Both the position numbers and the translations under genes were made by a program. Shown here piece by piece: positions 1-64,000 of a DNA stretch of 64,000 nt. This stretch comes from Streptomyces sp. PR69. Lineage in GTDB: Bacteria; Actinomycetota; Actinomycetes; Streptomycetales; Streptomycetaceae. A model generated the notes under the pieces. It had not been told where the DNA came from, searched no databases, and worked only from the letters and a program-made list of their open reading frames with translations. Position 1 is the stretch's first letter, and each line of letters begins with the position of its first letter. The DNA is taken from assembly GCF_026420845.1 (NCBI RefSeq), contig NZ_JAOWCB010000004.1, positions 248,001 through 312,000 on the forward strand. Reading direction: 5' to 3'.

Positions 1-57
1 GCATACGGGCGGTTCCCATGGGTCAGGGGTGTCAGCCGCGGGCCGGCCGCTCCTGCG

Positions 58-1002
58 TCACTTCAGCGTGCCCGCCGTGAGGCCGGACTGGACCTGGCGC
101 TGGAACGACAGATACACGACCAGCATCGGGATCATGGCGATGGTCACCCCGGCGAACAGCACCGGAAGATCGCTGGCGTATCCCTGCTGCTGCTGGAGCT
201 GCACCAGCCCCTGGGTGAGCAGATAGCGCTCGGGGTCGCTGTTGTCCCTGGGCTGCATCAGCACCACGGGCAGGATGTACTGGTTCCACTGGCCCAGTGC
301 GTTGAAGATGCCCACGCTCAGCAGCCCCGGCTTTGCCATCGGCAGCATGACCTGGAAGAACGCCCGGGTGTGCGAGGCTCCGTCGATCACCGCCGCCTCG
401 TGCACCGCCGTCGGCAGGGTGCGGAAGAAGGCGTGCATAAAGAACACCGTGAAAGGCATCGAGTAGGCGATGTAGACCAGGATCAGACCCTGATAGGTGT
501 TCAGCATCCCGAACCGCTCGACCATGAAGTAGAGCGGGACGAGCGCCAGAAAGACGGGGAACATCGCCCCGCCGACGAAGAAGAAGTACAGGAAGCGGTT
601 GCCCGGGAACTCATAGCGCGCCAGCACATATGCCGCCATGGACCCGAACAGCATGGTCAGCGGCACCGAGAAGGCGAGCACGATCACGGTGTTGGTGAAG
701 TAGTCGCCGATGCCCTTGTCCCAGGCCCGTACGAAGACGTCGAAGGTCCAGTTGCCGGGCCAGCTCAGGGCGGAGCCGCCGATCTGGGCGTCGGTCTTGA
801 AGGAGCTCAGCACAAGCCAGAGCAGCGGCAGCACGATCAGCACGGCCCACAGGGCCAGAAAGCCGTGCGAGAAGACATTGAGGGTGACGCCCTCGGTGGC
901 GCGGTCGCCGGGGCGCACGGTCCGCCGGCCGCTCTTCGGCCCGCCCGCCGGGCCTGAAGCGCCCGGCTCGGCGGCGGCGGACTCCTTGGCAGTGATGCTC
1001 AT
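58..1002 (-). CDS. ngcG: Carbohydrate ABC transporter permease, NgcG-like (MalG family)
   Basis: This is the second inner-membrane permease of an importer for N-acetylglucosamine or chitobiose-type sugars. The 314-aa protein has a charged N-terminal tail (about 45 residues) and six hydrophobic segments. The cytoplasmic loop around residues 200-215 reads EAAVIDGASHTRAFFQVMLP, the EAA motif (EAAxxDGA) that docks to the ATPase. The ATG at 1002 lies 12 bp after the preceding permease gene, so the two are co-transcribed. No ATPase gene is present; in Streptomyces such sugar importers usually share the multitasking ATPase MsiK encoded elsewhere. The family (MalG-type) is certain. The NgcG assignment rests on position and on the NgcE-like binding protein upstream. 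The 57 bases between this gene and the window edge hold nothing I recognise. Confidence 0.85.
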   Translation of the reverse strand: MSITAKESAAAEPGASGPAGGPKSGRRTVRPGDRATEGVTLNVFSHGFLALWAVLIVLPLLWLVLSSFKTDAQIGGSALSWPGNWTFDVFVRAWDKGIGDYFTNTVIVLAFSVPLTMLFGSMAAYVLARYEFPGNRFLYFFFVGGAMFPVFLALVPLYFMVERFGMLNTYQGLILVYIAYSMPFTVFFMHAFFRTLPTAVHEAAVIDGASHTRAFFQVMLPMAKPGLLSVGIFNALGQWNQYILPVVLMQPRDNSDPERYLLTQGLVQLQQQQGYASDLPVLFAGVTIAMIPMLVVYLSFQRQVQSGLTAGTLK

Positions 1003-1014
1003 CGCTCTCCCCGC

Positions 1015-1944
1015 TCAGAATTCGATGCGCTCGCGGCGGGTGGCGCGCAGCGTGACGACGGACAGGATCAGGGTCAGCAGCAGCATCACCACACCCATGG
1101 CGCAGGCGTAGCCGCTCTTTCCGAAGTACAGGAAGTTGCGCATCAGGACCGTGGCCATGACCTCGCTGTGGTGGTCGGGGCCGCCGCCGAACTGACCCGA
1201 TGTCATGGTCGACACCAGGACGAACAGATCCATGGCGGTGATGCCGAGGTAGACCCAGGAGGTCTGCACCGACTCCCACAGCAGCGGGAGGGTGACCCGG
1301 AAGAACGTCTGGGCCCGGCCCGCGCCGTCCAGCAGGGAGGCTTCGTAGATCTCCCTGGGGATGGACTGCATGGCCGCGGAGAACAGCACCAGATAGAACC
1401 CGACGCCGTGCCAGACGACCACGGCCATCAGACACCACAGCACCAGAGAGGGCTCGTTGAGCCACTCGATGGGCCGGCCGGCGTCCACCAGCCCCGCTTT
1501 GACGAGCAGGCCGTTGAGCAGACCGCCCTGGTCGCTGCGGTAGACGGCGCCGAAGAGCACCGCGAGGATCGCCAGCGAGAGCACCTGCGGGAAGAAGTAC
1601 ACGATCTTGTAAAAGCCGGAGCCCTGGATGCCCTGGACTCCGCCCGCGCCGCCCCGGCCGCCCGCGTTGAGCATAAAGGCGAAGAAGAGGGCGAGCAGGA
1701 TGGTGACCACCGGGATGAACACCAGGAACAGGATGTTGTGCCAGATCGCCCGCAGGAAGACATTGTCCTCAAGCAGTGCGGTGTAGTTGTCGAGGCCCAC
1801 GAAGGAGAAGGTCTGCGACTGGCCCTTCCAGTCGGTGAACGAGTATCCGATCGTCTGGAGATACGGCCAGATCACAAAGATCAGATACAGCGCCACAGGA
1901 GCGAGAAGAAATCCCGTGACGAACTGGTGCTGCCCTTTTCGCAT
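1015..1944 (-). CDS. ngcF: Carbohydrate ABC transporter permease, NgcF-like (MalF family)
   Basis: First membrane permease of the same sugar importer, 309 aa. The start at 1944 (MRKGQHQFVTGFLLAPVALY) puts the first transmembrane helix where the family has it; the reading frame stays open upstream but that stretch looks non-coding. Six hydrophobic segments are visible, and the EAA loop reads YEASLLDGAGRAQTFFRVTL (about residues 200-220). The stretch after helix 3 (GSGFYKIVYFFPQVLSLAIL) is very close to the NgcF proteins I remember. It lies 41 bp downstream of the binding-protein gene and 12 bp before ngcG, so the three form one operon. Confidence 0.85.
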   Translation of the reverse strand: MRKGQHQFVTGFLLAPVALYLIFVIWPYLQTIGYSFTDWKGQSQTFSFVGLDNYTALLEDNVFLRAIWHNILFLVFIPVVTILLALFFAFMLNAGGRGGAGGVQGIQGSGFYKIVYFFPQVLSLAILAVLFGAVYRSDQGGLLNGLLVKAGLVDAGRPIEWLNEPSLVLWCLMAVVVWHGVGFYLVLFSAAMQSIPREIYEASLLDGAGRAQTFFRVTLPLLWESVQTSWVYLGITAMDLFVLVSTMTSGQFGGGPDHHSEVMATVLMRNFLYFGKSGYACAMGVVMLLLTLILSVVTLRATRRERIEF

Positions 1945-1985
1945 GGCATCCTGTCCCTGGTGTTCCGGGTGTTTCCGTCGCGCGC

Positions 1986-3461
1986 TCAGTCGCGCCGGTT
2001 GTCCTTGCTGTTCGGGTCCTTGGCCGCCTTGTCTACCGCGGCCTGGGCCCGCTTCAGCCACTCCGCCGGCTGGATGCGCTTGGCCATCAGCTCATTGGAC
2101 GCGTTCTGGATCTCCACATCCATCTCGCTGTACCAGTTCGGGTACAGGTAGTTGAAGGTGTTCTCGCCCGCCGCCCGCACCGCGTCCACCGCCGACTTGG
2201 TGCCGGGCCGCAGCTCCACGCCCGGATCGACGCCGTCCTTGACGATGGTCAGCGAGTTCGCCTGCTGGGCGAAGATCGTCGACCACTCCTTGGAGAGCAT
2301 GGAGCGCAGGAACTCCTGTCCCGCGGCCTTGTTCCCGGCCTTCTCCGGGACGATGAACGGCTCGCCGGCCCCGGCCCGGATCGCCTCGAAGGGCAGCGCA
2401 CTGCCGGGCAGCAGCGGCATCGGCAGGAACGTCATCTCGAAGTCGTCCGGAGTCGTCTTCAGCTGCTCGTTCTCCAGCCAGGAGCCACAGGTGATGAACG
2501 CGGCCTTGTACTGGTTCCAGCGGGTCTGCGACTCGGTGTGCGTCAGGCCGTTGGTGCCGGGCATGAGATAGCCCTTCTCGACGACCTCGTAGACCGCCTC
2601 GACGGACTGCTTGGCGGCATCACTGCCGGCGAAGGCCTTCGGGTCAAGGTTGTCGATCGCCTTCATGGCGTCCAGACCGCCGAGTTTGGCGATCAGATCC
2701 ATGATGGCCACATTGATGTAGTACGGGTGTTTGCCCTGGTGGGCGAGGCCGCCGATCCCCGCGTCCTTGGCTTCCTTGCAGACGGCGAGGAAGTCGTCCC
2801 AGGTCTTGGGCGGCGTCCAGCCCTTGTCCTTGAACAGCTTGCCCGAGTACCACAGACCCCAGACGGTGTAGACGTAGTTCAGCGACACGATCTTGCCGCC
2901 CTGCAGACCCTGCTCCGCGGCGCCGGGGATCAGGGTGTCCCGGACCTTCTTGGTGGGGTCGTCGAGGGAGGGGGCGTCCAGCACCGGGCCCAGATCGCTG
3001 AGCTGGCCGCTCTTGAACAGCACATCCAGCTTGATCTGCTGTGCGCCGGAGTTGTCCACGACATCCGGCGGGTTGCCCGCGTTGAACCGCGGCTGGAGCT
3101 TTCCGGTGATCTCCTGGGTGCCGAGGTGGGAGGAGGTGGTGCCCCACTTCTTGTCGAACGCGGCTTCCCACGCCTTGGCGTAGTCGTCGCCGTATCCGCC
3201 CTTGAAGATGACGACCTCGACCTTGCTTCCCTTGGCCACGCCGAAGGGGTTGTCCTTGGAGACCTTGCCCTTGGTCTGGCTTCCGCCCTCGTCACCGCCT
3301 CCGCCGGAGGCGCAGGCGGACAGAAAACTCATGGTCGGCACGGTGATCAGGCCGAGCGCTGCGGAACGCTTGATCAGATCGCGGCGGCCGGGGCCCCCGT
3401 GGCTCGGGGCCGCGTCGGTGCGAGCGGAGCCCTCATTGCTGTGGGCGGAGGTGGATCCCAT
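1986..3461 (-). CDS. ngcE: Extracellular sugar-binding lipoprotein, NgcE-like
   Basis: Substrate-binding lipoprotein of the importer, 491 aa. The N-terminus has a twin-arginine-like stretch (GRRDLIKRSAALGLI) ending in a lipobox LSAC, so it is probably Tat-exported and lipid-anchored. The mature part contains VVIFKGGYGDDYAKAWEAAF, KLQPRFNAGNPPDVVDNSGA and AFITCGSWLENEQLKTTP, which match my recollection of the NgcE family for N-acetylglucosamine and chitobiose. A TTG six bases upstream (3467) is in frame, but the ATG at 3461 gives the usual MGSTSA start and follows a GAGG 8 bp upstream. It is first in the operon with ngcF-ngcG and diverges from a mannosidase gene, with a DasR-type operator between. 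The exact sugar cannot be read from sequence; Streptomyces often carry paralogues. Confidence 0.85.
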   Translation of the reverse strand: MGSTSAHSNEGSARTDAAPSHGGPGRRDLIKRSAALGLITVPTMSFLSACASGGGGDEGGSQTKGKVSKDNPFGVAKGSKVEVVIFKGGYGDDYAKAWEAAFDKKWGTTSSHLGTQEITGKLQPRFNAGNPPDVVDNSGAQQIKLDVLFKSGQLSDLGPVLDAPSLDDPTKKVRDTLIPGAAEQGLQGGKIVSLNYVYTVWGLWYSGKLFKDKGWTPPKTWDDFLAVCKEAKDAGIGGLAHQGKHPYYINVAIMDLIAKLGGLDAMKAIDNLDPKAFAGSDAAKQSVEAVYEVVEKGYLMPGTNGLTHTESQTRWNQYKAAFITCGSWLENEQLKTTPDDFEMTFLPMPLLPGSALPFEAIRAGAGEPFIVPEKAGNKAAGQEFLRSMLSKEWSTIFAQQANSLTIVKDGVDPGVELRPGTKSAVDAVRAAGENTFNYLYPNWYSEMDVEIQNASNELMAKRIQPAEWLKRAQAAVDKAAKDPNSKDNRRD

Positions 3462-3613
3462 GCTCAAGTCCTCGCCTTCTCCAGGACTCAGGCGGTGTAC
3501 CGGTCGCCCGTCATGTCTCGCCTCAGGCGAAGGGCCCCGCCACCGCGGTCAGTTGCTGTGTATCCCTGAGGGAAACTCAGTGAAGCCGGTGTTGCGCACA
3601 CGGACAGAAGCAA

Positions 3614-3643
3614 AACGTGTGGAGCTGGAACGTGTGGAGCTGG
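3614..3643. repeat. Two tandem 15-bp repeats in the divergent promoter region
   Basis: AACGTGTGGAGCTGG occurs twice head to tail at 3614-3628 and 3629-3643, with a third degenerate unit (AAGGTATGGAACAGC) directly after. The repeats sit 153 bp upstream of the ngcE-like start, next to the DasR-like operator. They could be extra regulator sites; no function is known. Confidence 0.6.
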
Positions 3644-3671
3644 AAGGTATGGAACAGCCTTGCGGACGCCG

Positions 3672-3687
3672 ACAGGTATAGTCCACT
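3672..3687. promoter_or_regulatory. Probable DasR-responsive element (dre)
   Basis: ACAGGTATAGTCCACT matches the Streptomyces dre consensus ACTGGTCTAGACCACT at 13 of 16 positions, including both GGT and CCA arms. It lies in the 469-bp gap between the divergent ngcE-like and GH92 genes. DasR is the GntR-family repressor of amino-sugar uptake genes and releases DNA when glucosamine-6-phosphate accumulates, which suits the importer. The site could serve either gene. The rest of the gap (3462-3930) holds the tandem repeats above and a short AT-richer stretch near 3590-3620; I see no gene. Confidence 0.65.
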
Positions 3688-3930
3688 TCCCGCCGCCCGA
3701 GCAAGATCGAATGCAACTTTGGGCGGCAGTCTTTCCCGAGTTGAGACCTCGTGAACAGATGCCCCCTACAGACGCCGCCGTGACCCCGGCAGTCTTTACG
3801 GAACGGGTGATTCCGGCCGACGGCGCGCTCAACACCCTTGACACCGTACGGCACTTACCTCCCTACTAGAGCCTGCGCATCGACCTTGACAACGTTGTCC
3901 GCCATCGCCTCCACAGGAGGAAAGGCCGGA

Positions 3931-6900
3931 ATGCATATGACTCCAACGGCCCATTCGGTCACCCTGACGGTGGCCGCGTCTCTGCTGGCGTTGACGGCGC
4001 AGTCGGCAGCCGTCGCCCTTCCGTCGCCGGCGGAGGGGGAACCAGCCGCCCGGGGCGCCTCCCCCGCCGTGTCCTTCGTCTCGTCGTTCGAGGACGGCGA
4101 TCCACAGCCGGACTGGCGGCATGCCGTGGAAACCGAGGCGGACGGTCGGCCGCGGACGTCCGGCGTCGACGGCGGATTCACCGCCGGGATACCGGGCAAT
4201 GTCACCGACCGGGTGACCGCGCTGCGCGCCAGCGGCGAGAACACCGGGGCAGGCGAGACCAAAGAGAATCTCGTCGACCTCCAGCCCAGCACCAAATGGC
4301 TGACATTCACCCCCACCGCCTGGATCGAGTTCGACACCGACGAACCCATCCACATCGCCAGATATGCGCTGACCTCCGCCAATGACTTCGCGGAGCGCGA
4401 CCCCGCGGACTGGACGCTGAAAGGCTCCGCCGACGGCGAGCGGTGGACCGTCCTCGACACCCGCGAGGGCGAGTCGTTCGCCAAGCGCTTCGAGACAAAG
4501 ACGTACGACGTCTCCCCCGGGCCCGCCGGGGCGACGCCGTACGCCCACTACCGGCTGGAGATCACCCGTAACAACGGCGCACCGGGCATCACACAGCTCG
4601 CGGATGTGCAGTTCTCCGACGGCGACAGCGGCACCCCGGCGCCACCGTCCATGCGCAGCCATGTGGACAGCGGCCCCGCCGGCTCCCCCACCGCCAAGGC
4701 CCGCGCCGGTTTCACGGGAAAGCGGGCACTGCGCTATGCCGGTTCACACAACCCGGACGGACGGGCCTACTCCTATAACAAGATCTTCGACGTCGACCTG
4801 CTCATCCGGCGGGACACGGAGCTGTCGTACCGGGTCTTCCCCTCCATGCCGGAGACGGATCTGAACTATCCGGCCACCCATGTCGCCGTGGATCTGGCTT
4901 TCACCGACGGGTCCTATCTCAGCGAACTGAAGGCGGCCGACTCCCATGGCGGGCCGCTCACCCCGCAGGGCCAGGGCGCGGCCAAGCGGCTGTACGCCAA
5001 CCAGTGGAACCATGTGGCGTCGCGGATCGGCGCGGTCGCCGCGGGCAAGCGGGTCGACCGGATTCTGGTGGCGTACGACTCCCCCGAAGGACCCGCGAAG
5101 TTCCAGGGCTGGATCGATGACATCGCCCTGGCCCCGAAACCGCCCGAGCGGCCGCTCGCCCATCTGTCGGACTATGTGTCCACGGTCCGCGGCACCAACT
5201 CCAGCGGCTCGTACTCGCGCGGCAACGCCTTCCCCGCCACCGCCGTCCCGCATGGCTTCAACTTCTGGACCCCGGTGACCAACGCCGGCTCCCGGAGCTG
5301 GCTGTACGAGTACGCGCGCGCCAACAACGCGGACAATCTGCCGGCCCTGCAGGCGCTGAGCGCCAGCCATGAGCCCAGCCCCTGGATGGGCGACCGGCAG
5401 ACGTTCCAGCTGATGCCGTCCGCGGCGGCCGGCGTCCCGGACACCTCCCGCACCGCGCGTGCCCTCCCCTTCCGCCATGACAACGAGACCGCGCGCCCGC
5501 ACTACTACGGCGTGACGTTCGAGAACGGCCTGAAGGCGGAGATCGCCCCGGCCGACCATGCGGCGATGATGCGCTTCAGCTACCCCGGCGACGACGCGAG
5601 CGTCATCTTCGACAATGTCACCGCCGAGGGCGGGCTGACGCTGGACGCGGACTCCCGCTCCTTCACCGGCTACTCGGACGTCAAGAGCGGACTGTCGACC
5701 GGCGCGACCCGGATGTTCGTCTACGGCGTCTTCGACGCGCCGGTGGTCGACGCCGCCGCCGAGGGCGTCACCGGCCGCTTCCGCTTCGACGCGGGCCGGG
5801 ACCGCACGGTGACGCTGCGATTGGCCACCTCGCTGATCAGCGTCGAGCAGGCGAAGCGGAACCTGTCCTACGAGATCCCCCGCACGATGCGCTTCGAGCA
5901 GGTGATGCGCCGGGCGCAGCGGCAGTGGGACCGGATTCTGGGGCGGGTACGGGTCGAGGGGGCCACCCGCGACCAGCTCACCACGCTCTACTCGGGTCTC
6001 TACCGGCTCTACCTCTATCCCAACTCCGGTTTTGAGAACACCGGCACACCGCATCGCCCGCGCCACCGGTACGCGAGCCCCTTCTCACCCGCCGAGGGCC
6101 CCGACAGCCCGACGCACACCGGAGCGAAGATCGTCGACGGCACGGTCTATGTGAACAACGGCTTCTGGGACACCTACCGGACGACCTGGCCGGCGTACTC
6201 CTTCCTGACCCCGCGCAAGGCGGGTGAGCTGGTGGACGGCTTCGTCCAGCAGTACAAGGACGGCGGCTGGATCTCCCGCTGGTCCTCCCCCGGCTATGCC
6301 GATCTGATGACCGGCACCAGCTCCGACGTCGCCTTCGCCGACGCCTATGTGAAGGGTGTGCGCTTTGACGCGGAAGCGGCGTATGAGGCGGCGTTGAAGA
6401 ACGCGACGGTCGTGCCCCCGTCATCGGGGGTGGGCCGCAAGGGCATGGAGACCTCGCCGTTCCTCGGCTATGCCTCGACCCGGACCCATGAGGGCCTGTC
6501 CTGGTCGCTTGAGGGGTATCTCAACGACTACGGCCTGGCGAAGATGGGCGAAGCCCTCTACAAGAAGACAAAGAAGGCCCGCTACCAGGAGGAGTCGGCG
6601 TACTTCCGCAACCGGGCACGGAACTATGTGAAGCTGTTCGACTCCAGGGCCGGGTTCTTCCAGGGCCGCGGCCTGGACGGGTCCTGGCGGGTGGAGAGCG
6701 AGGCGTACGACCCGCGGGTGTGGGGCTATGACTATACGGAGACCAACGGCTGGGGCTATGCCTTCACCGCACCGCAGGACTCCCGCGGTCTGGCCAATCT
6801 CTACGGCGGCCGGGCGGGGCTCGGCCAGAAGCTGGACGCGTACTTCTCCACCCCGGAGACGGCGTCGCCGGAGTTCGTCGGCTCATATGGCTCGGTCATC

Positions 6901-7791
6901 CATGAGATGACGGAGGCGCGCGATGTCCGGATGGGCATGTACGGGCACTCCAACCAGGTCGCCCACCATGCCGCGTATATGTACAACGCCGCCGCGCAGC
7001 CCTGGAAGACGCAGGAGAAGGTCCGGGAGGTGCTCTCCCGTCTCTACGTCGGCAGTGAGATCGGGCAGGGATACCACGGCGACGAGGACAACGGCGAGCA
7101 GTCGGCCTGGTATCTCTTCAGCGCGCTGGGCTTCTATCCGCTGGTGATGGGCAGCGGGGAGTACGCGATCGGCTCGCCGCTGTTCACCAGGGCGACGGTG
7201 CGGATGGACAACGGCCGCACACTGGTGGTCCGGGCGCCGCGGAACAGCGCGGAGAACGTCTACGTCCAGGGCGTCCGGCTGAACGGCAAGCGGTGGACGT
7301 CCACCGCACTGCCGCACCGCCTGCTGGCGCGGGGCGGGGTGCTGGAGTTTGAGATGGGTCCGCGGCCGTCGTCGTGGGGGACGGGGCCGGGCGCCGCCCC
7401 GGTGTCCATCACCGCGGATGACGCGGCCCCGTCGCCGCGTGCGGACGCCCTGCGGCGGTCCGGTCCGCTGACCGACGACTCCTCGGCGACGACCGCGGAG
7501 TTCACGGCGGCGGCGGAACTGCCCCTGCGCGAGGACGCCGCCGGGAAGCCCGTCGTCCAGTACACCCTGACCTCGTCCGCCGCGGCGCAGGCTCCCACGG
7601 GCTGGACGCTGCAGGGCTCACGGGACGGCACAGCCTGGCAGACCCTGGACCGGCGCTCGGGCGAGTCATTCGTCTGGGACCGGCAGACCCGCGCCTTCAC
7701 CGTCGCCCGGCCGGGGACGTACACGCACTACCGCCTGGTCCCGACGGGCGGCCCCGAGGCGGTGCTGGCGGAGGTGGAGCTGCTCTCGTAG
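3931..7791 (+). CDS. Secreted GH92 family alpha-1,2-mannosidase with carbohydrate-binding flanks
   Basis: Exo-acting alpha-mannosidase, 1286 aa, secreted. The ATG at 3931 follows AGGAGGAAAG by 8 bp and starts a typical signal peptide (hydrophobic run LTVAASLLALTAQSAAVA). Residues about 60-230 look like an F5/8 type C (discoidin) domain: WIEFDTDEPIHIARYAL followed by DWTLKGSADGERWTVLDTRE. The GH92 catalytic part starts near residue 406 (LAHLSDYVSTVRGTNSSGSY) and includes GTSSDVAFADAYVKG, GYDYTETNGWGYAFTAPQDS and the family hallmark GDEDNGEQSAWYLFSALGFY (about residue 1050). The last 130 residues again resemble F5/8 C (GWTLQGSRDGTAWQTLDRRS). GH92 enzymes are calcium-dependent and trim alpha-mannose from glycans. 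Divergence from a GlcNAc-type importer across a dre-like site suggests joint use of mannose- and GlcNAc-containing glycans. Confidence 0.93.
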   Translation: MHMTPTAHSVTLTVAASLLALTAQSAAVALPSPAEGEPAARGASPAVSFVSSFEDGDPQPDWRHAVETEADGRPRTSGVDGGFTAGIPGNVTDRVTALRASGENTGAGETKENLVDLQPSTKWLTFTPTAWIEFDTDEPIHIARYALTSANDFAERDPADWTLKGSADGERWTVLDTREGESFAKRFETKTYDVSPGPAGATPYAHYRLEITRNNGAPGITQLADVQFSDGDSGTPAPPSMRSHVDSGPAGSPTAKARAGFTGKRALRYAGSHNPDGRAYSYNKIFDVDLLIRRDTELSYRVFPSMPETDLNYPATHVAVDLAFTDGSYLSELKAADSHGGPLTPQGQGAAKRLYANQWNHVASRIGAVAAGKRVDRILVAYDSPEGPAKFQGWIDDIALAPKPPERPLAHLSDYVSTVRGTNSSGSYSRGNAFPATAVPHGFNFWTPVTNAGSRSWLYEYARANNADNLPALQALSASHEPSPWMGDRQTFQLMPSAAAGVPDTSRTARALPFRHDNETARPHYYGVTFENGLKAEIAPADHAAMMRFSYPGDDASVIFDNVTAEGGLTLDADSRSFTGYSDVKSGLSTGATRMFVYGVFDAPVVDAAAEGVTGRFRFDAGRDRTVTLRLATSLISVEQAKRNLSYEIPRTMRFEQVMRRAQRQWDRILGRVRVEGATRDQLTTLYSGLYRLYLYPNSGFENTGTPHRPRHRYASPFSPAEGPDSPTHTGAKIVDGTVYVNNGFWDTYRTTWPAYSFLTPRKAGELVDGFVQQYKDGGWISRWSSPGYADLMTGTSSDVAFADAYVKGVRFDAEAAYEAALKNATVVPPSSGVGRKGMETSPFLGYASTRTHEGLSWSLEGYLNDYGLAKMGEALYKKTKKARYQEESAYFRNRARNYVKLFDSRAGFFQGRGLDGSWRVESEAYDPRVWGYDYTETNGWGYAFTAPQDSRGLANLYGGRAGLGQKLDAYFSTPETASPEFVGSYGSVIHEMTEARDVRMGMYGHSNQVAHHAAYMYNAAAQPWKTQEKVREVLSRLYVGSEIGQGYHGDEDNGEQSAWYLFSALGFYPLVMGSGEYAIGSPLFTRATVRMDNGRTLVVRAPRNSAENVYVQGVRLNGKRWTSTALPHRLLARGGVLEFEMGPRPSSWGTGPGAAPVSITADDAAPSPRADALRRSGPLTDDSSATTAEFTAAAELPLREDAAGKPVVQYTLTSSAAAQAPTGWTLQGSRDGTAWQTLDRRSGESFVWDRQTRAFTVARPGTYTHYRLVPTGGPEAVLAEVELLS

Positions 7792-7961
7792 AGGCGTTGT
7801 ACGGGCGTCCGGGGCGCGAGCGCCGTTCACTTGTCCGACGCGCCTGCTTCCGAAACTCGTTGACATGTGAAGATGCCGTGGGAAAGATCCCACAGGTACT
7901 CGTGGGCGGCCCCTCTTCAGGAGCCGCCCACGTCGATTCGACGTGAAAACGGAGAAAATAC

Positions 7962-8879
7962 GTGGCCAAACTCTCTGGCCTCAAGCGCGGCCGGGCGCTG
8001 TCCCGTGTCGCCGTGGCGGCGATAGCCGCCGCCCTTGTCACCACCTCGACCGGTGCCGTCGCCGCGGAGAACCCGGACGAGGCGCTGGGCGCGGCCGCCG
8101 GCGCGCAGGAGCGGAGCGGCGTCCAGGCCACCGGTGCGGCCTCGCAGGGGGCCGTCATCCAGGGGCTGTTCGGCGCCAGCGGCGGCACCCTGTACTGGTA
8201 CGAGCCCAACGGCAGCGGCGGTTACGAAGCCCGCGAATGGCTCACCGACGACTGGGGTGTCTTCAAGAACGCCGCCCAGACGGACAACGACGCCGACGGC
8301 GTCACCGACGGCATGTGGCACTGGGACAACGGCGGCGCCCTGTACTTCGGGGGCGAGAACACAGACTTCTACCGCGTCGGCGGTGGCTGGAACATCTACA
8401 ACCGCGTGTTCTCCCCGGGCAACCTGGGCGGCGCCAGCGGCTATGACCTGCTGGCCCGGGACAGCTCCGGCAATCTGTACCTCTACCTCGGCTACGGCGA
8501 CGGCAAGGTGACCTCCCGCGCCAAGGTCGGCTGGGGCTGGAACATCTACACCCAGATCGCCGGCCTCGGCGACGTGACCGGCGACGGCAAGGCCGACGTC
8601 GTCGCCCGGGACAAGGCGGGCGTGCTCTGGCTCTACCAGGGCACCGGCAACTGGAAGAACCCGCTCAGCAAGCGCACCAAGATCGGCGGCGGCTGGAACA
8701 CGTACAACAGCCTCGTGGGCGTCGGCGACATCGACTTCGACGGCGTCTCGGACCTGGTGGCCCGCGACCACCAGGGTGCGCTGTGGCGCTACTCCGGCAC
8801 GGGCAGCGCGGCGGCCCCGTACAAGCCGCGGGTCAAGATCGGCACCGGTGGCTGGAACGCCTACCGTCTGATGTTCTGA
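7962..8879 (+). CDS. Secreted FG-GAP/VCBS repeat protein
   Basis: A 305-aa exported protein of unknown specific role. The GTG at 7962 follows GGAG by 7 bp and gives a signal peptide with cleavage near TGAVAA-EN. From about residue 65 onward, blade-like repeats recur: DNDADGVTDGMWHWDNGGAL, DLLARDSSGNLYLYLGYGDG, DVTGDGKADVVARDKAGVLW and DIDFDGVSDLVARDHQGALW. Each unit carries an acidic D-x-D-x-D/N-G calcium-binding loop and ends with a WNxY stretch (WNIY or WNTY), as in FG-GAP/VCBS beta-propellers. Such modules in Streptomyces are extracellular and often bind carbohydrate or protein, but there is no catalytic domain here. It stands alone between the mannosidase and acnA, and is followed by strong hairpins. 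Confidence 0.85.
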   Translation: MAKLSGLKRGRALSRVAVAAIAAALVTTSTGAVAAENPDEALGAAAGAQERSGVQATGAASQGAVIQGLFGASGGTLYWYEPNGSGGYEAREWLTDDWGVFKNAAQTDNDADGVTDGMWHWDNGGALYFGGENTDFYRVGGGWNIYNRVFSPGNLGGASGYDLLARDSSGNLYLYLGYGDGKVTSRAKVGWGWNIYTQIAGLGDVTGDGKADVVARDKAGVLWLYQGTGNWKNPLSKRTKIGGGWNTYNSLVGVGDIDFDGVSDLVARDHQGALWRYSGTGSAAAPYKPRVKIGTGGWNAYRLMF

Positions 8880-8883
8880 CCTG

Positions 8884-8954
8884 GCTCTGACCGCCCGGCG
8901 GGCGGTCAGAGCAGACGAACGGGCCGCACCCCTGCTGAGGAGTGCGGCCCGTTC
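8884..8954. terminator. Two adjacent hairpins between convergent genes
   Basis: 8884-8912 is a perfect inverted repeat (GCTCTGACCGCCCG and its complement around a single central base). 8917-8929 (GAACGGGCCGCAC) pairs perfectly with 8942-8954. They sit between the FG-GAP gene and the convergent 3' end of acnA, so they probably end transcription from both sides. Neither is followed by a U tract, which is common in high-GC actinomycetes. Confidence 0.75.
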
Positions 8955-8998
8955 CGGTGTCCGGTGTCTTCCGGCGTGCGCCTCTGGGGCGCTGACCG

Positions 8999-11755
<2,757 letters not shown>

Positions 11756-11789
11756 TCACCGCATCCTGCCGCCCGGGGTCTTCACCCAT

Positions 11790-11826
11790 CCGCTAAGGTG
11801 AGGCTAAGTTAGGTAACCCTTAGCGG
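11790..11826. promoter_or_regulatory. Iron box (DmdR1/IdeR type) upstream of acnA
   Basis: CCGCTAAGG (11790-11798) is perfectly repeated in inverted form at 11818-11826. Between and within lies TAAGGTGAGGCTAAGTTAGG (11794-11813), whose complement CTAACTTAGCCTCACCTTA resembles the DmdR1/IdeR consensus TTAGGTTAGGCTCACCTAA. It is 65-100 bp upstream of the acnA start, so it probably lies in the promoter. A similar, better-conserved box precedes the siderophore operon at 63877. Confidence 0.7.
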
Positions 11827-11921
11827 ACTCTCCCGACGGAAGGTGACGCGGCACGCCTTCGGCAGATATCTCGATGTCGAGATAACTCTAGTACATGACC
11901 GCCGCCCGGTCATGCCCGGGC

Positions 11922-11926
11922 ACGCC
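11922..11926. repeat. Left target-site duplication of the Tn7-like element
   Basis: ACGCC immediately outside the left terminus TGTCC; the same five bases follow the right terminus GGACA at 37944-37948. Confidence 0.65.
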
Positions 11927-12003
11927 TGTCCGCTGTCATCCAATCGAGGCGTTTACTCAGCGAACTCAGTCGTTCGGGCTGCTGTCTCAGTGAACCTAGT
12001 CGT
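11927..12003. repeat. Tn7-like left end with three TnsB-type sites
   Basis: Two clear direct repeats, CTCAGCGAACTCAGTCGT (11956-11973) and CTCAGTGAACCTAGTCGT (11986-12003), start 30 bp apart. A degenerate third, GTCATCCAATCGAGGCG (11935-11951), starts 8 bp from the terminus. Spaced repeats of this kind are the transposase-binding sites of Tn7 family ends. The last site ends 27 bp before the tnsA start. Confidence 0.7.
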
Positions 12004-12029
12004 GAGCGTGATCGCACTGGGGGTGCTGG

Positions 12030-12782
12030 ATGGCTGTACCGGCTGGGGTGGATCTTGCAGGGCCGTACGTCGAGCTGTCGTACGTGGATGCCGTACGCGA
12101 GCGTCAGCGGCGGCCGATCCTGGACTGCGTGACAGCCCGCTTCGAGGATGTCGCTCCGGTGCGGCCGTTTCGGTGGTCACGTGGTGAGCGTCACTTCGCT
12201 GGCTGGTACTGGGCGGCCACGAATGGGCAGCACGTCGGCTTCGAGTCGTGGCTGGAAAGGGACAGCCTCCTGCTGATGGACTTCGATCCCAAGGTGGTGG
12301 GGATCGCTTCTCAGCCGTTCTGGCTGCACTGGCATGACGGCGAACGAGAGCGTCGGCACGCCCCGGACTACTTCGTGCGCCGTGGAGACGGCTCGGCGGT
12401 GGTCATCGATGTCCGTGTGGATGAGCGGATCGAGCCGAAGGACGCCGAAGCGTTCGAGGTGACGCGCCTGGCCTGCACCCAAACCGGGTGGAGGTTCGAG
12501 CGGCTGGGGACGCCGGACGAGGTGCTGCTGGCAAATGCCCGGTGGCTGTCGCGATACCGACATCCCCGATGCCTTACCGGCCTGGCCGCGGCTCGGCTCC
12601 GGGAGGTCTTCGCGACGCCGGGGCCGCTGATGGCCGGGGCGGATGCGGCCGGGGACCGCCTGGCGACGCTGCCCGTACTGTTCCACCTGCTCTGGCGCCA
12701 GGAGCTGACCGCTGAGGATATGGCGGCCCAGCTGCTGGGACCCCGCACGATCGTGAGCCTGGCGGATGCGAGGGCCCGATGA
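12030..12782 (+). CDS. tnsA: TnsA-like transposon endonuclease subunit
   Basis: TnsA-type endonuclease of a heteromeric Tn7-like transposase, 250 aa. In Tn7, TnsA cuts the 5' ends so that the element moves by cut-and-paste rather than by cointegrate formation. The restriction-enzyme-like core is at residues 70-140: the acidic residue in FESWLERDSLLL, then APDYFV carrying the metal-binding aspartate, then VVIDVRVDE. In the classical enzyme the last strand ends in a catalytic lysine (ExK); here the motif is DVR, so arginine stands where lysine is expected. The ATG at 12030 lies just inside the left end. The stop overlaps the tnsB ATG as ATGA. The gene's family is clear from context and core motifs; its activity is uncertain because of the K-to-R change. 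Confidence 0.85.
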   Translation: MAVPAGVDLAGPYVELSYVDAVRERQRRPILDCVTARFEDVAPVRPFRWSRGERHFAGWYWAATNGQHVGFESWLERDSLLLMDFDPKVVGIASQPFWLHWHDGERERRHAPDYFVRRGDGSAVVIDVRVDERIEPKDAEAFEVTRLACTQTGWRFERLGTPDEVLLANARWLSRYRHPRCLTGLAAARLREVFATPGPLMAGADAAGDRLATLPVLFHLLWRQELTAEDMAAQLLGPRTIVSLADARAR

Positions 12783-14659
12783 CCGGGAAGAAGCGAGTGC
12801 CACCGACGGCCCGAATCGCGGAGTTCCCCAAAGCGGCCGCCGACCAGGCCCGCTGGTGGGAGAGGCACATCCTGGAGGTCCTGAACGGTCTGCCGCCGGA
12901 CGCTCCGAAAGGGGCGAAGCCGCGGCCAGAGTTCGACCCGAGAGTGCACTCGCTGGCCCAGCGGGAGCGGGCCAAGGCGGCCGAGCTGACGGCAGCCGGT
13001 CACAAGGTGTCGACCAGTGGGATCAAGCAGCGGCGCCAACGCTACCAGCGGGACGGGCTGGTCGGGCTGGCGGACGGCCGGTCGGCTAAGCAGATGCCGG
13101 CCTTCGGGCAGGTCGACGGGGCAGTGGTGGAGGCGATGCGGCAGGCAATCATCGAGACCGCCGACGCATCGACAAGAACCATCGGGTTCATCATCTGGCG
13201 GACCAAGCAGATCCTCACCGACCGGGAGGAAACTGCTGCAGTTGAGCTGCCGTCACGGGCCACGCTCTACCGGCTGTTCGAGAAGCTGGCCGCAGGCACC
13301 CACGTCACCGGGTCGGCCCGCACGCGCCGCTCGGTTAACGCGCGACCGCCGGGACCGTTCGGTGAGCTGCCGGCCAGTGCCCCGGGCGAGCTGATGCAGA
13401 TTGACTCCACGCCGCTGGATGTGCTGGTGCGGTTGGATGACGGGATTGCCGAGAAGGTCGAGCTGACGGCCATGGTTGACATCGCCACGAAGTCGATCAC
13501 CGCGGCGGTGCTGCGGCCCACCACAAAGGCCGCGGATGCCTCCGCGGTTCTGGCCCGAAGCGTCACACCGGAGACGATGCGTCCGGGCTGGCCAGAGGCC
13601 CTGCGGATGTCCCACTCGGTGCTGCCGCACCGGCGGCTGCTGAGTATCGACGAGCGCCTGGAGCACGCGGCCGCCCGACCGGTGATTGTTCCGGAGACCA
13701 TCGTCTGCGACCACGGCAAGGTGTTCGTCTCGCACAACTTCCGGGCGTCCTGCCGCTATCTGGGTATCAACCTGCAACCGGCCCACAAGGCGACGCCGAC
13801 CGACAAGGGCACGATCGAGAAGACGCTTGGCTCGGTGGCGACGCTGTTCGCCCAGTTCGTCGCCGGTTACACCGGCTCGACCACGGACCGCCGCGGCCGG
13901 AAACTAGAAGACGGGCCGCTGTGGTCGCTGCCCGAACTTCAGAGCCTTCTCGACGAGTGGGTCATCGCCTGCTGGCAGACCAGGCCCCATGACGCATTGC
14001 GCGACCCGGATTCACCGGCGCGGGCGTTCTCTCCGAACGAGAAGTACGCGACTCTACTTGAGTCCTGCGGCTACGTTCCGGTTCCGCTCGGCGCCGATGA
14101 CTACGTCGAGCTGCTGCCCGAGCGCTGGCAGGCGATCAACGCCTATGGCATCCGCATCAAACACCGCATCTACGACAGCGCGGAGTTGAATCCTTTTCGC
14201 CGCCAGCACTCCGGAGTGGCGGCGAAGAAGGGCCTGTGGGAGATCCACCACGACCCCTACGACGTCTCGCGGATCTGGGTACGCGACCGCCAAGGCGAAC
14301 GTTGGATCACCGTCTTCTGGAAGCAGCTACACCGCGTCGGCGTACCGTTCGGCGAGCTGGCCTGGGACCGGGCCTGTGAGCAAGTCTCCGGAGGCACCGA
14401 GGAACAGATCGCCGATGCCGTCAGTGCTCTGCTGCGGCGAGCCCACGACGGCCCCGGCGCCAAGGAGGACCCCCCGGCCACGCGTTCCAGACGTGACCGC
14501 CGGGCCGCCGCCCGCACCCGGGTGACCGCCGGGGACCGACCGGTTCCCGACACGCCATCCACCGAGCCCACACACGACGACGGGACGGACATCCATCTCG
14601 CCGAAGTCATCCCGCTGGGCCTCTTCGACCCGCTCGCCAACCCTTGGAGGCGCCCGTGA
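12779..14659 (+). CDS. tnsB: TnsB-like DDE transposase (Mu/Tn7 family)
   Basis: Catalytic transposase that cuts and joins the 3' transposon ends, 626 aa. The N-terminal 200 residues hold helix-turn-helix segments (GIKQRRQRYQRDGLVGLADG) for end binding. The RNase H-like core runs from about 205 to 420 with D in MQIDSTPLDVLVRL, D in VCDHGKVFVSHNF and E in PTDKGTIEKTLGSVATLFAQ, the rve DDE triad. A Mu-type C-terminal beta-barrel follows (YVELLPERWQAINAYGIRIK) and the last 80 residues are low-complexity, probably contacting TnsC. It overlaps tnsA by 4 bp and tnsC by 4 bp, so the genes are translated together. Length is usual for the family. Confidence 0.93.
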   Translation: MTGKKRVPPTARIAEFPKAAADQARWWERHILEVLNGLPPDAPKGAKPRPEFDPRVHSLAQRERAKAAELTAAGHKVSTSGIKQRRQRYQRDGLVGLADGRSAKQMPAFGQVDGAVVEAMRQAIIETADASTRTIGFIIWRTKQILTDREETAAVELPSRATLYRLFEKLAAGTHVTGSARTRRSVNARPPGPFGELPASAPGELMQIDSTPLDVLVRLDDGIAEKVELTAMVDIATKSITAAVLRPTTKAADASAVLARSVTPETMRPGWPEALRMSHSVLPHRRLLSIDERLEHAAARPVIVPETIVCDHGKVFVSHNFRASCRYLGINLQPAHKATPTDKGTIEKTLGSVATLFAQFVAGYTGSTTDRRGRKLEDGPLWSLPELQSLLDEWVIACWQTRPHDALRDPDSPARAFSPNEKYATLLESCGYVPVPLGADDYVELLPERWQAINAYGIRIKHRIYDSAELNPFRRQHSGVAAKKGLWEIHHDPYDVSRIWVRDRQGERWITVFWKQLHRVGVPFGELAWDRACEQVSGGTEEQIADAVSALLRRAHDGPGAKEDPPATRSRRDRRAAARTRVTAGDRPVPDTPSTEPTHDDGTDIHLAEVIPLGLFDPLANPWRRP

Positions 14660-15705
14660 CCCGTTCCGAAGCGGCGGCCCAGCACCCCACGTTGCAGGAT
14701 GCCGATGCCGATGCCAACCGACAATTGACCACCTTGGACGGATGGCGCAGGTTCGTCGATGGCCCTCCTGCAGCCCCAGTGTTGCTTGCCCCTGATGATC
14801 TAAAGCGACTGTCCCTGGCTGACCGAATTCTCTACGACGAGGACCGGCTTGACCATCACGCCCGCATGCTCACGGTCGCCACGTCTTTTGTCGAGAAAAC
14901 GGTGATCTGCGGCCGTCGGCTGGTCCTTCTCAACCGCCACGCGATCAGTGCCCGCCGCGGACTGATGGTCTCCGGGCCACCCGGCACAGGAAAGACGAGC
15001 GCTATCTCCCAGCTCGGACGTTCTCATGAGCTTCTCGACCGGGATCGTCACCCGAATGTCTCGGACCGCATTCCCGTGCTCTACATCACGGTCCCGCCCG
15101 CCGCGACTGCTCGCATGGTTGCCGCGGAGTTTGGTCGCTTCCTGGGCCTGCCGGTGCGGCACCGATCGAATATGACGGACATCATCGAGGCTGTGGTCGG
15201 CGTATGCACCGATACCCGCACCGGCCTCGTGCTCGTTGACGAGGTCCACAACATCTCGCAGGTCACCCGGGCGGGCGCCGAAGTCTCCGACACCCTCAAG
15301 TACTTCTCTGAACGTATCCCTGCAACATTCGTCTACGCGGGCATCAGCCTGGAAACCAGCGAGCTGCTTGCCGGCACACGGGGCGCCCAGATCGCGGGTC
15401 GTTTCACCCTCGTCCCTACCCGCCCCTTTCCCTACGGCGACGAATGGAAAGGATTGGTCGCAACGCTGGAGAAAACCTTGCTCCTGCACGACCATCCACA
15501 GGGCAGCCTGGTCAAACTGGACCGGCATCTCCACAGACGCACTGGAGGGATGATCGGCGCGCTCTCCCACGCGATCCGGGGTGCTGCCATCGACGCGATC
15601 CTCAACGGCACGGAACGCGTCACAAAAGCGGGGATCGACTCGATCCCCCTGGATCACGCCGCAGAAGCCTCCGCGCCACTTCACGCAAAGGCATCCCCGT
15701 GCTGA
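14656..15705 (+). CDS. tnsC: TnsC-like AAA+ transposition regulator
   Basis: AAA+ ATPase linking target selection (TniQ) to the TnsAB transposase, 349 aa. Walker A is GPPGTGKTSA (near residue 110) and Walker B LVLVDEVHN (near 195), with a sensor region around FVYAGIS. The GTG at 14656 follows GGAGG by 6 bp and overlaps the tnsB stop as GTGA; a TTG at 14644 is in frame but lies within that ribosome-binding region. The protein resembles TniB/TnsC proteins of actinobacterial Tn7-like elements. Its stop overlaps the next gene's GTG by seven bases. Confidence 0.92.
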   Translation: MTRSEAAAQHPTLQDADADANRQLTTLDGWRRFVDGPPAAPVLLAPDDLKRLSLADRILYDEDRLDHHARMLTVATSFVEKTVICGRRLVLLNRHAISARRGLMVSGPPGTGKTSAISQLGRSHELLDRDRHPNVSDRIPVLYITVPPAATARMVAAEFGRFLGLPVRHRSNMTDIIEAVVGVCTDTRTGLVLVDEVHNISQVTRAGAEVSDTLKYFSERIPATFVYAGISLETSELLAGTRGAQIAGRFTLVPTRPFPYGDEWKGLVATLEKTLLLHDHPQGSLVKLDRHLHRRTGGMIGALSHAIRGAAIDAILNGTERVTKAGIDSIPLDHAAEASAPLHAKASPC

Positions 15706-16325
15706 CAGGGACCATCGACCATCCGCGCCCACTCCCCGTCCAGGTTTCGCCCCGCTTTGGGGAAACCACGGACTCTTACATTCGACGTATGGCCCGTGCC
15801 AACCATCTGAAGCCCAGCTACCTGCACGAATACCTCTGCGGACCGCCCTACTGGTTCGGGAAGCCGATTCTCGATCGTCTCGCTGCGGTCTCTGGCCGGA
15901 GCCCCGATGCCCTGGACCGCGCTCTTGCCGATGCCAGCTCACGTCGGGGACGTTTCAAACCAACAGCACGCTATGCGAGGAGGTTCCCTTTCCATGGCCG
16001 CCGCGACCTCCGATACCGCATAGCCCGTGACGCCTACAGGGGTGTGCCAATGCGGCTGCTCGCACAGCGCCATGGCGTCCAGAGATGGGTCGTCCACCGG
16101 GCGCTGGACACGGCTCAGCCGCTCCTGCCAGGGACGCGTCGAGGCGCCGACCCGATCAGCAGCGAAATCTCCGATCTCCTCGAAGGCATGATCGCTGGCG
16201 GCCTCAACACGAGACAGATGTGGGCCGAACTCCTGGACAACCACGAATACTCGATCTCCTACGGCGCACTCGCCTATCACCTCCGGCGTACCCGGTCATG
16301 GCAGCAGCGCCTCAGCCAGGCTTGA
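15699..16325 (+). CDS. tniQ: TniQ-like target-selection protein (short form)
   Basis: TniQ family protein of 208 aa that would choose the insertion target together with TnsC. The N-terminal PLPVQVSPRFGETTDSYIRR and the stretch YLHEYLCGPPYWFGKPILDR fit the TniQ core (helix-turn-helix). The second half (RRDLRYRIARDAYRGVPMRL and ISDLLEGMIAGGLNTRQMWA) looks like further DNA-binding helices. I do not see the CxxC zinc fingers found in TnsD-type proteins. The GTG at 15699 overlaps the tnsC stop by 7 bp, which supports this start. It is the last gene of the transposition operon. Small TniQ proteins occur in site-specific and RNA-guided relatives; no CRISPR array or cas gene is present here. Confidence 0.82.
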   Translation: MLTGTIDHPRPLPVQVSPRFGETTDSYIRRMARANHLKPSYLHEYLCGPPYWFGKPILDRLAAVSGRSPDALDRALADASSRRGRFKPTARYARRFPFHGRRDLRYRIARDAYRGVPMRLLAQRHGVQRWVVHRALDTAQPLLPGTRRGADPISSEISDLLEGMIAGGLNTRQMWAELLDNHEYSISYGALAYHLRRTRSWQQRLSQA

Positions 16326-16344
16326 GGCATGCCCACATGTTGAG

Positions 16345-16922
16345 GTGTCGCATATTCGCGGTTGCCGGATCAGTCGGGCAGAACGAGTACGCCGTGCTGC
16401 AACCTCTCCTCCTCGAACAGGTCGACCGCTCCGTCGCGGCTGCGACAACGCCGGCGGCGCGGCTCGTCCCCGCCCTCGCGGCGGTCCACGCCGCCCGCGT
16501 TGCCCAGATCGCCGCCCTCGTGCTCGACGACGTCGATCTCGGCAACCGCCGGCTGACCATCGCCGGACGCGCCCGGCTTCTCGACGACCTCACCCTGAAA
16601 CTCCTGACGGACTGGCCGGGCCGCCGGCGCCGCCGGTGGCCCAGCACCGCGAACCTCCACCTGCTGATCAACAACCAGACCGCCAACACAACCAATCGGG
16701 CCAGCAACCACTGGATCAGCGCTCCGATGCGAGGACAGGACGCCACCTTGGAGCGGCTCCGCGTCGACCGGCAACTCGAAGAAGCCCTGACCCACGGGCC
16801 CCGACCCACTCCATCTCGCGAAGGTCTTCGGGCTCGACGAGAAGACCGCAATGCGCTACGCGGAATCCGCACGAGCCCTGGCGGAACTGGCTGTTGAGAC
16901 CGGCTCGGGCCCGGATTCCTAG
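16345..16922 (+). pseudogene. Remnant of a tyrosine recombinase/integrase C-terminal region
   Basis: From about 16390 one frame reads as an integrase interior (VPALAAVHAARVAQIAALVL, then DDVDLGNRRLTIAGRARLLD, then HWISAPMRGQDATLERLRVD). At about 16798 homology jumps frame and continues as DPLHLAKVFGLDEKTAMRYA to a stop at 16920-16922. No start codon and no N-terminal core-binding domain precede it, and the 19 bp after tniQ lead straight in. It is a truncated, frameshifted copy of an integrase type common in Streptomyces. It may be an earlier cargo boundary between the transposition genes and the HNH gene. Confidence 0.7.
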
Positions 16923-16961
16923 CCCAGACACCGACCGGAAAGCGGCGACGTGATTCCGCGT

Positions 16962-17756
16962 TCACAGGGTTATGAAGGATCCTTGACAAAAGGCTGCGTC
17001 GGCGGCCCACGAGCTGTACGCCACGGCTGCCCAGCCGTTGAGGTCGTCGGCGCGGTGGCTTGCGGCCAGTTCCTCCAGGTACTTCCGTAGGCCGGTTGCG
17101 TCGTTGGTCCTGAGCTGATGGGCGAGGTGCTGCCGCATGCCTGAGAGGGTCTGGTTGGCCTTGCTGCTGTAGCGCTTGCCCAGTTTAAGGAAGTCGAACT
17201 GGTGGCGGATGCGGTCGGCGAACACGGCCTCCCAGTGGGGCGGTGGGGCCACGAAGTACCTGAGCACCCCTGCGCCGCCGGGGGTGACCTCTGCCTCCAG
17301 CCAGCGTTCCGTGGCGGCGTCCTCAAAGTAGGGGTGCAGTAGTACTTTCCCGGCGTCTTCAGTGACGTCGTCGCCTTTGGTGCGGTTGCAGAACTCGCAG
17401 ACCCCTACGAGGTTGTCGGGGGCGACACACAGGGCAGGGAAGGCCTTCTTTGGCATGACGTGATCGAGCTGGGTTACCTCGGTGTGCCGGCACATCGGGC
17501 AGAGGTTCTCGTCGCGGCCATCCATGATCTCGTCATAGATCGCTCGGCCGGGGCCGTTGGTCATGCCGCTGTCGTAGACGATGTCGGAGACCCTCGCGCT
17601 AGGTATGTCTGTGACTTGAAAGTCTTCCGACTTGAGGTTGTGCAGGGTGCACGACAGGGCGGCGGCCCGGAATGCCTTGGCGGCGGCCTCCGCGATGTCC
17701 GCAGCCGCGCGGAGCCTGGTCCCGAGGTTTTCGTTCTTCGTCGTGTCGCGGGACAC
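16962..17756 (-). pseudogene. HNH endonuclease (PtuB-like), 5' end cut off by a Tn3-family insertion
   Basis: The 264 codons kept here encode an HNH nuclease: CPMC (near residue 92), then QLDHVMPKKAFPALCVAPDN and LVGVCEFCNRTKGDD, i.e. zinc cysteines around a D-H pair. This is the arrangement seen in PtuB of the Septu anti-phage system, and LHPYFED follows as in those proteins. A GTG at 17754-17756 could start the remaining part, but the open frame runs on to the transposon boundary at 17774. Joined across the TTCCA target duplication to 26958-27004 it regains 20 residues (MWPADPLTLSARDSWKISTS) and an ATG overlapping the ATPase stop. The intact protein would be about 284 aa. Whether the truncated part is still made is unknown. 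Confidence 0.82.
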
Positions 17757-17769
17757 GCTGGTGGAGATC

Positions 17770-17819
17770 TTCCACGGCCTTGGGGACCAACGGAACAGCC
17801 AGTATCGGTGAGAACGATC
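17770..17819. repeat. Left TSD (TTCCA) and left inverted repeat of the Tn3-family element
   Basis: TTCCA at 17770-17774, then the 45-bp terminal repeat 17775-17819 containing GGGGACCAACGGAACAGCCA. The mate is at 26913-26962. Confidence 0.9.
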
Positions 17820-17920
17820 ATGGTCAGCTCGCTGTGATCCATTAGCACGAGCGATCCGTTGCGTGCGGGTGTTCGCTGAAAGATCCTCGGCTGCTTGATG
17901 CGGGTGGTTACGTCCGTCGT

Positions 17921-20900
17921 ATGCCGGTGGAGTTTTTATCTGATGAGCAGGCTGAAGCGTACGGCAAGTTCACTGAGGAGCCCACGCGCCCGGAGCTGGA
18001 GCGCTTCTTCTTCCTGGACGACGTCGACCGCGATCTGATCGCGCTGCGGCGTACGAAGCATCACCAGCTTGGCTTCGCTCTCCAGATGTGCACCGTGCGG
18101 TACGTGGGAACATTCCTGGGCGAGGACCTGTTGGATGTGCCGTGGCCGGTGGTGGAGCACTTGGCCGAGCAGCTGGGGATCGAGGACCCGTCGTGTGTGA
18201 AGCGGTACACGGAGCGGCGGCAGACGGTGTACGACCATGCGTGGGAGATCCGCGACGTGTACGGCTACCACCAGTTTGAAGACCATGCGATGGGCCGGAA
18301 GTTCCGGGCGTTCCTGCACGGGCGGGCGTGGACGGCGCACTCGGAAGGGCCGAAGGCGCTGTTCGACCACGCGGTGGGCTGGCTGCGCAGGAACCGGGTG
18401 CTGCTGCCGGGCGTCTCGGTACTGGCCCGGCAGGTGGCCGAGGTCCGCGGAATCGCGGAGAAGCGGCTGCACACCACCGTCGCGAAGGCCGCACGCCGCG
18501 CGGACCCGGCTTTGCCCGGCGACCTGGTGGCCACGCTGAAGACAGCGGAGGGCAAGCGGTACTCGTACCTGGAGACGCTGCGCCGGCCGCCGACGCGGAC
18601 CACAGGCACCGCGATGAAGAACGCGTTGCAGAGGGTGGACGAGATCGCCGGGTTCCAGCTGGGGCGGGTGAAGCTGAACAAGATCCCGCCGAACAGGCTG
18701 GCGGCGCTGGCCCGGTACGGGCTGGGCACGAAGGCCCCGAAGCTGGAGCGGACCAGTGAGCCGAAGCGTACGGCGATGCTCACCGCGGTGATGCGGCACC
18801 TGGAGGCGAAGGCGATCGACGACGCGCTGGACCTGTTCGAGGTCCTGATGGCCACCCGGTTGATCAGCACCGCGAAGCGGTCCACGGACAAGCAACGGCT
18901 GTCCACGCTGCCGCAGCTGGAGAAGGCCTCACGGATCGTCGCGCGTGCCTCGAAGGTGTTCATCGAGGAGTTGGAGCTGCTGGAGGAGACCGGCTGCGAT
19001 GTGGACGTGGCCGCGCTGTGGCGGGCGCTGGAGGAGGTCGCGCCCAGGGCTGCCCTGTCGAGTGCCGCCGCAACGGTGGTCAGCCTGGTGCCGGAGGACG
19101 ACGACTCAGCGGAGATCGCCATGCGGCAGGCGCTGGCGCTGCGCTACAACACCGTCAAGCCGTTCCTGGCGCTGCTGGGTGAGTCGAAGGCCCTGGACGC
19201 GGCGACCGGCGGCAGGCGGGTGCTGACCGGGGTGCAGCTGCTGCCCGCCCTGGCCAGGCGCCGGGTGACGGAGAAGCCGCTGCTGCCGCGTGAGATCGAC
19301 GAGAAGCTGGTGCCGCCGGCCTGGCGTAAGGCGGTGTATGCGAACGCCGAGCTGCCGGAGGGGGCGGTGGACCGGGACGCGTACGTGGTGTGCGTGCTGG
19401 AGCAGCTCTTCCGCGCCCTGAAGCGCCGAGACATCTACGCCTCTCCCTCGCACCGGTGGTCCGACCCGCGCGCCCGCCTGCTGGACGGCAAGGAGTGGGA
19501 GGCCGTCCGTGAGGACGTCCTGGCGGGCCTGAGCCTGGACGAGGACGCCGAACAGCACCTGAAGGAACTGATCGAGGTCCTGGACGCGACGTGGAAGCAG
19601 ATGGCCGAGCGGCTGGAGGAGGCCGGCACCGACGCGAAGATCAGCATCGAGGTGCAGCCGAACGGGCAGGCAAGGCTGAACGTGGAGAAGCTCCACGCGC
19701 TGGGTGAGCCGAAGTCGCTGAACTGGCTGCGCAAGCGGGTCGAGAAGATGCTTCCAAAGATCGACCTGCCGGACCTGCTGTTCGAGGTGCACGCCTGGAC
19801 CGGGTTCCTGGACGCCTTCGTGCACCTGGGTGACGGGAAGACCCGCATGAAGGACCTCACCACCTCGGTGGTGGCGCTCTTGGTGAGCGAGGCGTGCAAC
19901 ATCGGGATGACTCCGGTCATCAACCCGAACATCGAGGCCCTGACCCGCTCCCGCTTGGTCCACGTCGACCAGTACTACCTGCGCGCCGACACCATCGCTG
20001 CGGCCAACGCGGCGCTGATCGCCGCCCAGGCCCGGGTGCCGATCGTCAAGTTCTGGGGCAACGGGCTGCTGGCCTCCGTCGACGGGCTGCGCTTCGTCGT
20101 CCCCGTCCGCACGATCAACGCTGCCCCGAGCCCCAAGTACTTCGCGAAGAAGAAGGGCATCACCTGGCTGAACGCGATCAATGACCAGGTGATCGGGATC
20201 GGGCAGATGGTGGTGGCCGGCACCCCGCGCGACTCCCTGTTCATCCTGGACGCTTTGTTGAACCTGGACGGCGGGGTGAAGCCGGAGATGGTCGCCACCG
20301 ACAACGCCTCCTACTCCGACATGGTCTTCGGCATCTTCAAGATGCTCGGCTACCGCTTCTCTCCGCGGTTCAAGGACCTGGAGGACCATCGGTTCTGGAA
20401 GGCCCAGATGCCCGGCGGCGAGCCGGCGGGCGGCTACGGGCCGCTGGAGGCGCTGGCCCGCAACAAGGTGAACGTGAAGAAGGTGCTCACGGCCTGGCCG
20501 GACATGCTGCGGGTGGCGGGCTCCCTGGTCACTAACCAGGTCAGGGCCTACGACCTGCTGCGGATGTTCGGCCGCGAGGGCCACCCCACGCCCTTGGGGC
20601 AGGCGTTCGCCGAGTATGGGCGGATCGCCAAGACCCTGCACCTGCTCGCCGTCGTCGACCCCGTGGACGACACCTACCGTCGACAGATGCACAAGCAGCT
20701 CACTGTCCAGGAGTCCCGGCACAAGCTCGCCCGCGACATCTGCCACGGCAAGAAGGGCACCATCCACCAGGCGTACAGGGACGGGATGGAGGACCAGCTT
20801 GGCTCTCTGGGTCTCGTTTTGAATGCGGTCGTTCTGTGGACGACGCGCTACATCGACGCCGCAGTCGCCCAGCTCCGCGCCGAAGGTCACGAGATCAAGG

Positions 20901-21058
20901 ACGAGGACGTGGCCCGGCTCTCGCCGCTCAAGCACCGGAATCTGAACGTCCTCGGCCGCTACAGCTTCACCGCCTCCCAGCCGGTCGACGGGCTGCGGCC
21001 GCTGCGTGACCCGGACTCGGTCGACCTCGACGATGACGACGACGGCCAGGACGAGTGA
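17921..21058 (+). CDS. tnpA: Tn3 family transposase TnpA
   Basis: Replicative transposase of the surrounding element, 1045 aa, close to the usual 950-1050 for the family. The N-terminal MPVEFLSDEQAEAYGKFTEE and the block YVGTFLGEDLLDVPWPVVEH are the DUF4158-type DNA-binding region. The C-terminal DDE_Tnp_Tn3 domain covers about residues 570-960. It includes HVDQYYLRADTIAAANAALI, the catalytic-type PEMVATDNASYSDMVFGIFK, and the glutamate segment QLTVQESRHKLARDICHGKK. The frame is uninterrupted, so it may be active. The ATG at 17921 lies 101 bp inside the left inverted repeat. Confidence 0.95.
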   Translation: MPVEFLSDEQAEAYGKFTEEPTRPELERFFFLDDVDRDLIALRRTKHHQLGFALQMCTVRYVGTFLGEDLLDVPWPVVEHLAEQLGIEDPSCVKRYTERRQTVYDHAWEIRDVYGYHQFEDHAMGRKFRAFLHGRAWTAHSEGPKALFDHAVGWLRRNRVLLPGVSVLARQVAEVRGIAEKRLHTTVAKAARRADPALPGDLVATLKTAEGKRYSYLETLRRPPTRTTGTAMKNALQRVDEIAGFQLGRVKLNKIPPNRLAALARYGLGTKAPKLERTSEPKRTAMLTAVMRHLEAKAIDDALDLFEVLMATRLISTAKRSTDKQRLSTLPQLEKASRIVARASKVFIEELELLEETGCDVDVAALWRALEEVAPRAALSSAAATVVSLVPEDDDSAEIAMRQALALRYNTVKPFLALLGESKALDAATGGRRVLTGVQLLPALARRRVTEKPLLPREIDEKLVPPAWRKAVYANAELPEGAVDRDAYVVCVLEQLFRALKRRDIYASPSHRWSDPRARLLDGKEWEAVREDVLAGLSLDEDAEQHLKELIEVLDATWKQMAERLEEAGTDAKISIEVQPNGQARLNVEKLHALGEPKSLNWLRKRVEKMLPKIDLPDLLFEVHAWTGFLDAFVHLGDGKTRMKDLTTSVVALLVSEACNIGMTPVINPNIEALTRSRLVHVDQYYLRADTIAAANAALIAAQARVPIVKFWGNGLLASVDGLRFVVPVRTINAAPSPKYFAKKKGITWLNAINDQVIGIGQMVVAGTPRDSLFILDALLNLDGGVKPEMVATDNASYSDMVFGIFKMLGYRFSPRFKDLEDHRFWKAQMPGGEPAGGYGPLEALARNKVNVKKVLTAWPDMLRVAGSLVTNQVRAYDLLRMFGREGHPTPLGQAFAEYGRIAKTLHLLAVVDPVDDTYRRQMHKQLTVQESRHKLARDICHGKKGTIHQAYRDGMEDQLGSLGLVLNAVVLWTTRYIDAAVAQLRAEGHEIKDEDVARLSPLKHRNLNVLGRYSFTASQPVDGLRPLRDPDSVDLDDDDDGQDE

Positions 21059-21119
21059 GCCGTGGACGGCGGTCGGCCCGGCGGTGCCCCACGGACAAGG
21101 GCGGTGCCGGGGCGCCGAT

Positions 21120-21794
21120 TCAGGTCGCGGTGCGCATCCGTTCCAGGCCGTCGAGGATCAGGTCGAGCCCGAACTCGAACCCGTCGCTCTTGTCCTGGTG
21201 GTTGAGATGGTGGCGGATGTGTGCGGCCACATCGGGATACCGTTCGGCCGGGAAGGAGCGCAGGTAGCCTTCGCCCATCTCCTGCATCTCGCCGTGGTCC
21301 AGGGGGAAGTCCAGCGCCTGCAGTGCGTGGCCGGTGATGTGGTTCTCGATCGTGTGGAAGGCGCGGTCGAGCAGGTCGGGTGGGAAGCCGGCCTCGCGCA
21401 GGGTGCGCAGTGCGCTGTCCAGGTAGCGCATCCGCGCCGGTCCCAGGGTGATGCTGGCTGTCCACAGGGACGCCGACCAGGGGTGGCGCAAGAACGCGGT
21501 GTGCGCGGAGATTGCGCGTCGCCGCGTGTGGTCCCGCCAGTCCGCGTCGTTGTCGGGCAGCTCGATCTCGTTGGCGACGCGGTCGAGCATGCCGTCGAGC
21601 AGGTCCTCCTTGTTGTCGACGTGGTTGTACAGCGCCATGCCCTCCACGCCGAGTGTCCGCCCGAGTCGGCGCATCGTCACGGCGCCGATGCCCTCGGTGT
21701 CGGCCAGGGCGATGCCTGCGTCGAGCACCCGGTCGCGGTTCAGTGGTGCGCGGCGCCCGTTCGGCGGGTCGTTCAGCCTCGGCACTGGTGACAC
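21120..21794 (-). CDS. TetR family repressor
   Basis: 224-aa TetR-type repressor. The N-terminal helix-turn-helix is at residues 18-65 (RDRVLDAGIALADTEGIGAV, then LGVEGMALYNHVDNKEDLLD), followed by a TetR_C ligand domain. The GTG at 21794 follows GAGGAG by 4 bp. The gene diverges from an oxidoreductase. The 79-bp gap contains a palindrome, and a second copy of the same motif precedes the ABC transporter genes. It therefore probably controls itself, the oxidoreductase and the exporter in response to a toxic ligand. Confidence 0.93.
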   Translation of the reverse strand: MSPVPRLNDPPNGRRAPLNRDRVLDAGIALADTEGIGAVTMRRLGRTLGVEGMALYNHVDNKEDLLDGMLDRVANEIELPDNDADWRDHTRRRAISAHTAFLRHPWSASLWTASITLGPARMRYLDSALRTLREAGFPPDLLDRAFHTIENHITGHALQALDFPLDHGEMQEMGEGYLRSFPAERYPDVAAHIRHHLNHQDKSDGFEFGLDLILDGLERMRTAT

Positions 21795-21832
21795 TCATCT
21801 CCTCTTGACTGCCTGCGACACGAAGTCTAACG

Positions 21833-21861
21833 TACACCGTAAATATTTACGGTGTAAATAC
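21833..21861. promoter_or_regulatory. TetR-type operator, two overlapping copies
   Basis: TACACCGTAAATATTTACGGTGTA (21833-21856) is a perfect 24-bp palindrome in two halves, TACACCGTAAAT and ATTTACGGTGTA. Its right half extends to TTTACGGTGTAAATAC (21846-21861), which recurs as TTTACAGCGTAAATAC at 22945. It lies between the divergent tetR and oxidoreductase start codons. Confidence 0.8.
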
Positions 21862-21873
21862 AATGGGAGTGAT

Positions 21874-22854
21874 ATGAAAGCGATCGTGCAGCGCGGCTAC
21901 GGCGATCCCCGTGAGGTGCTGGAGCTCGGCGAACTCGACCGGCCGGAGCCCGGAGACCACGAGGTCCTGGTGCGCGTCCGCGCCTCGTCGGTGAACCCCG
22001 CAGACTGGATGACACTGGTCGGCCTCCCCCACGTACTGCGGCTCGCGTCCGGTCTGACGCGGCCCAGGCGCCGGGTGCGGGGCAAGGACGTCGCCGGGAT
22101 CGTCGAGGCGGTCGGCCGCAAGGTCACGCGGTGGCAGCCGGGCGCCGAGGTGTTCGGTGAGCTGCCCCACGGCGCCTACGCCGAGTACGCCGTGGCCGCC
22201 GAGGATGCACTGGCGCCCAAGCCGGCCAGCCTCGGCTTCCCGGAGGCGGCGGCCGTTCCGCTCGCGGGAATCACCGCCCTCCAGGGGCTCCGCGATATCG
22301 GCGGCGTCCGGGCCGGCCACCGCGTGCTGGTCAACGGCGCCTCCGGGGGCGTGGGCACGTTCGCCGTGCAGATCGCGAGGTCGCTCGGCGCGCACGTGAC
22401 CGGCGTGTGCAGCACCGGCGGCGTCGACCTGGTGCGCTCGGTTGGCGCCGACGCGGTCGTCGACTACACGCGAGAAGACTTCACGCGGGACGGGCAGCCC
22501 TACGACGTCATCTTCGACCTCGTCGGGAATCACGCCCTGTCGGCGTACCGGCGGGTGCTGCGCCGCGACGGGACCTACGTCGCCGCCAGCGGCATGCCCG
22601 GCGGTGACGTCCTGGGTCCCCTGCCCTACATCCTGCGGGTCGCGCTCCCCTCTGTGCGCGGCGGCCCGAGGATGAAGCCGCTCACCGCGAAGGCGAACCC
22701 CGACGACCTCGCGACGCTCGCGAAGCTGATCGAAGCCGATGAAGTGCGGCCCGTCATCGAGTGCGCCTACGGCTTCCCGGAGATCGCGGCAGCCCTTGCC
22801 AGGCAGGGCGAGGGCCATGCGCGGGGCAAGACCGTGGTAACCATCGCGTCCTGA
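21874..22854 (+). CDS. Zinc-independent MDR family NAD(P)-dependent oxidoreductase (quinone oxidoreductase-like)
   Basis: 326-aa medium-chain dehydrogenase/reductase. MKAIVQRGYGDPREVLELGE and VRASSVNPADWMTLVG form the GroES-like part. The Rossmann fold has VLVNGASGGVGTFAVQIARS (residues about 150-170) for NAD(P)H. The structural and catalytic zinc cysteines of alcohol dehydrogenases are absent, so it is more like NADPH:quinone or enone reductases. The ATG at 21874 is just downstream of the TetR operator. It may detoxify an electrophile or quinone that also induces the neighbouring exporter. Confidence 0.88.
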   Translation: MKAIVQRGYGDPREVLELGELDRPEPGDHEVLVRVRASSVNPADWMTLVGLPHVLRLASGLTRPRRRVRGKDVAGIVEAVGRKVTRWQPGAEVFGELPHGAYAEYAVAAEDALAPKPASLGFPEAAAVPLAGITALQGLRDIGGVRAGHRVLVNGASGGVGTFAVQIARSLGAHVTGVCSTGGVDLVRSVGADAVVDYTREDFTRDGQPYDVIFDLVGNHALSAYRRVLRRDGTYVAASGMPGGDVLGPLPYILRVALPSVRGGPRMKPLTAKANPDDLATLAKLIEADEVRPVIECAYGFPEIAAALARQGEGHARGKTVVTIAS

Positions 22855-22944
22855 GCCCCGCCGAGCCGCCGCCTCCTCGGCACATCAGGAAACACTCAAG
22901 GGGCCGCACGCGGCTCGCCATCCGGGGCGCAGCACGCCCCATTG

Positions 22945-22960
22945 TTTACAGCGTAAATAC
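22945..22960. promoter_or_regulatory. Second TetR-type operator, before the exporter genes
   Basis: TTTACAGCGTAAATAC matches the operator half at 21846-21861 in 13 of 16 positions and keeps the TTTAC...GTAAA symmetry. It lies 57 bp upstream of the ABC ATPase start, so the same TetR probably controls the exporter directly. Confidence 0.7.
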
Positions 22961-23016
22961 GCCTGGTGGATCCCTGTCGGGCGAACGGTCCGGCTCACGA
23001 ACCGAAAGGAAAGGCC

Positions 23017-23985
23017 ATGCCCCCGTACGCGATCCACGCCGAAGGGCTGCGCAAGCGGTACGGCGACACCGTCGCCGTCGACGGTGTCGACCTCGCAGTC
23101 CCGCAGGGCAGCGTCTACGGCTTTCTCGGCCCCAACGGGGCCGGCAAGACCACCACCATCCGGATGCTCGCGACCCTGGTCCGGCCCACCGCAGGACGGG
23201 CACGGATCTTCGGCCGCGACATCGTCGCCGACGCCGACGCGGTACGCGCCCGCATCGGCCTCACCGGCCAGTACGCCTCGGTCGACGACGACCTCACGGG
23301 CAGGGAGAACCTGGTGCTGATGGGCCGGCTGCTCGGTCACCGGCACCGTGCCGCCGCGGAGCGGGCCAGGGAGCTGCTGGCCGCTTTCGGCCTCGAAGCC
23401 GCCGCGCACCGGCGGGTCAAGGGCTACTCGGGCGGTATGCGCCGCCGGCTGGACATCGCCGCGAGCATCGTGGTGACACCCGACCTGCTGTTCCTCGACG
23501 AACCGACCACGGGACTCGACCCGCGAAGCCGCACCCAGGTATGGGACGTCGTACGCGAACTGGCCATGGGCGGCACCACGGTCCTGCTGACCACCCAGTA
23601 CCTGGAAGAGGCCGACCGGCTGGCGGACCGGCTGGCGGTCATCGACCACGGCCGCATCATCGCCGAGGGCACGCCCGCCGAACTCAAGCAGTCCGTCGGC
23701 GCCGGAGTGGTACACGTCCGGCTCAGGGACCCGGCCCGGCGAGACGACGCGGCGCGGATCCTGACCCGGGTGCTGGCCGTGCCGGTCCGCCACGAGGAGG
23801 ACCCGGCGGCCCTGTCGGCCGGTCTGGACGATCCCGCGCGGGCCGGTGCGGCACTGAGCGAGCTCGCGCACGGCGGCATCGAAGTCAGCGACTTCGGCGT
23901 CGGCCGGATCAGCCTCGACGAAGTCTTCCTGGCCCTCACCGGCCACCACGCCACACCCAAGTCCCCGAAGGAGGCCACCGCATGA
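23017..23985 (+). CDS. DrrA family ABC exporter ATPase
   Basis: 322-aa ATP-binding subunit of a daunorubicin-resistance-type exporter. Walker A is [16 protein letters not shown] (near residue 38-50), signature [12 protein letters not shown], Walker [18 protein letters not shown]-loop [11 protein letters not shown]-terminal DrrA domain follows (after residue 225). The ATG at 23017 has GAAAGGA 8 bp upstream. The stop overlaps the permease start as ATGA, so the two subunits are coupled. Cargo of the Tn3-family element. Confidence 0.95.
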
Positions 23986-24824
23986 ACACCGTCCCGGCCC
24001 CACCGCCCACCGACGCCACCACCGCCCCGCTTCGCTCTGCGCTGTCGACCCGAGCACGTCCGGCCCGTCCCAGCGCACCGGCCGCCGCACTCGCCTTCAG
24101 CTGGCGGGCTGTCCTGCGCATCAGGCATGTCCCGGACCAGTTGTTCGATGTGACCGTGTTCCCGCTGATGATGCTGGTGATGTTCACCTACCTGTTCGGC
24201 GGAGCGCTGGCCGGTTCCACCGGCGAGTATCTGCAGTCGGTCCTGCCCGGCATCCTGGTCATGACGGTCACGATGACCACGCAGTCGACCGCGGTCGCGC
24301 TCAACACCGATATCTCCAAAGGGGTGTTCGACCGGTTCCGGTCGCTGCCGATCTGGCGTCCGGCCCCGTTGGTCGGGGCGCTGCTGGCCGATCTGGGCCG
24401 TTACGCGGTCGCGGCCACGATGATCGTGAGCCTCGGCGTGCTGCTGGGGTTCCGTCCCGATGCGGGCCTGTCCGGGGTGCTGGCCGGTGTGGGCCTGGTG
24501 CTGCTGTTCGCCTGGAGCTTGTCGTGGGTCTGGACGAGCCTCGGCCTGCTGGCCCGCAGCCCCGAGTCGGTGATGTTCCTCGGCATACTGGTGACGTTCC
24601 CGATGAGTTTTGTCAGCAACGTCTTCGTCGACCCCGCCACCCTGCCCGGCTGGCTCGAAGCGTTCGTCGACGTCAACCCGATCACGCACCTGGTCACCGC
24701 CGTACGCGGCCTGATGCACGCAGAGCCGGTCACCACCGAGATCGGCTGGGTCCTGACAACCTGCGCCGCTCTGGTCGCCGTGTTCGGCCCCGTCACGATG
24801 CGGCTCTACCGCCGCGAACCGTAA
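23982..24824 (+). CDS. DrrB-like ABC-2 type exporter permease
   Basis: 280-aa membrane subunit of the same exporter, with about six hydrophobic segments (e.g. [20 protein letters not shown], then [20 protein letters not shown]). It belongs to the ABC-2/DrrB family, and the region [20 protein letters not shown] before the last helices is a family hallmark. It overlaps the ATPase gene by 4 bp. Substrate unknown; anthracycline-like or other amphiphilic drugs are typical. Confidence 0.93.
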
Positions 24825-24853
24825 TGCTCACGCTCCCTGCGGTCCGACACGTT

Positions 24854-24887
24854 GTTCGGCCCTCGTCTCAGCGGGCGAGGGCCGAAC
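24854..24887. terminator. Hairpin between permease and DUF2306 gene
   Basis: GTTCGGCCCTCG (24854-24865) pairs perfectly with 24876-24887 around a 10-base loop, 30 bp after the permease stop. It probably ends or attenuates the exporter transcript. Confidence 0.6.
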
Positions 24888-24920
24888 GACGCCATCAGGA
24901 AAGCCAGGAAAAGGCCCCCG

Positions 24921-25592
24921 ATGACCAGTTCCTCCACGCCCCAAAGGTTCGCGCTCGCCGGACTGCTGACGCTCGCCGTCATCCCCTCGCTCGCCGGCGT
25001 CTTCCGCCTCACCGAACTGGTCGGCGGCGCGGACATCACGCCGGAGAACACCCGGTTCTTCGCCTCCCCCGCGCCCGTGGTCGTCCACATCCTCGCCGCC
25101 GTCCCGTTCGGCGTCCTGGGCGCCTTCCAGTTCGTCCCTGCCATCCGCCGCCGGCACCCCGGCCGGCACCGCGCGGCCGGCCGGTTCCTGGTCGTGTGTG
25201 GGCTCGCCGCGGCGCTCTCAGGTCTGTGGATGACCTTGCTCTACCCACGGACAGACAGCGACGGTGACCTCTTGACCGGTATCCGCCTGGTCTTCGGCCT
25301 GGCCATGGCCGCCTCACTCGTCCTGGCCTTCGCCGCAGTCCGACGGCGGGACCTGGCCCGGCACCGCGCATGGATGTTCCGCGGCTACGCGATCGGCATG
25401 GGGGCGGGCACGCAAACACTGCTGTTCATACCCTCGATCGTCGCCCTCGGCCTGCCCGGCGAGCTGGACAAAGCCCTGGTCCACGGCCTCGGCTGGGTGA
25501 TCAACCTCGCCGTGGCCGAGTGGGCCATCCATCGGCGACCATCGGCTGCCGCGCACAAGCCCGAGGATGTCGACCGCATAACGACGGAATGA
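24921..25592 (+). CDS. DUF2306 family membrane protein
   Basis: 223-aa integral membrane protein with six or seven hydrophobic segments (FALAGLLTLAVIPSLAGVFR, VVVHILAAVPFGVLGAFQFV, LVVCGLAAALSGLWMTLLYP). The pattern H-x18-H-R-x3-R (RRRHPGRHRAAGRFLV) and WMFRGYAIGMGAGTQTL fit the DUF2306 family, which has no established function. The ATG at 24921 comes after AGGAAAAGG. It closes the cargo block of the Tn3-family transposon, so it may help tolerance to the exported compound. Confidence 0.82.
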   Translation: MTSSSTPQRFALAGLLTLAVIPSLAGVFRLTELVGGADITPENTRFFASPAPVVVHILAAVPFGVLGAFQFVPAIRRRHPGRHRAAGRFLVVCGLAAALSGLWMTLLYPRTDSDGDLLTGIRLVFGLAMAASLVLAFAAVRRRDLARHRAWMFRGYAIGMGAGTQTLLFIPSIVALGLPGELDKALVHGLGWVINLAVAEWAIHRRPSAAAHKPEDVDRITTE

Positions 25593-25873
25593 GCACTGAG
25601 CGACAATCAGCTCAGAGTGGTCCGCCAACTACTGACAGTCCACCCCGACTGAATCGGCCGGATACTCGAACGTGGGTCGGAAGTTCGATGCCCGGAGCGT
25701 CAAGGCCACGGGTTCAACGCGGCGTTACTCTCACAAACGACCCTTTGCCCGAGCAAGATCGAATACGGGCCGTCGAAGATCGCGAAGACCCTGATCGGTT
25801 CGCAGAACCCGTTCGCACTCAAAAGGGGGAGCAACCCCCTTCTGAGACTTGCATTGTGCGAAAATCCGGGCTC
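25593..25873. other. Gene-free stretch upstream of the resolvase, probable res region
   Basis: 281 bp with no plausible gene. It contains a hairpin AAGGGGG (25823-25829) / CCCCCTT (25835-25841) just before the resolvase gene and several TTCG-containing repeats (25780-25817). In Tn3 elements the resolution site lies next to the resolvase gene, so a res site is expected here; I cannot delimit its three subsites by eye. Confidence 0.45.
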
Positions 25874-26881
25874 ATGACGGACCCTCACGAGCCTTCCCCC
25901 GCCGACTCCTCGGACGCGGACGACGTCGAACGGCACGCCTGCCCGAAGTGTGACGCACAGCCCGGCTCGCCGTGCCGCTCGCGCTCCGGCGCGGTCACCT
26001 CCGCCTACCACACCGGCCGCTTCACCAAGGTGCCCCGGCTCGCGAAGAAACTGCGGGTGCCCACCCCAGCCGACCGCGCCCCCGGCCAGCCGTGGCGGCC
26101 CGGCACCCCGCCCCCCGCTCCCATCGACCCCGACCTGCCGAGCGCGGACATCCGCATCGGATACGCCAGGTGCTCGCACCGCAGCCAGGAACTCCAAACC
26201 CAGATCGACGCGCTCGCCGGACACGGCATCCCCCGGGACAAGATCTTCAGCGAGAAGATCAGCACCCGCATCCGGGTCCGCCCCCAGTTCGAACAGGCCC
26301 TCAAGACAGCCCGGGAGATCAAGGCCCACGCCCCGCACTGCCGGGTGCTCTTCACGGTGTTCGAGATGAAGCGACTGGGCCGGGACGCTGCCGAACTGAC
26401 GGCGCTCGCCGACCACCTGACCGCGCACGGCCTGGTCCTGGAGATGCTCCACGGCCCCCTGGCCGGCATCTACGACCCCAGCGGCCCCGGCAAGCTGCTG
26501 TTCGCGTTCTTCGCCGCGATGGCGGAGACCGAGCGGGAGAACATCCGCGAATCCACCCTCGAAGGGCTCGACACCGCGGCCCGCAAGGGCAAGTACGGCG
26601 GCCGGCCGCCCGTCATCACCGACGACATGCTGCATACCGTGCTCCGCCGCCGCGCGCTCGGCGAGTCCGTCGAGCAGATCCAGCCCGACCTGATCATCCC
26701 CACCGGCAAGCGCAAGGGCCAGAACCCGTCCGTCGCCAGCATTTACCGGGCACTCGCCGAGCACGCTAAGCGCGAGGCGTACCCCGAAGCCGTCGAACAG
26801 GCCCACACCGACTTCGCCGCCCACCAGGCCGGAGAACTCCCCAGCCCGCGCACGGCACAGACCGCCGAACCCGCCCGATGA
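25874..26881 (+). CDS. Serine recombinase (resolvase) with N-terminal zinc ribbon
   Basis: 335-aa serine recombinase, most likely the cointegrate resolvase of the Tn3-family element. Residues about 17-40 form a small zinc motif (CPKCDAQPGSPCRSRSG) seen fused to many Streptomyces resolvases. The catalytic domain begins IRIGYARCSHRSQELQTQID with the nucleophilic serine in YARCS, then VFEMKRLGRDAAELTALADH and FFAAMAETERENIRESTLEG. A Hin-like helix-turn-helix ends the protein (NPSVASIYRALAEH). The frame is open upstream to 25370, but the ATG at 25874 is the first start that leaves the res region free. It ends 31 bp before the right inverted repeat. Confidence 0.9.
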   Translation: MTDPHEPSPADSSDADDVERHACPKCDAQPGSPCRSRSGAVTSAYHTGRFTKVPRLAKKLRVPTPADRAPGQPWRPGTPPPAPIDPDLPSADIRIGYARCSHRSQELQTQIDALAGHGIPRDKIFSEKISTRIRVRPQFEQALKTAREIKAHAPHCRVLFTVFEMKRLGRDAAELTALADHLTAHGLVLEMLHGPLAGIYDPSGPGKLLFAFFAAMAETERENIRESTLEGLDTAARKGKYGGRPPVITDDMLHTVLRRRALGESVEQIQPDLIIPTGKRKGQNPSVASIYRALAEHAKREAYPEAVEQAHTDFAAHQAGELPSPRTAQTAEPAR

Positions 26882-26912
26882 CTGGTGACGAGAGAGCCGC
26901 TCAAGGCGTCAA

Positions 26913-26962
26913 GATCAATCTCACCGATACTGGTTGTTCCGTTGGTCCCCAAGGCCGTTCCA
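26913..26962. repeat. Right inverted repeat and TSD of the Tn3-family element
   Basis: The inverted mate of 17775-17819 occupies 26913-26957; TTCCA follows at 26958-26962, identical to the left duplication. Confidence 0.9.
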
Positions 26963-27004
26963 GCTGTCTCTGGCGCTGAGTGTCAGCGGGTCCGCGGGCC
27001 ACAT
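26958..27004 (-). pseudogene. 5' fragment of the split HNH endonuclease gene
   Basis: Read on the minus strand from the ATG at 27004-27002, the codons give MWPADPLTLSARDSW before the transposon boundary. They continue in frame at 17774 as KISTSVSRDTT once one TTCCA copy is removed. The ATG shares its A with the last base of the ATPase TGA (TGATG at 27006-27002), the kind of overlap that couples translation of two partner proteins. Confidence 0.85.
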
Positions 27005-28668
27005 CAGCGGTCCTCCGCCCTCTTGTCCGCGAGCAGGATGCGGACCAGGCCTTTGGCCTCGTCGCCCAGCTGGTCCTTGAAGTGACCGATGACGTCCTCG
27101 TAGGTGTCGAACCGGTCGACGGCCTTCTCGATCTCCGCGTAGAAGCCAGACTTCATCGCTTCGAGGCCGAAGATCTCGTGGGTGAGTACTCCTACGTTCT
27201 CCCCGTAGGTCTCGATCCTGGGGCGCCGTGCGCGCCCGTGAGAGCCATTGCGGCTCATCTTGTAGACGCAGGACCGGGGGACTTCTTGGAGTACGACAGG
27301 CGAATGCGTCGCGGTGATGGCGACACCATTGCGTTCTGTCAGAAGGTCGGACAGCGCGCGGACGAAGGAGGACAGCAGTGGGGGATGGAGATGCGCCTCG
27401 GGCTCATCGAGCAGCACGAGCGTCTGCTCTGCGAGCAGGTCCACGAGCCGGGTAAGGGTGAGCAGCACGATGGCATGTCCGGAACTGAGACTCACAAAGA
27501 TGTCGCGCCACAGGCGTCCTGTGCCGGTCGCCAGACTGGAGTTGTCTCCAGCGGTCGTGAGGGTGTCGATCGGCCTACTGCCGAGGGCGGGCTCGGTAGT
27601 GTCGCCGAGGACGGCAGCGGCGAATTGGGGGTCGCTGGCCAGGGTGACCACGGAATCGACCCAGCGGTCGTAATGCCCGGAGGTCGAGATCGATTTGAGG
27701 CTGTCGAGGAATTCGGACGTTAGATCATCCCGCCCTTTCAGGCGGACCGTGTGGCTGTCGTTTGTCTCGATGGCGGGGACTTCCGCGGTCAGGCCGACGT
27801 GCGTGTATCTGGTCGTGGTGTGCGAGGGGGTGATGCCTGTGAAAGGGTCGAACGCGCTGAAGGTGACGAGCAGGACGTTGGCGAAGCCAGTCTCTTCAAT
27901 GTAAGTGATCTTGCCGGCGGTTTCGGGAAGGTCGAAGGGTCGTACGGCGGCTGCGGCCAGGGAGCGCAGGAGCGTGGTCTTTCCGACACCGTTGCGTCCG
28001 ATGAGCACGTGGATGTTGCTCGACGGCACGGAATTGGGACGAACCTCGAACTCCAGCGGGGGGCGGGCGGGGGTATCGGGGTTCGGTTGCGGAGGGTGGT
28101 AATTGAACTTGTAGCTAGTGAGCCTTGGGCCACCGGCGGTGATACGTCGATACTGGTGGAGGACCGTTTGCAGGGAGACGCTCCGCATGAGGGAGGTCGC
28201 CGTGACCGGACTCGACGATGACAGCGCGAGCAGTTTCACTTCTGTACTGGCGGGGTCGTCCAGTGCGGTGAGGTCGCCCAGGCCGATGAGGATTTCCCTT
28301 GCCGCAAAATGTTCGAGATCAGCGATCTTTTCGTAATATAGGTCGTCCTGGCCGAGTGAAATCCATTCACCCAGGTCAGCCGGCAGCCTCTCGTCGAAGT
28401 CGCCGGACGGCAGGGGGCTGGGGCCGGGTTGCTGGTCGACGAGGGCAATTTTGACGCGTCCGATCTCGGTCGGCATGGTGTTGGCGGAGGGTCGGATCCA
28501 CAGGTCGTAGCTGGTCCTGTAGCCGAAGTCGTCCCAACTATCGGGGACGAGGATTGCGGCGCGGGGGCCCGTGGCGTAGGGCAAAGTTCGGTCGGGTTGG
28601 ACGATGAACCGCACGGGGTTCCTCCACGCTCGCAGGAATGTCGGGGTGGCCCCGATGCCAGTGGCCAC
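27004..28668 (-). CDS. AAA/ABC-like ATPase, PtuA-like partner of the HNH nuclease
   Basis: 554-aa cytosolic ATPase of the OLD/RecF-like AAA_15/AAA_21 type. Walker A is HVLIGRNGVGKTTLLRSLAA (near residue 225), an ABC-type signature lies in SLSSGHAIVLL (near 395), and Walker B is LVLLDEPEAHLHPPLL (near 420). A histidine switch follows in ITATHSPVVLQEVP. The N-terminal 200 residues are not recognisable. ATPases of this kind paired with a small HNH nuclease make up the Septu anti-phage system (PtuA-PtuB), and here the HNH start codon overlaps this stop. The start codon is GTG at 28668, the first in frame; a better one upstream cannot be excluded. The partner is now interrupted, so defence may be lost. 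ATPase family is firm; the Septu label is inference from pair architecture. Confidence 0.85.
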   Translation of the reverse strand: MATGIGATPTFLRAWRNPVRFIVQPDRTLPYATGPRAAILVPDSWDDFGYRTSYDLWIRPSANTMPTEIGRVKIALVDQQPGPSPLPSGDFDERLPADLGEWISLGQDDLYYEKIADLEHFAAREILIGLGDLTALDDPASTEVKLLALSSSSPVTATSLMRSVSLQTVLHQYRRITAGGPRLTSYKFNYHPPQPNPDTPARPPLEFEVRPNSVPSSNIHVLIGRNGVGKTTLLRSLAAAAVRPFDLPETAGKITYIEETGFANVLLVTFSAFDPFTGITPSHTTTRYTHVGLTAEVPAIETNDSHTVRLKGRDDLTSEFLDSLKSISTSGHYDRWVDSVVTLASDPQFAAAVLGDTTEPALGSRPIDTLTTAGDNSSLATGTGRLWRDIFVSLSSGHAIVLLTLTRLVDLLAEQTLVLLDEPEAHLHPPLLSSFVRALSDLLTERNGVAITATHSPVVLQEVPRSCVYKMSRNGSHGRARRPRIETYGENVGVLTHEIFGLEAMKSGFYAEIEKAVDRFDTYEDVIGHFKDQLGDEAKGLVRILLADKRAEDR

Positions 28669-28924
28669 GTCGAACAGGGTGGGCCAGTACCTCAGAACCT
28701 CTCAGCACGCACGAGATCTTCCTTGTCCGGCGGACCGAGCACGGACGCCTCGGGGTCCGGCGCGCCGACCAACAGGTTCTCAGTCTCCGGGCTGGAACTC
28801 CGGTGCCAGCCGCGCGGGTTGACCGCCAACCCGCGGTCCCAGCCCCCAGAATCAGGGCGTCTCACCCGTGAGTTCGTGGTGAAGAACCTTCAGTTTCCCT
28901 GAACTGACGGGCCTCGGCGGCCTT

Positions 28925-29012
28925 GGTACTGGTGCACTCGCGTATTCAACTGTCGCCAGTTCCCCGAGGAGTCCAGCCTGCTGGTGACGGTGTGTGGTCC
29001 CCAGGGGCGTGA
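28925..29012. repeat. Recombinase 3'-end repeat, copy 1
   Basis: First of four related sequences. TACTGGTGCACTCGCGTATT (from 28925) continues nearly identically to copy 2 for 29 bp. The following part codes on the minus strand for the tail APGDHTPSPAGWTPRGTGDS of a recombinase (stop at 28946). The 260 bp between it and the ATPase start hold no gene. Confidence 0.65.
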
Positions 29013-29029
29013 TGTTCTCGCGCCGTACG

Positions 29030-30094
29030 ATGGATGGTGTGACAGTCGAGGTGTACGCCGACCGGTTCCTGCAGAGCGCTTTCGACGCCATGGGCGACGA
29101 CCCGGAACAGATCCTCCATGCAGGAAGGATCGTGGGAGCCGCCAGGCTGGACGCGGCCGACGAACAGGCCGTGGTCTCCCATCTCGTAGTGCGTGGCTGG
29201 GCGAAGCGTGCGGTCAACCAGGCCAACGGCCGTTCTCCCCTCATCCGCTTGACCCGGGCCGGCGTGGCTAAGGCCCGTGAGTTGCGGGCCCACTCGGAGC
29301 CACGAGCCGAACGCGAGGCACATCTGAACAACGTGCTGCCTCACTGGGCGTATAACAACTCCCCGTCGGGAGGCTCGGCGGACTTGCAGAAGTTCGCCGC
29401 GGCCAAGGAGTGGTGGTTCTGCGGCACCGAGGTCACATGGCACGAAGTGGACGCCGCCGTCGCCTACCTGGAAGCCAAGGGCCTTCTTGTGGCCGACCGC
29501 ACCCCCCGGCCCCAACGCATTACGCTGACCGCCGACGGCATCGACTTCGTGCGCTCCAAGCAGACTCTGTGGTTCTTCCTGACCACCCGTCAGCAGCAGC
29601 CCGTCTCAAACGGCACCATCATCGTCGACAGTAATGTCGTGTATGGGCCGGTGCACGACAGTAGCCTGGCCGCCGGAGCAAGCAACGCCCAGACGGTGCG
29701 AGGGAACGTGACCGACCACAGCCAGCACTACCCCCAGGCCCTGCAGCCCAACATCAGCGTCGGTGACATCGGGGCGGGCGCCGCCGTAAGTTTCGGCAGC
29801 GGCCCCGCCTCCGCAGCATCCCGGGGCGGCAGCGCCATCGCTGGAAGCCACAACCAGCAGAACACCGGCCTGGAAGACGCCGACCTGATCTCGATTCTCA
29901 ACCGGCTCCGACAGGATCTGGGCGAGTATCCCGGAGGGAACGCGCTCATAGACGAACTCCAGGCCCAGGCAGCGTCCGAAGAGGACACGCCGGAACTGCG
30001 CAGCTCCATGTGGAGGCTCCGCATCGAACCGTTCGCCACCCGGTTCGGAATCGTGGGTTCGCTCGCCTCGATCGTGTCTCTGCTCCTCGGGTAG
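29030..30094 (+). CDS. Hypothetical protein with winged-helix-like N-terminus and C-terminal membrane segment
   Basis: I do not recognise this 354-aa protein. The first 190 residues contain two winged-helix-like units, each with a SHLVVRGWAKRAVNQ- or YLEAKGLLVADRTPRPQRIT-type strand pair. Residues about 195-290 are a glycine/asparagine/serine-rich stretch with repeating polar turns (NGTIIVDSNVVYGPVHDSSL, NISVGDIGAGAAVSFGSG). This is reminiscent of the linkers before membrane or effector domains in some bacterial signalling proteins. The last 18 residues (RFGIVGSLASIVSLLLG) are hydrophobic and could enter a membrane. The ATG at 29030 is chosen because it lies past the repeat; a GTG at 29039 is also possible. 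It is the first gene of the cassette-like array, next to the ATPase-HNH pair, so a defence role is conceivable but unproven. Confidence 0.6.
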   Translation: MDGVTVEVYADRFLQSAFDAMGDDPEQILHAGRIVGAARLDAADEQAVVSHLVVRGWAKRAVNQANGRSPLIRLTRAGVAKARELRAHSEPRAEREAHLNNVLPHWAYNNSPSGGSADLQKFAAAKEWWFCGTEVTWHEVDAAVAYLEAKGLLVADRTPRPQRITLTADGIDFVRSKQTLWFFLTTRQQQPVSNGTIIVDSNVVYGPVHDSSLAAGASNAQTVRGNVTDHSQHYPQALQPNISVGDIGAGAAVSFGSGPASAASRGGSAIAGSHNQQNTGLEDADLISILNRLRQDLGEYPGGNALIDELQAQAASEEDTPELRSSMWRLRIEPFATRFGIVGSLASIVSLLLG

Positions 30095-30119
30095 CTCCAG
30101 TCGGCTACTTACTAGTTTA

Positions 30120-30985
30120 GACCGTGTCCTATGTGGTGAGTCGGACGAGTCGTTTGTAGCAGCAGAGGGTGGCGGCGAGGCCGAGGAAGGCCAGGTAGTT
30201 GCGGGGGTGGCGTTCATAGCGGTGGCTGAGGCGGCGGTAGCCGGTCAGCCATGACATGGTGCGTTCGATGACCCAACGTCGGCGCCCCAACCGTTCGCTG
30301 GACTCGACCCCCTTGCGGGCGATGCGGACGCCGATGTGCTTGCCCCATAGCCATTTGCGCAGGTGGGGGACGTCATATGCCTTGTCGGCGTGGAGGCGCT
30401 GGGGTTTGAAGTAGCGGCCGCGGCGGGGGTCGTGTCTCGTTTGGTTGCCCTCGACCATCGGCTTCAACGCGAGGCTGTCGTGGGTGTTGGCCGCGGAGAG
30501 GCCGACGAGGAGGGGCAGTCCGTTCGCGTCCGACAGAACGTGCATCTTGGAACCCGGCTTGCCCCGGTCCACGGGGCTCGGGCCTGTGAGTTCGCCCCCC
30601 TTTTAGCCCTGACGTGCGCGGAGTCGAGCACGGCCCGTGAGAGGTCGAGCAGGCCGGCGTCGTCCAGGCGGTGCAGGATCTCCTCGTGGAGCCGACCCCA
30701 GACCCCGGCTCGCGACCAGAGCAGGAACCTGCGGTGGGCCGTCGACTTCGATATCCCGAAGCACGGCGGCAAGGCCCGCCAGGCACACCCGCTGACCAGG
30801 ACGTAGATGATCGCGGCGAACAGCGTCTCATCAGGCGTGTCCTGCGTCCCACCGCCCTGCGGCCGCACCTTCGACGGCGGGATCAGCGGCTCCGCGATCT
30901 CCCACAGCCCGTCCGGAACAATCCAACTCCACGTACCCCGCCCCATGCCGAGCCCAACGCCCGACTCACCACATAGGACACGGTC
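30120..30985. mobile_element. IS5-family insertion sequence, 866 bp
   Basis: Perfect 25-bp inverted repeats at 30120-30144 (GACCGTGTCCTATGTGGTGA...) and 30961-30985, flanked by TTA on both sides (30117-30119 and 30986-30988). A 3-bp TNA duplication is typical of the IS427/IS1031 subgroup of IS5. It landed exactly at the edge of repeat copy 2. Both repeats and the transposase look intact, which suggests a recent insertion. Confidence 0.92.
30129..30946 (-). CDS. IS5-family transposase, two frames joined by programmed -1 frameshift
   Basis: The first frame starts at 30946 (MGRGTWSWIVPDGLWEIAEP) and runs through an N-terminal DUF4096-like domain to VRAKRGANS. The second frame supplies the DDE part (VDRGKPGSKMHVLSDANGLP, then LHADKAYDVPHLRKWLW, then RRRWVIERTMSWLTGYRRLS, the D-E end). 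The frames meet at a slippery A4G6 run near 30598-30607; slipping back one base reads GCT AAA AGG GGG GGC GAA CTC and joins them in phase. Such -1 shifts are normal for IS427-type elements, so this is likely functional and not a mutation. Total about 270 aa. Confidence 0.88.
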
Positions 30986-31137
30986 TTACTGGTGAGCTCG
31001 CGTATTCAACTGTCGCGTGTTGTCGGTGCTCACGAGCTTGGCAGTGACGTTCCGTGATCTCCAGGGGTGTATCGGCTCCATGTCCCGCCGGTCTCGTTGA
31101 GGAGACGGGTGTGGTCTTGTCGTGGGAGCCGAGGGCG
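30986..31137. repeat. Recombinase 3'-end repeat, copy 2
   Basis: Starts ACTGGTGAGCTCGCGTATTC, matching copy 1 with two differences over 29 bp. Then come CTCCAGGGGTGTATCGGCTC and a run (31089-31134) identical to the 3' part of the recombinase gene at 32816-32861. On the minus strand it encodes TRLLNETGGTWSRYTPGDHG, a recombinase tail with the tyrosine. 31138-31227 is a short leader with no gene. Confidence 0.75.
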
Positions 31138-31227
31138 ATCGTTGGCCCGGGCGTAGGCATCCGGGAGGTGGGTGTCGCTGGGCGGGTGTGAAATGGGGGC
31201 AGGCGGCTCCATTGAGGAGGCATCGGG

Positions 31228-31800
31228 ATGGAAATCGACCCATGGGCGTGGGGCTGGGTGTCCATCGGCACGCTGTCCGCAGCATTCGCCACGGTGGTGC
31301 TGGCCGCCGTGACCTTTCACTTGGTCCGGCGTACGAAGGACATTGCGAAGGCCAGTGAAGCGGATCTGAAGGCGCAGTGGCGTCCCGTTCTTGTGCCCAC
31401 TCTGGAAGACCCCGAGCTGGCCCACGATTCGGATGCGAAGCTGCTGAGCCTGGTGGTACGCATCCGTAACGTCGGGCGCGGCCCGGCGCTCTATGTGCGG
31501 GCCCAGGTGGAGACGCCTCCCGCCAATGACCCCGGCGGGGTGAGCCCGCAGCATTGGTCGCCTGGGACGCTCGCGCCTGACGACGCCCAGGAGCTGGTCT
31601 TCCGGCTGCCCAAGGTTCCCGAGTTCGCTCAGCTCCTGCTGGACTACAGGGATCTGGCAGACAATACCCACGGCACCTCGGTGACCATCACCTTCCACGA
31701 CGGCAGGCCCTACTTCTATGACGTGCACCTCGTGGAGCACAAGGTCACGGTTCTCGGTGACGCCGTCTACCCGCAGGACGGCCTGAGGTCCGTCTTGTGA
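31228..31800 (+). CDS. Hypothetical membrane-anchored protein
   Basis: 190 aa, not recognised. ATG at 31228 with an excellent GAGGAGG 8 bp upstream. Residues 9-32 form one transmembrane helix (WVSIGTLSAAFATVVLAAVT), followed by a short basic/alpha segment (RRTKDIAKASEADLKAQWRP). Then a beta-rich soluble domain follows (LLSLVVRIRNVGRGPALYVR, TSVTITFHDGRPYFYDVHLV). The layout resembles small single-pass proteins of unknown function found beside defence genes in actinomycetes. It is alone between repeat copies 2 and 3, i.e. one gene per repeat interval. Confidence 0.65.
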   Translation: MEIDPWAWGWVSIGTLSAAFATVVLAAVTFHLVRRTKDIAKASEADLKAQWRPVLVPTLEDPELAHDSDAKLLSLVVRIRNVGRGPALYVRAQVETPPANDPGGVSPQHWSPGTLAPDDAQELVFRLPKVPEFAQLLLDYRDLADNTHGTSVTITFHDGRPYFYDVHLVEHKVTVLGDAVYPQDGLRSVL

Positions 31801-31814
31801 TCGCAGAGCGCAAC

Positions 31815-32124
31815 TTCAGCTCCGCGTATTGTCAGTTTCCCGAGGGGTCCAGCCCGATGGTGACCGTAGATGATCTCCAGCGGCGTACCGGCTCCAGGCG
31901 CCTCCGGCTTGGGTAGCCAGCTTGGCGGTGGTGACTTAGTGGTATCTGAGGGCGTCCGCGACGACGTGTTCGGGCATCTCCAGGACGTGCTCGCGGATCG
32001 CAGAGGTCCGGCCGACGGTGGTGGGGATGCCGAGGTCGTTGACCAGGGCCACGAGCGTTTCGGGGTGCATCGGCTGTCCGGCCCGGCGTCCAGGGAACAC
32101 GGGCGCTCGCCGGGGGGAGAGTGA
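31815..32124 (-). pseudogene. Recombinase 3'-end repeat copy 3 plus a decayed recombinase C-terminus
   Basis: Read on the minus strand, 32124 down to about 31820 encodes the end of a paralogue of the zinc-finger recombinase at 32751. It has EMPEHVVADALRYH, then an in-frame TAA, then VTTAKLATQAGGAWSRYAAG and DHLRSPSGW. The + strand 31950-32090 aligns with 32864-33010 over most of its length. No start or N-terminal part remains. The downstream stretch (TCCGCGTATTGTCAGTTTCC) matches the non-coding part of copies 1 and 2. It fixes the correct reading frame of this protein family's tail. Confidence 0.7.
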
Positions 32125-32143
32125 TCTGCTGGACGGGCAGGCG

Positions 32144-32650
32144 TCAGTCGCTGTCCGGTTCGGGTAGCGTCCGCGCTAGATCATCTTCTACGTCAAGGCC
32201 GAAGGACGCCGCGATGGTGGCCACCTGGAGGCCAACACCAGCGCGCAGTTCGCCGAGGGCCTCGCCGAACCAGTAGTCCTGCATCCTCCAGTGGTGTTCC
32301 CGGAAGAGGTGGCGGGAGGCAGTCGCCGCGTCAGCGTGGTTCTCAGTGGCACCGACCCGGTTCAGGAAGCTCACGCAGTAGCGGCGCATGATCCGTAGCG
32401 GCTCGTGCAATTCGGCGCGGATACCGCCCTCGCCGATCACGGTGGTCAGGAAGTCGCGGATCTCCAGGACCGAGGTGACACACTGTTCGGGCACCTCGTT
32501 GGTATACGTCGAGAACAGCACGCGGCGGGCCTCGACGAAGGTGAGGACCTTGCGGGCGACGGCGACATCGACCGTCGGTGGGTTCCAGGACACACCAAAA
32601 ATGGGCGTACTAATCCCGTTCACGCGCGCGATGATCTCGGCGAACTTCAC
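32144..32650 (-). CDS. Hypothetical protein, DUF6650-like
   Basis: 168 aa from the GTG at 32650 ([20 protein letters not shown]); the frame is open upstream to an ATG-type start at 32680. [30 protein letters not shown] and the helical rest ([40 protein letters not shown]) recall a family of unknown function I know as DUF6650, which often occurs next to mobile or defence genes. It is soluble, with no catalytic motif visible. It lies between repeat copies 3 and 4, opposite in direction to the other cassette genes. Family assignment is from memory. Confidence 0.6.
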
Positions 32651-32719
32651 CCTGCGATGTTCGCACGGCGAGGTAGGCAACGGAGCCCTGAAGCGCCCCT
32701 GTACTCGCAGGAGCTTCTG

Positions 32720-32865
32720 GCGAGGTTCCGTACTCAGCCGTCGTCAGGGCTCAGAGGAACCCAGCCTGCTGGTGATCGCCTATGTTCCCCGGGGGCGTAT
32801 CGGCTCCAGGTTCCGCCGGTCTCGTTGAGGAGACGGGTGTGGTCTTGTCGTGGGAGCCGAGAGCG
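32720..32865. repeat. Recombinase 3'-end repeat, copy 4 (in the recombinase gene)
   Basis: This copy contains the end of the near-complete recombinase gene and about 30 bp beyond. CCCGGGGGCGTATCGGCTCC and the run 32816-32861 match copy 2. CCAGCCTGCTGGTGA matches copy 1 and copy 3. It is the most complete copy and marks the array edge next to the recombinase operon. Confidence 0.7.
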
Positions 32866-34271
32866 TCCGCGACGACGGGAGCCGGCATTTCAAGGAGTTG
32901 TTGTCGGATGGCGGCGCCGCGGGCGGCGGCCACCGGGACACCGATCTCGTTGAGGAGTGCGGACAGGTGGTCAGGGCGGAAGGGCTGGCCGGCCCGGCGG
33001 CCGGGGAACAGCCAGGGGGACGCCTGGTTGGTGGCGGTGTTCATGTGGTCGCGGTCGGCGATGTAGTCCCGCAGCAGGGAGGCGGCGGGTTCGGGGACGG
33101 GTGAGGCCGGTTCCCCGAGCCGCAGGAGTACGGCCTCTCCGTCGTGGATCACATCGTCGACGGTGAGCCGGACGATCCGGGTGAGGGGTTGGGCATAGAG
33201 GAGCACGATGACGCCGGCGACGCGGAGGTTCGCCGGTGTGTCCGGGTCGGTCAGCAGCCGGCCGAGGGCGTCCAGGCGCTCGTCTTCGCTCAGCGCGGCT
33301 CGCCGGGTGGTCTTCATCGAGGGTATGGAGAGCGAGCGTCGGCAGTGGCGGCTCTGCATGGCCCAGTTGAGGAAGGCCCGAAGGCAATTGCGGCCGTGCT
33401 CGCTGTTCTCGGCCCACCAGGCGTCGACGTCGGTCTGACCGCAGGAGGCCAGGGCGGTGTTCCGCCCGGCGAGCCAGGCGAGGAAGGCGGTTGCGTGTTT
33501 GATCTGCTCGGCGGCGAAGCGGCGGATGCTGGGGGTGATGTGGCCGCGGTCGGCTCGTGCACGCAGTCGGGGAAGGACGCGCCAGGTCGCGAAGAGCCTG
33601 ATCGTCTTCGCGTGCTCGGGGTCAGCGATATCGGCCAGATGACCGGGCAGCCAGCGCTGGAAGGAACAGATGTACTTGTCGACGGCGGGCAGGACCCCAC
33701 TCGCCATCAGCAGTTCTTCCAGGTGAGCGGCCGACCGCCAGGGCTGGAGTTCGTGGAAGGCGTCGTGCGTCAGCGGGATCTGGCCGAGGCCGAGCTGCCG
33801 GAGCCGCTCGGAGGCGTTTCCCGGTTGGTCTCGGCGCATGGCCAGCCAGGCCAGCCCGCTGCTGGGCTTGTCCATCGCCACCAGCAGGTCGAACAGCGGT
33901 GTCAGTTCCGGGCGGACGCGGCCGGTGCCGTCGTCCAGCAGAGTGGTGAGCCGATCGGCGAGCGTGCAGCGTTCGCAGAGCCGCCCACGCAGGAGCTTGC
34001 CTTCGAAGCCGCAGCGTGAGCAGTCGAAGGTCTGGGAGAAACCGGCGCAGGTCGCGCAGATCGCGGCGCCGTCGCCGGGGCGGAGGCCGGGAAGTGCCCG
34101 GTCCTGGCCGCATCCGGGGCAGGTGCCCCGTGTCCGGACCGCGCGGTCCGAGCAGGTCCGGCAGACGTATCCGTCCGGCCAGCGGGCGGCGAACCAACCA
34201 TGACGTTCGCAGCGGGCGCAGGTGCGCTTGTGCCAGCGTTCGCACTCTTCAGGGGTGTAGGCGGGGCTCAT
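32735..34271 (-). pseudogene. Zinc-finger tyrosine recombinase, frameshifted before its catalytic tyrosine
   Basis: As the frame stands it is a 506-aa protein (stop at 32751). The N-terminus has four CxxC-type zinc motifs (CARCERHGWFAARWPDGYVC, CPGCGQDRALPGLRPGDGAA, CSRCGFEGKLLRGRLCERC). The middle is helical and the C-terminal half is a tyrosine-recombinase fold (LSEDERLDALGRLLTDPDTP, then RVAGVIVLLYAQPLTRIVRL with the first arginine). After VVADALGSHDKTT the frame reads PVSSTRPAEPG; one base further the expected tail RLLNETGGTWSRYAPG appears and ends at 32735. A one-base deletion near 32836-32841 therefore removes the probable nucleophile tyrosine from this frame. The same deletion is present in repeat copy 2. 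Last gene of an operon with an XRE regulator and an integrase. Confidence 0.75.
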
Positions 34272-34603
34272 GCGTCGGGCAGGATGCGGGCCGCGCGGGG
34301 CCGCAGCTTGGCGACGTTCGCGGACAGGGCCGGAAGGTCGCCGGTGGCGGTCTTGCGGACCCCTGCGTTCTCGGCGGTGGTGGCTACCAGGTCGGCCGGG
34401 GTGCAGGCGAGGATGTCGCAGAGCGCGGCCATGACCTGCAACGACAGCCGTTCCGGGGTGCCGGAGACCAGACGGTGGACCTGGGAGGCGGACAGGTCGA
34501 TCCCGCGTTCACGCAGCAGCGGGACCAACTCGGTGGCTGTGAAGATCTGATGCTGGGCCATCACCTCGCGCAGCCGCCAGGTGTAGCCGACCTTACGCTT
34601 CAT
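34268..34603 (-). CDS. XRE family helix-turn-helix regulator
   Basis: 111-aa DNA-binding protein of the XRE (Cro/CI) type: LREVMAQHQIFTATELVPLL, then IDLSASQVHRLVSGTPERLS as helix-turn-helix, LQVMAALCDILACTPADLVA as dimer helices. ATGA overlaps link it to the integrase upstream and the recombinase downstream. Palindromic sites near the integrase start are its likely operators, so it probably represses the recombinase operon. Confidence 0.9.
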   Translation of the reverse strand: MKRKVGYTWRLREVMAQHQIFTATELVPLLRERGIDLSASQVHRLVSGTPERLSLQVMAALCDILACTPADLVATTAENAGVRKTATGDLPALSANVAKLRPRAARILPDA

Positions 34604-35751
34604 GCGTTCCTCCCGTTCCGGGTCTGAAGGGCCGCGGCGATGGTGTCGTCCAGGTGCCGGCGCAGGGTTCGGGTGCGGAAGTCCGACGAGACACAGGTGT
34701 AGATGGAGGTGGTGCTGGCGTGCTCGTGACCGACCTGTTCCTGGACGAAGCGGGGGTCCCAGCCGTCCTCGATCAGGTGGGTGACGTAGGACCTTCGCAG
34801 CGAGTGGAAGTCCAGTCCGTCGTCCAGGCCCAGGGCCTCGCGGTATGCCTTGAAACGGGAGTTGATCCGCTGGCAGCCGATCCGCAGACCCCGTTCGGAC
34901 GGCCAGGCGGCCGGATTGCCGTCAGCCCCGAAGTGGGGCCGGACCTCGGTGAACCACTCGTCGAGGACATCCGGGGTCCAGTCGAACACGGTCAGCACCC
35001 CGCGGCGCTTGGGCGGCGAGCCCTTCTTCGCCTTGCCGAACCGCACCTGGCATCGGCCGTACTCGCCGAACTCGGCCCCGTGCGGGTTCCGGCCGAAGTC
35101 GGCCGCGTCGAGCATCCGTGTCTCGTTGCGCCGGGTCCCGTAGGCGTAGGCCGTCTTGAACACAGTGGCGTCCCGAAAAGCTGGCAGCCAGCCCTTGCGG
35201 CCCAGCGAGCGGATGCGCGCGACCTCGTCGTCGCAGTAGGCGAAGAAGGCGTGCAGCTCAGCCTTGGTGAACGCCCGCTTCTTCGGGTCGGACTCGTTGT
35301 CCTGGACATGCACTGCGGTGTTCCACTCGTGCACCACCTGGACCGGGTGAGTGCCGAAGCGTTCCTCGCAGGTGGCGGTCCACTCATAGAGGGGGTCGGT
35401 CACGAAGTGGCAGAAGGACCGGACGGCCTCGGAGTACGAACGGATCGTCGAGCGCTTCAGATCGCGCAGTGAGCGCAGGTCCCCGAGCCACTCGTCGACC
35501 ATCGCCGGCGTCCAGTTCCATGGGTAGGTGTTCACGTACGCGGCGAACGCCTTCACCGCGTTCTCCCGTCCCTCCACGGTCGTCCGGGCCAGATTCCGCG
35601 CCAGCTGCTGATTGGCGAACCCCGTCAGCATCGCAGTGAAGACCTGTTCCTCCGGCCGCAGCAACGCGACCCCGTCCACCAGATGCAGCCTCGCCGCACC
35701 CGGTATCGACCCGTTGAACCCCACCGATCCACCACTCTCCGTGACTCGCAT
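34600..35751 (-). CDS. Tyrosine-type site-specific recombinase/integrase
   Basis: 383-aa phage-type integrase. The SAM-like core-binding domain is at residues 30-130 (FANQQLARNLARTTVEGREN). The catalytic domain has the first arginine in AYAYGTRRNETRMLDAADFG, then HSLRRSYVTHLIEDG (HxxR), then VGHEHASTTSIYT with histidine and the nucleophile tyrosine. All catalytic residues are present. It starts at 35751 inside a palindromic operator. Together with the XRE protein and the zinc-finger recombinase it forms a three-gene recombination operon, comparable in plan to recombinase-trio elements. It is therefore the only recombinase of the array with a complete active site. Confidence 0.92.
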   Translation of the reverse strand: MRVTESGGSVGFNGSIPGAARLHLVDGVALLRPEEQVFTAMLTGFANQQLARNLARTTVEGRENAVKAFAAYVNTYPWNWTPAMVDEWLGDLRSLRDLKRSTIRSYSEAVRSFCHFVTDPLYEWTATCEERFGTHPVQVVHEWNTAVHVQDNESDPKKRAFTKAELHAFFAYCDDEVARIRSLGRKGWLPAFRDATVFKTAYAYGTRRNETRMLDAADFGRNPHGAEFGEYGRCQVRFGKAKKGSPPKRRGVLTVFDWTPDVLDEWFTEVRPHFGADGNPAAWPSERGLRIGCQRINSRFKAYREALGLDDGLDFHSLRRSYVTHLIEDGWDPRFVQEQVGHEHASTTSIYTCVSSDFRTRTLRRHLDDTIAAALQTRNGRNA

Positions 35752-35783
35752 CAGATGCGAGGAAATCGCATCCTATGCGAGTC
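35743..35783. promoter_or_regulatory. Palindromic operators at the integrase start
   Basis: TCGCATCAGATGCGA (35746-35760) and TCGCATCCTATGCGA (35766-35780) are adjacent near-perfect palindromes; GACTCGCAT/ATGCGAGTC also form an outer inverted pair. The first overlaps the integrase ATG (35749-35751), which suits autorepression by the XRE regulator. Confidence 0.75.
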
Positions 35784-35928
35784 GCCAGGAAACCAGCAGT
35801 TCAGCCCCCTGCGTGAGTGGCAGCAAGGCTCCGCGTGCCGCTACTGTCACCGGTAGCTCGGGCACCCAACGTGACCACCCCGCAGCATGGTTGATGCCCT
35901 CCTTCGGAGCGATTCGCATACCGTCGCC

Positions 35929-35948
35929 AATTCGCATCTGATGCAATT
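35929..35948. promoter_or_regulatory. Third operator copy upstream of the recombinase operon
   Basis: AATTCGCATCTGATGCAATT is nearly palindromic and shares the core GCATCWGATGC with the operators at 35748-35758. A further half site, TTCGCAT, is at 35913-35919. The rest of the gap 35752-36082 shows no gene. Confidence 0.65.
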
Positions 35949-36082
35949 GACGGTGATTGGATCAATGGAACCGTGATTGACGCTGAGATTGATCTCTAAA
36001 TCGGCGGATACACCCCTGCGGGACGTGGACGCATGCGGTCGGGCCGGCGTCGGGAAGGAGTGGTTCCTGACCCGGGCCCGGG

Positions 36083-37177
36083 TCACCACCTCTGGGGCTG
36101 CACAAATCCGCCGAAGGGCCGACGCCACTCGTTGGTGGCGTCGCGCCTCTTGAGTACTTCCTCGACGACCGGACCCGCCTCTTTATCGAATGCGCCGTCC
36201 CGGAGCACCACGCGGTGACAGACCATGCCGCTGCTGTCCTCCTCAAAGTCCTTCCACTTCCCGCTGTCGTACCGCTTGGAGGGCCGGTGTACGTCGAGGA
36301 GCTGGAAGGCTTCGAGTGGCTTGTGCGTCTCGTAGGTGTCGCGGCCGACGCCGTAGAAGCCGTGGCGCACGTTGCTCAGCACGTACCCGACTGTCATTGG
36401 GGCTCTGCCCTCGGGAGCCACGTGCATGGCGTCAAACTTCATGACGTCGAACCACATCAGCAGGGCCGCGATCTCGCTGTTGGTGAGCACGTGGACCCAG
36501 CCGTTGGTAAAGAACCCGACGGGGATCTCAAGGAAGCGCTCGTCATCGGCCGGCACGGTGTACGGGATGCTCGCGGCGCCGGTGTCCTTGCTCTTTCCGT
36601 TCTCGCACAGGAGCAGAACGCCACGGCGGACCTGCCCCTTAATCCCGGTTGCCGACTTGAGTAGCCCCATCTCCTCAAGTGCCTTCATCGCTTGGGCGAT
36701 CTGCCTGATCTTGTTCGTGCGGACCGAGGACGCCTGGACGCCGGGCCCGGCGTACTTGGCGACGGTCGCCACCAAGCCTTCCCAGGAATCGGTCTTCTGG
36801 GCGTCCGGCTCGATCGGGTACGGCTGGGGCCACTCCTTGCCGACCGCCGCCTCGCACTGCGCCGCAAACAGCATCAGGAGGTACAGCTTCAGGGTGAGCC
36901 CTTTCGGCGTGATCATCTGTGCGGAGAGCGGGCGCTCGGCCCGAGGCAGCGGCTTCCTCTCGGTCTCGACCGTCCCACCGAACTTCTCCAGCCTCACGAA
37001 GGACCGCCGCACGCGCACAACCTGCGGCTTCTTGCCTCGCGCGTGGATCTCGCGGGCCTTCTTGATCGCATCGGGGAGCTCGCCCCCCATCAACGCCTGT
37101 AGCTGGTCCTTGCGGATCTCGACCTTGCCATCCCGCTCCTGCGCCACAGCTGCCCTCAAAAAGTCTGACGGTTTCAC
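36083..37177 (-). CDS. Hypothetical protein with winged-helix-like segment
   Basis: 364 aa from a GTG at 37177; not recognised. A basic N-terminal region (KKAREIHARGKKPQVVRVRR) precedes a helical block LTLKLYLLMLFAAQCEAAVG. A winged-helix-like segment follows (VRTNKIRQIAQAMKALEEMG with LLKSATGIKGQVRRGVLLL), and later EIPVGFFTNGWVHVLTNSEI with AALLMWFDVMKFDAM. This combination recalls plasmid replication or partition-type initiators, but I cannot assign a family. An inverted repeat lies just upstream, so it may be self-regulated. It is the last substantial gene before the right end of the Tn7-like element. Confidence 0.6.
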   Translation of the reverse strand: MKPSDFLRAAVAQERDGKVEIRKDQLQALMGGELPDAIKKAREIHARGKKPQVVRVRRSFVRLEKFGGTVETERKPLPRAERPLSAQMITPKGLTLKLYLLMLFAAQCEAAVGKEWPQPYPIEPDAQKTDSWEGLVATVAKYAGPGVQASSVRTNKIRQIAQAMKALEEMGLLKSATGIKGQVRRGVLLLCENGKSKDTGAASIPYTVPADDERFLEIPVGFFTNGWVHVLTNSEIAALLMWFDVMKFDAMHVAPEGRAPMTVGYVLSNVRHGFYGVGRDTYETHKPLEAFQLLDVHRPSKRYDSGKWKDFEEDSSGMVCHRVVLRDGAFDKEAGPVVEEVLKRRDATNEWRRPFGGFVQPQRW

Positions 37178-37186
37178 CGCTACCGT

Positions 37187-37263
37187 TTGATCCGCATGGC
37201 TTCGCTATCCAGTTTCAATGTCATCTTCAACTTTGACTATCGACTCGACGCCATGCGGATCAA
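37187..37263. repeat. Perfect 14-bp inverted repeat upstream of the 36083 gene
   Basis: TTGATCCGCATGGC (37187-37200) and GCCATGCGGATCAA (37250-37263), 49 bp apart, starting 10 bp upstream of the start codon at 37177. The spacing would allow looping by a dimeric regulator. Confidence 0.7.
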
Positions 37264-37409
37264 TCCGTCGACCAGTGTACCTCAGACCCTGTCAAGTCCG
37301 CCGCACCATGGATCTCACGAGCTGGAACCCCAGCCGTTGAGGTCCCACAGGCCCAGGACAGAGAGCCGGCAAGCAGAACTGCCCTGGTACCTGTACGCAC
37401 AGGAAAGAG

Positions 37410-37646
37410 GTATTCCTCCTGACTACCACCGACGGTACCCCAGTAGATCCGACAGAGCGCCAGCCCTTCGTCTCCGTGAGCAGGAGGCGCCCCGAGGGAG
37501 CACTCGCCTGGTGCCAGTTCGGGTTCTCCGTTCTCTGCGTTGGTTCCGGGGTCGCCTTTTGCTTCACCGGCTTCCCCTTCGTCGGCGGCCCGCTCATCAC
37601 CGCCGGAACGTGCCTTCACGTCAAGGTCGAGATCAACCCTCGCTGA
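37410..37646 (+). other. Open frame without start codon, possible remnant of a small membrane protein
   Basis: 79 codons beginning VFLLTTTDGTPVDPTERQPF with two hydrophobic stretches (FGFSVLCVGSGVAFCFTGFP). The frame extends upstream to a stop at 37338-37340 with no ATG or GTG; the only in-frame GTG is inside it (FVSVSRRRPEG). It reads like a small conjugative-element membrane protein that lost its start. It ends just before a strong terminator. Confidence 0.4.
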
Positions 37647-37669
37647 CACCAGCGGTTGATCTTGAAGTA

Positions 37670-37698
37670 AGAGGACCCCGGCATCACCGGGGTCCTCT
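37670..37698. terminator. Strong hairpin near the right end of the Tn7-like element
   Basis: AGAGGACCCCGG (37670-37681) pairs perfectly with 37687-37698 around CATCA. No U tract. Between it and the right terminus only an 86-codon minus-strand frame is open; it runs across the transposon boundary and looks spurious. Confidence 0.8.
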
Positions 37699-37918
37699 GC
37701 CGTTGTAGCGGGCGGCGGCGCCGCTGGTCAGGTTCGCTCGCGGCGGGAAGAGTTCGAGGAGGCGTTCCTTCTGGCGGGCACCGAGGCCCTGGACGCGGCG
37801 GAGCGCCTGGGAGTATCCAGGGACGTCGCTGAAGGGGATGTGGTTCGCCTTCAGACGCTCGGGGGCTGCTGGCAGCCGTCTCACCCAATCCAGCCCTCGC
37901 AGGTCAACGCGACACCGC

Positions 37919-37943
37919 CGGCTAACTTCGCTGAGACAGGACA
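37919..37943. repeat. Tn7-like right end with TnsB-type site
   Basis: On the minus strand the terminus reads TGTCCTGT followed by CTCAGCGAAGTTAGCCG, aligned with the left-end repeats CTCAGYGAAC..AGTCG in inverted orientation. The 8-bp spacing to the terminus equals that at the left end. A weaker candidate site lies at 37725-37740 (TCAGGTTCGCT). Confidence 0.62.
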
Positions 37944-37948
37944 ACGCC
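37944..37948. repeat. Right target-site duplication of the Tn7-like element
   Basis: ACGCC directly after GGACA, identical to 11922-11926. Confidence 0.65.
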
Positions 37949-38129
37949 TGCGCCCTGTTGCGGCGCCGACTCGATCACAAGCATGCGCAGGCGTCGCGCA
38001 CAACCGGACAACACCGGAGGAACGGGCCGAATCCGCTCGACCTCGCGCGGCGGCCGACGGCTCAACGCGACCCGTACGGCGGCGCTCTCATTGCCGACCG
38101 GGCGGCGGCCACGCAGCATCGGATGCCTG

Positions 38130-38356
38130 CTCAACAGCGCGCATGTGATCCTTTACACACACGACGCCGAAGCCGACCGGGCGTTCATACGCGACGACCT
38201 GGAGCGCACACTCGCCCGGCTGGCCGAGCGCGGCGTGTCTCACGGTCGCCAACCGGCCGCGGCCAGGAGCTTCTCGCGGCGGTCCGCATGCCCGGCGGAG
38301 CCGAACTCCCGCTGTATGGGCCACATCACCCGGTAGCCAACGGACTGTCACCCTGA
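38130..38356 (+). pseudogene. Broken VOC/glyoxalase-family gene
   Basis: One frame gives LLNSAHVILYTHDAEADRAF at about 38130-38190, the usual start of a VOC-fold protein, then jumps to LERTLARLAERGVSH, skipping the middle of the domain. The following frame gives GQELLAAVRMPGGAELPLYG, the normal C-terminal strand, up to a stop at 38354-38356. So there is an internal deletion plus a frameshift. It lies just outside the Tn7-like right end. 37949-38130 shows no gene. Confidence 0.6.
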
Positions 38357-38378
38357 TGGCCCACCCCTGCGCGATCGC

Positions 38379-38394
38379 ATCTCATATCTGAGAT
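38379..38394. promoter_or_regulatory. Inverted repeat before the XRE-MurA gene
   Basis: ATCTCA-TATC-TGAGAT, 12 bp upstream of the ATG at 38406. Because the protein carries its own helix-turn-helix domain, this is a reasonable autoregulatory operator. Confidence 0.6.
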
Positions 38395-38405
38395 AGCCTG
38401 CCGCC

Positions 38406-39935
38406 ATGGCAGATGACTACCTCGTACGCATCGGCAAGCTCATCCGTGACGCCCGTCAGCACCGGGGCTGGACACAGACGCAGCTCGCCGAAGCACTCGG
38501 CACCAGCCAGAGCGCCGTCAACCGCATTGAGCGCGGCAATCAGAACATCAGTCTTGAGATGATCGCCCGAATCGGTGAGGCGCTGGACAGCGAGATCGTG
38601 TCGCTCGGCTATGCCGGACCCATGCATCTGCGCGTCGTCGGCGGACGCCGGCTCTCCGGCTCGATCGACGTCAAGACGAGCAAGAACGCCTGTGTGGCGC
38701 TGCTCTGCGGCTCGCTGCTGAACAAGGGACGCACGGTGCTGCGCCGCGTCGCCCGCATCGAAGAGGTCTACCGGCTGCTGGAGGTGCTCAACTCCATCGG
38801 CGTACGGACACGTTGGATCAACGACGGCGTGGACCTGGAGATCGTGCCGCCTGCCGACCTCGACCTGGACGCGATGGACGCGGAGGCGGCCCGCCGCACC
38901 CGGTCGATCATCATGTTCCTGGGGCCGCTGCTGCACCGGCTGGACGCTTTCCGGCTGCCGTACGCGGGCGGCTGCGATCTGGGCACCCGCACCATCGAGC
39001 CGCATATGATCGCGCTGCGCCGCTTCGGCCTCGACATCACCGCGACAGAGGGCCTCTACCACGCCCAGGTGGACCGGTCGGTCACCCCCGGCCGTCCGAT
39101 CGTGCTGACCGAACGCGGCGACACGGTGACCGAGAACGCGCTGCTGGCGGCCGCCCGCCATGACGGCGTCACCGTCATCCGCAACGCCTCCTCCAACTAC
39201 ATGGTCCAGGACCTCTGCTTCTTCCTGAAGGCGCTGGGCGTGAAGGTCGAGGGCGTGGGCACCACCACGCTCACCGTGCACGGTGTGCCGAACATCGACG
39301 TGGATGTGGACTACTCCCCCTCCGAGGACCCGGTCGAGGCGATGAGCCTGCTGGCCGCCGCGGTGGTCACCGAGTCCGAGCTGACGATCCGTCGCGTCCC
39401 CATCGAGTTCCTGGAGATCGAGCTCGCGGTGCTGGAGGAGATGGGCCTGGACCACGACCGCTCGGCCGAATACCCCGCGGACAACGGCCACACCCGTCTC
39501 GTGGACCTGACGGTGCGCCCCTCCAAGCTGGAAGCGCCGATCGACAAGATCCACCCCATGCCCTTCCCCGGCCTCAACATCGACAATGTGCCCTTCTTCG
39601 CGGCGATCGCGGCGGTGGCGCAGGGTCAGACCCTCATTCACGACTGGGTCTACGACAACCGCGCCATCTACCTCACCGACCTCAACCGCCTCGGCGGCCG
39701 CCTCCAGCTCCTCGACCCCCACCGCGTCCTGGTCGAAGGCCCCACCCGCTGGCGCGCCGCCGAAATGATGTGCCCGCCCGCCCTGCGCCCCGCGGTGGTC
39801 GTCCTGCTGGCGATGATGGCGGCCGAGGGCACGTCCGTGCTGCGCAACGTCTATGTCATCAACCGCGGGTACGAGGAGCTGGCGGAGCGGCTGAACTCGG
39901 TGGGCGCGCAGATCGAGATCTTCCGCGACATTTGA
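38406..39935 (+). CDS. XRE helix-turn-helix fused to UDP-GlcNAc 1-carboxyvinyltransferase (MurA-like)
   Basis: 509 aa. Residues 8-65 are an XRE DNA-binding domain (LIRDARQHRGWTQTQLAEAL, GTSQSAVNRIERGNQNISLE). Residues 75-505 are an EPSP-synthase-type MurA fold that would transfer enolpyruvate from PEP to UDP-GlcNAc in peptidoglycan synthesis. The substrate lysine/asparagine pair is seen in KTSKNACVALLCGSLL, and the PEP-loop cysteine in YAGGCDLGTRTIEP. The loop is shorter and less conserved than in housekeeping MurA, and the fusion is typical of a second Streptomyces copy that usually neighbours aconitase. Whether it is mainly an enzyme or a regulator sensing UDP-GlcNAc is unknown. Confidence 0.9.
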   Translation: MADDYLVRIGKLIRDARQHRGWTQTQLAEALGTSQSAVNRIERGNQNISLEMIARIGEALDSEIVSLGYAGPMHLRVVGGRRLSGSIDVKTSKNACVALLCGSLLNKGRTVLRRVARIEEVYRLLEVLNSIGVRTRWINDGVDLEIVPPADLDLDAMDAEAARRTRSIIMFLGPLLHRLDAFRLPYAGGCDLGTRTIEPHMIALRRFGLDITATEGLYHAQVDRSVTPGRPIVLTERGDTVTENALLAAARHDGVTVIRNASSNYMVQDLCFFLKALGVKVEGVGTTTLTVHGVPNIDVDVDYSPSEDPVEAMSLLAAAVVTESELTIRRVPIEFLEIELAVLEEMGLDHDRSAEYPADNGHTRLVDLTVRPSKLEAPIDKIHPMPFPGLNIDNVPFFAAIAAVAQGQTLIHDWVYDNRAIYLTDLNRLGGRLQLLDPHRVLVEGPTRWRAAEMMCPPALRPAVVVLLAMMAAEGTSVLRNVYVINRGYEELAERLNSVGAQIEIFRDI

Positions 39936-39942
39936 TGTGCGA

Positions 39943-40001
39943 ATGCCGCCGTACCCGGTCTGACCTGCTATTTAGCGGGGCAGGGAGTGGTACGGCGGCA
40001 T
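39943..40001. terminator. Long-stem hairpin after the MurA-like gene
   Basis: ATGCCGCCGTACC (39943-39955) pairs perfectly with 39989-40001 across a 33-base loop, 8 bp after the stop codon. Plausible terminator, though the loop is long. Confidence 0.55.
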
Positions 40002-40066
40002 CTCTGGGACTTTGGGCCTGCGGCGGGCTACGAGCCGCGCTCCACAGGCTCTGTCGCCAGCCGCGG

Positions 40067-40204
40067 CTACGCGAAGATCGCCTCGATGGCGGCGCTGCCC
40101 CGTGCGCCGGCTCGCAACAGGAAGTGGGAGTACTTCCGCAGCGTGAACCCCGGGTCGGAGTGCCCCAGCCAGCGCGCCGGGGATGCGGAGCACGTGCGGT
40201 AAGC
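40067..40204 (-). pseudogene. C-terminal stub of a tyrosine integrase
   Basis: On the minus strand, ARWLGHSDPGFTLRKYSHFL and AGARGSAAIEAIFA to the stop at 40067 reproduce the end of an actinomycete integrase, including the last histidine (GHSD) and the nucleophile tyrosine position (KYSHF). Nothing upstream encodes the rest. It is a leftover of an integrated element, separate from the Tn7-like insertion. Confidence 0.65.
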
Positions 40205-40227
40205 CCGCTCGCGCACTGCCGTACGCT

Positions 40228-40425
40228 GGCCGGTGCAGTTGGTTCGCCCCGTCCGCCAGGCGGGAGCGTCGTAAGAGGGAACCCGGTGGGAATCCGGGAC
40301 TGCCCCGCAGCGGTGAGCGGGAACGACCGCCGTCATACGCACTGGAAGCCGAGGGCTTCTGGGAAGCGACGGCCAGTAGGCGCCTGACGAAGGTCAGGTG
40401 TGCCCGCGAGTCCGAAGACCTGCCA
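40228..40425 (+). ncRNA. Cobalamin (AdoCbl) riboswitch
   Basis: The conserved blocks are in order. AGGGAACCCGGTGGGAATCC (from 40275) and GACTGCCCCGCAGCGGTGAG give the B12-box core region. CACTGG and TCTGGGAAGC follow, then GGCCAGTAGG (near 40371), and CCCGCGAGTCCGAAGACCTG (40403-40422) gives the 3' block. This aptamer binds adenosylcobalamin and normally lowers expression of genes for B12 synthesis, uptake or B12-independent isozymes. The next gene in the same direction, 136 bp away, is a thioesterase, an unusual target. 39936-40227 otherwise holds the hairpin and integrase stub above. Confidence 0.93.
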
Positions 40426-40560
40426 CAGCCCGTGCCCCACCGGGTGCGGCCACACCGGACCTCGAGGGCGGGTCGGCGGCGGCAGGGGTGATGTGGACCG
40501 CCCCGTCCTTCGCGCGCATCCGGCCATCGAGGTCGTCGAGAACTCGCGAAGGAGAGTTCC

Positions 40561-41028
40561 GTGACCATGGACGCTCGACTGCCCGTCGGCCCTGCCCACA
40601 AGGCCCCGGCCGACTCGTGCGTGACCCTCGCCCACATCATGAGCGAGCACGACACCAACCTCTACGGCACCATCCACGGCGGCGTCATCATGAAGTTGAT
40701 CGACGACGCCGCGGCAGCCGCCGCCGGCCGCCATGCGGACGGCCCAGCGGTGACCGTCTCGGTCAACCGCATGACCTTCCTCGCCCCGGTGCGGGCCGGT
40801 GATCTGCTTACCGTGCATGCGGAACTGGATCGGGCCGGACGCACCTCGATGGACGTCGGCGTCCGCGTCACCGCAGAGCGGTGGAATGCCTCCGGGCCTG
40901 CCGCCAACGTCGCCACCGCCCAGCTGACCTTCGTCGCCATCGACGCCGAGAGCCGCCCATGCCCGGTCCCGCCCCTCAGCGCCGTGGGCACCGCGAACAC
41001 ATGCGGCGGCACAACAGAGGGGTCGTGA
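40561..41028 (+). CDS. Hotdog-fold acyl-CoA thioesterase (YciA/BFIT-like)
   Basis: 155-aa thioesterase hydrolysing acyl-CoA. GTIHGGVIMKLIDDAAAAAA (residues about 39-58) is the hotdog catalytic helix with the D of the family, VNRMTFLAPVRAGDLLTVHA follows, and ATAQLTFVAIDAESRP is the edge strand. The GTG at 40561 follows GAAGGAGAG by about 7 bp; an ATG at 40567 is also possible. It is downstream of an AdoCbl riboswitch and beside glyoxylate-shunt genes. It might balance acyl-CoA pools when B12-dependent mutases are limited, but that is inference. Confidence 0.88.
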   Translation: MTMDARLPVGPAHKAPADSCVTLAHIMSEHDTNLYGTIHGGVIMKLIDDAAAAAAGRHADGPAVTVSVNRMTFLAPVRAGDLLTVHAELDRAGRTSMDVGVRVTAERWNASGPAANVATAQLTFVAIDAESRPCPVPPLSAVGTANTCGGTTEGS

Positions 41029-41083
41029 GAGACGGCGGGGGCACTCCATCGGCGAGCGCCCCCGCCGTACAGCCACTGCCGGT

Positions 41084-42490
41084 TCAGGGTGTGGGTGCGA
41101 TGGGGTAGGGCACGAAGGTCGTGCTGTTCTCGTCGATGGCGAGCTTCTGTCCGAGCGGCGGCACGGCGCGCTGCGGGCAGTCGAGGCGTTCGCAGACGCG
41201 GCAGCCCATGCCGATCGGGGTGGCGGCCGAGGCGTTGTCCAGGTCCAGGCCGTCGGAGTACACGAGCCGCGAGGCATGCCGGATCTCACAGCCGAGCCCG
41301 ATCGCGAACGTCTTGCCGGGCTCGCCCCAGCCACCGCGGCTGCGGGTGAGGGCGCGGGCGGTCCACAGGTACCGCTGTCCGTCGGGCATGGCAGCGATCT
41401 GGACATGGATGCGGCCGGGCGCGGCGAAGGCTTCGTAGACGTTCCACAGCGGGCAGGTTCCGCCGGCCCGGGAGAAGTGGAAACCGGTCGCGGACTGACG
41501 TTTGGACATGTTGCCCGCACGGTCCACGCGAACGAAGGAGAAGGGCACCCCCCGCAGTCGCGGGCGCTGGAGGGTGCTCAGGCGGTGGCAGACCGTCTCA
41601 TAGCCGAGGCCGAAGCGGTCGGTGAGACGTTCGATGTCGTACCGCACCTCCTCGGCCGCGCCGTGGAAGGCGGTGTACGGCAGGATCAGCGCGGCGGCGA
41701 AGTAGTTGGCCACCCCGATCCGCGCCAGCTTCCACGTGGTGGAGCCCTCGTCGAAGTCCTCGGAGGCGTGCCGGGAGAGTTCGTCGCCGTACTCCAGCAG
41801 GGCCAGCTGGGTGGCCATGCGAAATGCCTGCTGGCCCGGGCGCAGACGGGGCGAAAGATGCAGCGTACGGTCCCGCGGGTCGTAGTGGTGCGGGCTGTCC
41901 CCGTCGGCCGCGATGCGTACGCCGTGCCGGTCGGCGAGGCGGGCGGTCAGGGCCCGCAGGATCTCGCCGGGCCGGATGCCGGCGGCGGCCGCCAGCTCCT
42001 CGGCGGCGGTGTCGGCGTCGTGCAGGTAGTTCCGGCGGCGGTAGAAGAGCTCGCGGATCTCCTCGTGTGGAGTGCGGGGTGCGGCCGTATCGGCGGTGGC
42101 GGCGCGGTCATCGGTTGCCTCGGCGAGCCGCTCGCCCAGGTCCTGGTTGCTGCGGCTCAACCGCAGCAGCACTTCCCCGACTGCGGGCAGCCGGGAGGCG
42201 AGTTCCGACAGGTCGGCGGCGGAGACGCGGCCAGCGGCCACCTCGTCGGCCATGGCTTCGCGCAGGTCGGCCATGAGGCGGCTGGTGTCGCGCTCGGAGA
42301 AGAAGGCGGCGTCGACACCGAACGCCTCGGTCAGCCGCAGGAGGACGGGCACGGTCAGCGGACGGGAGTCGTGCTCCATCTGATTCAGATAACTCGGCGA
42401 GATCGCGAGGACCCGGGCCAGCTCCGCCTGGCTCATCCGCCGGTCCTCGCGCAGCCGACGCAGCCGCGCCCCCGCATAGGTCTTGCTCAT
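41084..42490 (-). CDS. ramB: RamB-like short-chain fatty acid transcriptional regulator
   Basis: 468-aa regulator. The N-terminal XRE domain (LRRLREDRRMSQAELARVLA, ISPSYLNQMEHDSRPLTVPV) is followed by an IrrE/ImmA-type peptidase-like domain (FRMATQLALLEYGDELSRHA; IGVANYFAAALILPYTAFHG). The C-terminal ScfR domain has cysteines that could bind a metal (GGTCPLWN, GCEIRH, CRVCERLDCPQRAV). This is the layout of corynebacterial RamB and mycobacterial Rv0465c, which control aceA/aceB. It diverges from aceA with shared repeats between. The ATG at 42490 is used because the family begins MSKTYAGARLRRLRE. Confidence 0.88.
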   Translation of the reverse strand: MSKTYAGARLRRLREDRRMSQAELARVLAISPSYLNQMEHDSRPLTVPVLLRLTEAFGVDAAFFSERDTSRLMADLREAMADEVAAGRVSAADLSELASRLPAVGEVLLRLSRSNQDLGERLAEATDDRAATADTAAPRTPHEEIRELFYRRRNYLHDADTAAEELAAAAGIRPGEILRALTARLADRHGVRIAADGDSPHHYDPRDRTLHLSPRLRPGQQAFRMATQLALLEYGDELSRHASEDFDEGSTTWKLARIGVANYFAAALILPYTAFHGAAEEVRYDIERLTDRFGLGYETVCHRLSTLQRPRLRGVPFSFVRVDRAGNMSKRQSATGFHFSRAGGTCPLWNVYEAFAAPGRIHVQIAAMPDGQRYLWTARALTRSRGGWGEPGKTFAIGLGCEIRHASRLVYSDGLDLDNASAATPIGMGCRVCERLDCPQRAVPPLGQKLAIDENSTTFVPYPIAPTP

Positions 42491-42545
42491 CCCAGCCCCT
42501 TTCGCCGCGACCCACAGCCTAGGGGAAGGGGTGCCGGAAAGGTCC

Positions 42546-42595
42546 TTCGCAATCTTGGCAAAGAGGGCATGGAAGATTCGCAGAAGTTGGCAGAG
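42546..42595. promoter_or_regulatory. Repeated TTCGCA-TTGGCA motifs, candidate RamB sites
   Basis: TTCGCAATCTTGGCAAAG (42546-42563) and TTCGCAGAAGTTGGCAGAG (42577-42595) are direct repeats 31 bp apart, about three DNA turns. A third, TTCGCACTCTTCACAGATG, is at 42801-42819, 34 bp before aceA. They resemble the AAAGTTTGCAAA-type RamB motif of Corynebacterium in their GCAA core. The remaining part of 42491-42852 shows no gene. Confidence 0.55.
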
Positions 42596-42852
42596 CGCCA
42601 AGCTTGATGGCACTCAGTGCCACTGTCAGAGTCGTGGTGCGGCCCGCCGGTCCCCGGCGACCGGGACGGAACTCCGGGCACGATCTCATGCCGTGACGTC
42701 GGCGATCCCGGCAGTTCCGTCCCGGCGGCTCGTCGACATTGCTCTCCTCCGCTCACGAGCCAGGGCACGCCGGGCCGCACACCAAGCGAAGCGGAAACGC
42801 CTTCGCACTCTTCACAGATGATCTTCGGTTTCGATCCCCTCAGGAGACGGCC

Positions 42853-44139
<1,287 letters not shown>

Positions 44140-44234
44140 GCACTCCTTGCCCAGCCCGCTCGTCGGCCCGCGTTCAGGTGAGGGCCGAACGCCCGTCTCG
44201 TCCGGCCCTTACCCCTCCCCCTCAGGAGACCCGC

Positions 44235-45827
44235 ATGTCCACCAACGCAACTACCCACCGGGCCCAGGTCCTCGGGGCGCCGGGCGACCGCTACGAGGAG
44301 ATCCTCACTCCCGAGGCCCTGGACTTCATCGGACGTCTGGCCGCGGCCTTCGCGGACAGGCGCCTGGAACTCCTCAAGGAGCGGCGGCGCCTGTCGGCCC
44401 ACCTGGCCTCGGGCAGGCCACTGGACTTCTCCCGCGCCACCTCACCCGTCCGTGACGATCCCGACTGGCGCGTCGCCCCGCCCGCCCCCGGACTGACCGA
44501 CCGCCGAGTGGAGATCACCGGCCCGCCCGAGCGGCGGATGACCATCAACGCCCTCAACTCCGGCGCGCAGGTGTGGTTGGCCGACTTCGAGGATGCCACC
44601 GCACCCACCTGGGACAACGTCATCGGCGGTCAGCTGAACCTGCTCGACGCCTGTCAGCGCCGCATCGACTTCACCTCCCCCGGGGGCAAGGAATACCGGC
44701 TCGATGACCGGCTCGCGACCATCGTGGTCCGCCCGCGCGGCTGGCACCTCGTGGAGGAGCATCTGGAGTTCGACGGCCGCCCCGTCCCCGCCTCCCTCGT
44801 CGACTTCGGCCTGTACTTCTTCCACTGCGCCCAGCGCCAGATCGACGCCGGGTACGGCCCGTACTTCTATCTCCCCAAGCTGGAGAACCGGTACGAAGCC
44901 CGCCTGTGGAACGACGTCTTCCTCCTCGCCCAGGACCTGCTCGGCATCCCCCGCGGCACCGTCCGAGCCACCGTCCTCATCGAGACGGTCACCGCCGCCT
45001 TCGAGATGGAGGAAATCCTCTACGAGCTGCGCGAGCACAGCGCCGGCCTCAACGCGGGCCGCTGGGACTACCTCTTCAGCCTGATCAAGACCTTCGGCCA
45101 CCGCACCGACTTTCTGCTTCCCGACCGGGCCAGGGTCACCATGACCGCCCCGTTCATGCGCGCCTACACCGAACTCCTCGTACGCACCTGTCACAAGCGC
45201 GGCGCCCACGCCATCGGCGGCATGGCCGCCCACGTCCCCAGCCGCGACGCGGCCGCGAACGAGGCCGCCCTCGCCAAGGTCCGGCTCGACAAGGAGCGCG
45301 AGGCCGAGGACGGCTTCGACGGCTCGTGGGTCGCCCACCCCGGACTCGTCCCCGTCTGCCGTGAGGTCTTCGACGGTGTTCTCGGCGACCGTCCGCACCA
45401 GATCGAACGCACCCGCGACGACGTCGACGTCCAAGCCGCCGACCTCCTGTCGGTACGCCGCATCAGCGCCCCGCCCACCGAGGAAGGTGTCCGCGCCAAC
45501 ATCGCCGTCGCGCTGCGCTACTTCGACGCCTGGCTGCGCGGCCATGGCGCGGTCGCCCTGTACGGGCTGATGGAGGACGCGGCCACCGCCGAGATCGCCC
45601 GTTGCCAGGTCTGGCAGTGGCTGCGCCACGGCGTCGTAGACCGCGACATGGTGATCAAGATTCTCGAGTGCGAGGCGGCCGCCTTGGCCAAGGAGGCCCC
45701 GGCGGCACTCACCGCCGAGGCCCGCGCGATCTTCGTGACCACCGCCCTCGGCCGGGACCTGCCCGAGTTCTTCACCACCGACGCCTACGCCCGCCACCTC
45801 GTGCGGCGCGGAACGGAGCAGGCATGA
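44235..45827 (+). CDS. aceB: Malate synthase A
   Basis: Second glyoxylate-shunt enzyme (glyoxylate + acetyl-CoA to malate), 530 aa, malate synthase A size. NSGAQVWLADFEDATAPTWD (near 110), VVRPRGWHLVEEHL (catalytic arginine), RATVLIETVTAAFEMEEILY (Mg-binding glutamate) and WVAHPGLVPVCREVFDG with a C-terminal catalytic aspartate region (GYG-like LMEDAATAEIARCQVWQWLR). ATG at 44235 after CAGGAGAC. The stop overlaps the dehydrogenase start as ATGA. Confidence 0.96.
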   Translation: MSTNATTHRAQVLGAPGDRYEEILTPEALDFIGRLAAAFADRRLELLKERRRLSAHLASGRPLDFSRATSPVRDDPDWRVAPPAPGLTDRRVEITGPPERRMTINALNSGAQVWLADFEDATAPTWDNVIGGQLNLLDACQRRIDFTSPGGKEYRLDDRLATIVVRPRGWHLVEEHLEFDGRPVPASLVDFGLYFFHCAQRQIDAGYGPYFYLPKLENRYEARLWNDVFLLAQDLLGIPRGTVRATVLIETVTAAFEMEEILYELREHSAGLNAGRWDYLFSLIKTFGHRTDFLLPDRARVTMTAPFMRAYTELLVRTCHKRGAHAIGGMAAHVPSRDAAANEAALAKVRLDKEREAEDGFDGSWVAHPGLVPVCREVFDGVLGDRPHQIERTRDDVDVQAADLLSVRRISAPPTEEGVRANIAVALRYFDAWLRGHGAVALYGLMEDAATAEIARCQVWQWLRHGVVDRDMVIKILECEAAALAKEAPAALTAEARAIFVTTALGRDLPEFFTTDAYARHLVRRGTEQA

Positions 45828-46696
45828 CCACCACCGGTATCCAGCGCGTGGGCGTCGTCGGCGGCGGCCAGATGGGGGCCGGGATCGCCGAGGTCTGCGC
45901 CCGCGCCGGTCTCGACACAGTCGTCTGCGAGGCGGACGCCACCGCCGCCCGCGGAGCCCAGGAGCGTGTGACGGTGTCCCTCGAAAGGGCTGTCCAGCGT
46001 GGCAAGCTCGACCGCCTCTCTGCCGAGGATGCCCTGGCCCGGCTCGTCTTCACCAGCAGCCTCGACGACCTCGCCGACCGGCAGCTCGTCATCGAGGCCG
46101 TCATCGAGAACACCGACGCGAAGACCGAGATCTTCGCCGCCCTCGACAAGATCGTCGAAGACCCGGGGGCGATCCTGGCCACCAACACCTCCGCCATTCC
46201 GGTGATGCGCTTGGGCATGGCAACCCACCGCGCCGACCGGGTCCTGGGGCTGCACTTCTTCAATCCGGTGCCCGTCCTGCCCCTGGTGGAGGTCGTGGCG
46301 TCCCTCCACACCGCGCCGGAGACCGTGACGGCCGTCGAGGAGTTCGCCCGCCACACGCTCGGCAAGACCGCGATCCGCTCCCAGGACCGGGCCGGCTTCG
46401 TCGTCAACGCACTGCTGATCCCCTACCTGCTCTCCGCCATCCGCATGACGGAATCCGGCTTCGCCACCGCCGCCGACGTGGACGCCGGCATGGAACTCGG
46501 CTGCGCCCACCCCATGGGTCCGCTCAAGCTCGCCGATCTCATCGGTCTGGACACGGTCGCCTCCATCGCGGAGTCGTTGTACGACGAGTTCAGGGAACCC
46601 CTGTACGCCCCGCCGCCCCTGCTCCAGCGGATGGTCCAGGCCGGGCTGCTCGGACGGAAGACCGGCCGCGGGTTTCACACCTACGCCCGGGGCTGA
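45824..46696 (+). CDS. 3-hydroxybutyryl-CoA dehydrogenase
   Basis: 290-aa NAD-dependent 3-hydroxyacyl-CoA dehydrogenase (Hbd/FadB2 type). The Rossmann motif is VGVVGGGQMGAGIAEVCARA. Catalytic HFFNPVPVLPLVEVV (histidine near 142) and NALLIPYLLSAIRMTESGF follow. The C-terminal dimer region carries GCAHPMGPLKLADLIGLDTV. It is translationally coupled to aceB, linking C4 or fatty-acid breakdown with acetyl-CoA assimilation. 46697-46800 contains two copies of GGGGCTGAGGGGCCC and no gene. Confidence 0.94.
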   Translation: MTTTGIQRVGVVGGGQMGAGIAEVCARAGLDTVVCEADATAARGAQERVTVSLERAVQRGKLDRLSAEDALARLVFTSSLDDLADRQLVIEAVIENTDAKTEIFAALDKIVEDPGAILATNTSAIPVMRLGMATHRADRVLGLHFFNPVPVLPLVEVVASLHTAPETVTAVEEFARHTLGKTAIRSQDRAGFVVNALLIPYLLSAIRMTESGFATAADVDAGMELGCAHPMGPLKLADLIGLDTVASIAESLYDEFREPLYAPPPLLQRMVQAGLLGRKTGRGFHTYARG

Positions 46697-46802
46697 GGGG
46701 CCCCGGTTGCCGCCGGGGCTGAGGGGCCCGGGCTGCTGTGGACGCGGGCGCGGAGCGAGGAATGAGGGGCCGCTCCGCGCTCCGCCGCGGTTCCGCCTGG
46801 CA

Positions 46803-46831
46803 GGCGTGCCCGCGAGTGAGAAGACCTGCCG
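46803..46831 (+). pseudogene. 3' fragment of a cobalamin riboswitch
   Basis: GTGCCCGCGAGTGAGAAGACCTGCC-like end (key block CCCGCGAGT...GAAGACCTGCC) equals the last block of the riboswitch at 40403-40425 with two changes. The rest of the aptamer is missing. It is joined directly to a metE fragment, whose full gene in Streptomyces is typically under a B12 riboswitch. Confidence 0.65.
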
Positions 46832-47048
46832 AAGAAGGCCATCGGGGGCTACTGGAAGGGCCGCGTCACCGCCGGCGCCCTGAAGGAGACCGCGGCGGGC
46901 CTGCCCCGCGCCGACTGGCGGCAGCTCGCCGATGCCGTCATGCACGAGGTGGCGACCGGCGACTTCTCGTACTACGACCACGTCCTGGACGCCAGTCTCA
47001 TGGTCGGCGCGATCCCCGCCCGGCACCGCGCCGTCGACGCGAGCAAGA
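46832..47048 (+). pseudogene. metE: N-terminal fragment of metE (B12-independent methionine synthase)
   Basis: 72 codons: KKAIGGYWKGRVTAGALKET, AAGLPRADWRQLADAVMHEV, ATGDFSYYDHVLDASLMVGA, IPARHRAVDASK. This corresponds to about residues 27-98 of MetE. The start codon and the first 26 codons are missing, and the frame leaves homology at 47048. Only a remnant, so B12-independent methionine synthesis is not encoded here. Confidence 0.82.
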
Positions 47049-47183
47049 GACATCCGCCCGCTTCTGGAAGCCCACGGTGTCCCCGCCTCCCCGCCTCAAC
47101 AGCCCGTTTCCGCACACGGGAAGACGTCACCAGGTTCCTCGACCCCGACAAAACCAAGATCAAACCGACGTGTTGTTTCCCGG

Positions 47184-47245
47184 CAAGGGGAGATCGCCGA
47201 GGCGACGTTCACCAGCGCGGATCGCGTCCGGGACGTGATCCACAT
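47184..47245 (+). pseudogene. Fragment of an IS630-family transposase
   Basis: QGEIAEATFTSADRVRDVIH matches the helix-turn-helix segment of IS630-type transposases. About 20 codons only, no ends visible. It may mark the event that scrambled this stretch. 47049-47183 shows no recognisable gene. Confidence 0.5.
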
Positions 47246-47304
47246 CCGTGCGCACCGCAGCCGCGCGGCCGGCCGCGGAGGGTGGTCCGCCGCCCGGGGC
47301 GCCG

Positions 47305-47430
47305 TCCTGGCACGAGGAGCTCCGGGGCCGCACGGTCGTCGTGAAGCTCGGTGGCAACGCGATGGTGGACGAGACGCTTGTGAAGCGTTCGCCCGCGATG
47401 CCGTGGAGCTGCGGCACGCCAGCCTGCTCG
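47305..47430 (+). pseudogene. argB: Fragment of argB (acetylglutamate kinase), frameshifted
   Basis: WHEELRGRTVVVKLGGNAMV with DETLVK is the start of acetylglutamate kinase (KxGGNAM nucleotide loop). After one base shift EAFARDAVELRHA continues. Nothing further of the kinase follows. 47431-47570 shows no gene. Confidence 0.65.
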
Positions 47431-47570
47431 CGGGCACCGCGCGCTCACGGCCGGCCGGTGTCGTGGCCGGCCGTGAGCGAGGACCGCTGAAACCTGCTCA
47501 GCGCCGCGGCCGGGGCGGTGCGGTGCGGTGGCCGAGCCGGGACGCGCCCTGCCCGCCTCCGACCGTCGGA

Positions 47571-48668
47571 TCACCCGCCCGGGCGGCCCCGGCGGTGGGA
47601 GGCCAGGGCCAGGTTCTCGAGCAGCGGGATGGTGCGGGACCAGCCGAGGCAGGAGTCGGTGACGCTCACGTCAGGGCGCAGCGCCTGGGCGTCGGGGTCC
47701 TGCCTCCCGTCGGACAGATAGGACTCGATCATGACGCCGGCCAGGGAGGGGTCGCCGTCGGTGATCTGCTGGGCGAGGTCGGCGACCACGGCCGGCTGAC
47801 GGTTGTGGTCCTTGCCGCTGTTGCCGTGGGAGGCGTCGACCACGATGCGCTGCGGGAGGCCGGACGCGGCGAGGGCCGAGCGGGCTTGCGCGATGCTCTC
47901 CCGGTCGTAGTTGGGGAGGGGACCGCCCCGGAGGACCAGGTGGGCGTCGGGGTTTCCGGTGCTCTGGAGGGTGGTGAGGCGGCCGTCGGAGGAAAGGCCG
48001 GGAAGGGTGTGCGGGTGGGCGGCGGCCTGGACGGCTGCGATCGCGGTGTCGGTACTGCCGGAGACGCAGTTCTTCATGCCGACCGGCATGGGGAGCCAGG
48101 AGGCCAGGTGGCGGTGGGGCTGGCTGGCGACGGTGCGCGCACCGATGGCGGCCCACGACACCGTGTCCGCCACGTACGGGGCGAGGGCGGGGTCCACGAA
48201 CTCGTACGCCAGGGGCAGACCGGTGGCGGCCGCCTCCGTCAGGAAGGACCGCCCGAGGTGCAGCCCCCCGGCCAGATCGCCCTTGCCGTCGAGGGAGGGG
48301 GAGGTGAGCAGACCGGTCCAGCCGGTGACGGTGCGAGGCTTCTCCAGATAGGCGCGGAGGACGAGGACCAGGTCGTCGGCGAAACGCTCGGCGGCGTCGG
48401 CGAGCAGCGCCGCGTACTCCAGTGCGGCGGTGGTGTGGTGGACCGAGCAGGGCCCGGCGATGACGAGCAGTCGGGGGTCTCGGCGGGCGAGGACGGCGGC
48501 GACGGTGTCGCGGTGCCGGGCGACGGTGTCGGCGGCCGCCGGGGGCAGGGGGTGGGCCGAGGCCAGCTCGGCAGGCGTCGGCAGCGGGTGGGCCGTGGCG
48601 AGATCCGTCGGCGTGGGCAGCGGGCGCACCGCGGCGAGATCGGCCGGTGCGGGCAGGGGACGGGTCAT
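47571..48668 (-). CDS. Type I 3-deoxy-7-phosphoheptulonate (DAHP) synthase
   Basis: 365 aa; condenses PEP and erythrose-4-phosphate in the first shikimate step. LLVIAGPCSVHHTTAALEYA (near residue 67), LRAYLEKPRTVTGWTGLLTS, PVGMKNCVSGSTDTAIAAVQ, VVDASHGNSGKDHNRQPAVV and GVMIESYLSDGRQD are the AroG/AroF signatures. The first 45 residues hold three imperfect copies of PLPTPxDLAxAH, an odd low-complexity leader. Streptomyces normally use a type II enzyme for primary metabolism; a type I copy in a siderophore operon suggests supply of chorismate for 2,3-dihydroxybenzoate. ATGA overlap with the MFS gene. Confidence 0.92.
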   Translation of the reverse strand: MTRPLPAPADLAAVRPLPTPTDLATAHPLPTPAELASAHPLPPAAADTVARHRDTVAAVLARRDPRLLVIAGPCSVHHTTAALEYAALLADAAERFADDLVLVLRAYLEKPRTVTGWTGLLTSPSLDGKGDLAGGLHLGRSFLTEAAATGLPLAYEFVDPALAPYVADTVSWAAIGARTVASQPHRHLASWLPMPVGMKNCVSGSTDTAIAAVQAAAHPHTLPGLSSDGRLTTLQSTGNPDAHLVLRGGPLPNYDRESIAQARSALAASGLPQRIVVDASHGNSGKDHNRQPAVVADLAQQITDGDPSLAGVMIESYLSDGRQDPDAQALRPDVSVTDSCLGWSRTIPLLENLALASHRRGRPGG

Positions 48669-50065
48669 GACTTCCTCACGTGGGTACGGGGCAGCCTCGT
48701 GGCCCCGGCGGCGGCGAGCAGGCAGAAACCGAGCACCCACCAGAAGGTGTCGGCGAACGCCCGGGAGATGTCCGGGCCTCGGGCGGCCAGCCGGTCCTGC
48801 AGGACCACGGCGAGAGCCGCGGTGCCGACCGAGCCGCCGACGGTGTTGAGCAGGTTGAGCGCTCCCGACGCGCGCGGGAGGTGTTCGGGCTCGATCCGGC
48901 TGTAGACGATGTTCATGACGGGCGCGCCGATCATCGCCATTCCGACACCGCGGACCACGAGTGCCGAGGCGATGACCACGTCCGGGAGTCCGTGGCCGAG
49001 CCAGGTGAACGGGACCGTGCCCGCGAGGATCAGCGCGATGCCGGTGACCACCAGGGTCCGCGGAACGACCGTGTCGATGGTGCGGTTGACCAGGACGGAC
49101 CCGGCCGCCGCGCCCAGTCCCTGGGGGGCGAGCAGCAGTCCGGCCTCCCAGGCCGACAGTCCGCGGCCGGTCTGGAAGTACAGCGGCAGCAGGAACATCG
49201 TGCCGAACACCGACGCCCCCAGGACCAGCAGCGCCAGGGCGGCGGCGCCGAACGGCGGCCGGGCGAACAGCCGGGGGTCGACTAGCGGTGCGCGGCGGGT
49301 CCTCAGCCCGTGCACGGTGAAGGCGACCAGCATCGCCAGGCCCGCCGTCACGGCGAGTGCGGCCGGCAGGGTGCGGCCGTGGGCCACCTCGGTCAGCCCC
49401 AGCACCAGCACGGCAAGGCCGGGCGAGAGCAATGCGGCCCCCCGCAGGTCGAACGCCGTCCGACGGTCCGACGGCGGCACGGCGGGCACATGGCGGCGGG
49501 CCAGCAGGAAAGCGGCCGCACCGATGGGCAGGTTGACCAGGAACAGCCACGGCCAGGGCGCCACCGCGAGGAGGGAACCGCCCACCAGCGGGCCGAGCAC
49601 CGGCGACAGCAGCGGCACGACCGCGACGATGCTGATCACCCGCCCGGTGCGGCCGGGGCCCGCGACGCGGGCCAGGAGGGCCTGCCCGGTGGCGGGCAGC
49701 AGCCCGCCACCGAGGCCCTGGACGACCCGGAACACGATCAGGCTGGTCGCCGACCAGGCCACCGCGCACAGCGCCGACCCGAGCAGGAACACCCCCACCG
49801 CGGCGAGCCAGGTGCGGCGGCCGCCGAACCGGTCGGCGAGCCAACCGGACGCGGGCACGGCGGCGACGACGGCCAGCAGATAGGCGGTGGTGATCCACTG
49901 GATCTCGGTGACTCCGGCGCCGAACTCCTCGGCCAGCGTGTCGATGCCGACGCTGACGATCGTGGCGTCGATGGTGGCCATGAAGGTGCCGAGGACCAGG
50001 ATGAACGCGATCCGAAGCAGTCCGCGGTCGACCCTCTCGGCCTGCGGGGCGAGGTCCTTGCTCAT
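48665..50065 (-). CDS. MFS transporter (DHA2-type), probable siderophore exporter
   Basis: 466-aa major facilitator with about 14 hydrophobic segments. Motif A is [14 protein letters not shown], motif C-like stretch [11 protein letters not shown], and the N-terminal [20 protein letters not shown] is typical of EmrB/QacA relatives. Start (ATG 50065) and stop overlap the NRPS and DAHP synthase genes by 4 bp each, so it is made together with the siderophore synthetase and most likely secretes its product. Confidence 0.92.
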
Positions 50066-53000
50066 CGGCGCTCCAGGAGGCCGCGCACGTCGTCGTCGAG
50101 GTGGGCGCCCAGGGTGCGGAGCAGGTCGAGGAGCTCCTCGGCGAGCCCGTCGACGTCCACCCCGGCCCGGTGGGCGAGCACCCCGGTCCAGCCGTCGCCG
50201 TCGGGCATGACGGTCAGTGTCACCGGGTGGTGCGTGGCCTCGCGGAACCGGGTTCCGACGACGGTGAGTCCGGGGGCGGGTTCGCGCAGCCGGTCCGGAT
50301 CGACCGGGTAGTTCTCGAACACCACGAGGCTGTCGAACAGCCTGCGGCGCCCGGTCAGCCGTTCCAGATCGGTCAGGGCGACGTGGTGGTGCTCCACCAG
50401 TGCCCGCTGCCTGGCCTGCAGGTCGTGGAGCGTGTCGGCCAGGGTGCCCGCGAGCCGTGCGCGCACCGGGACGGTGTTGGCCAGCAGGCCGATGATCTCC
50501 TCGACGCCCTCCAGCTCCGGGGGCCGGCAGGAGACCATCGCGCCGAAGCAGACGTCCGCGCGGCCGGACCTGCGCGCGAGCAGCACCGACCAGGCGCCCT
50601 GCACCAGGGTGTTCCGGGTGAGGCCGCGCTGCGCGGCGAGCTCGGACAGCTCGGCCACCAGCGCCGCGTCGAAACCGATGACCGCGGGTTCCTGCCAGGT
50701 GGGCCCGGGTTCCCGGGCGCCCAGGTAGTCCCCTTCGGGCAGACCGTCCAGCTCGGCTGCCCAGGGGGCGAGGGCGGGCTCGTGGTCGGCGCGCCAGCGC
50801 AGGTAGTCGGCGAACGGCACGGGGTCGGGCAGGCCGGGTTCCCCGCCGCCCAGGCGCGCGGTGTACAGGGCGAACAGCTCGGTGAGGATGCGCGGCGCCG
50901 ACCAGCCGTCGGAGAGCACGTGATGGCTGGTCAGGACCAGGTCCGCGAGCTCGGGGGCGCGCCGGATCACGGTCAGGCGGAACAGCGGCCCCGCGGCGAG
51001 GTCGAACGGCTCGGCCAGGTCGGCCGCCAGCACCTCCTCCGCCGGCCCGTCGGACACGCGGAACTCCGGCCGGGCCGCCTCCGGGATCACCGCGAGGTCG
51101 GCGGGGAACACGGCGCCCAGGTTCGGGTGGCGGGCCAGCAGGTCGGCGCCGGCGGCGCGCAGTGCGTCGAGGTCGAGCGGCCCGGCCAGGGAGAACGCCG
51201 ACTGCACGGTGTACGGGTCCGGGCGCTCCGTGCGTGAGTGCCGCAGCATCACCTCCTGCAGCGGGGTGAGCGGTTGCACCTCGGCGACCGGGCGTTCGCC
51301 GTCGAGCGCCCGGATCTCCGGCGCGGCGGCGGTACGCAGCAGCGCGGTCCGCAGGTGCTCGGCCAGGTCCTCGATCTCGGCGGCGGTGAACAGTGCGGAC
51401 GGCCAGGTGACGCGGATCCCGAGCGCGTCGTCGCGTACGAGGGCGTTGACCATCAGGCTGTGCGGCAGGGGAAGCGCGCCGGCGCCGCCCGAGCCGAGCG
51501 GGTCGGCGTCCGGCGGCGTCTGCCACGGCGTCTCCTCGGTGGGGGCGCCGGGGAACTGGCCGAGGTAGTTCCAGGCGATCTCCGGCCGCACCGGGTCCAG
51601 CAGACCTACGGTGGTGAGGATGCCGTGGCCGAGGCCGTCGCCCTGGGCGCGCAGCCGCTCCGCGACGCCCTTCACGTCGTCGTCGGCGTCGAGCCGTACC
51701 GGGTGGACGGCGGTGAACCAGCCGACGGTCTGCGACAGGTCGACCTGCGGCGGGCGCCCGTGGCTCTCCAGCGCGACGAGCAGCTCCCGCGTGCCGCGCC
51801 AGGCCCGTACCGCCTGGGCGAGCGCCGAGAGCAGCACGGCGTCCGGTGTGGTGCGGTGGGCGGCGGGCAGGGTCGTGATCAGGGCGCGGGTGGCGTCGGC
51901 GTCGAGCCGGATCTCGTGGTGCGCCGCGGTGGCCACGGTGTCCCGGGCGGGGTCGAGGGGCCGGGTGAGCGCCGGTGTGGCGGTCATCCGCTGCCAGTGC
52001 GGCAGTTCGGCCCGCCGGTCGGCGTCGCGCAGGGAGCGGGCCCAGCCGAGGAACGACTGGCCGTGCCGGGTCAGCGACCCACCGGAGTAGGCGTGCTGGA
52101 CGTCGTCCAGCAGGACGCGCCAGGACACGCCGTCGACGACCAGGTGGTGGGCGATCAGGACGAGCCTGCCCGGCCGGGCGGGGCCGGCGTCCACCCACAG
52201 CGCGCGCAGCAGCGGGCCGGTGCGCGGATCCATCGTGTCCCGGGCCTGAGCGGTCCAGGCGTCGACCTGGGCCCGCGGTTCGTCGTCCGCCGGTACGCGG
52301 GTCAGCACGTCGGCCGCCGTCACGGTGCCGACCGGAGGGATGCGCAACACGGTGTCGCCGTCGGCGAGGTGGGCGCGCAGCACGTCGTGCCGGGCCAGCA
52401 CCGCGTCGAGCGCGGCCCCCCAGGCCGCCTCGTCGCCGCCCGGGGGCACGCAGAGCTCCACCCACTGGCAGAAGCCGTCCGCGGCGGTCCCGGCGCGGTG
52501 CAGCAGGTCCCGCATGATCGGCGTCAGCGGCGCGTCGCCGACCGCGGGAGCCTCGCCGTCGCCGAGGGTGCGGGCCCGCGCCGCGATCCCGGCGACCGTC
52601 TCTCCCCCGAACACGTCCCGCGCGGTCAGGCCCAGCCCCCGGCGACGGGCCCGGGACACCACCTGCAGCGCCACGATGCTGTCTCCGCCGATGGCGAAGA
52701 AGTCGTCGTCGGGTCCGATGTCGTCGCTGCCGAGGACGTCCCGGAACACGCCGAGCAGCACCGCTTCGGTCTCGGTGGCGGGTTCGCGCCGCGCGGTGGC
52801 GGCGGTCTCCGGGGCCGGCAGCGCGGCGGTGTCGAGCTTGCCGCCGGGGCTCAGCGGCAGCCGGTCGAGGGTGACGAGAGCGGTGGGGACCATGTGGTCG
52901 GGCAGCTCCGCGGCCAGGTGGGCGCGCAGCCGCTCGGTGTCCGGGGCGGCGCCGTCGGCCGGGATGACATATCCGACGAGCCTGCCGTCGCGCACGATCA

Positions 53001-56000
53001 CGGCGCTGGCGCGCACGTCGGGGTGGCGTGTCAGGGCGGACTCGATCTCGCCCAGCTCGACCCGGAAGCCGCGGACCTTGACCTGGTGGTCGACGCGGCC
53101 GAGGAACACGAGGTGCCCGTCCGCCCGCCATCGTACGCGGTCGCCGGTGCGGTACATCCGCTCGCCGGGAGGGCCGTACGGGTCGGCGACGAAGGCCGCG
53201 GCGGTCAGGGCGGGGCGGCCGAGGTAGCCCCGGGCCAGGCTCGGTCCGGCGAGGTACAGCTCGCCCGTCACGCCTACGCCGACCGGCTGGAGCCCGCCGT
53301 CGAGCACGTAGGCGCGGACGTTCGGGTCGGGGCGGCCGATGGGCAGCGGACCGGCGTCGTCGGCCTCGTCGGGGTCGTAGCGCCAGGTCACGGCGTTGAT
53401 GGTGACCTCGGTCGGCCCGTAGGCGTTGAAGAGCGCCCTGCGGCCGGCGCCCCAGCGCCGGGCCAGTTCGGGGTCGAGGCGCTCGGCTCCGACGACGAAG
53501 AACACGTCGGGGTGGACCGTGCGGTCGTCGGGCATGGCGGCCAGGAACGACGGCAGCAGGTTCACTCCGGTCACCCGGTGCTCCGCGATGTAGTCGAGCA
53601 GTTCGTCGCCGGGTACGCGCACCTCCTCGGGAGCGATCACGGACGTGCCGCCGGACAGCAGCGGCACCATGGTCTGCCAGAACGCGACGTCGAAGCTGGT
53701 CGACGCGAAGTGCAGGTAGCGGTCGTGCTCGGTGACGCCGACGACCTCTTCCTGGAGGGCGATCAGGTCGGGCACGCCGCGGTGGGTCAGCCCGACTCCC
53801 TTGGGCCGCCCCGTGGTGCCCGAGGTGTAGATGACGTACGCGAGGGCGTCGTCGGTGAGACCGGCGCGTGCCCCGGCCGGGTCGGTGTCCGGCGCGGAGG
53901 CGAGCGTGGCCGGTTCGTCCAGCCGCAGTACGGGGACCTCGCGGTCGACGGGCAGTTCGGCTCCGGTCGTCACGACGGCGGCCGGTGCGATGTCGTCGAA
54001 CATGTAGGCGAGCCGGTCCCGCGGGTAGGCGGCGTCCATCGGCACGTACACGGCACCGGCCTTGGCCACGCCGAACAGCGCCACCGTCATCTCGATGTCG
54101 CGCCCCAGCAGTACCGCCACCGGGTCCTGGGGCCGCACCCCGCGCTCGATCAGCGCGTGGGCGAGCCGGTTCGCCTGCCGGTCCAGTTCGGCGTAGCTGA
54201 GGCTGCGGTCGCGGCAGACCAGGGCTTCCGCGTCCGGCTTGCGGCGCACCCAGCCGGCGAACTCGTCCAGCCAGTGACCGCGTGCCCTGGCGGGCACGAC
54301 GTCGGTACCGGTGCGGAGCATGCGCTGCCGCTCGTCGGGGTCGAGCGCGGGCAGGGCGACGGCGGGCCGCGCGGGGTCGTCGACGATCTCCCGCAGCAGA
54401 TTGTGCAGCCAGCGGCCGTAGTCGCGCACGGTCGCCTCGGCGAAGGCGCGCGGCTGGTAGCCGAGGCCGATGGTGATCTCGTCGTCGGGGATCACGATCA
54501 CGGTCAGCGCGTAGTGGGTGGCGTCGGTGATGTCCACCCCGGCCAGGTCGAGGCCGGGGGCGAGCGGGGTGCGCTTCCGGCTGGACAGCGGGAAGTTCTC
54601 CATCACCAGCATGGTGTCGAAGAGTTCCCCGACGCCCACCGCCCGCTGGATCTCGGGGAGTCCGACGTGGTGGTGCTCCGCCAGGGCGACGCTCTCGGCG
54701 TGCACGTCCGCCAGGAGGTCCCGCGCGGTCTGGTCCTGGGTGTGCCGGACGCGGACCGGGATGGTGGTGCCGAGCTGGCCGATCATCGACTCGACGCCGT
54801 CGACCTCGGAGGGCCGCCCGGACACCGGGCAGCCGAACACGACGTCGCGGCTCCCGGTGAGCCTGCCGAGGAGCAGGCCCCAGGCCGTCTGGAGCACCGT
54901 GGTCAGGGTGACGCCCTGCTCGCGGGCGAAGGTGCGCAGCCGGTCGCTGAACTCCCGGCCCAGCCCGACCGTCACGCGGCCGGGCCGCTCGACGCCGGTC
55001 CCGGCGCTCGCCGGTGCCAGCCGCGTCGCGTCGTCGACTCCGGCCAGCGCGTCCCGCCACGCGTCCAGGGACGCGCGGCGGTCCCGGCCGGCCAGCCACC
55101 GGAAGTACTCCGACAGCGCCGGGGCGGCGGGCGCGGCGGGGCCGCCCCCGAGCTCGGCGTAGAGGGCGAGCAGGGTGCGGCCGACCAGCGGCATCGACCA
55201 GCCGTCGAGCAGGGCGTGGTGGTTGGTGATCACCAGCTTGTGCTCGGCGGGGCCGACCCGGGAGAGCAGGAAGCGGATCAGCGGCGGCCTGGCCGGGTCG
55301 AAGGGGCGCTCCAGTTCGGCGCGGGCGGCCTCGGGGAAGCGGTCGTCGCACCGCCAGTCCAGGACGGTGTCGGCGGGGACCACCTGCACCACGTCGTCGC
55401 CGGCCTGGGCGAGGTACACGCGCAGGGCGGGGTGGCGGCGCAGCAGTTCTCGGGCGGCCTCGGCCATCCGGTCCGGGTCGAGTTCGCCGACCAGGGTGGT
55501 CACGGCCTGGACGACGTAGACGTCGGTGTCGCGGTCGTCGCGGACCAGGGTGTGGAAGGAGAGTCCGACCTGGAGCGGGGTGGCGGGCAGGACGTCGGCG
55601 ATGCGGTCTGCGGCGGCGTCTTCGAGGGCGTCGACAGCGGCCTGGTCGAGGTCGACCAGCGGCAGGTCCGACGGGGTGAGGCCGCCCGCGGTGTGGCGCG
55701 CGTGGGCGGCGAGCGCGTCCAGCGCGGCGGCCCAGGCCGTCTGCAGGTCCGCCACCGCTTCGGGGCCGAGCACCCCGGTCGCTGCCGTCCACTCGACGGC
55801 GAGCCGGGGCGCGCCCTCCTCGTGGACGAAGCAGTTCAGGGCCAGTACCTGTTCCAGGGCCTTGGTGCCGGGTTCGGTCACCGAGAAGGCGTCCCGCTCC
55901 GGCAGCTGCCATCCGGCGCCGGGCAGCGCCGCGAACCGGCCGAGGTAGTTGAGCAGCACGTCCGGCGGCGGGGTGGCGGACAGTTCGGGGCCGGCCACCG

Positions 56001-59000
56001 GGTCGAGGGACCGCAGGACGCCGTAGCCGAGGCCGCCGCCGGGGACGCCCCGCTTGGCCTCCTTGGCCGCGCGCAGCACCTGCCGCACGTCGCCGGCCGT
56101 GGGGACGCGGACCGGGTACTCGCTGGTGAACCAGCCGACCGTACGGGACAGGTCGAGGTGTTCGCGGCCGTGGCCCTCCATCGTGACGGTCACCGCCTCG
56201 CCGGTCAGGCCCCGGTCCCGCAGCGCGAGCACGAGCGCGGCCAGCAGCACCTCGTCGACGCCTGCCCGGTACGCCGCGGGCAGGGTGGTCAGCAGTGCCT
56301 CGGTGACCTCGGGCGTGGCCAGGGTGACGGAGCGGTGGGCGGTGGACACGGTGTCCCGCTTCTGGTCGAGCGGGCGAGCGCCCAGCCGCGACGCGGAGTC
56401 GAGTGCGGCCTGCCAGTGGGCGAGTTCGCCGCGTCGTGCCCCGGTCCTGCCCTGCTCGGCGAGGAGTGCCGCGTGCCGCCGCCAGGACGCCCCGACCGGG
56501 GCGATGGCACCGCCCGTGCAGGCCGTTTGGAGGTCGGGCAGGAGCACCCGCCAGGAGACGCCGTCCATGGCGAGGTGGTGGACGACGACGACCAGGCGGT
56601 CCGCCGTGCCGTCGCCGGTGCGCAGCAGCGCGGCCCGCACCAGGTCGCCCGCGCGGGGGTCGAGTTCCCCGGCGAGGCGCTCCGCGAGGGCGGTCGCGTC
56701 GGTGCCGTGGACTTCGTGGACGACGGCCTGTACGGCTCGCTTCGGCAGCACCTCAAGTCCGTCGTCGCCGACCCGCAGCCGCAGCGCGTCATGGTGGTCG
56801 AGCACGGTCTGCACGCCCGTGACGAGGTCGTCGAGGGCGAGCGCGTCGACCCGCAGGGCCGTCCACTGCGCGTAGCCGGCGACGGTGTCCACGTCGGGGT
56901 GCGGGTCGAGCAGGCCGCGCACGATCGGCGGCGCCGGCACCGGTCCGGTCGGGTCGTCCACGGGCTCGGCCGTGTCGTCCACCAGCGTGGCGGAGGCGGC
57001 CAGGGCGGCGAAGCTGCGGCGCGCCAGCAGGTCCCGCGGGCGCAGCGCGAGCCCCCTCGCCCGCAGCCTGCTGCTGACGGTGATCGCGGTGATGCTGTCG
57101 CCGCCGAGGGTGAAGTAGTCGTCGTCCACGCTGACCCGCTCGACGCCGAGCACCTCGGCGAGGACCTCGCACAGCAGTCGCTCCCGCTCGGTGCGGGGCT
57201 CCCGGCCGCCGCCGGACACCGTGGGCGCGGGCAGGGCGGCGCGGTCGAGCTTGCCGTTGGGCGTGAGCGGCAGCTCGTCGAGCACCACCACGGCCGCGGG
57301 CACCAGGTGGTCGGGCAGCCGCTCGGCCAGGTGGGCGCGCACCGCTTCCGGGGTGGCGGAGGCGGACACGACATAGCCGACCAGCCGCGACGACCGGACG
57401 ATGGCGGCGGCCGCGGTGACCCCGGGGACCGCACCGAGTGCGGCCTCCACCTCGCCGGTCTCCACGCGGTGGCCGCGGATCTTGACCTGGCCGTCGCCGC
57501 GGCCCAGGTACTCCAGGCCGCGGCCGGGCGCCCAGCGCGCCAGGTCGCCCGTGCGGTACATGCGGTCGCCCGGTGCGCCGAACGGGTCGGCGACGAACCG
57601 TTCGGCGGTCGCGCCGGGCCGGCCGAGGTAGCCGCGGGCCAGGTGCGGTCCGGCCAGGTACAGCTCGCCCGCGGTGCCGTGCGGCACCGGCTGCAGGGCG
57701 CTGTCGAGCAGGTAGGTCCGGGTGCCGGCGAGCGGGTGGCCGATCGTCGGCTCGTCGCCGTCGATCCGCGCGGTGCTGCTGGTGACGGACGCCTCGGTCG
57801 GCCCGTACATGTTGCGCGCGGCGATCCCCGACCCGGCGATGCGGCGCCACAGCGCGGGCGGTGTCGCCTCTCCGCCGAGGACGAGCAGGGTGGGCCGGAG
57901 GTCGAGCAGTCCGCCGTCGATCAGGGGTGCGGCCATCGACGGGGTGGTGTCGACGACGTCGATGCCGTCGCGGGCGCAGGCGGCGAGCAGGGCGTCGGCG
58001 TCGCGGGTCGTCTCGGCGTCGTAGACGTGCAGTTCGTGGCCGCAGAGCAGCCAGACCAGGTGCTCGAACGCGGAGTCGAAGGCGAACGAGTACGTGTGGG
58101 CGGCGCGCAGCCGCCTGCCCGCGGCCCGCTCGGCCTCCGCGACGACGGTCGACCGCTGGTGGTGCAGCAGCGCGGCGAGTCCTCCGACCCGGCCGAGCAC
58201 GCCCTTGGGGCGTCCGGTCGAGCCGGAGGTGTGGATGACGTAGGCGAGGTGGTCGGGGTGCCGGGGCTCGGCCAGTTCACCGGCCGTCAGCGGCGTGCCG
58301 GGGAGTCCGGCGGCCTCACGGACGAAGGAGTCCCACGGCAGGCCGGCGACCGATCCGTCGGTGAGGACCAGCGCGGGGCGGGTGTCGTCGACGAGTGCGC
58401 GCAGCCGCTCCGGCGGGTACGCGGCGTCCAGCGGCAGGAAGGCGGCGCCGGCGTCCATCACGGCGAGGAGGGCGGCCACCAGGTCCGCGGAGCGCGGCAG
58501 GGCCAGCGCCACGACGTCGCCCGGCCCGATCCCGCGGGCCCGCAGAGCCCGGGCGAGCCGGTGCACGCGGTCCGCGAGCTCCCCCGCGGACAGCCGGTCC
58601 GCACCGCACACCAGGGCGGTACGCGCGGGATCGGCGGCGACCATGGCGTCGAACGCGGTGGGGACGTCCACGGGGGTGCCGGGCAGGGCGCGCGGCGACC
58701 AGTCGGCCAGGAGCCGGTCCACGTCGCCGGCGAGCGCGATCCGGCCCACGGGCCGGCCGTCGACCAGGTCGGCCAGCAGGGCGCGCAGGCCGGACAGTTT
58801 GCCGTCGACGGCGGCCTGGTCGCTGCTGCGGGCGTCGACCTCGAAGCCGAGCAGCAGCCCGCCGTCGCGCGTTGGCAGGACGCTCAGCCCCATGTCCTCC
58901 GGCGGGCCGCCGGCGACATTGCGCATCACACCGGTGGCCCCGGCGAAGTCGATCGCCAGGTCGAACGCCTTGAGGTTGATGCCGCGTCCGTGCAGCAGCG

Positions 59001-60060
59001 CGCCCGCGCCGGGCGCGCCGAGGTCGCGCGGCAGGTCCTCGCCCCGGTACCGCTGGTGGTCGCGCATCTCCCGCATGGCGGAGGCGACCCGTCGGCTCAA
59101 CTCCCCCAGTCCGTCGTCGGCGTGGACGGCAACCCGCAGCGGCAGCACGTTGACGGCCATGGCGGGCGTGCGCAGCTCGGCGGAGCCGGTGCGGCACATC
59201 AGCGGCAGCGCGAACACCACGTCGGTGCGGCCCAGCGCGCGGTGCAGATAAGCGGCATAGCAGGCGATCAGCGCCTCGCCCCAGCTGACGCCCTCCCGGT
59301 CGGCGAACGCGCGGAGCCGGGCCGTCTCGTCGGGGGTGACGACGGCACGGGCGGTCAGGGTGCGCTCGGGCGGACCGTCTGCGGCGTCGGGGGCGCCGAG
59401 GGGGCCGAGGTCGGGCAGCGGGGTGAACCGCTCGACCCAGTACGCGCGGTCCTCGGCGAACCGGTCGCTGTCCCGGTAGGCGCGGTCGGCGGCGACGAGG
59501 TCGGCGAAGCGGCCGAAGGTGGACGGCGGCGCCTCGGCGCCGCGTACGAGGGCGGTGTAGCGGGCGGCGGTGCGGCGGGCGAGCATCGCGGCGGTGTAGC
59601 CGTCGAAGACCAGGTGGTGGCCGAGCTGGGTGTACCAGACCTCGCGCTCGGAGAGCCTGATGACGGTGCGCGTGTACAGCGGCCGGTCCACCATCCCCCG
59701 GCATTCCCCGGCCGCCCGGGCCCGTTCGGCGTCGACGAGCGCGTGGGCCGCGGCCGCGGGGTCGGCCTCGCCGCTGACGTCGACCACGCGGGGCGGCGGG
59801 ACCGGTTCGTCACTGATCGTCTGGCGCGGGCCGTCCGGGGTGTCGTGGAAGCGCAGCCGCAGGCTCTCGGCCTCCTCGGTGGTGGCGCGGACCGCCTCGG
59901 CGAGGGCGTCGACGTCGACGGGCTGTGCGCCGGATATCTCCACCACGTCGCCGACGAGGTAGTAGGGAGAGTCGGGTTCGAGGCGCTGGGCGTTCCAGAT
60001 GCCCAGCTGGGCGCTGGTCAGGGCGAGCGGGCCGTCCGAGGACACGCGTGCGGTGGTCAA
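50062..60060 (-). CDS. Two-module siderophore NRPS, C-A-PCP-E-C-A-PCP-E-C
   Basis: 3332 aa. Approximate domains: C1 10-440 (HHLVFDG near 148), A1 455-945 ([11 protein letters not shown]), PCP1 955-1025 (LGGDSIT), E1 1045-1470 ([17 protein letters not shown]), C2 1480-1920 (HHALLDGWS), A2 1935-2420 ([11 protein letters not shown]), PCP2 2425-2495 (IGGDSIV), E2 2515-2925 ([17 protein letters not shown]), C3 2915-3330 (HHVLSDGWS). C1 begins like EntF/DhbF (AQLGIWNAQ), so the chain probably starts from an aryl group loaded elsewhere. Both building blocks are epimerised to D form. There is no thioesterase; the final C domain must pass the chain to another module or acceptor. Pocket residues read tentatively D-S-E-D-V-G-M-V-T for A1 and D-V-W-N-F-V-A-I-N for A2; I do not assign amino acids. 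Start is a TTG with AAGGAG upstream. Confidence 0.93.
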
Positions 60061-60061
60061 C

Positions 60062-60847
60062 TTACTCTCCTTGCAGTGTGGGGACGACCATGGGCGTAGC
60101 GGTCACCGGGTCGGGGATGATGACGCTCGGCAGGTCGAACACGTCCTTGATCAGCGCTGCGTCCACGATGTCCGCGGGGGCGCCCTCGGCGACCACCCGT
60201 CCGTCCTTCATGGCGACCAGGTGGTCGGCGAACCGGCACGCCTGGTTGATGTCGTGGAGGACGGCGATCACCGTGCGTCCCTCGTCGCGCAGCCCGGCCA
60301 GCAGGCCGAGCAGCTGGTACTGGTGCGTGATGTCGAGGAAGGAGGTCGGTTCGTCGAGCAGCAGGTAGGGCGTCCGCTGGGCGAGCACCATGGCCATCCA
60401 GACCCGTTGCCGCTGCCCGCCGGAGAGTTCCTGCACGGGCCGGTCGGCCAGGTCGGCGACGCCGGCGGCGGCCATCGCGCCGGCGACGGCCTCCTCGTCG
60501 CCCTCCGACCACAGCGCCAGGAGCGGCTGGTGGGGGAACCGGCCCCGGCGCACGAGCTGCCTGACCTTGATGTCGTCAGGGGCCTGCGGGTCCTGCGGCA
60601 GGAAGCCGAGCAGCTTGGCCAGTGCCTTGGCCGGGTAGCCCCCGACGTCCCGGCCGTCGAAGTGCACCAGTCCCGCGGTGGGGCGCAGCAGCCGGACGAA
60701 AGCGCGCAGCAGGGTCGACTTCCCGCAGGCGTTGGGGCCCACGACGGCGGTGAACGCACCGTCGGGGACGTCGAGACTCAGCCGGGTGGACACCACCCGG
60801 TCGCCGTAGCGCAGGGTGATCTCCCGCGCGGTCAGGCGTGCGGTCAC
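60062..60847 (-). CDS. Ferric-siderophore ABC transporter ATPase (FepC-like)
   Basis: 261 aa. Walker [18 protein letters not shown], signature [18 protein letters not shown], Walker [18 protein letters not shown]-loop [15 protein letters not shown]: the Fe-siderophore importer subtype. GTG start overlaps the permease stop (GTGA). The NRPS begins one base upstream of its stop codon, so uptake and synthesis share a transcript. Confidence 0.95.
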
Positions 60848-61839
60848 GCTCGCCTCACTTCCTTGGTCAGCAGCCAGATCAGGTAGCAGCCGCCGATCGC
60901 GGTGCTCACCACGCCGACGGGCAGCGCGACGGGCGCCAGCAGCATCTGGGCGAGCAGGTCGGCGCCTTGGAGGAGCACCGCCCCGGTCAGCGCGGCCGGG
61001 AGCAGGGGCACACCGGCCGAGCCGGTGAGCCGGCGGCCGATCTGCGGGGCGGCGAGGGCGATGAAGGCGATCGGTCCGGCCACCGCGGTCACCGTGGCGG
61101 TGCAACCGACTCCGACCAGCACCATCAGCAGCCGCAGCCGGTCGAGCCGCACCCCGGTGGTGACCGCGACCGCGTCGCCGAGCGACGCCTGGTGCATGGC
61201 GTGGGCGCGGGAGGCCATCAGGGTCATCAGCACGGCGATGACCGTGAACGGGATCCAGAGGTCCGGCCAGCCGACGCCGTTGAGGGAGCCCGCGCTCCAG
61301 CCGACCGCGGCGATCGCCACCTCCAGCTCGGCGCGCAGCACGATCCACGAGTTGATCGCGGTCACCATCGCGTTGACCGCGATGCCGATCACCACCAGCC
61401 GCAGCCCCGAGAAGCCCCGGTCGAAGGAGAGGAGGTAGATCGCTGCGGCCGTGACCAGCCCGCCGAGCACCGAGCCGACGGCGAGCTGCGCGGAGGTGCC
61501 CGACAGCACGGTGATGGCGACCAGGGCCCCGGTGTAGGCGCCCGCGTCGAGGCCGATCACGTCGGGGCTGCCCATCGGGTTGCGGGTGAGGTTCTGGAAG
61601 ATCGCCCCGGCGACGCCGAGCGCGGCCCCGAAGACCAGTCCCGCCGTCACCCGCGGCAGTCGCCACTGTGCGATCACCACGGAGTGCTCCGCGCCAGTGA
61701 GCACGGCGAACACCCGGCCCGGTGAGGACCAGGACGCGCCGTAGCACAGCCCGAGCAGGCCCAGGCCGAGCCCCGCGGCGACCAGCACCGCCGCGAACGT
61801 CACCGTGCGGCGTTCGGCGCGCAGTGCGAGCGTGTTCAC
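60844..61839 (-). CDS. FecCD-type siderophore permease
   Basis: 331-aa inner-membrane permease with about nine hydrophobic segments. GAALGVAGAIFQNLTRNPMG (near 75) and ASRAHAMHQASLGDAVAVTT are FecCD landmarks. GTG start (61839) overlaps the stop of the other permease. Forms the channel together with that protein. Confidence 0.93.
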   Translation of the reverse strand: MNTLALRAERRTVTFAAVLVAAGLGLGLLGLCYGASWSSPGRVFAVLTGAEHSVVIAQWRLPRVTAGLVFGAALGVAGAIFQNLTRNPMGSPDVIGLDAGAYTGALVAITVLSGTSAQLAVGSVLGGLVTAAAIYLLSFDRGFSGLRLVVIGIAVNAMVTAINSWIVLRAELEVAIAAVGWSAGSLNGVGWPDLWIPFTVIAVLMTLMASRAHAMHQASLGDAVAVTTGVRLDRLRLLMVLVGVGCTATVTAVAGPIAFIALAAPQIGRRLTGSAGVPLLPAALTGAVLLQGADLLAQMLLAPVALPVGVVSTAIGGCYLIWLLTKEVRRA

Positions 61840-62855
61840 AGCGATCCCTCCCCGTAGCGGCGGACGGCCCAGATCAGCATGGGGCCGCCGAGGAACGCGG
61901 TGACGATGGCCACCGGCACCTCACCGGTGGGCAGCAGCACCCGCGATCCGACGTCGGCGAGCAGCAGCAGGACCGGCCCCAGGACCATCGCGTGCAGCAG
62001 CAGCCACAGCACGGAGCCGGCCGCCGCTCTGCGGACCAGGTGCGGCACGATCAGCCCGATGAAGAGGATCGGCCCGGCCACCGCGGTCGCCGCCCCGGTG
62101 AGCACGGTGATCAGCACCAGCGTGACGGCCCGCACCCGGGTCACGCCGGCGCCCAGCGTGTGCGCCACGCTCTCGCCCAGCGTGAGGGCGTCGAGGGACC
62201 GGCTCAGCAGCAGCGCCCCGAGCAGGGACACCCCGATCGCGGCCAGCGGCAGCCCCAGGGGGGCCTGTTCGCGGGCCGCCAGCGAGCCGACGGACCAGAA
62301 GCGGTAGACGTCGAAGACGTCGGGGAGCATGAGCCTCATGCCCAGGGCGACGCCGCTGAGCACCGCGGTGAGGGCCACACCGGCCAGTACCAGGCGCAGC
62401 GGCGAGTGCCGCCCGATCGCGGCGACCAGCAGGGCCGCGAGCACCGAGCCGGTGATCGCGAAGCCGAGCTGGCCGGCCTGCCCGGCGGCCAGGCCGAGCG
62501 CCGAGCCGACGGTGACGGCGAACCCGGCGCCCGCGGTGACCCCGAGGATGCCGGGCTCGGCCAGCGGGTTGCGGGCCAGCGTCTGGATCAGGGCGCCCGC
62601 CACCGCCAGCGCCGCGCCCACCGCGACGGCCAGCAGTGCGCGGGGCGCTCGGACGTTCCGGACGATCACGTGGTCGTCGGTGCCCTGGAAGTCCACCAGC
62701 GCCCGTACGACCTCGGCGGGCGGGACCGGGCGGGCGCCGACGCCGATGCTGAGCACGGCGACCACCGCCAGCAGCAGCAGTCCGCCGGCCAGCAGGCCGG
62801 CCTGCGGCACGGCCCGCCCGGTTCCGGCCCGAGACGCGTGGCCTGCGAGCGTCAC
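61836..62855 (-). CDS. FecCD-type siderophore permease
   Basis: 339 aa from the GTG at 62855, which overlaps the binding-protein stop as GTGA. GAALAVAGALIQTLARNPLA and PGILGVTAGAGFAVTVGSAL (residues 75-110) are the FecCD hallmark; SLGALLLSRSLDALTLGESV-like helix (residues about 205-225) contacts the ATPase. First of the two permease genes in the operon. Confidence 0.93.
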   Translation of the reverse strand: MTLAGHASRAGTGRAVPQAGLLAGGLLLLAVVAVLSIGVGARPVPPAEVVRALVDFQGTDDHVIVRNVRAPRALLAVAVGAALAVAGALIQTLARNPLAEPGILGVTAGAGFAVTVGSALGLAAGQAGQLGFAITGSVLAALLVAAIGRHSPLRLVLAGVALTAVLSGVALGMRLMLPDVFDVYRFWSVGSLAAREQAPLGLPLAAIGVSLLGALLLSRSLDALTLGESVAHTLGAGVTRVRAVTLVLITVLTGAATAVAGPILFIGLIVPHLVRRAAAGSVLWLLLHAMVLGPVLLLLADVGSRVLLPTGEVPVAIVTAFLGGPMLIWAVRRYGEGSL

Positions 62856-63859
62856 TGCTTCAGCAGGGGCGCGAACGCCGCGTCGATCGCTTCCAGGGTC
62901 TGGACGGCCTGTCCGTAGGTCGCGGCCTCGGTGTAGCGGATCGGGAAGGTCTTCCCGGCCTTGACGGCGGGCAGGTTCTTCCACAGCTCGGATTCCATGA
63001 CGTACTTCACCGACTCGGGCACGCTGCCGTCGGCCTTGACGGAGTAGGTGATGGCGTCCGCGTCGCGGAGCGAGGCGGGCAGCTCCTCCAGGGAGGGGTA
63101 TTCACTGACGCCCTTGGAGCCGGGGCCGGGCTTCTTGACCTTGCCGTAGTAAGTGGCGCCGATGTCCTCGGCGATGTTGGTGCCCCACGAGCCGCTGAAC
63201 TCGCGCTGGAAGGTGCCCTTGGCGGCCTCGCCGTACGAACCGACGTGACCGAACTTGAGCGGGGCCAGCGCGTCCTTGTACTTCTTGGCCAGCTCGGCGG
63301 CCTTGGCCTCGTAGGCGGCCTGCACGGTGTCGAACTGCTCCAGAGCGCCGGCGGCGTCGGACTGCTTGCGGGACAGGTCGCGCCACGCGGACGGCACGGT
63401 GGGGCCGATGGCGACGACGGGGGCGATCCCCTCCAGCCGCTTGACGTCGATGTCGCCGAGGACGGGGGCGGGCACGCCGATGACGATGAGGTCCGGATCG
63501 GCCTCGGCTATGGCCTCGTAGTTGGTTTCTGTCGCCTGCTCGCCCGCCACCTTGGGCAGCTTGTTGTAGGTGGCGAGGTCCTCCTTGCTCATCATCGGCT
63601 CGCCGCGCTTCCACGAGGAGATCCCGACCAGGGGGGCGTCGGCCTCGATCAGGGCGGGCACGGCGTACCCGGTGGCCACGACGCGCTGCGGGTCGGCGGG
63701 GATGGTGATCTTCCCGTTGTCGGCGGCGAACACCCGGGTCTTGTTCTTCTCCTCGGCCTTGCCGGCCGGCTCGGCCTCGTTCTTCGACGAGCCGCATCCG
63801 GTCAGGGCCAGGGTGAGGGCCAGGGCGCCGACCAGGACGGAGGATCTACGTACGGACAT
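62852..63859 (-). CDS. Fe(III)-siderophore binding lipoprotein
   Basis: 335-aa periplasmic-type binding protein anchored by a lipobox (LALTGC, residues 17-22). Peripla_BP_2 features: DPQRVVATGYAVPALIEADA, LVGISSWKRG, EAIAEADPDLIVIG and FGHVGSYGEAAKG. First gene of the operon; the iron box lies 18 bp upstream of the ATG at 63859. Ligand cannot be named from sequence. Confidence 0.94.
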   Translation of the reverse strand: MSVRRSSVLVGALALTLALTGCGSSKNEAEPAGKAEEKNKTRVFAADNGKITIPADPQRVVATGYAVPALIEADAPLVGISSWKRGEPMMSKEDLATYNKLPKVAGEQATETNYEAIAEADPDLIVIGVPAPVLGDIDVKRLEGIAPVVAIGPTVPSAWRDLSRKQSDAAGALEQFDTVQAAYEAKAAELAKKYKDALAPLKFGHVGSYGEAAKGTFQREFSGSWGTNIAEDIGATYYGKVKKPGPGSKGVSEYPSLEELPASLRDADAITYSVKADGSVPESVKYVMESELWKNLPAVKAGKTFPIRYTEAATYGQAVQTLEAIDAAFAPLLKQ

Positions 63860-63876
63860 GCGAAAACTCCTTGAAC

Positions 63877-63895
63877 TTAGGTAAGGCTAACCTTA
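63877..63895. promoter_or_regulatory. Iron box controlling the siderophore operon
   Basis: TTAGGTAAGGCTAACCTTA matches the DmdR1/IdeR consensus TTAGGTTAGGCTCACCTAA at 16 of 19 positions and is nearly palindromic. It sits between the start codon of the binding lipoprotein gene and the 3' end of the reductase gene, so iron repletion should repress the whole 63859-47571 operon. Confidence 0.88.
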
Positions 63896-63928
63896 ATTGA
63901 TCTCGTGGGTTTTGGACACACCGGCTGG

Positions 63929-64000
63929 TCAGTGGTCGTCGTCGTAGTCGGCGACGCCGCGTTTCCAGTAGCCGGTGATGTCGTGGTCGGCCCTCTCCAG
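63929..64000 (-). CDS. 3' end of a siderophore-interacting protein (ferric reductase), cut by the window edge
   Basis: The last 23 codons, LERADHDITGYWKRGVADYD then DDH and stop at 63929, match the tail of the SIP/ViuB FAD-dependent ferric-siderophore reductases (ITGYWKRG). The rest lies outside. Such a reductase would release iron from the imported siderophore. Confidence 0.7.
   Translation of the reverse strand: MERADHDITGYWKRGVADYDDDH

What the first reader, a model, noticed from the sequence alone, without database searches (positions are those of the whole stretch)
28925..35783. Integron-like gene array: four repeats made of a recombinase 3' end, with single genes between
Copies at 28925, 30986, 31815 and 32720 share the tail-coding DNA of a zinc-finger tyrosine recombinase plus downstream sequence. 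All have the same orientation and each interval holds one unrelated small gene (winged-helix-like protein, membrane-anchored protein, DUF6650-like protein). The recombinase operon with its regulator lies at one end. This suggests repeated insertion at the 3' end of the recombinase gene, collecting genes one by one, beside a defence pair. I know of no described system with exactly this plan.
Basis: partly seen in the sequence, partly recalled or inferred. Interest (0 to 1): 0.9.

Follow-up and report, generated by a model that had tools for sequence, protein, structure and literature searches.

The report
Single-gene cassette arrays in Streptomyces
Streptomyces genomes carry short runs of unrelated single genes that each end in the same DNA site found at the end of a recombinase operon, and the same gene unit sits beside different operons in different species, so this is likely a gene-swapping cassette system built differently from integrons.

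Summary
The four same-direction repeats are real. They are copies of a ~36-bp site, GAACTsGCGACAGTTGAATACGcGAGCyCACCAGTA, with pieces of the 3' end of gene B, a predicted tyrosine recombinase whose stop codon lies inside the site. In Streptomyces loci fetched mostly for holding the repeat, operon A-H-B is followed by this site, usually one ORF, and a second site; 23 of 73 loci hold sites and no operon gene. Of 36 operon pairs at least 90% identical, 1 shares the first cassette, whereas one cassette is 98% identical beside operons 70% identical. Examined units end abruptly at CACCAGTA|. In Streptomyces sp. TRM49041 the window's locus differs in blocks ending at sites. Arrays sit inside the terminal repeat of Tn3-family transposons; 2 of 5 tested keep 5-bp duplications outside. 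Best reading: cassettes likely moved by a two-recombinase system. It fails two integron tests (integrase family, site folding). Movement itself is not shown. The window's B is frameshifted and two of its sites carry recombinase remnants, so this copy is probably inactive. No defence enrichment was seen in a small test.

The parts
34600..35751 (-). Gene A: tyrosine recombinase (383 aa)
   Evidence: PF00589 E 2.7e-17; XerD, XerC-like, XerA and IntI4 chains match by sequence
34268..34603 (-). Gene H: small Cro/C1-type HTH protein, overlaps A and B by a few bases
   Evidence: PF13443 E 6.5e-17; present in the operons compared
32751..34271 (-). Gene B: zinc-ribbon protein, predicted tyrosine recombinase; frameshifted after about residue 478 in this copy, so the conserved Tyr493 region is lost
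   Evidence: alignment of 17 B proteins; the 50 listed fold matches of a relative's low-confidence model are tyrosine recombinases
32715..32860 (-). R4: site at the 3' end of B (attI-like position), core degenerate
32144..32680 (-). Cassette gene, DUF6650 (178 aa)
   Evidence: PF20355 E 4e-12
31803..32030 (-). R3: decayed site with a B 3' fragment of another lineage (79% nt to L122-type B, 57% aa to the window's B); ends approximate
31228..31800 (+). Cassette gene, membrane-anchored protein (190 aa), no family
   Evidence: in 392 genomes the listed DNA matches to this stretch lie in its sites (at most 2 candidates scored per genome)
30987..31130 (-). R2: well-kept core (30987-31021) with a B fragment sharing the window B's lesion
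30106..30986 (-). IS5-family insertion next to R2
   Evidence: transposase ORFs 30129-30946, 30132-30572 matched NF033580; ends read out
28927..30105 (-). Cassette unit with the 366-aa gene (28994-30094, +) and R1; also present in Streptomyces sp. TRM49041 (96.4%)
28927..29012 (-). R1: minimal site, no long B coding part; core and arm 28927-28961
28918..28926 (-). CCAAGGCCG, outer tip of the Tn3-type terminal inverted repeat, directly after R1
   Evidence: same 9 bp at both tips of the Tn3 transposon at 17775-26957; position
35921..35938 (-). Core-like sequence at the left end of the A-H-B unit
35959..35995 (-). Inner part of a Tn3-type terminal inverted repeat, left border of the array

Best explanation
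The array is likely a set of single-gene cassettes that a two-recombinase operon (A and B, with the small DNA-binding protein H) would insert and exchange at a ~36-bp site that overlaps the stop codon of gene B and also ends the cassettes. Shown by sequence: in the pairs examined, a unit runs from just after one CACCAGTA to the next; the A-H-B operon starts with the same core and ends with the site; the same unit occurs beside different operons and alone; where it could be seen, the first border is the inner terminal inverted repeat of a Tn3-family transposon and the last border the transposon's outer 9-bp tip. Inferred: A and B act together as the recombinase, H regulates them, units move as circles by recombination between sites, and the Tn3 transposon carries the array between replicons. 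Not shown: excision, circles, integration, strand chemistry. In the window the system is probably no longer active by itself, because B is frameshifted and R3 and R4 are degenerate.
For: (1) Site specificity: a position matrix of 74 sites has about 36 conserved positions; 0 of 148 reversed control strands score above 12 bits, the highest -1.4. Repeat found in 150 of 392 genomes of the window's genus at E<=1e-3, at most 2 candidates scored per genome, and in 75 plasmid records. (2) Layout: of 24 A-H-B operons, 22 have a same-strand site within 3 kb downstream and 0 of 24 one upstream in the stretch held (most loci were fetched for holding the repeat). (3) Independence: 26 operons with a first cassette, 325 pairs; 36 pairs have operons at least 90% identical, 1 of 36 shares the cassette; 4 pairs share a cassette, one of them 98% identical beside operons 70% identical over the aligned part. 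(4) Sharp borders: in 4 shared-cassette pairs and the TRM49041/window pair identity falls from 90-98% to 45-54% at CACCAGTA| on the right; on the left, where the outside is another copy of the site, from 88-98% inside to 79-81% outside in the 4 pairs. (5) Sites without operon genes in 23 of 73 loci. (6) Strain comparison at this locus: flanks 98% and 99% identical, contents differ, borders at sites. (7) Varied cargo: 88 ORFs of at least 60 aa in 53 intervals form 71 clusters; 12 of 20 scanned match Pfam: two methyltransferases, GNAT, SDR, NUDIX, RusA, APH, glyoxalase, aminoglycoside adenylyltransferase-like, DUF1330, DUF6228, S41 peptidase. (8) Docking: inner Tn3 repeat at the left of 16 of 24 operons; Tn3 transposase start directly beside that repeat in L035, L087, L090, L122, L131; 5-bp duplications outside the array-bearing transposon in L126 (GAGGG) and L079 (GTGAG), 2 of 5 tested.
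Against: No excision or integration was observed. R2 and R3 in the window and the second sites of L034 and L079 carry B fragments, which fits nested recombinase elements and decay. On plasmid L209, outside the 24, sites lie upstream of the operon. Among the four operon pairs that share a cassette only L035/L088 is clearly discordant; L084/L087 (86 vs 86%), L042/L217 (96 vs 92%) and L082/L098 (88 vs 80%) are less so, and the L088 operon lacks most of A. Left borders are less clear because the outside is itself a homologous site; cassette X has a degenerate arm there, and in the window the left border of the 366-aa unit is disturbed by the IS (53% outside). B has no sequence match in PDB and only a weak ribbon match in Pfam, and no fold match reached E 0.001. 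3 of 5 array-bearing transposons tested show no duplication, and the L079 opposite end was accepted on a weak motif score. ORF choice was heuristic.
Confidence: 0.7

Rival explanations
1. Each A-H-B plus one cargo plus right end is a small transposon-like island of the Tn554/SE/GInt type, and arrays are tandem insertions whose recombinase genes later decayed; single genes are non-autonomous relics, not captured cassettes.
For: Two tandem A-H-B operons in Rhodococcus rhodochrous plasmid pNit; B fragments at R2, R3; operon at the left end with cargo after the last stop codon of the operon is also the GInt plan (passages).
Against: 35 of 36 nearly identical operon pairs carry different first cassettes; most second sites listed start at 8-64 of the site model, so they lack the B coding part beyond it; 23 of 73 loci have sites and no operon gene.
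Confidence: 0.2
2. The Tn3-family transposase moves the units: the arrays are mini-transposons using the Tn3 terminal repeat, and the tyrosine recombinases are passengers.
For: Left border is the inner Tn3 repeat and the right border its tip; 5-bp duplications in L126 and L079.
Against: Borders inside arrays are the CACCAGTA site, not Tn3 repeats; the duplications lie outside transposon plus array, so they only show that the array is inside the transposon; a Tn3 transposase match is listed in 17 of the 116 loci (stretches of up to about 20 kb, the window 64 kb).
Confidence: 0.06
3. Homologous recombination between repeated B 3' ends, without a dedicated reaction, shuffles the genes.
For: The repeats are homologous over up to 230 bp in some copies; TRM49041 shows a junction from the left flank into the middle of a B remnant, which looks like an illegitimate deletion (my reading).
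Against: Right borders fall at CACCAGTA| against unrelated flanks, where there is nothing to recombine with; many second sites share only part of the model.
Confidence: 0.04

Closest known systems
Integrons (IntI, attI, attC cassettes; CALIN arrays)
   Same: Tyrosine recombinase gene next to the entry site, single-gene cassettes each with a site, arrays with and without the recombinase, varied cargo
   Different: Two recombinases plus HTH in one operon, A below the IntI cut-off and B unmatched; site conserved in sequence and, in the 4 sites folded, not folding better than shuffles; site lies in the recombinase stop codon; the operon is itself a unit; docks in Tn3 tips. [quoted passage not shown]
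Tn554, SE and GInt elements (multi-tyrosine-recombinase islands)
   Same: Operon of recombinases plus a small protein at the left end, cargo after it, site-specific target
   Different: GInt has three recombinases and one cargo region of 2.5-70 kb; the passages read describe no arrays of single-gene units ending in copies of the element's end; Tn554 itself is recalled apart from its mention there
PAISt of Streptomyces turgidiscabies
   Same: Modular excision by one integrase between direct repeats, called a mobile gene collector in the passages read (PMC4057263)
   Different: One integrase, an 8-bp palindrome at the 3' end of bacA, two modules of 105 and 569 kb, no single-gene units in the passages read
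Tn3-family transposons
   Same: The docking element: transposase, resolvase, terminal repeats, 5-bp duplication
   Different: Its transposase does not explain the borders between cassettes

Membership tests
Integron | IntI-family integrase | tested here: not met
   Gene A scores 42.3 against a cut-off of 265 for TIGR02249; B has no NCBIfam match
Integron | attC sites that fold as single-stranded hairpins | tested here: not met
   4 sites, both strands, 8 folds: z-scores -0.87 to 0.95
Integron | Arrays of single-gene cassettes each ending in a recombination-type site | tested here: met
   (sequence evidence only)
Integron | Integrase-mediated excision and insertion of circles | not testable with these tools
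   needs PCR for circles or an assay
Tn554/SE/GInt-type elements | Operon of two or more tyrosine recombinases plus a small protein at one end | tested here: met
   A, H, B in one overlapping operon; B's assignment rests on motifs and weak fold matches
Tn554/SE/GInt-type elements | GInt: three recombinases; SE: Tfp and Srap homologues | tested here: inconclusive
   Two recombinase-like genes and one HTH gene are present; homology to Tfp or Srap was not searched
RIT elements | Three adjacent tyrosine recombinases | tested here: not met
   (definition recalled, with RitA-C named in the table passage)
Tn3 family (docking element, window 17775-26957) | Tn3 transposase, terminal inverted repeats, 5-bp duplication | tested here: met
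   PF01526 E 8.5e-126; TTCCA on both sides

The most novel reading that the evidence does not exclude
A second gene-cassette system, separate from integrons: a two-recombinase operon in Streptomyces and relatives captures and shuffles single genes at a site built into its own stop codon, and anchors the arrays inside the tips of Tn3-family transposons, which spread them.
Probability: 0.55. Interest if true: 0.92.

Novelty: new variant of a known kind. Interest (0 to 1): 0.84.

Why it matters
Integrons are the one well-known way in which bacteria collect single genes as cassettes (recalled), and a large survey found no complete one in Actinobacteria (PMC9024848, passages). A comparable system in the main antibiotic-producing genus, with cargo such as methyltransferases, NUDIX, GNAT and aminoglycoside-modifying-type enzymes, would show that cassette capture arose more than once and would give a list of candidate captured genes to study. 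The link to Tn3 transposon tips parallels the link of class 1 integrons to Tn402 (recalled) and is directly testable.

Tried and rejected
Considered and rejected: insertion point at GATCAC inside B (suggested by L034; the other junctions examined lie at the CACCAGTA end); the 45-bp outer motif as an end of the A-H-B element itself (it is the Tn3 terminal repeat); three copies of one array in TRM49041 as transposition (the contigs are overlapping and identical); defence enrichment (8 cargo proteins, 7 of them without a Pfam hit and 1 not scanned with Pfam, plus 3 of the window); attC-like folding (4 sites). Window cassettes elsewhere: the listed DNA matches in 392 genomes to the stretch with the two middle cassettes lie in its sites, and the 366-aa gene had 2 weak partial matches besides its own; both searches scored at most 2 candidates per genome, so weaker cassette matches may be hidden. 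Core in IMG/VR: 0 stretches. tRNA in the window: none; the one RNA family match is far away. Sister plasmids NBC_00162 and NBC_01546 carry the same cassette, so they were not informative. Literature: 9 searches answered in PMC open papers only, no preprints; in the listings, several of them cut (15 of 23, 15 of 232, 10 of 52, 12 of 20 papers shown), I saw no Streptomyces cassette system of this plan. Seen as passages: PMC5385486 (outline too), PMC10214605, PMC9024848, PMC4057263; everything else as listing only.

Dropped before the counts were loci that repeat a contig already held or overlap another; the sister plasmid locus L137 was also left out, and L136. A script count of 39 loci covers loci with a Tn3 transposase or the motif; with transposase rows alone it is 17. 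In one search L034/L079 share 201 nt, a B remnant, and were not counted as sharing a cassette.
Full report
Observation. The four repeats lie at 28927, 30987, about 31803 and 32715, all on the minus strand. The operon on the same strand is A (tyrosine recombinase, PF00589 E 2.7e-17), H (HTH, PF13443 E 6.5e-17) and B, which has only a weak zinc-ribbon match in Pfam. B of intact relatives mostly ends ...GGTWSRYAPGDH..GDS and stops; the window's B leaves that frame near residue 478. In an alignment of 17 B proteins six CxxC pairs, an Arg at 366, Arg457, His475 and Tyr493 are conserved or nearly so; calling them the recombinase catalytic set is my inference. A model of a relative's B is of low confidence (mean pLDDT 58.5); of 94 Foldseek matches with E up to 10 the 50 listed are tyrosine recombinases, best E 2.9e-3, none below 0.001.

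The site. Profile searches of 73 loci of the window's genus (13 from the B search and 60 picked from the repeat search) give a site with left arm, core GAACTsGCGACAGTTGAATACG and right arm CGAGCyCACCAGTA. About 36 positions are highly conserved; 0 of 148 reversed control strands came near the threshold. The TGA of intact B genes is inside the core. A related core, GAATACGCGACACCTCAACATGCGAGCTCACCAGT, is found near the more distant B lineages (L042, L131, L134; 90 hits including both kinds, 0 in the reversed control). The repeat is in 150 of 392 genomes (at most 2 candidates scored per genome) and 75 of 72,556 plasmid records; the exact core is in 49 stretches of GTDB genomes, four of them overlapping contigs of one strain, mostly Streptomyces, with Embleya, Actinacidiphila, Microtetraspora and one metagenome bin.

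Layout. In 24 operons a site was scored at the B end in 20, a further same-strand site within 3 kb downstream in 22, and none upstream in the stretch held; 3 opposite-strand sites occur in these loci. Most of these loci were fetched because they hold the repeat, so 22 of 24 is biased upward, and some stretches end close upstream. Of 39 intervals up to 1.7 kb, 32 show one ORF of at least 50 aa, 6 show two or three and 1 shows none; in 28 of the 38 with an ORF the longest is antisense to the site. ORFs were chosen by a GC3 heuristic. 23 of 73 loci have sites and no A, H or B match within the stretch. On plasmid L209, not among the 24, a methyltransferase gene with sites on both sides lies upstream of A-H-B, so the operon is not always first.

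Independence of cassette and operon. Among 26 operons with a first cassette, 36 of 325 pairs have operons at least 90% identical and 1 of these 36 shares the cassette (L042/L217). Four pairs share a cassette: L035/L088 (98% beside operons 70% identical over the aligned part), L042/L217 (96 vs 92), L082/L098 (88 vs 80), L084/L087 (86 vs 86). Further shared units occur with and without operons. Junctions: to the right, identity drops from 90-98% to 45-54% at CACCAGTA| in the five pairs examined; the unrelated baseline over 300 nt is 49%, maximum 55%, in 40 random pairs. To the left, where the outside is another copy of the site, it goes from 79-81% outside to 88-98% inside in four pairs; in the fifth, TRM49041 and window, the outside is 53% because the window has an IS there.

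Strain comparison. Streptomyces sp. TRM49041 (contigs L148, L173, L178, L141, overlapping and identical) has the window's flanks: 98.1% over 1,884 nt through the gene at 36083-37177 and 99.1% over 3,173 nt from window position 16361 downwards. In the 12.1 kb compared it has between them a different B remnant joined at CACCAGTA|GCCGACTGG to the 366-aa cassette (96.4%, with R1), then other sequence, and no match to the operon beyond the site-bearing B end, the DUF6650 and membrane-protein cassettes, the IS5 and the defence genes. Its far border starts at a type-2 core. L123 and L134 likewise become alike (97.8% over 3.5 kb) at a type-2 core.

Docking place. In most operons with a readable left end the unit begins with a sequence like CGCCGCCAATTGCATCGGATGCGAACTCGCGACAG, which repeats the core in the same direction. 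Just outside is a 45-bp motif that also occurs alone, often followed by CCrAGGCCG. It is the terminal inverted repeat of Tn3-family transposons: in the window one runs from 17775 to 26957 with transposase (PF01526), a resolvase near the far end (PF00239), CGGCCTTGG...CCAAGGCCG tips and a TTCCA duplication on both sides. Arrays sit between the inner repeat (...GTTCC) and the outer 9-bp tip. In L126 and L079 the 5-bp duplications GAGGG and GTGAG lie outside transposon plus array; in L090, L122 and L076 none was seen. The motif profile was built partly from these loci, so the count of 16 of 24 operons with it at the left border is not independent; the transposase genes starting beside it in L035, L087, L090, L122 and L131 are. 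Transposase matches are listed in 17 of 116 loci.

The window copy. R1 is a minimal site. R2 has a good core but a B fragment that shares a 30-nt identical stretch, lesion included, with the window's B end. R3 has a B fragment of another lineage and no good core. R4, at the end of B, is degenerate. An IS5-family element sits beside R2. So this array mixes cassettes with remnants of at least two recombinase units, and is probably inactive without a helper. The Tn3 transposon splits a PDC-M01A/B defence pair; neither gene is a cassette.

Reading. The evidence supports units that move independently of the operon and end at a defined site; that A and B do this is inferred from their family, their fixed place and the overlap of site and gene. 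It works like an integron but fails two defining tests for one (integrase family, site folding). It shares an operon-at-the-end plan with Tn554, SE and GInt elements (passages). I file it as a new variant of known recombinase elements; the bolder reading, a second cassette system, stays open.

Noticed in passing
window 17775-26957: Tn3-family transposon of 9,183 bp with TetR regulator, oxidoreductase-like and ABC transporter-like genes and a serine resolvase, TTCCA duplication, inserted between PDC-M01A and PDC-M01B defence genes.
   Followed up: partly
window 40222-40441: Cobalamin riboswitch (RF00174, 88.4 bits).
   Followed up: no
L216 (Rhodococcus rhodochrous pNit), 3460-9459: Two A-H-B operons in direct tandem.
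   Followed up: partly
L215 (Mycolicibacterium chubuense pMYCCH.01): An A-H-B-like operon followed by ThiF-family and multiubiquitin genes, a ubiquitin-like cargo.
   Followed up: no
   Followed up: no
L146, L149 (Microtetraspora), L159 (a bin labelled Acidobacteria): The same core outside Streptomycetaceae, with an empty-looking Tn3 repeat in L149.
   Followed up: no
window 36083-37177: 364-aa protein without family match next to the array's Tn3 repeat, 97.5% identical in TRM49041.
   Followed up: partly
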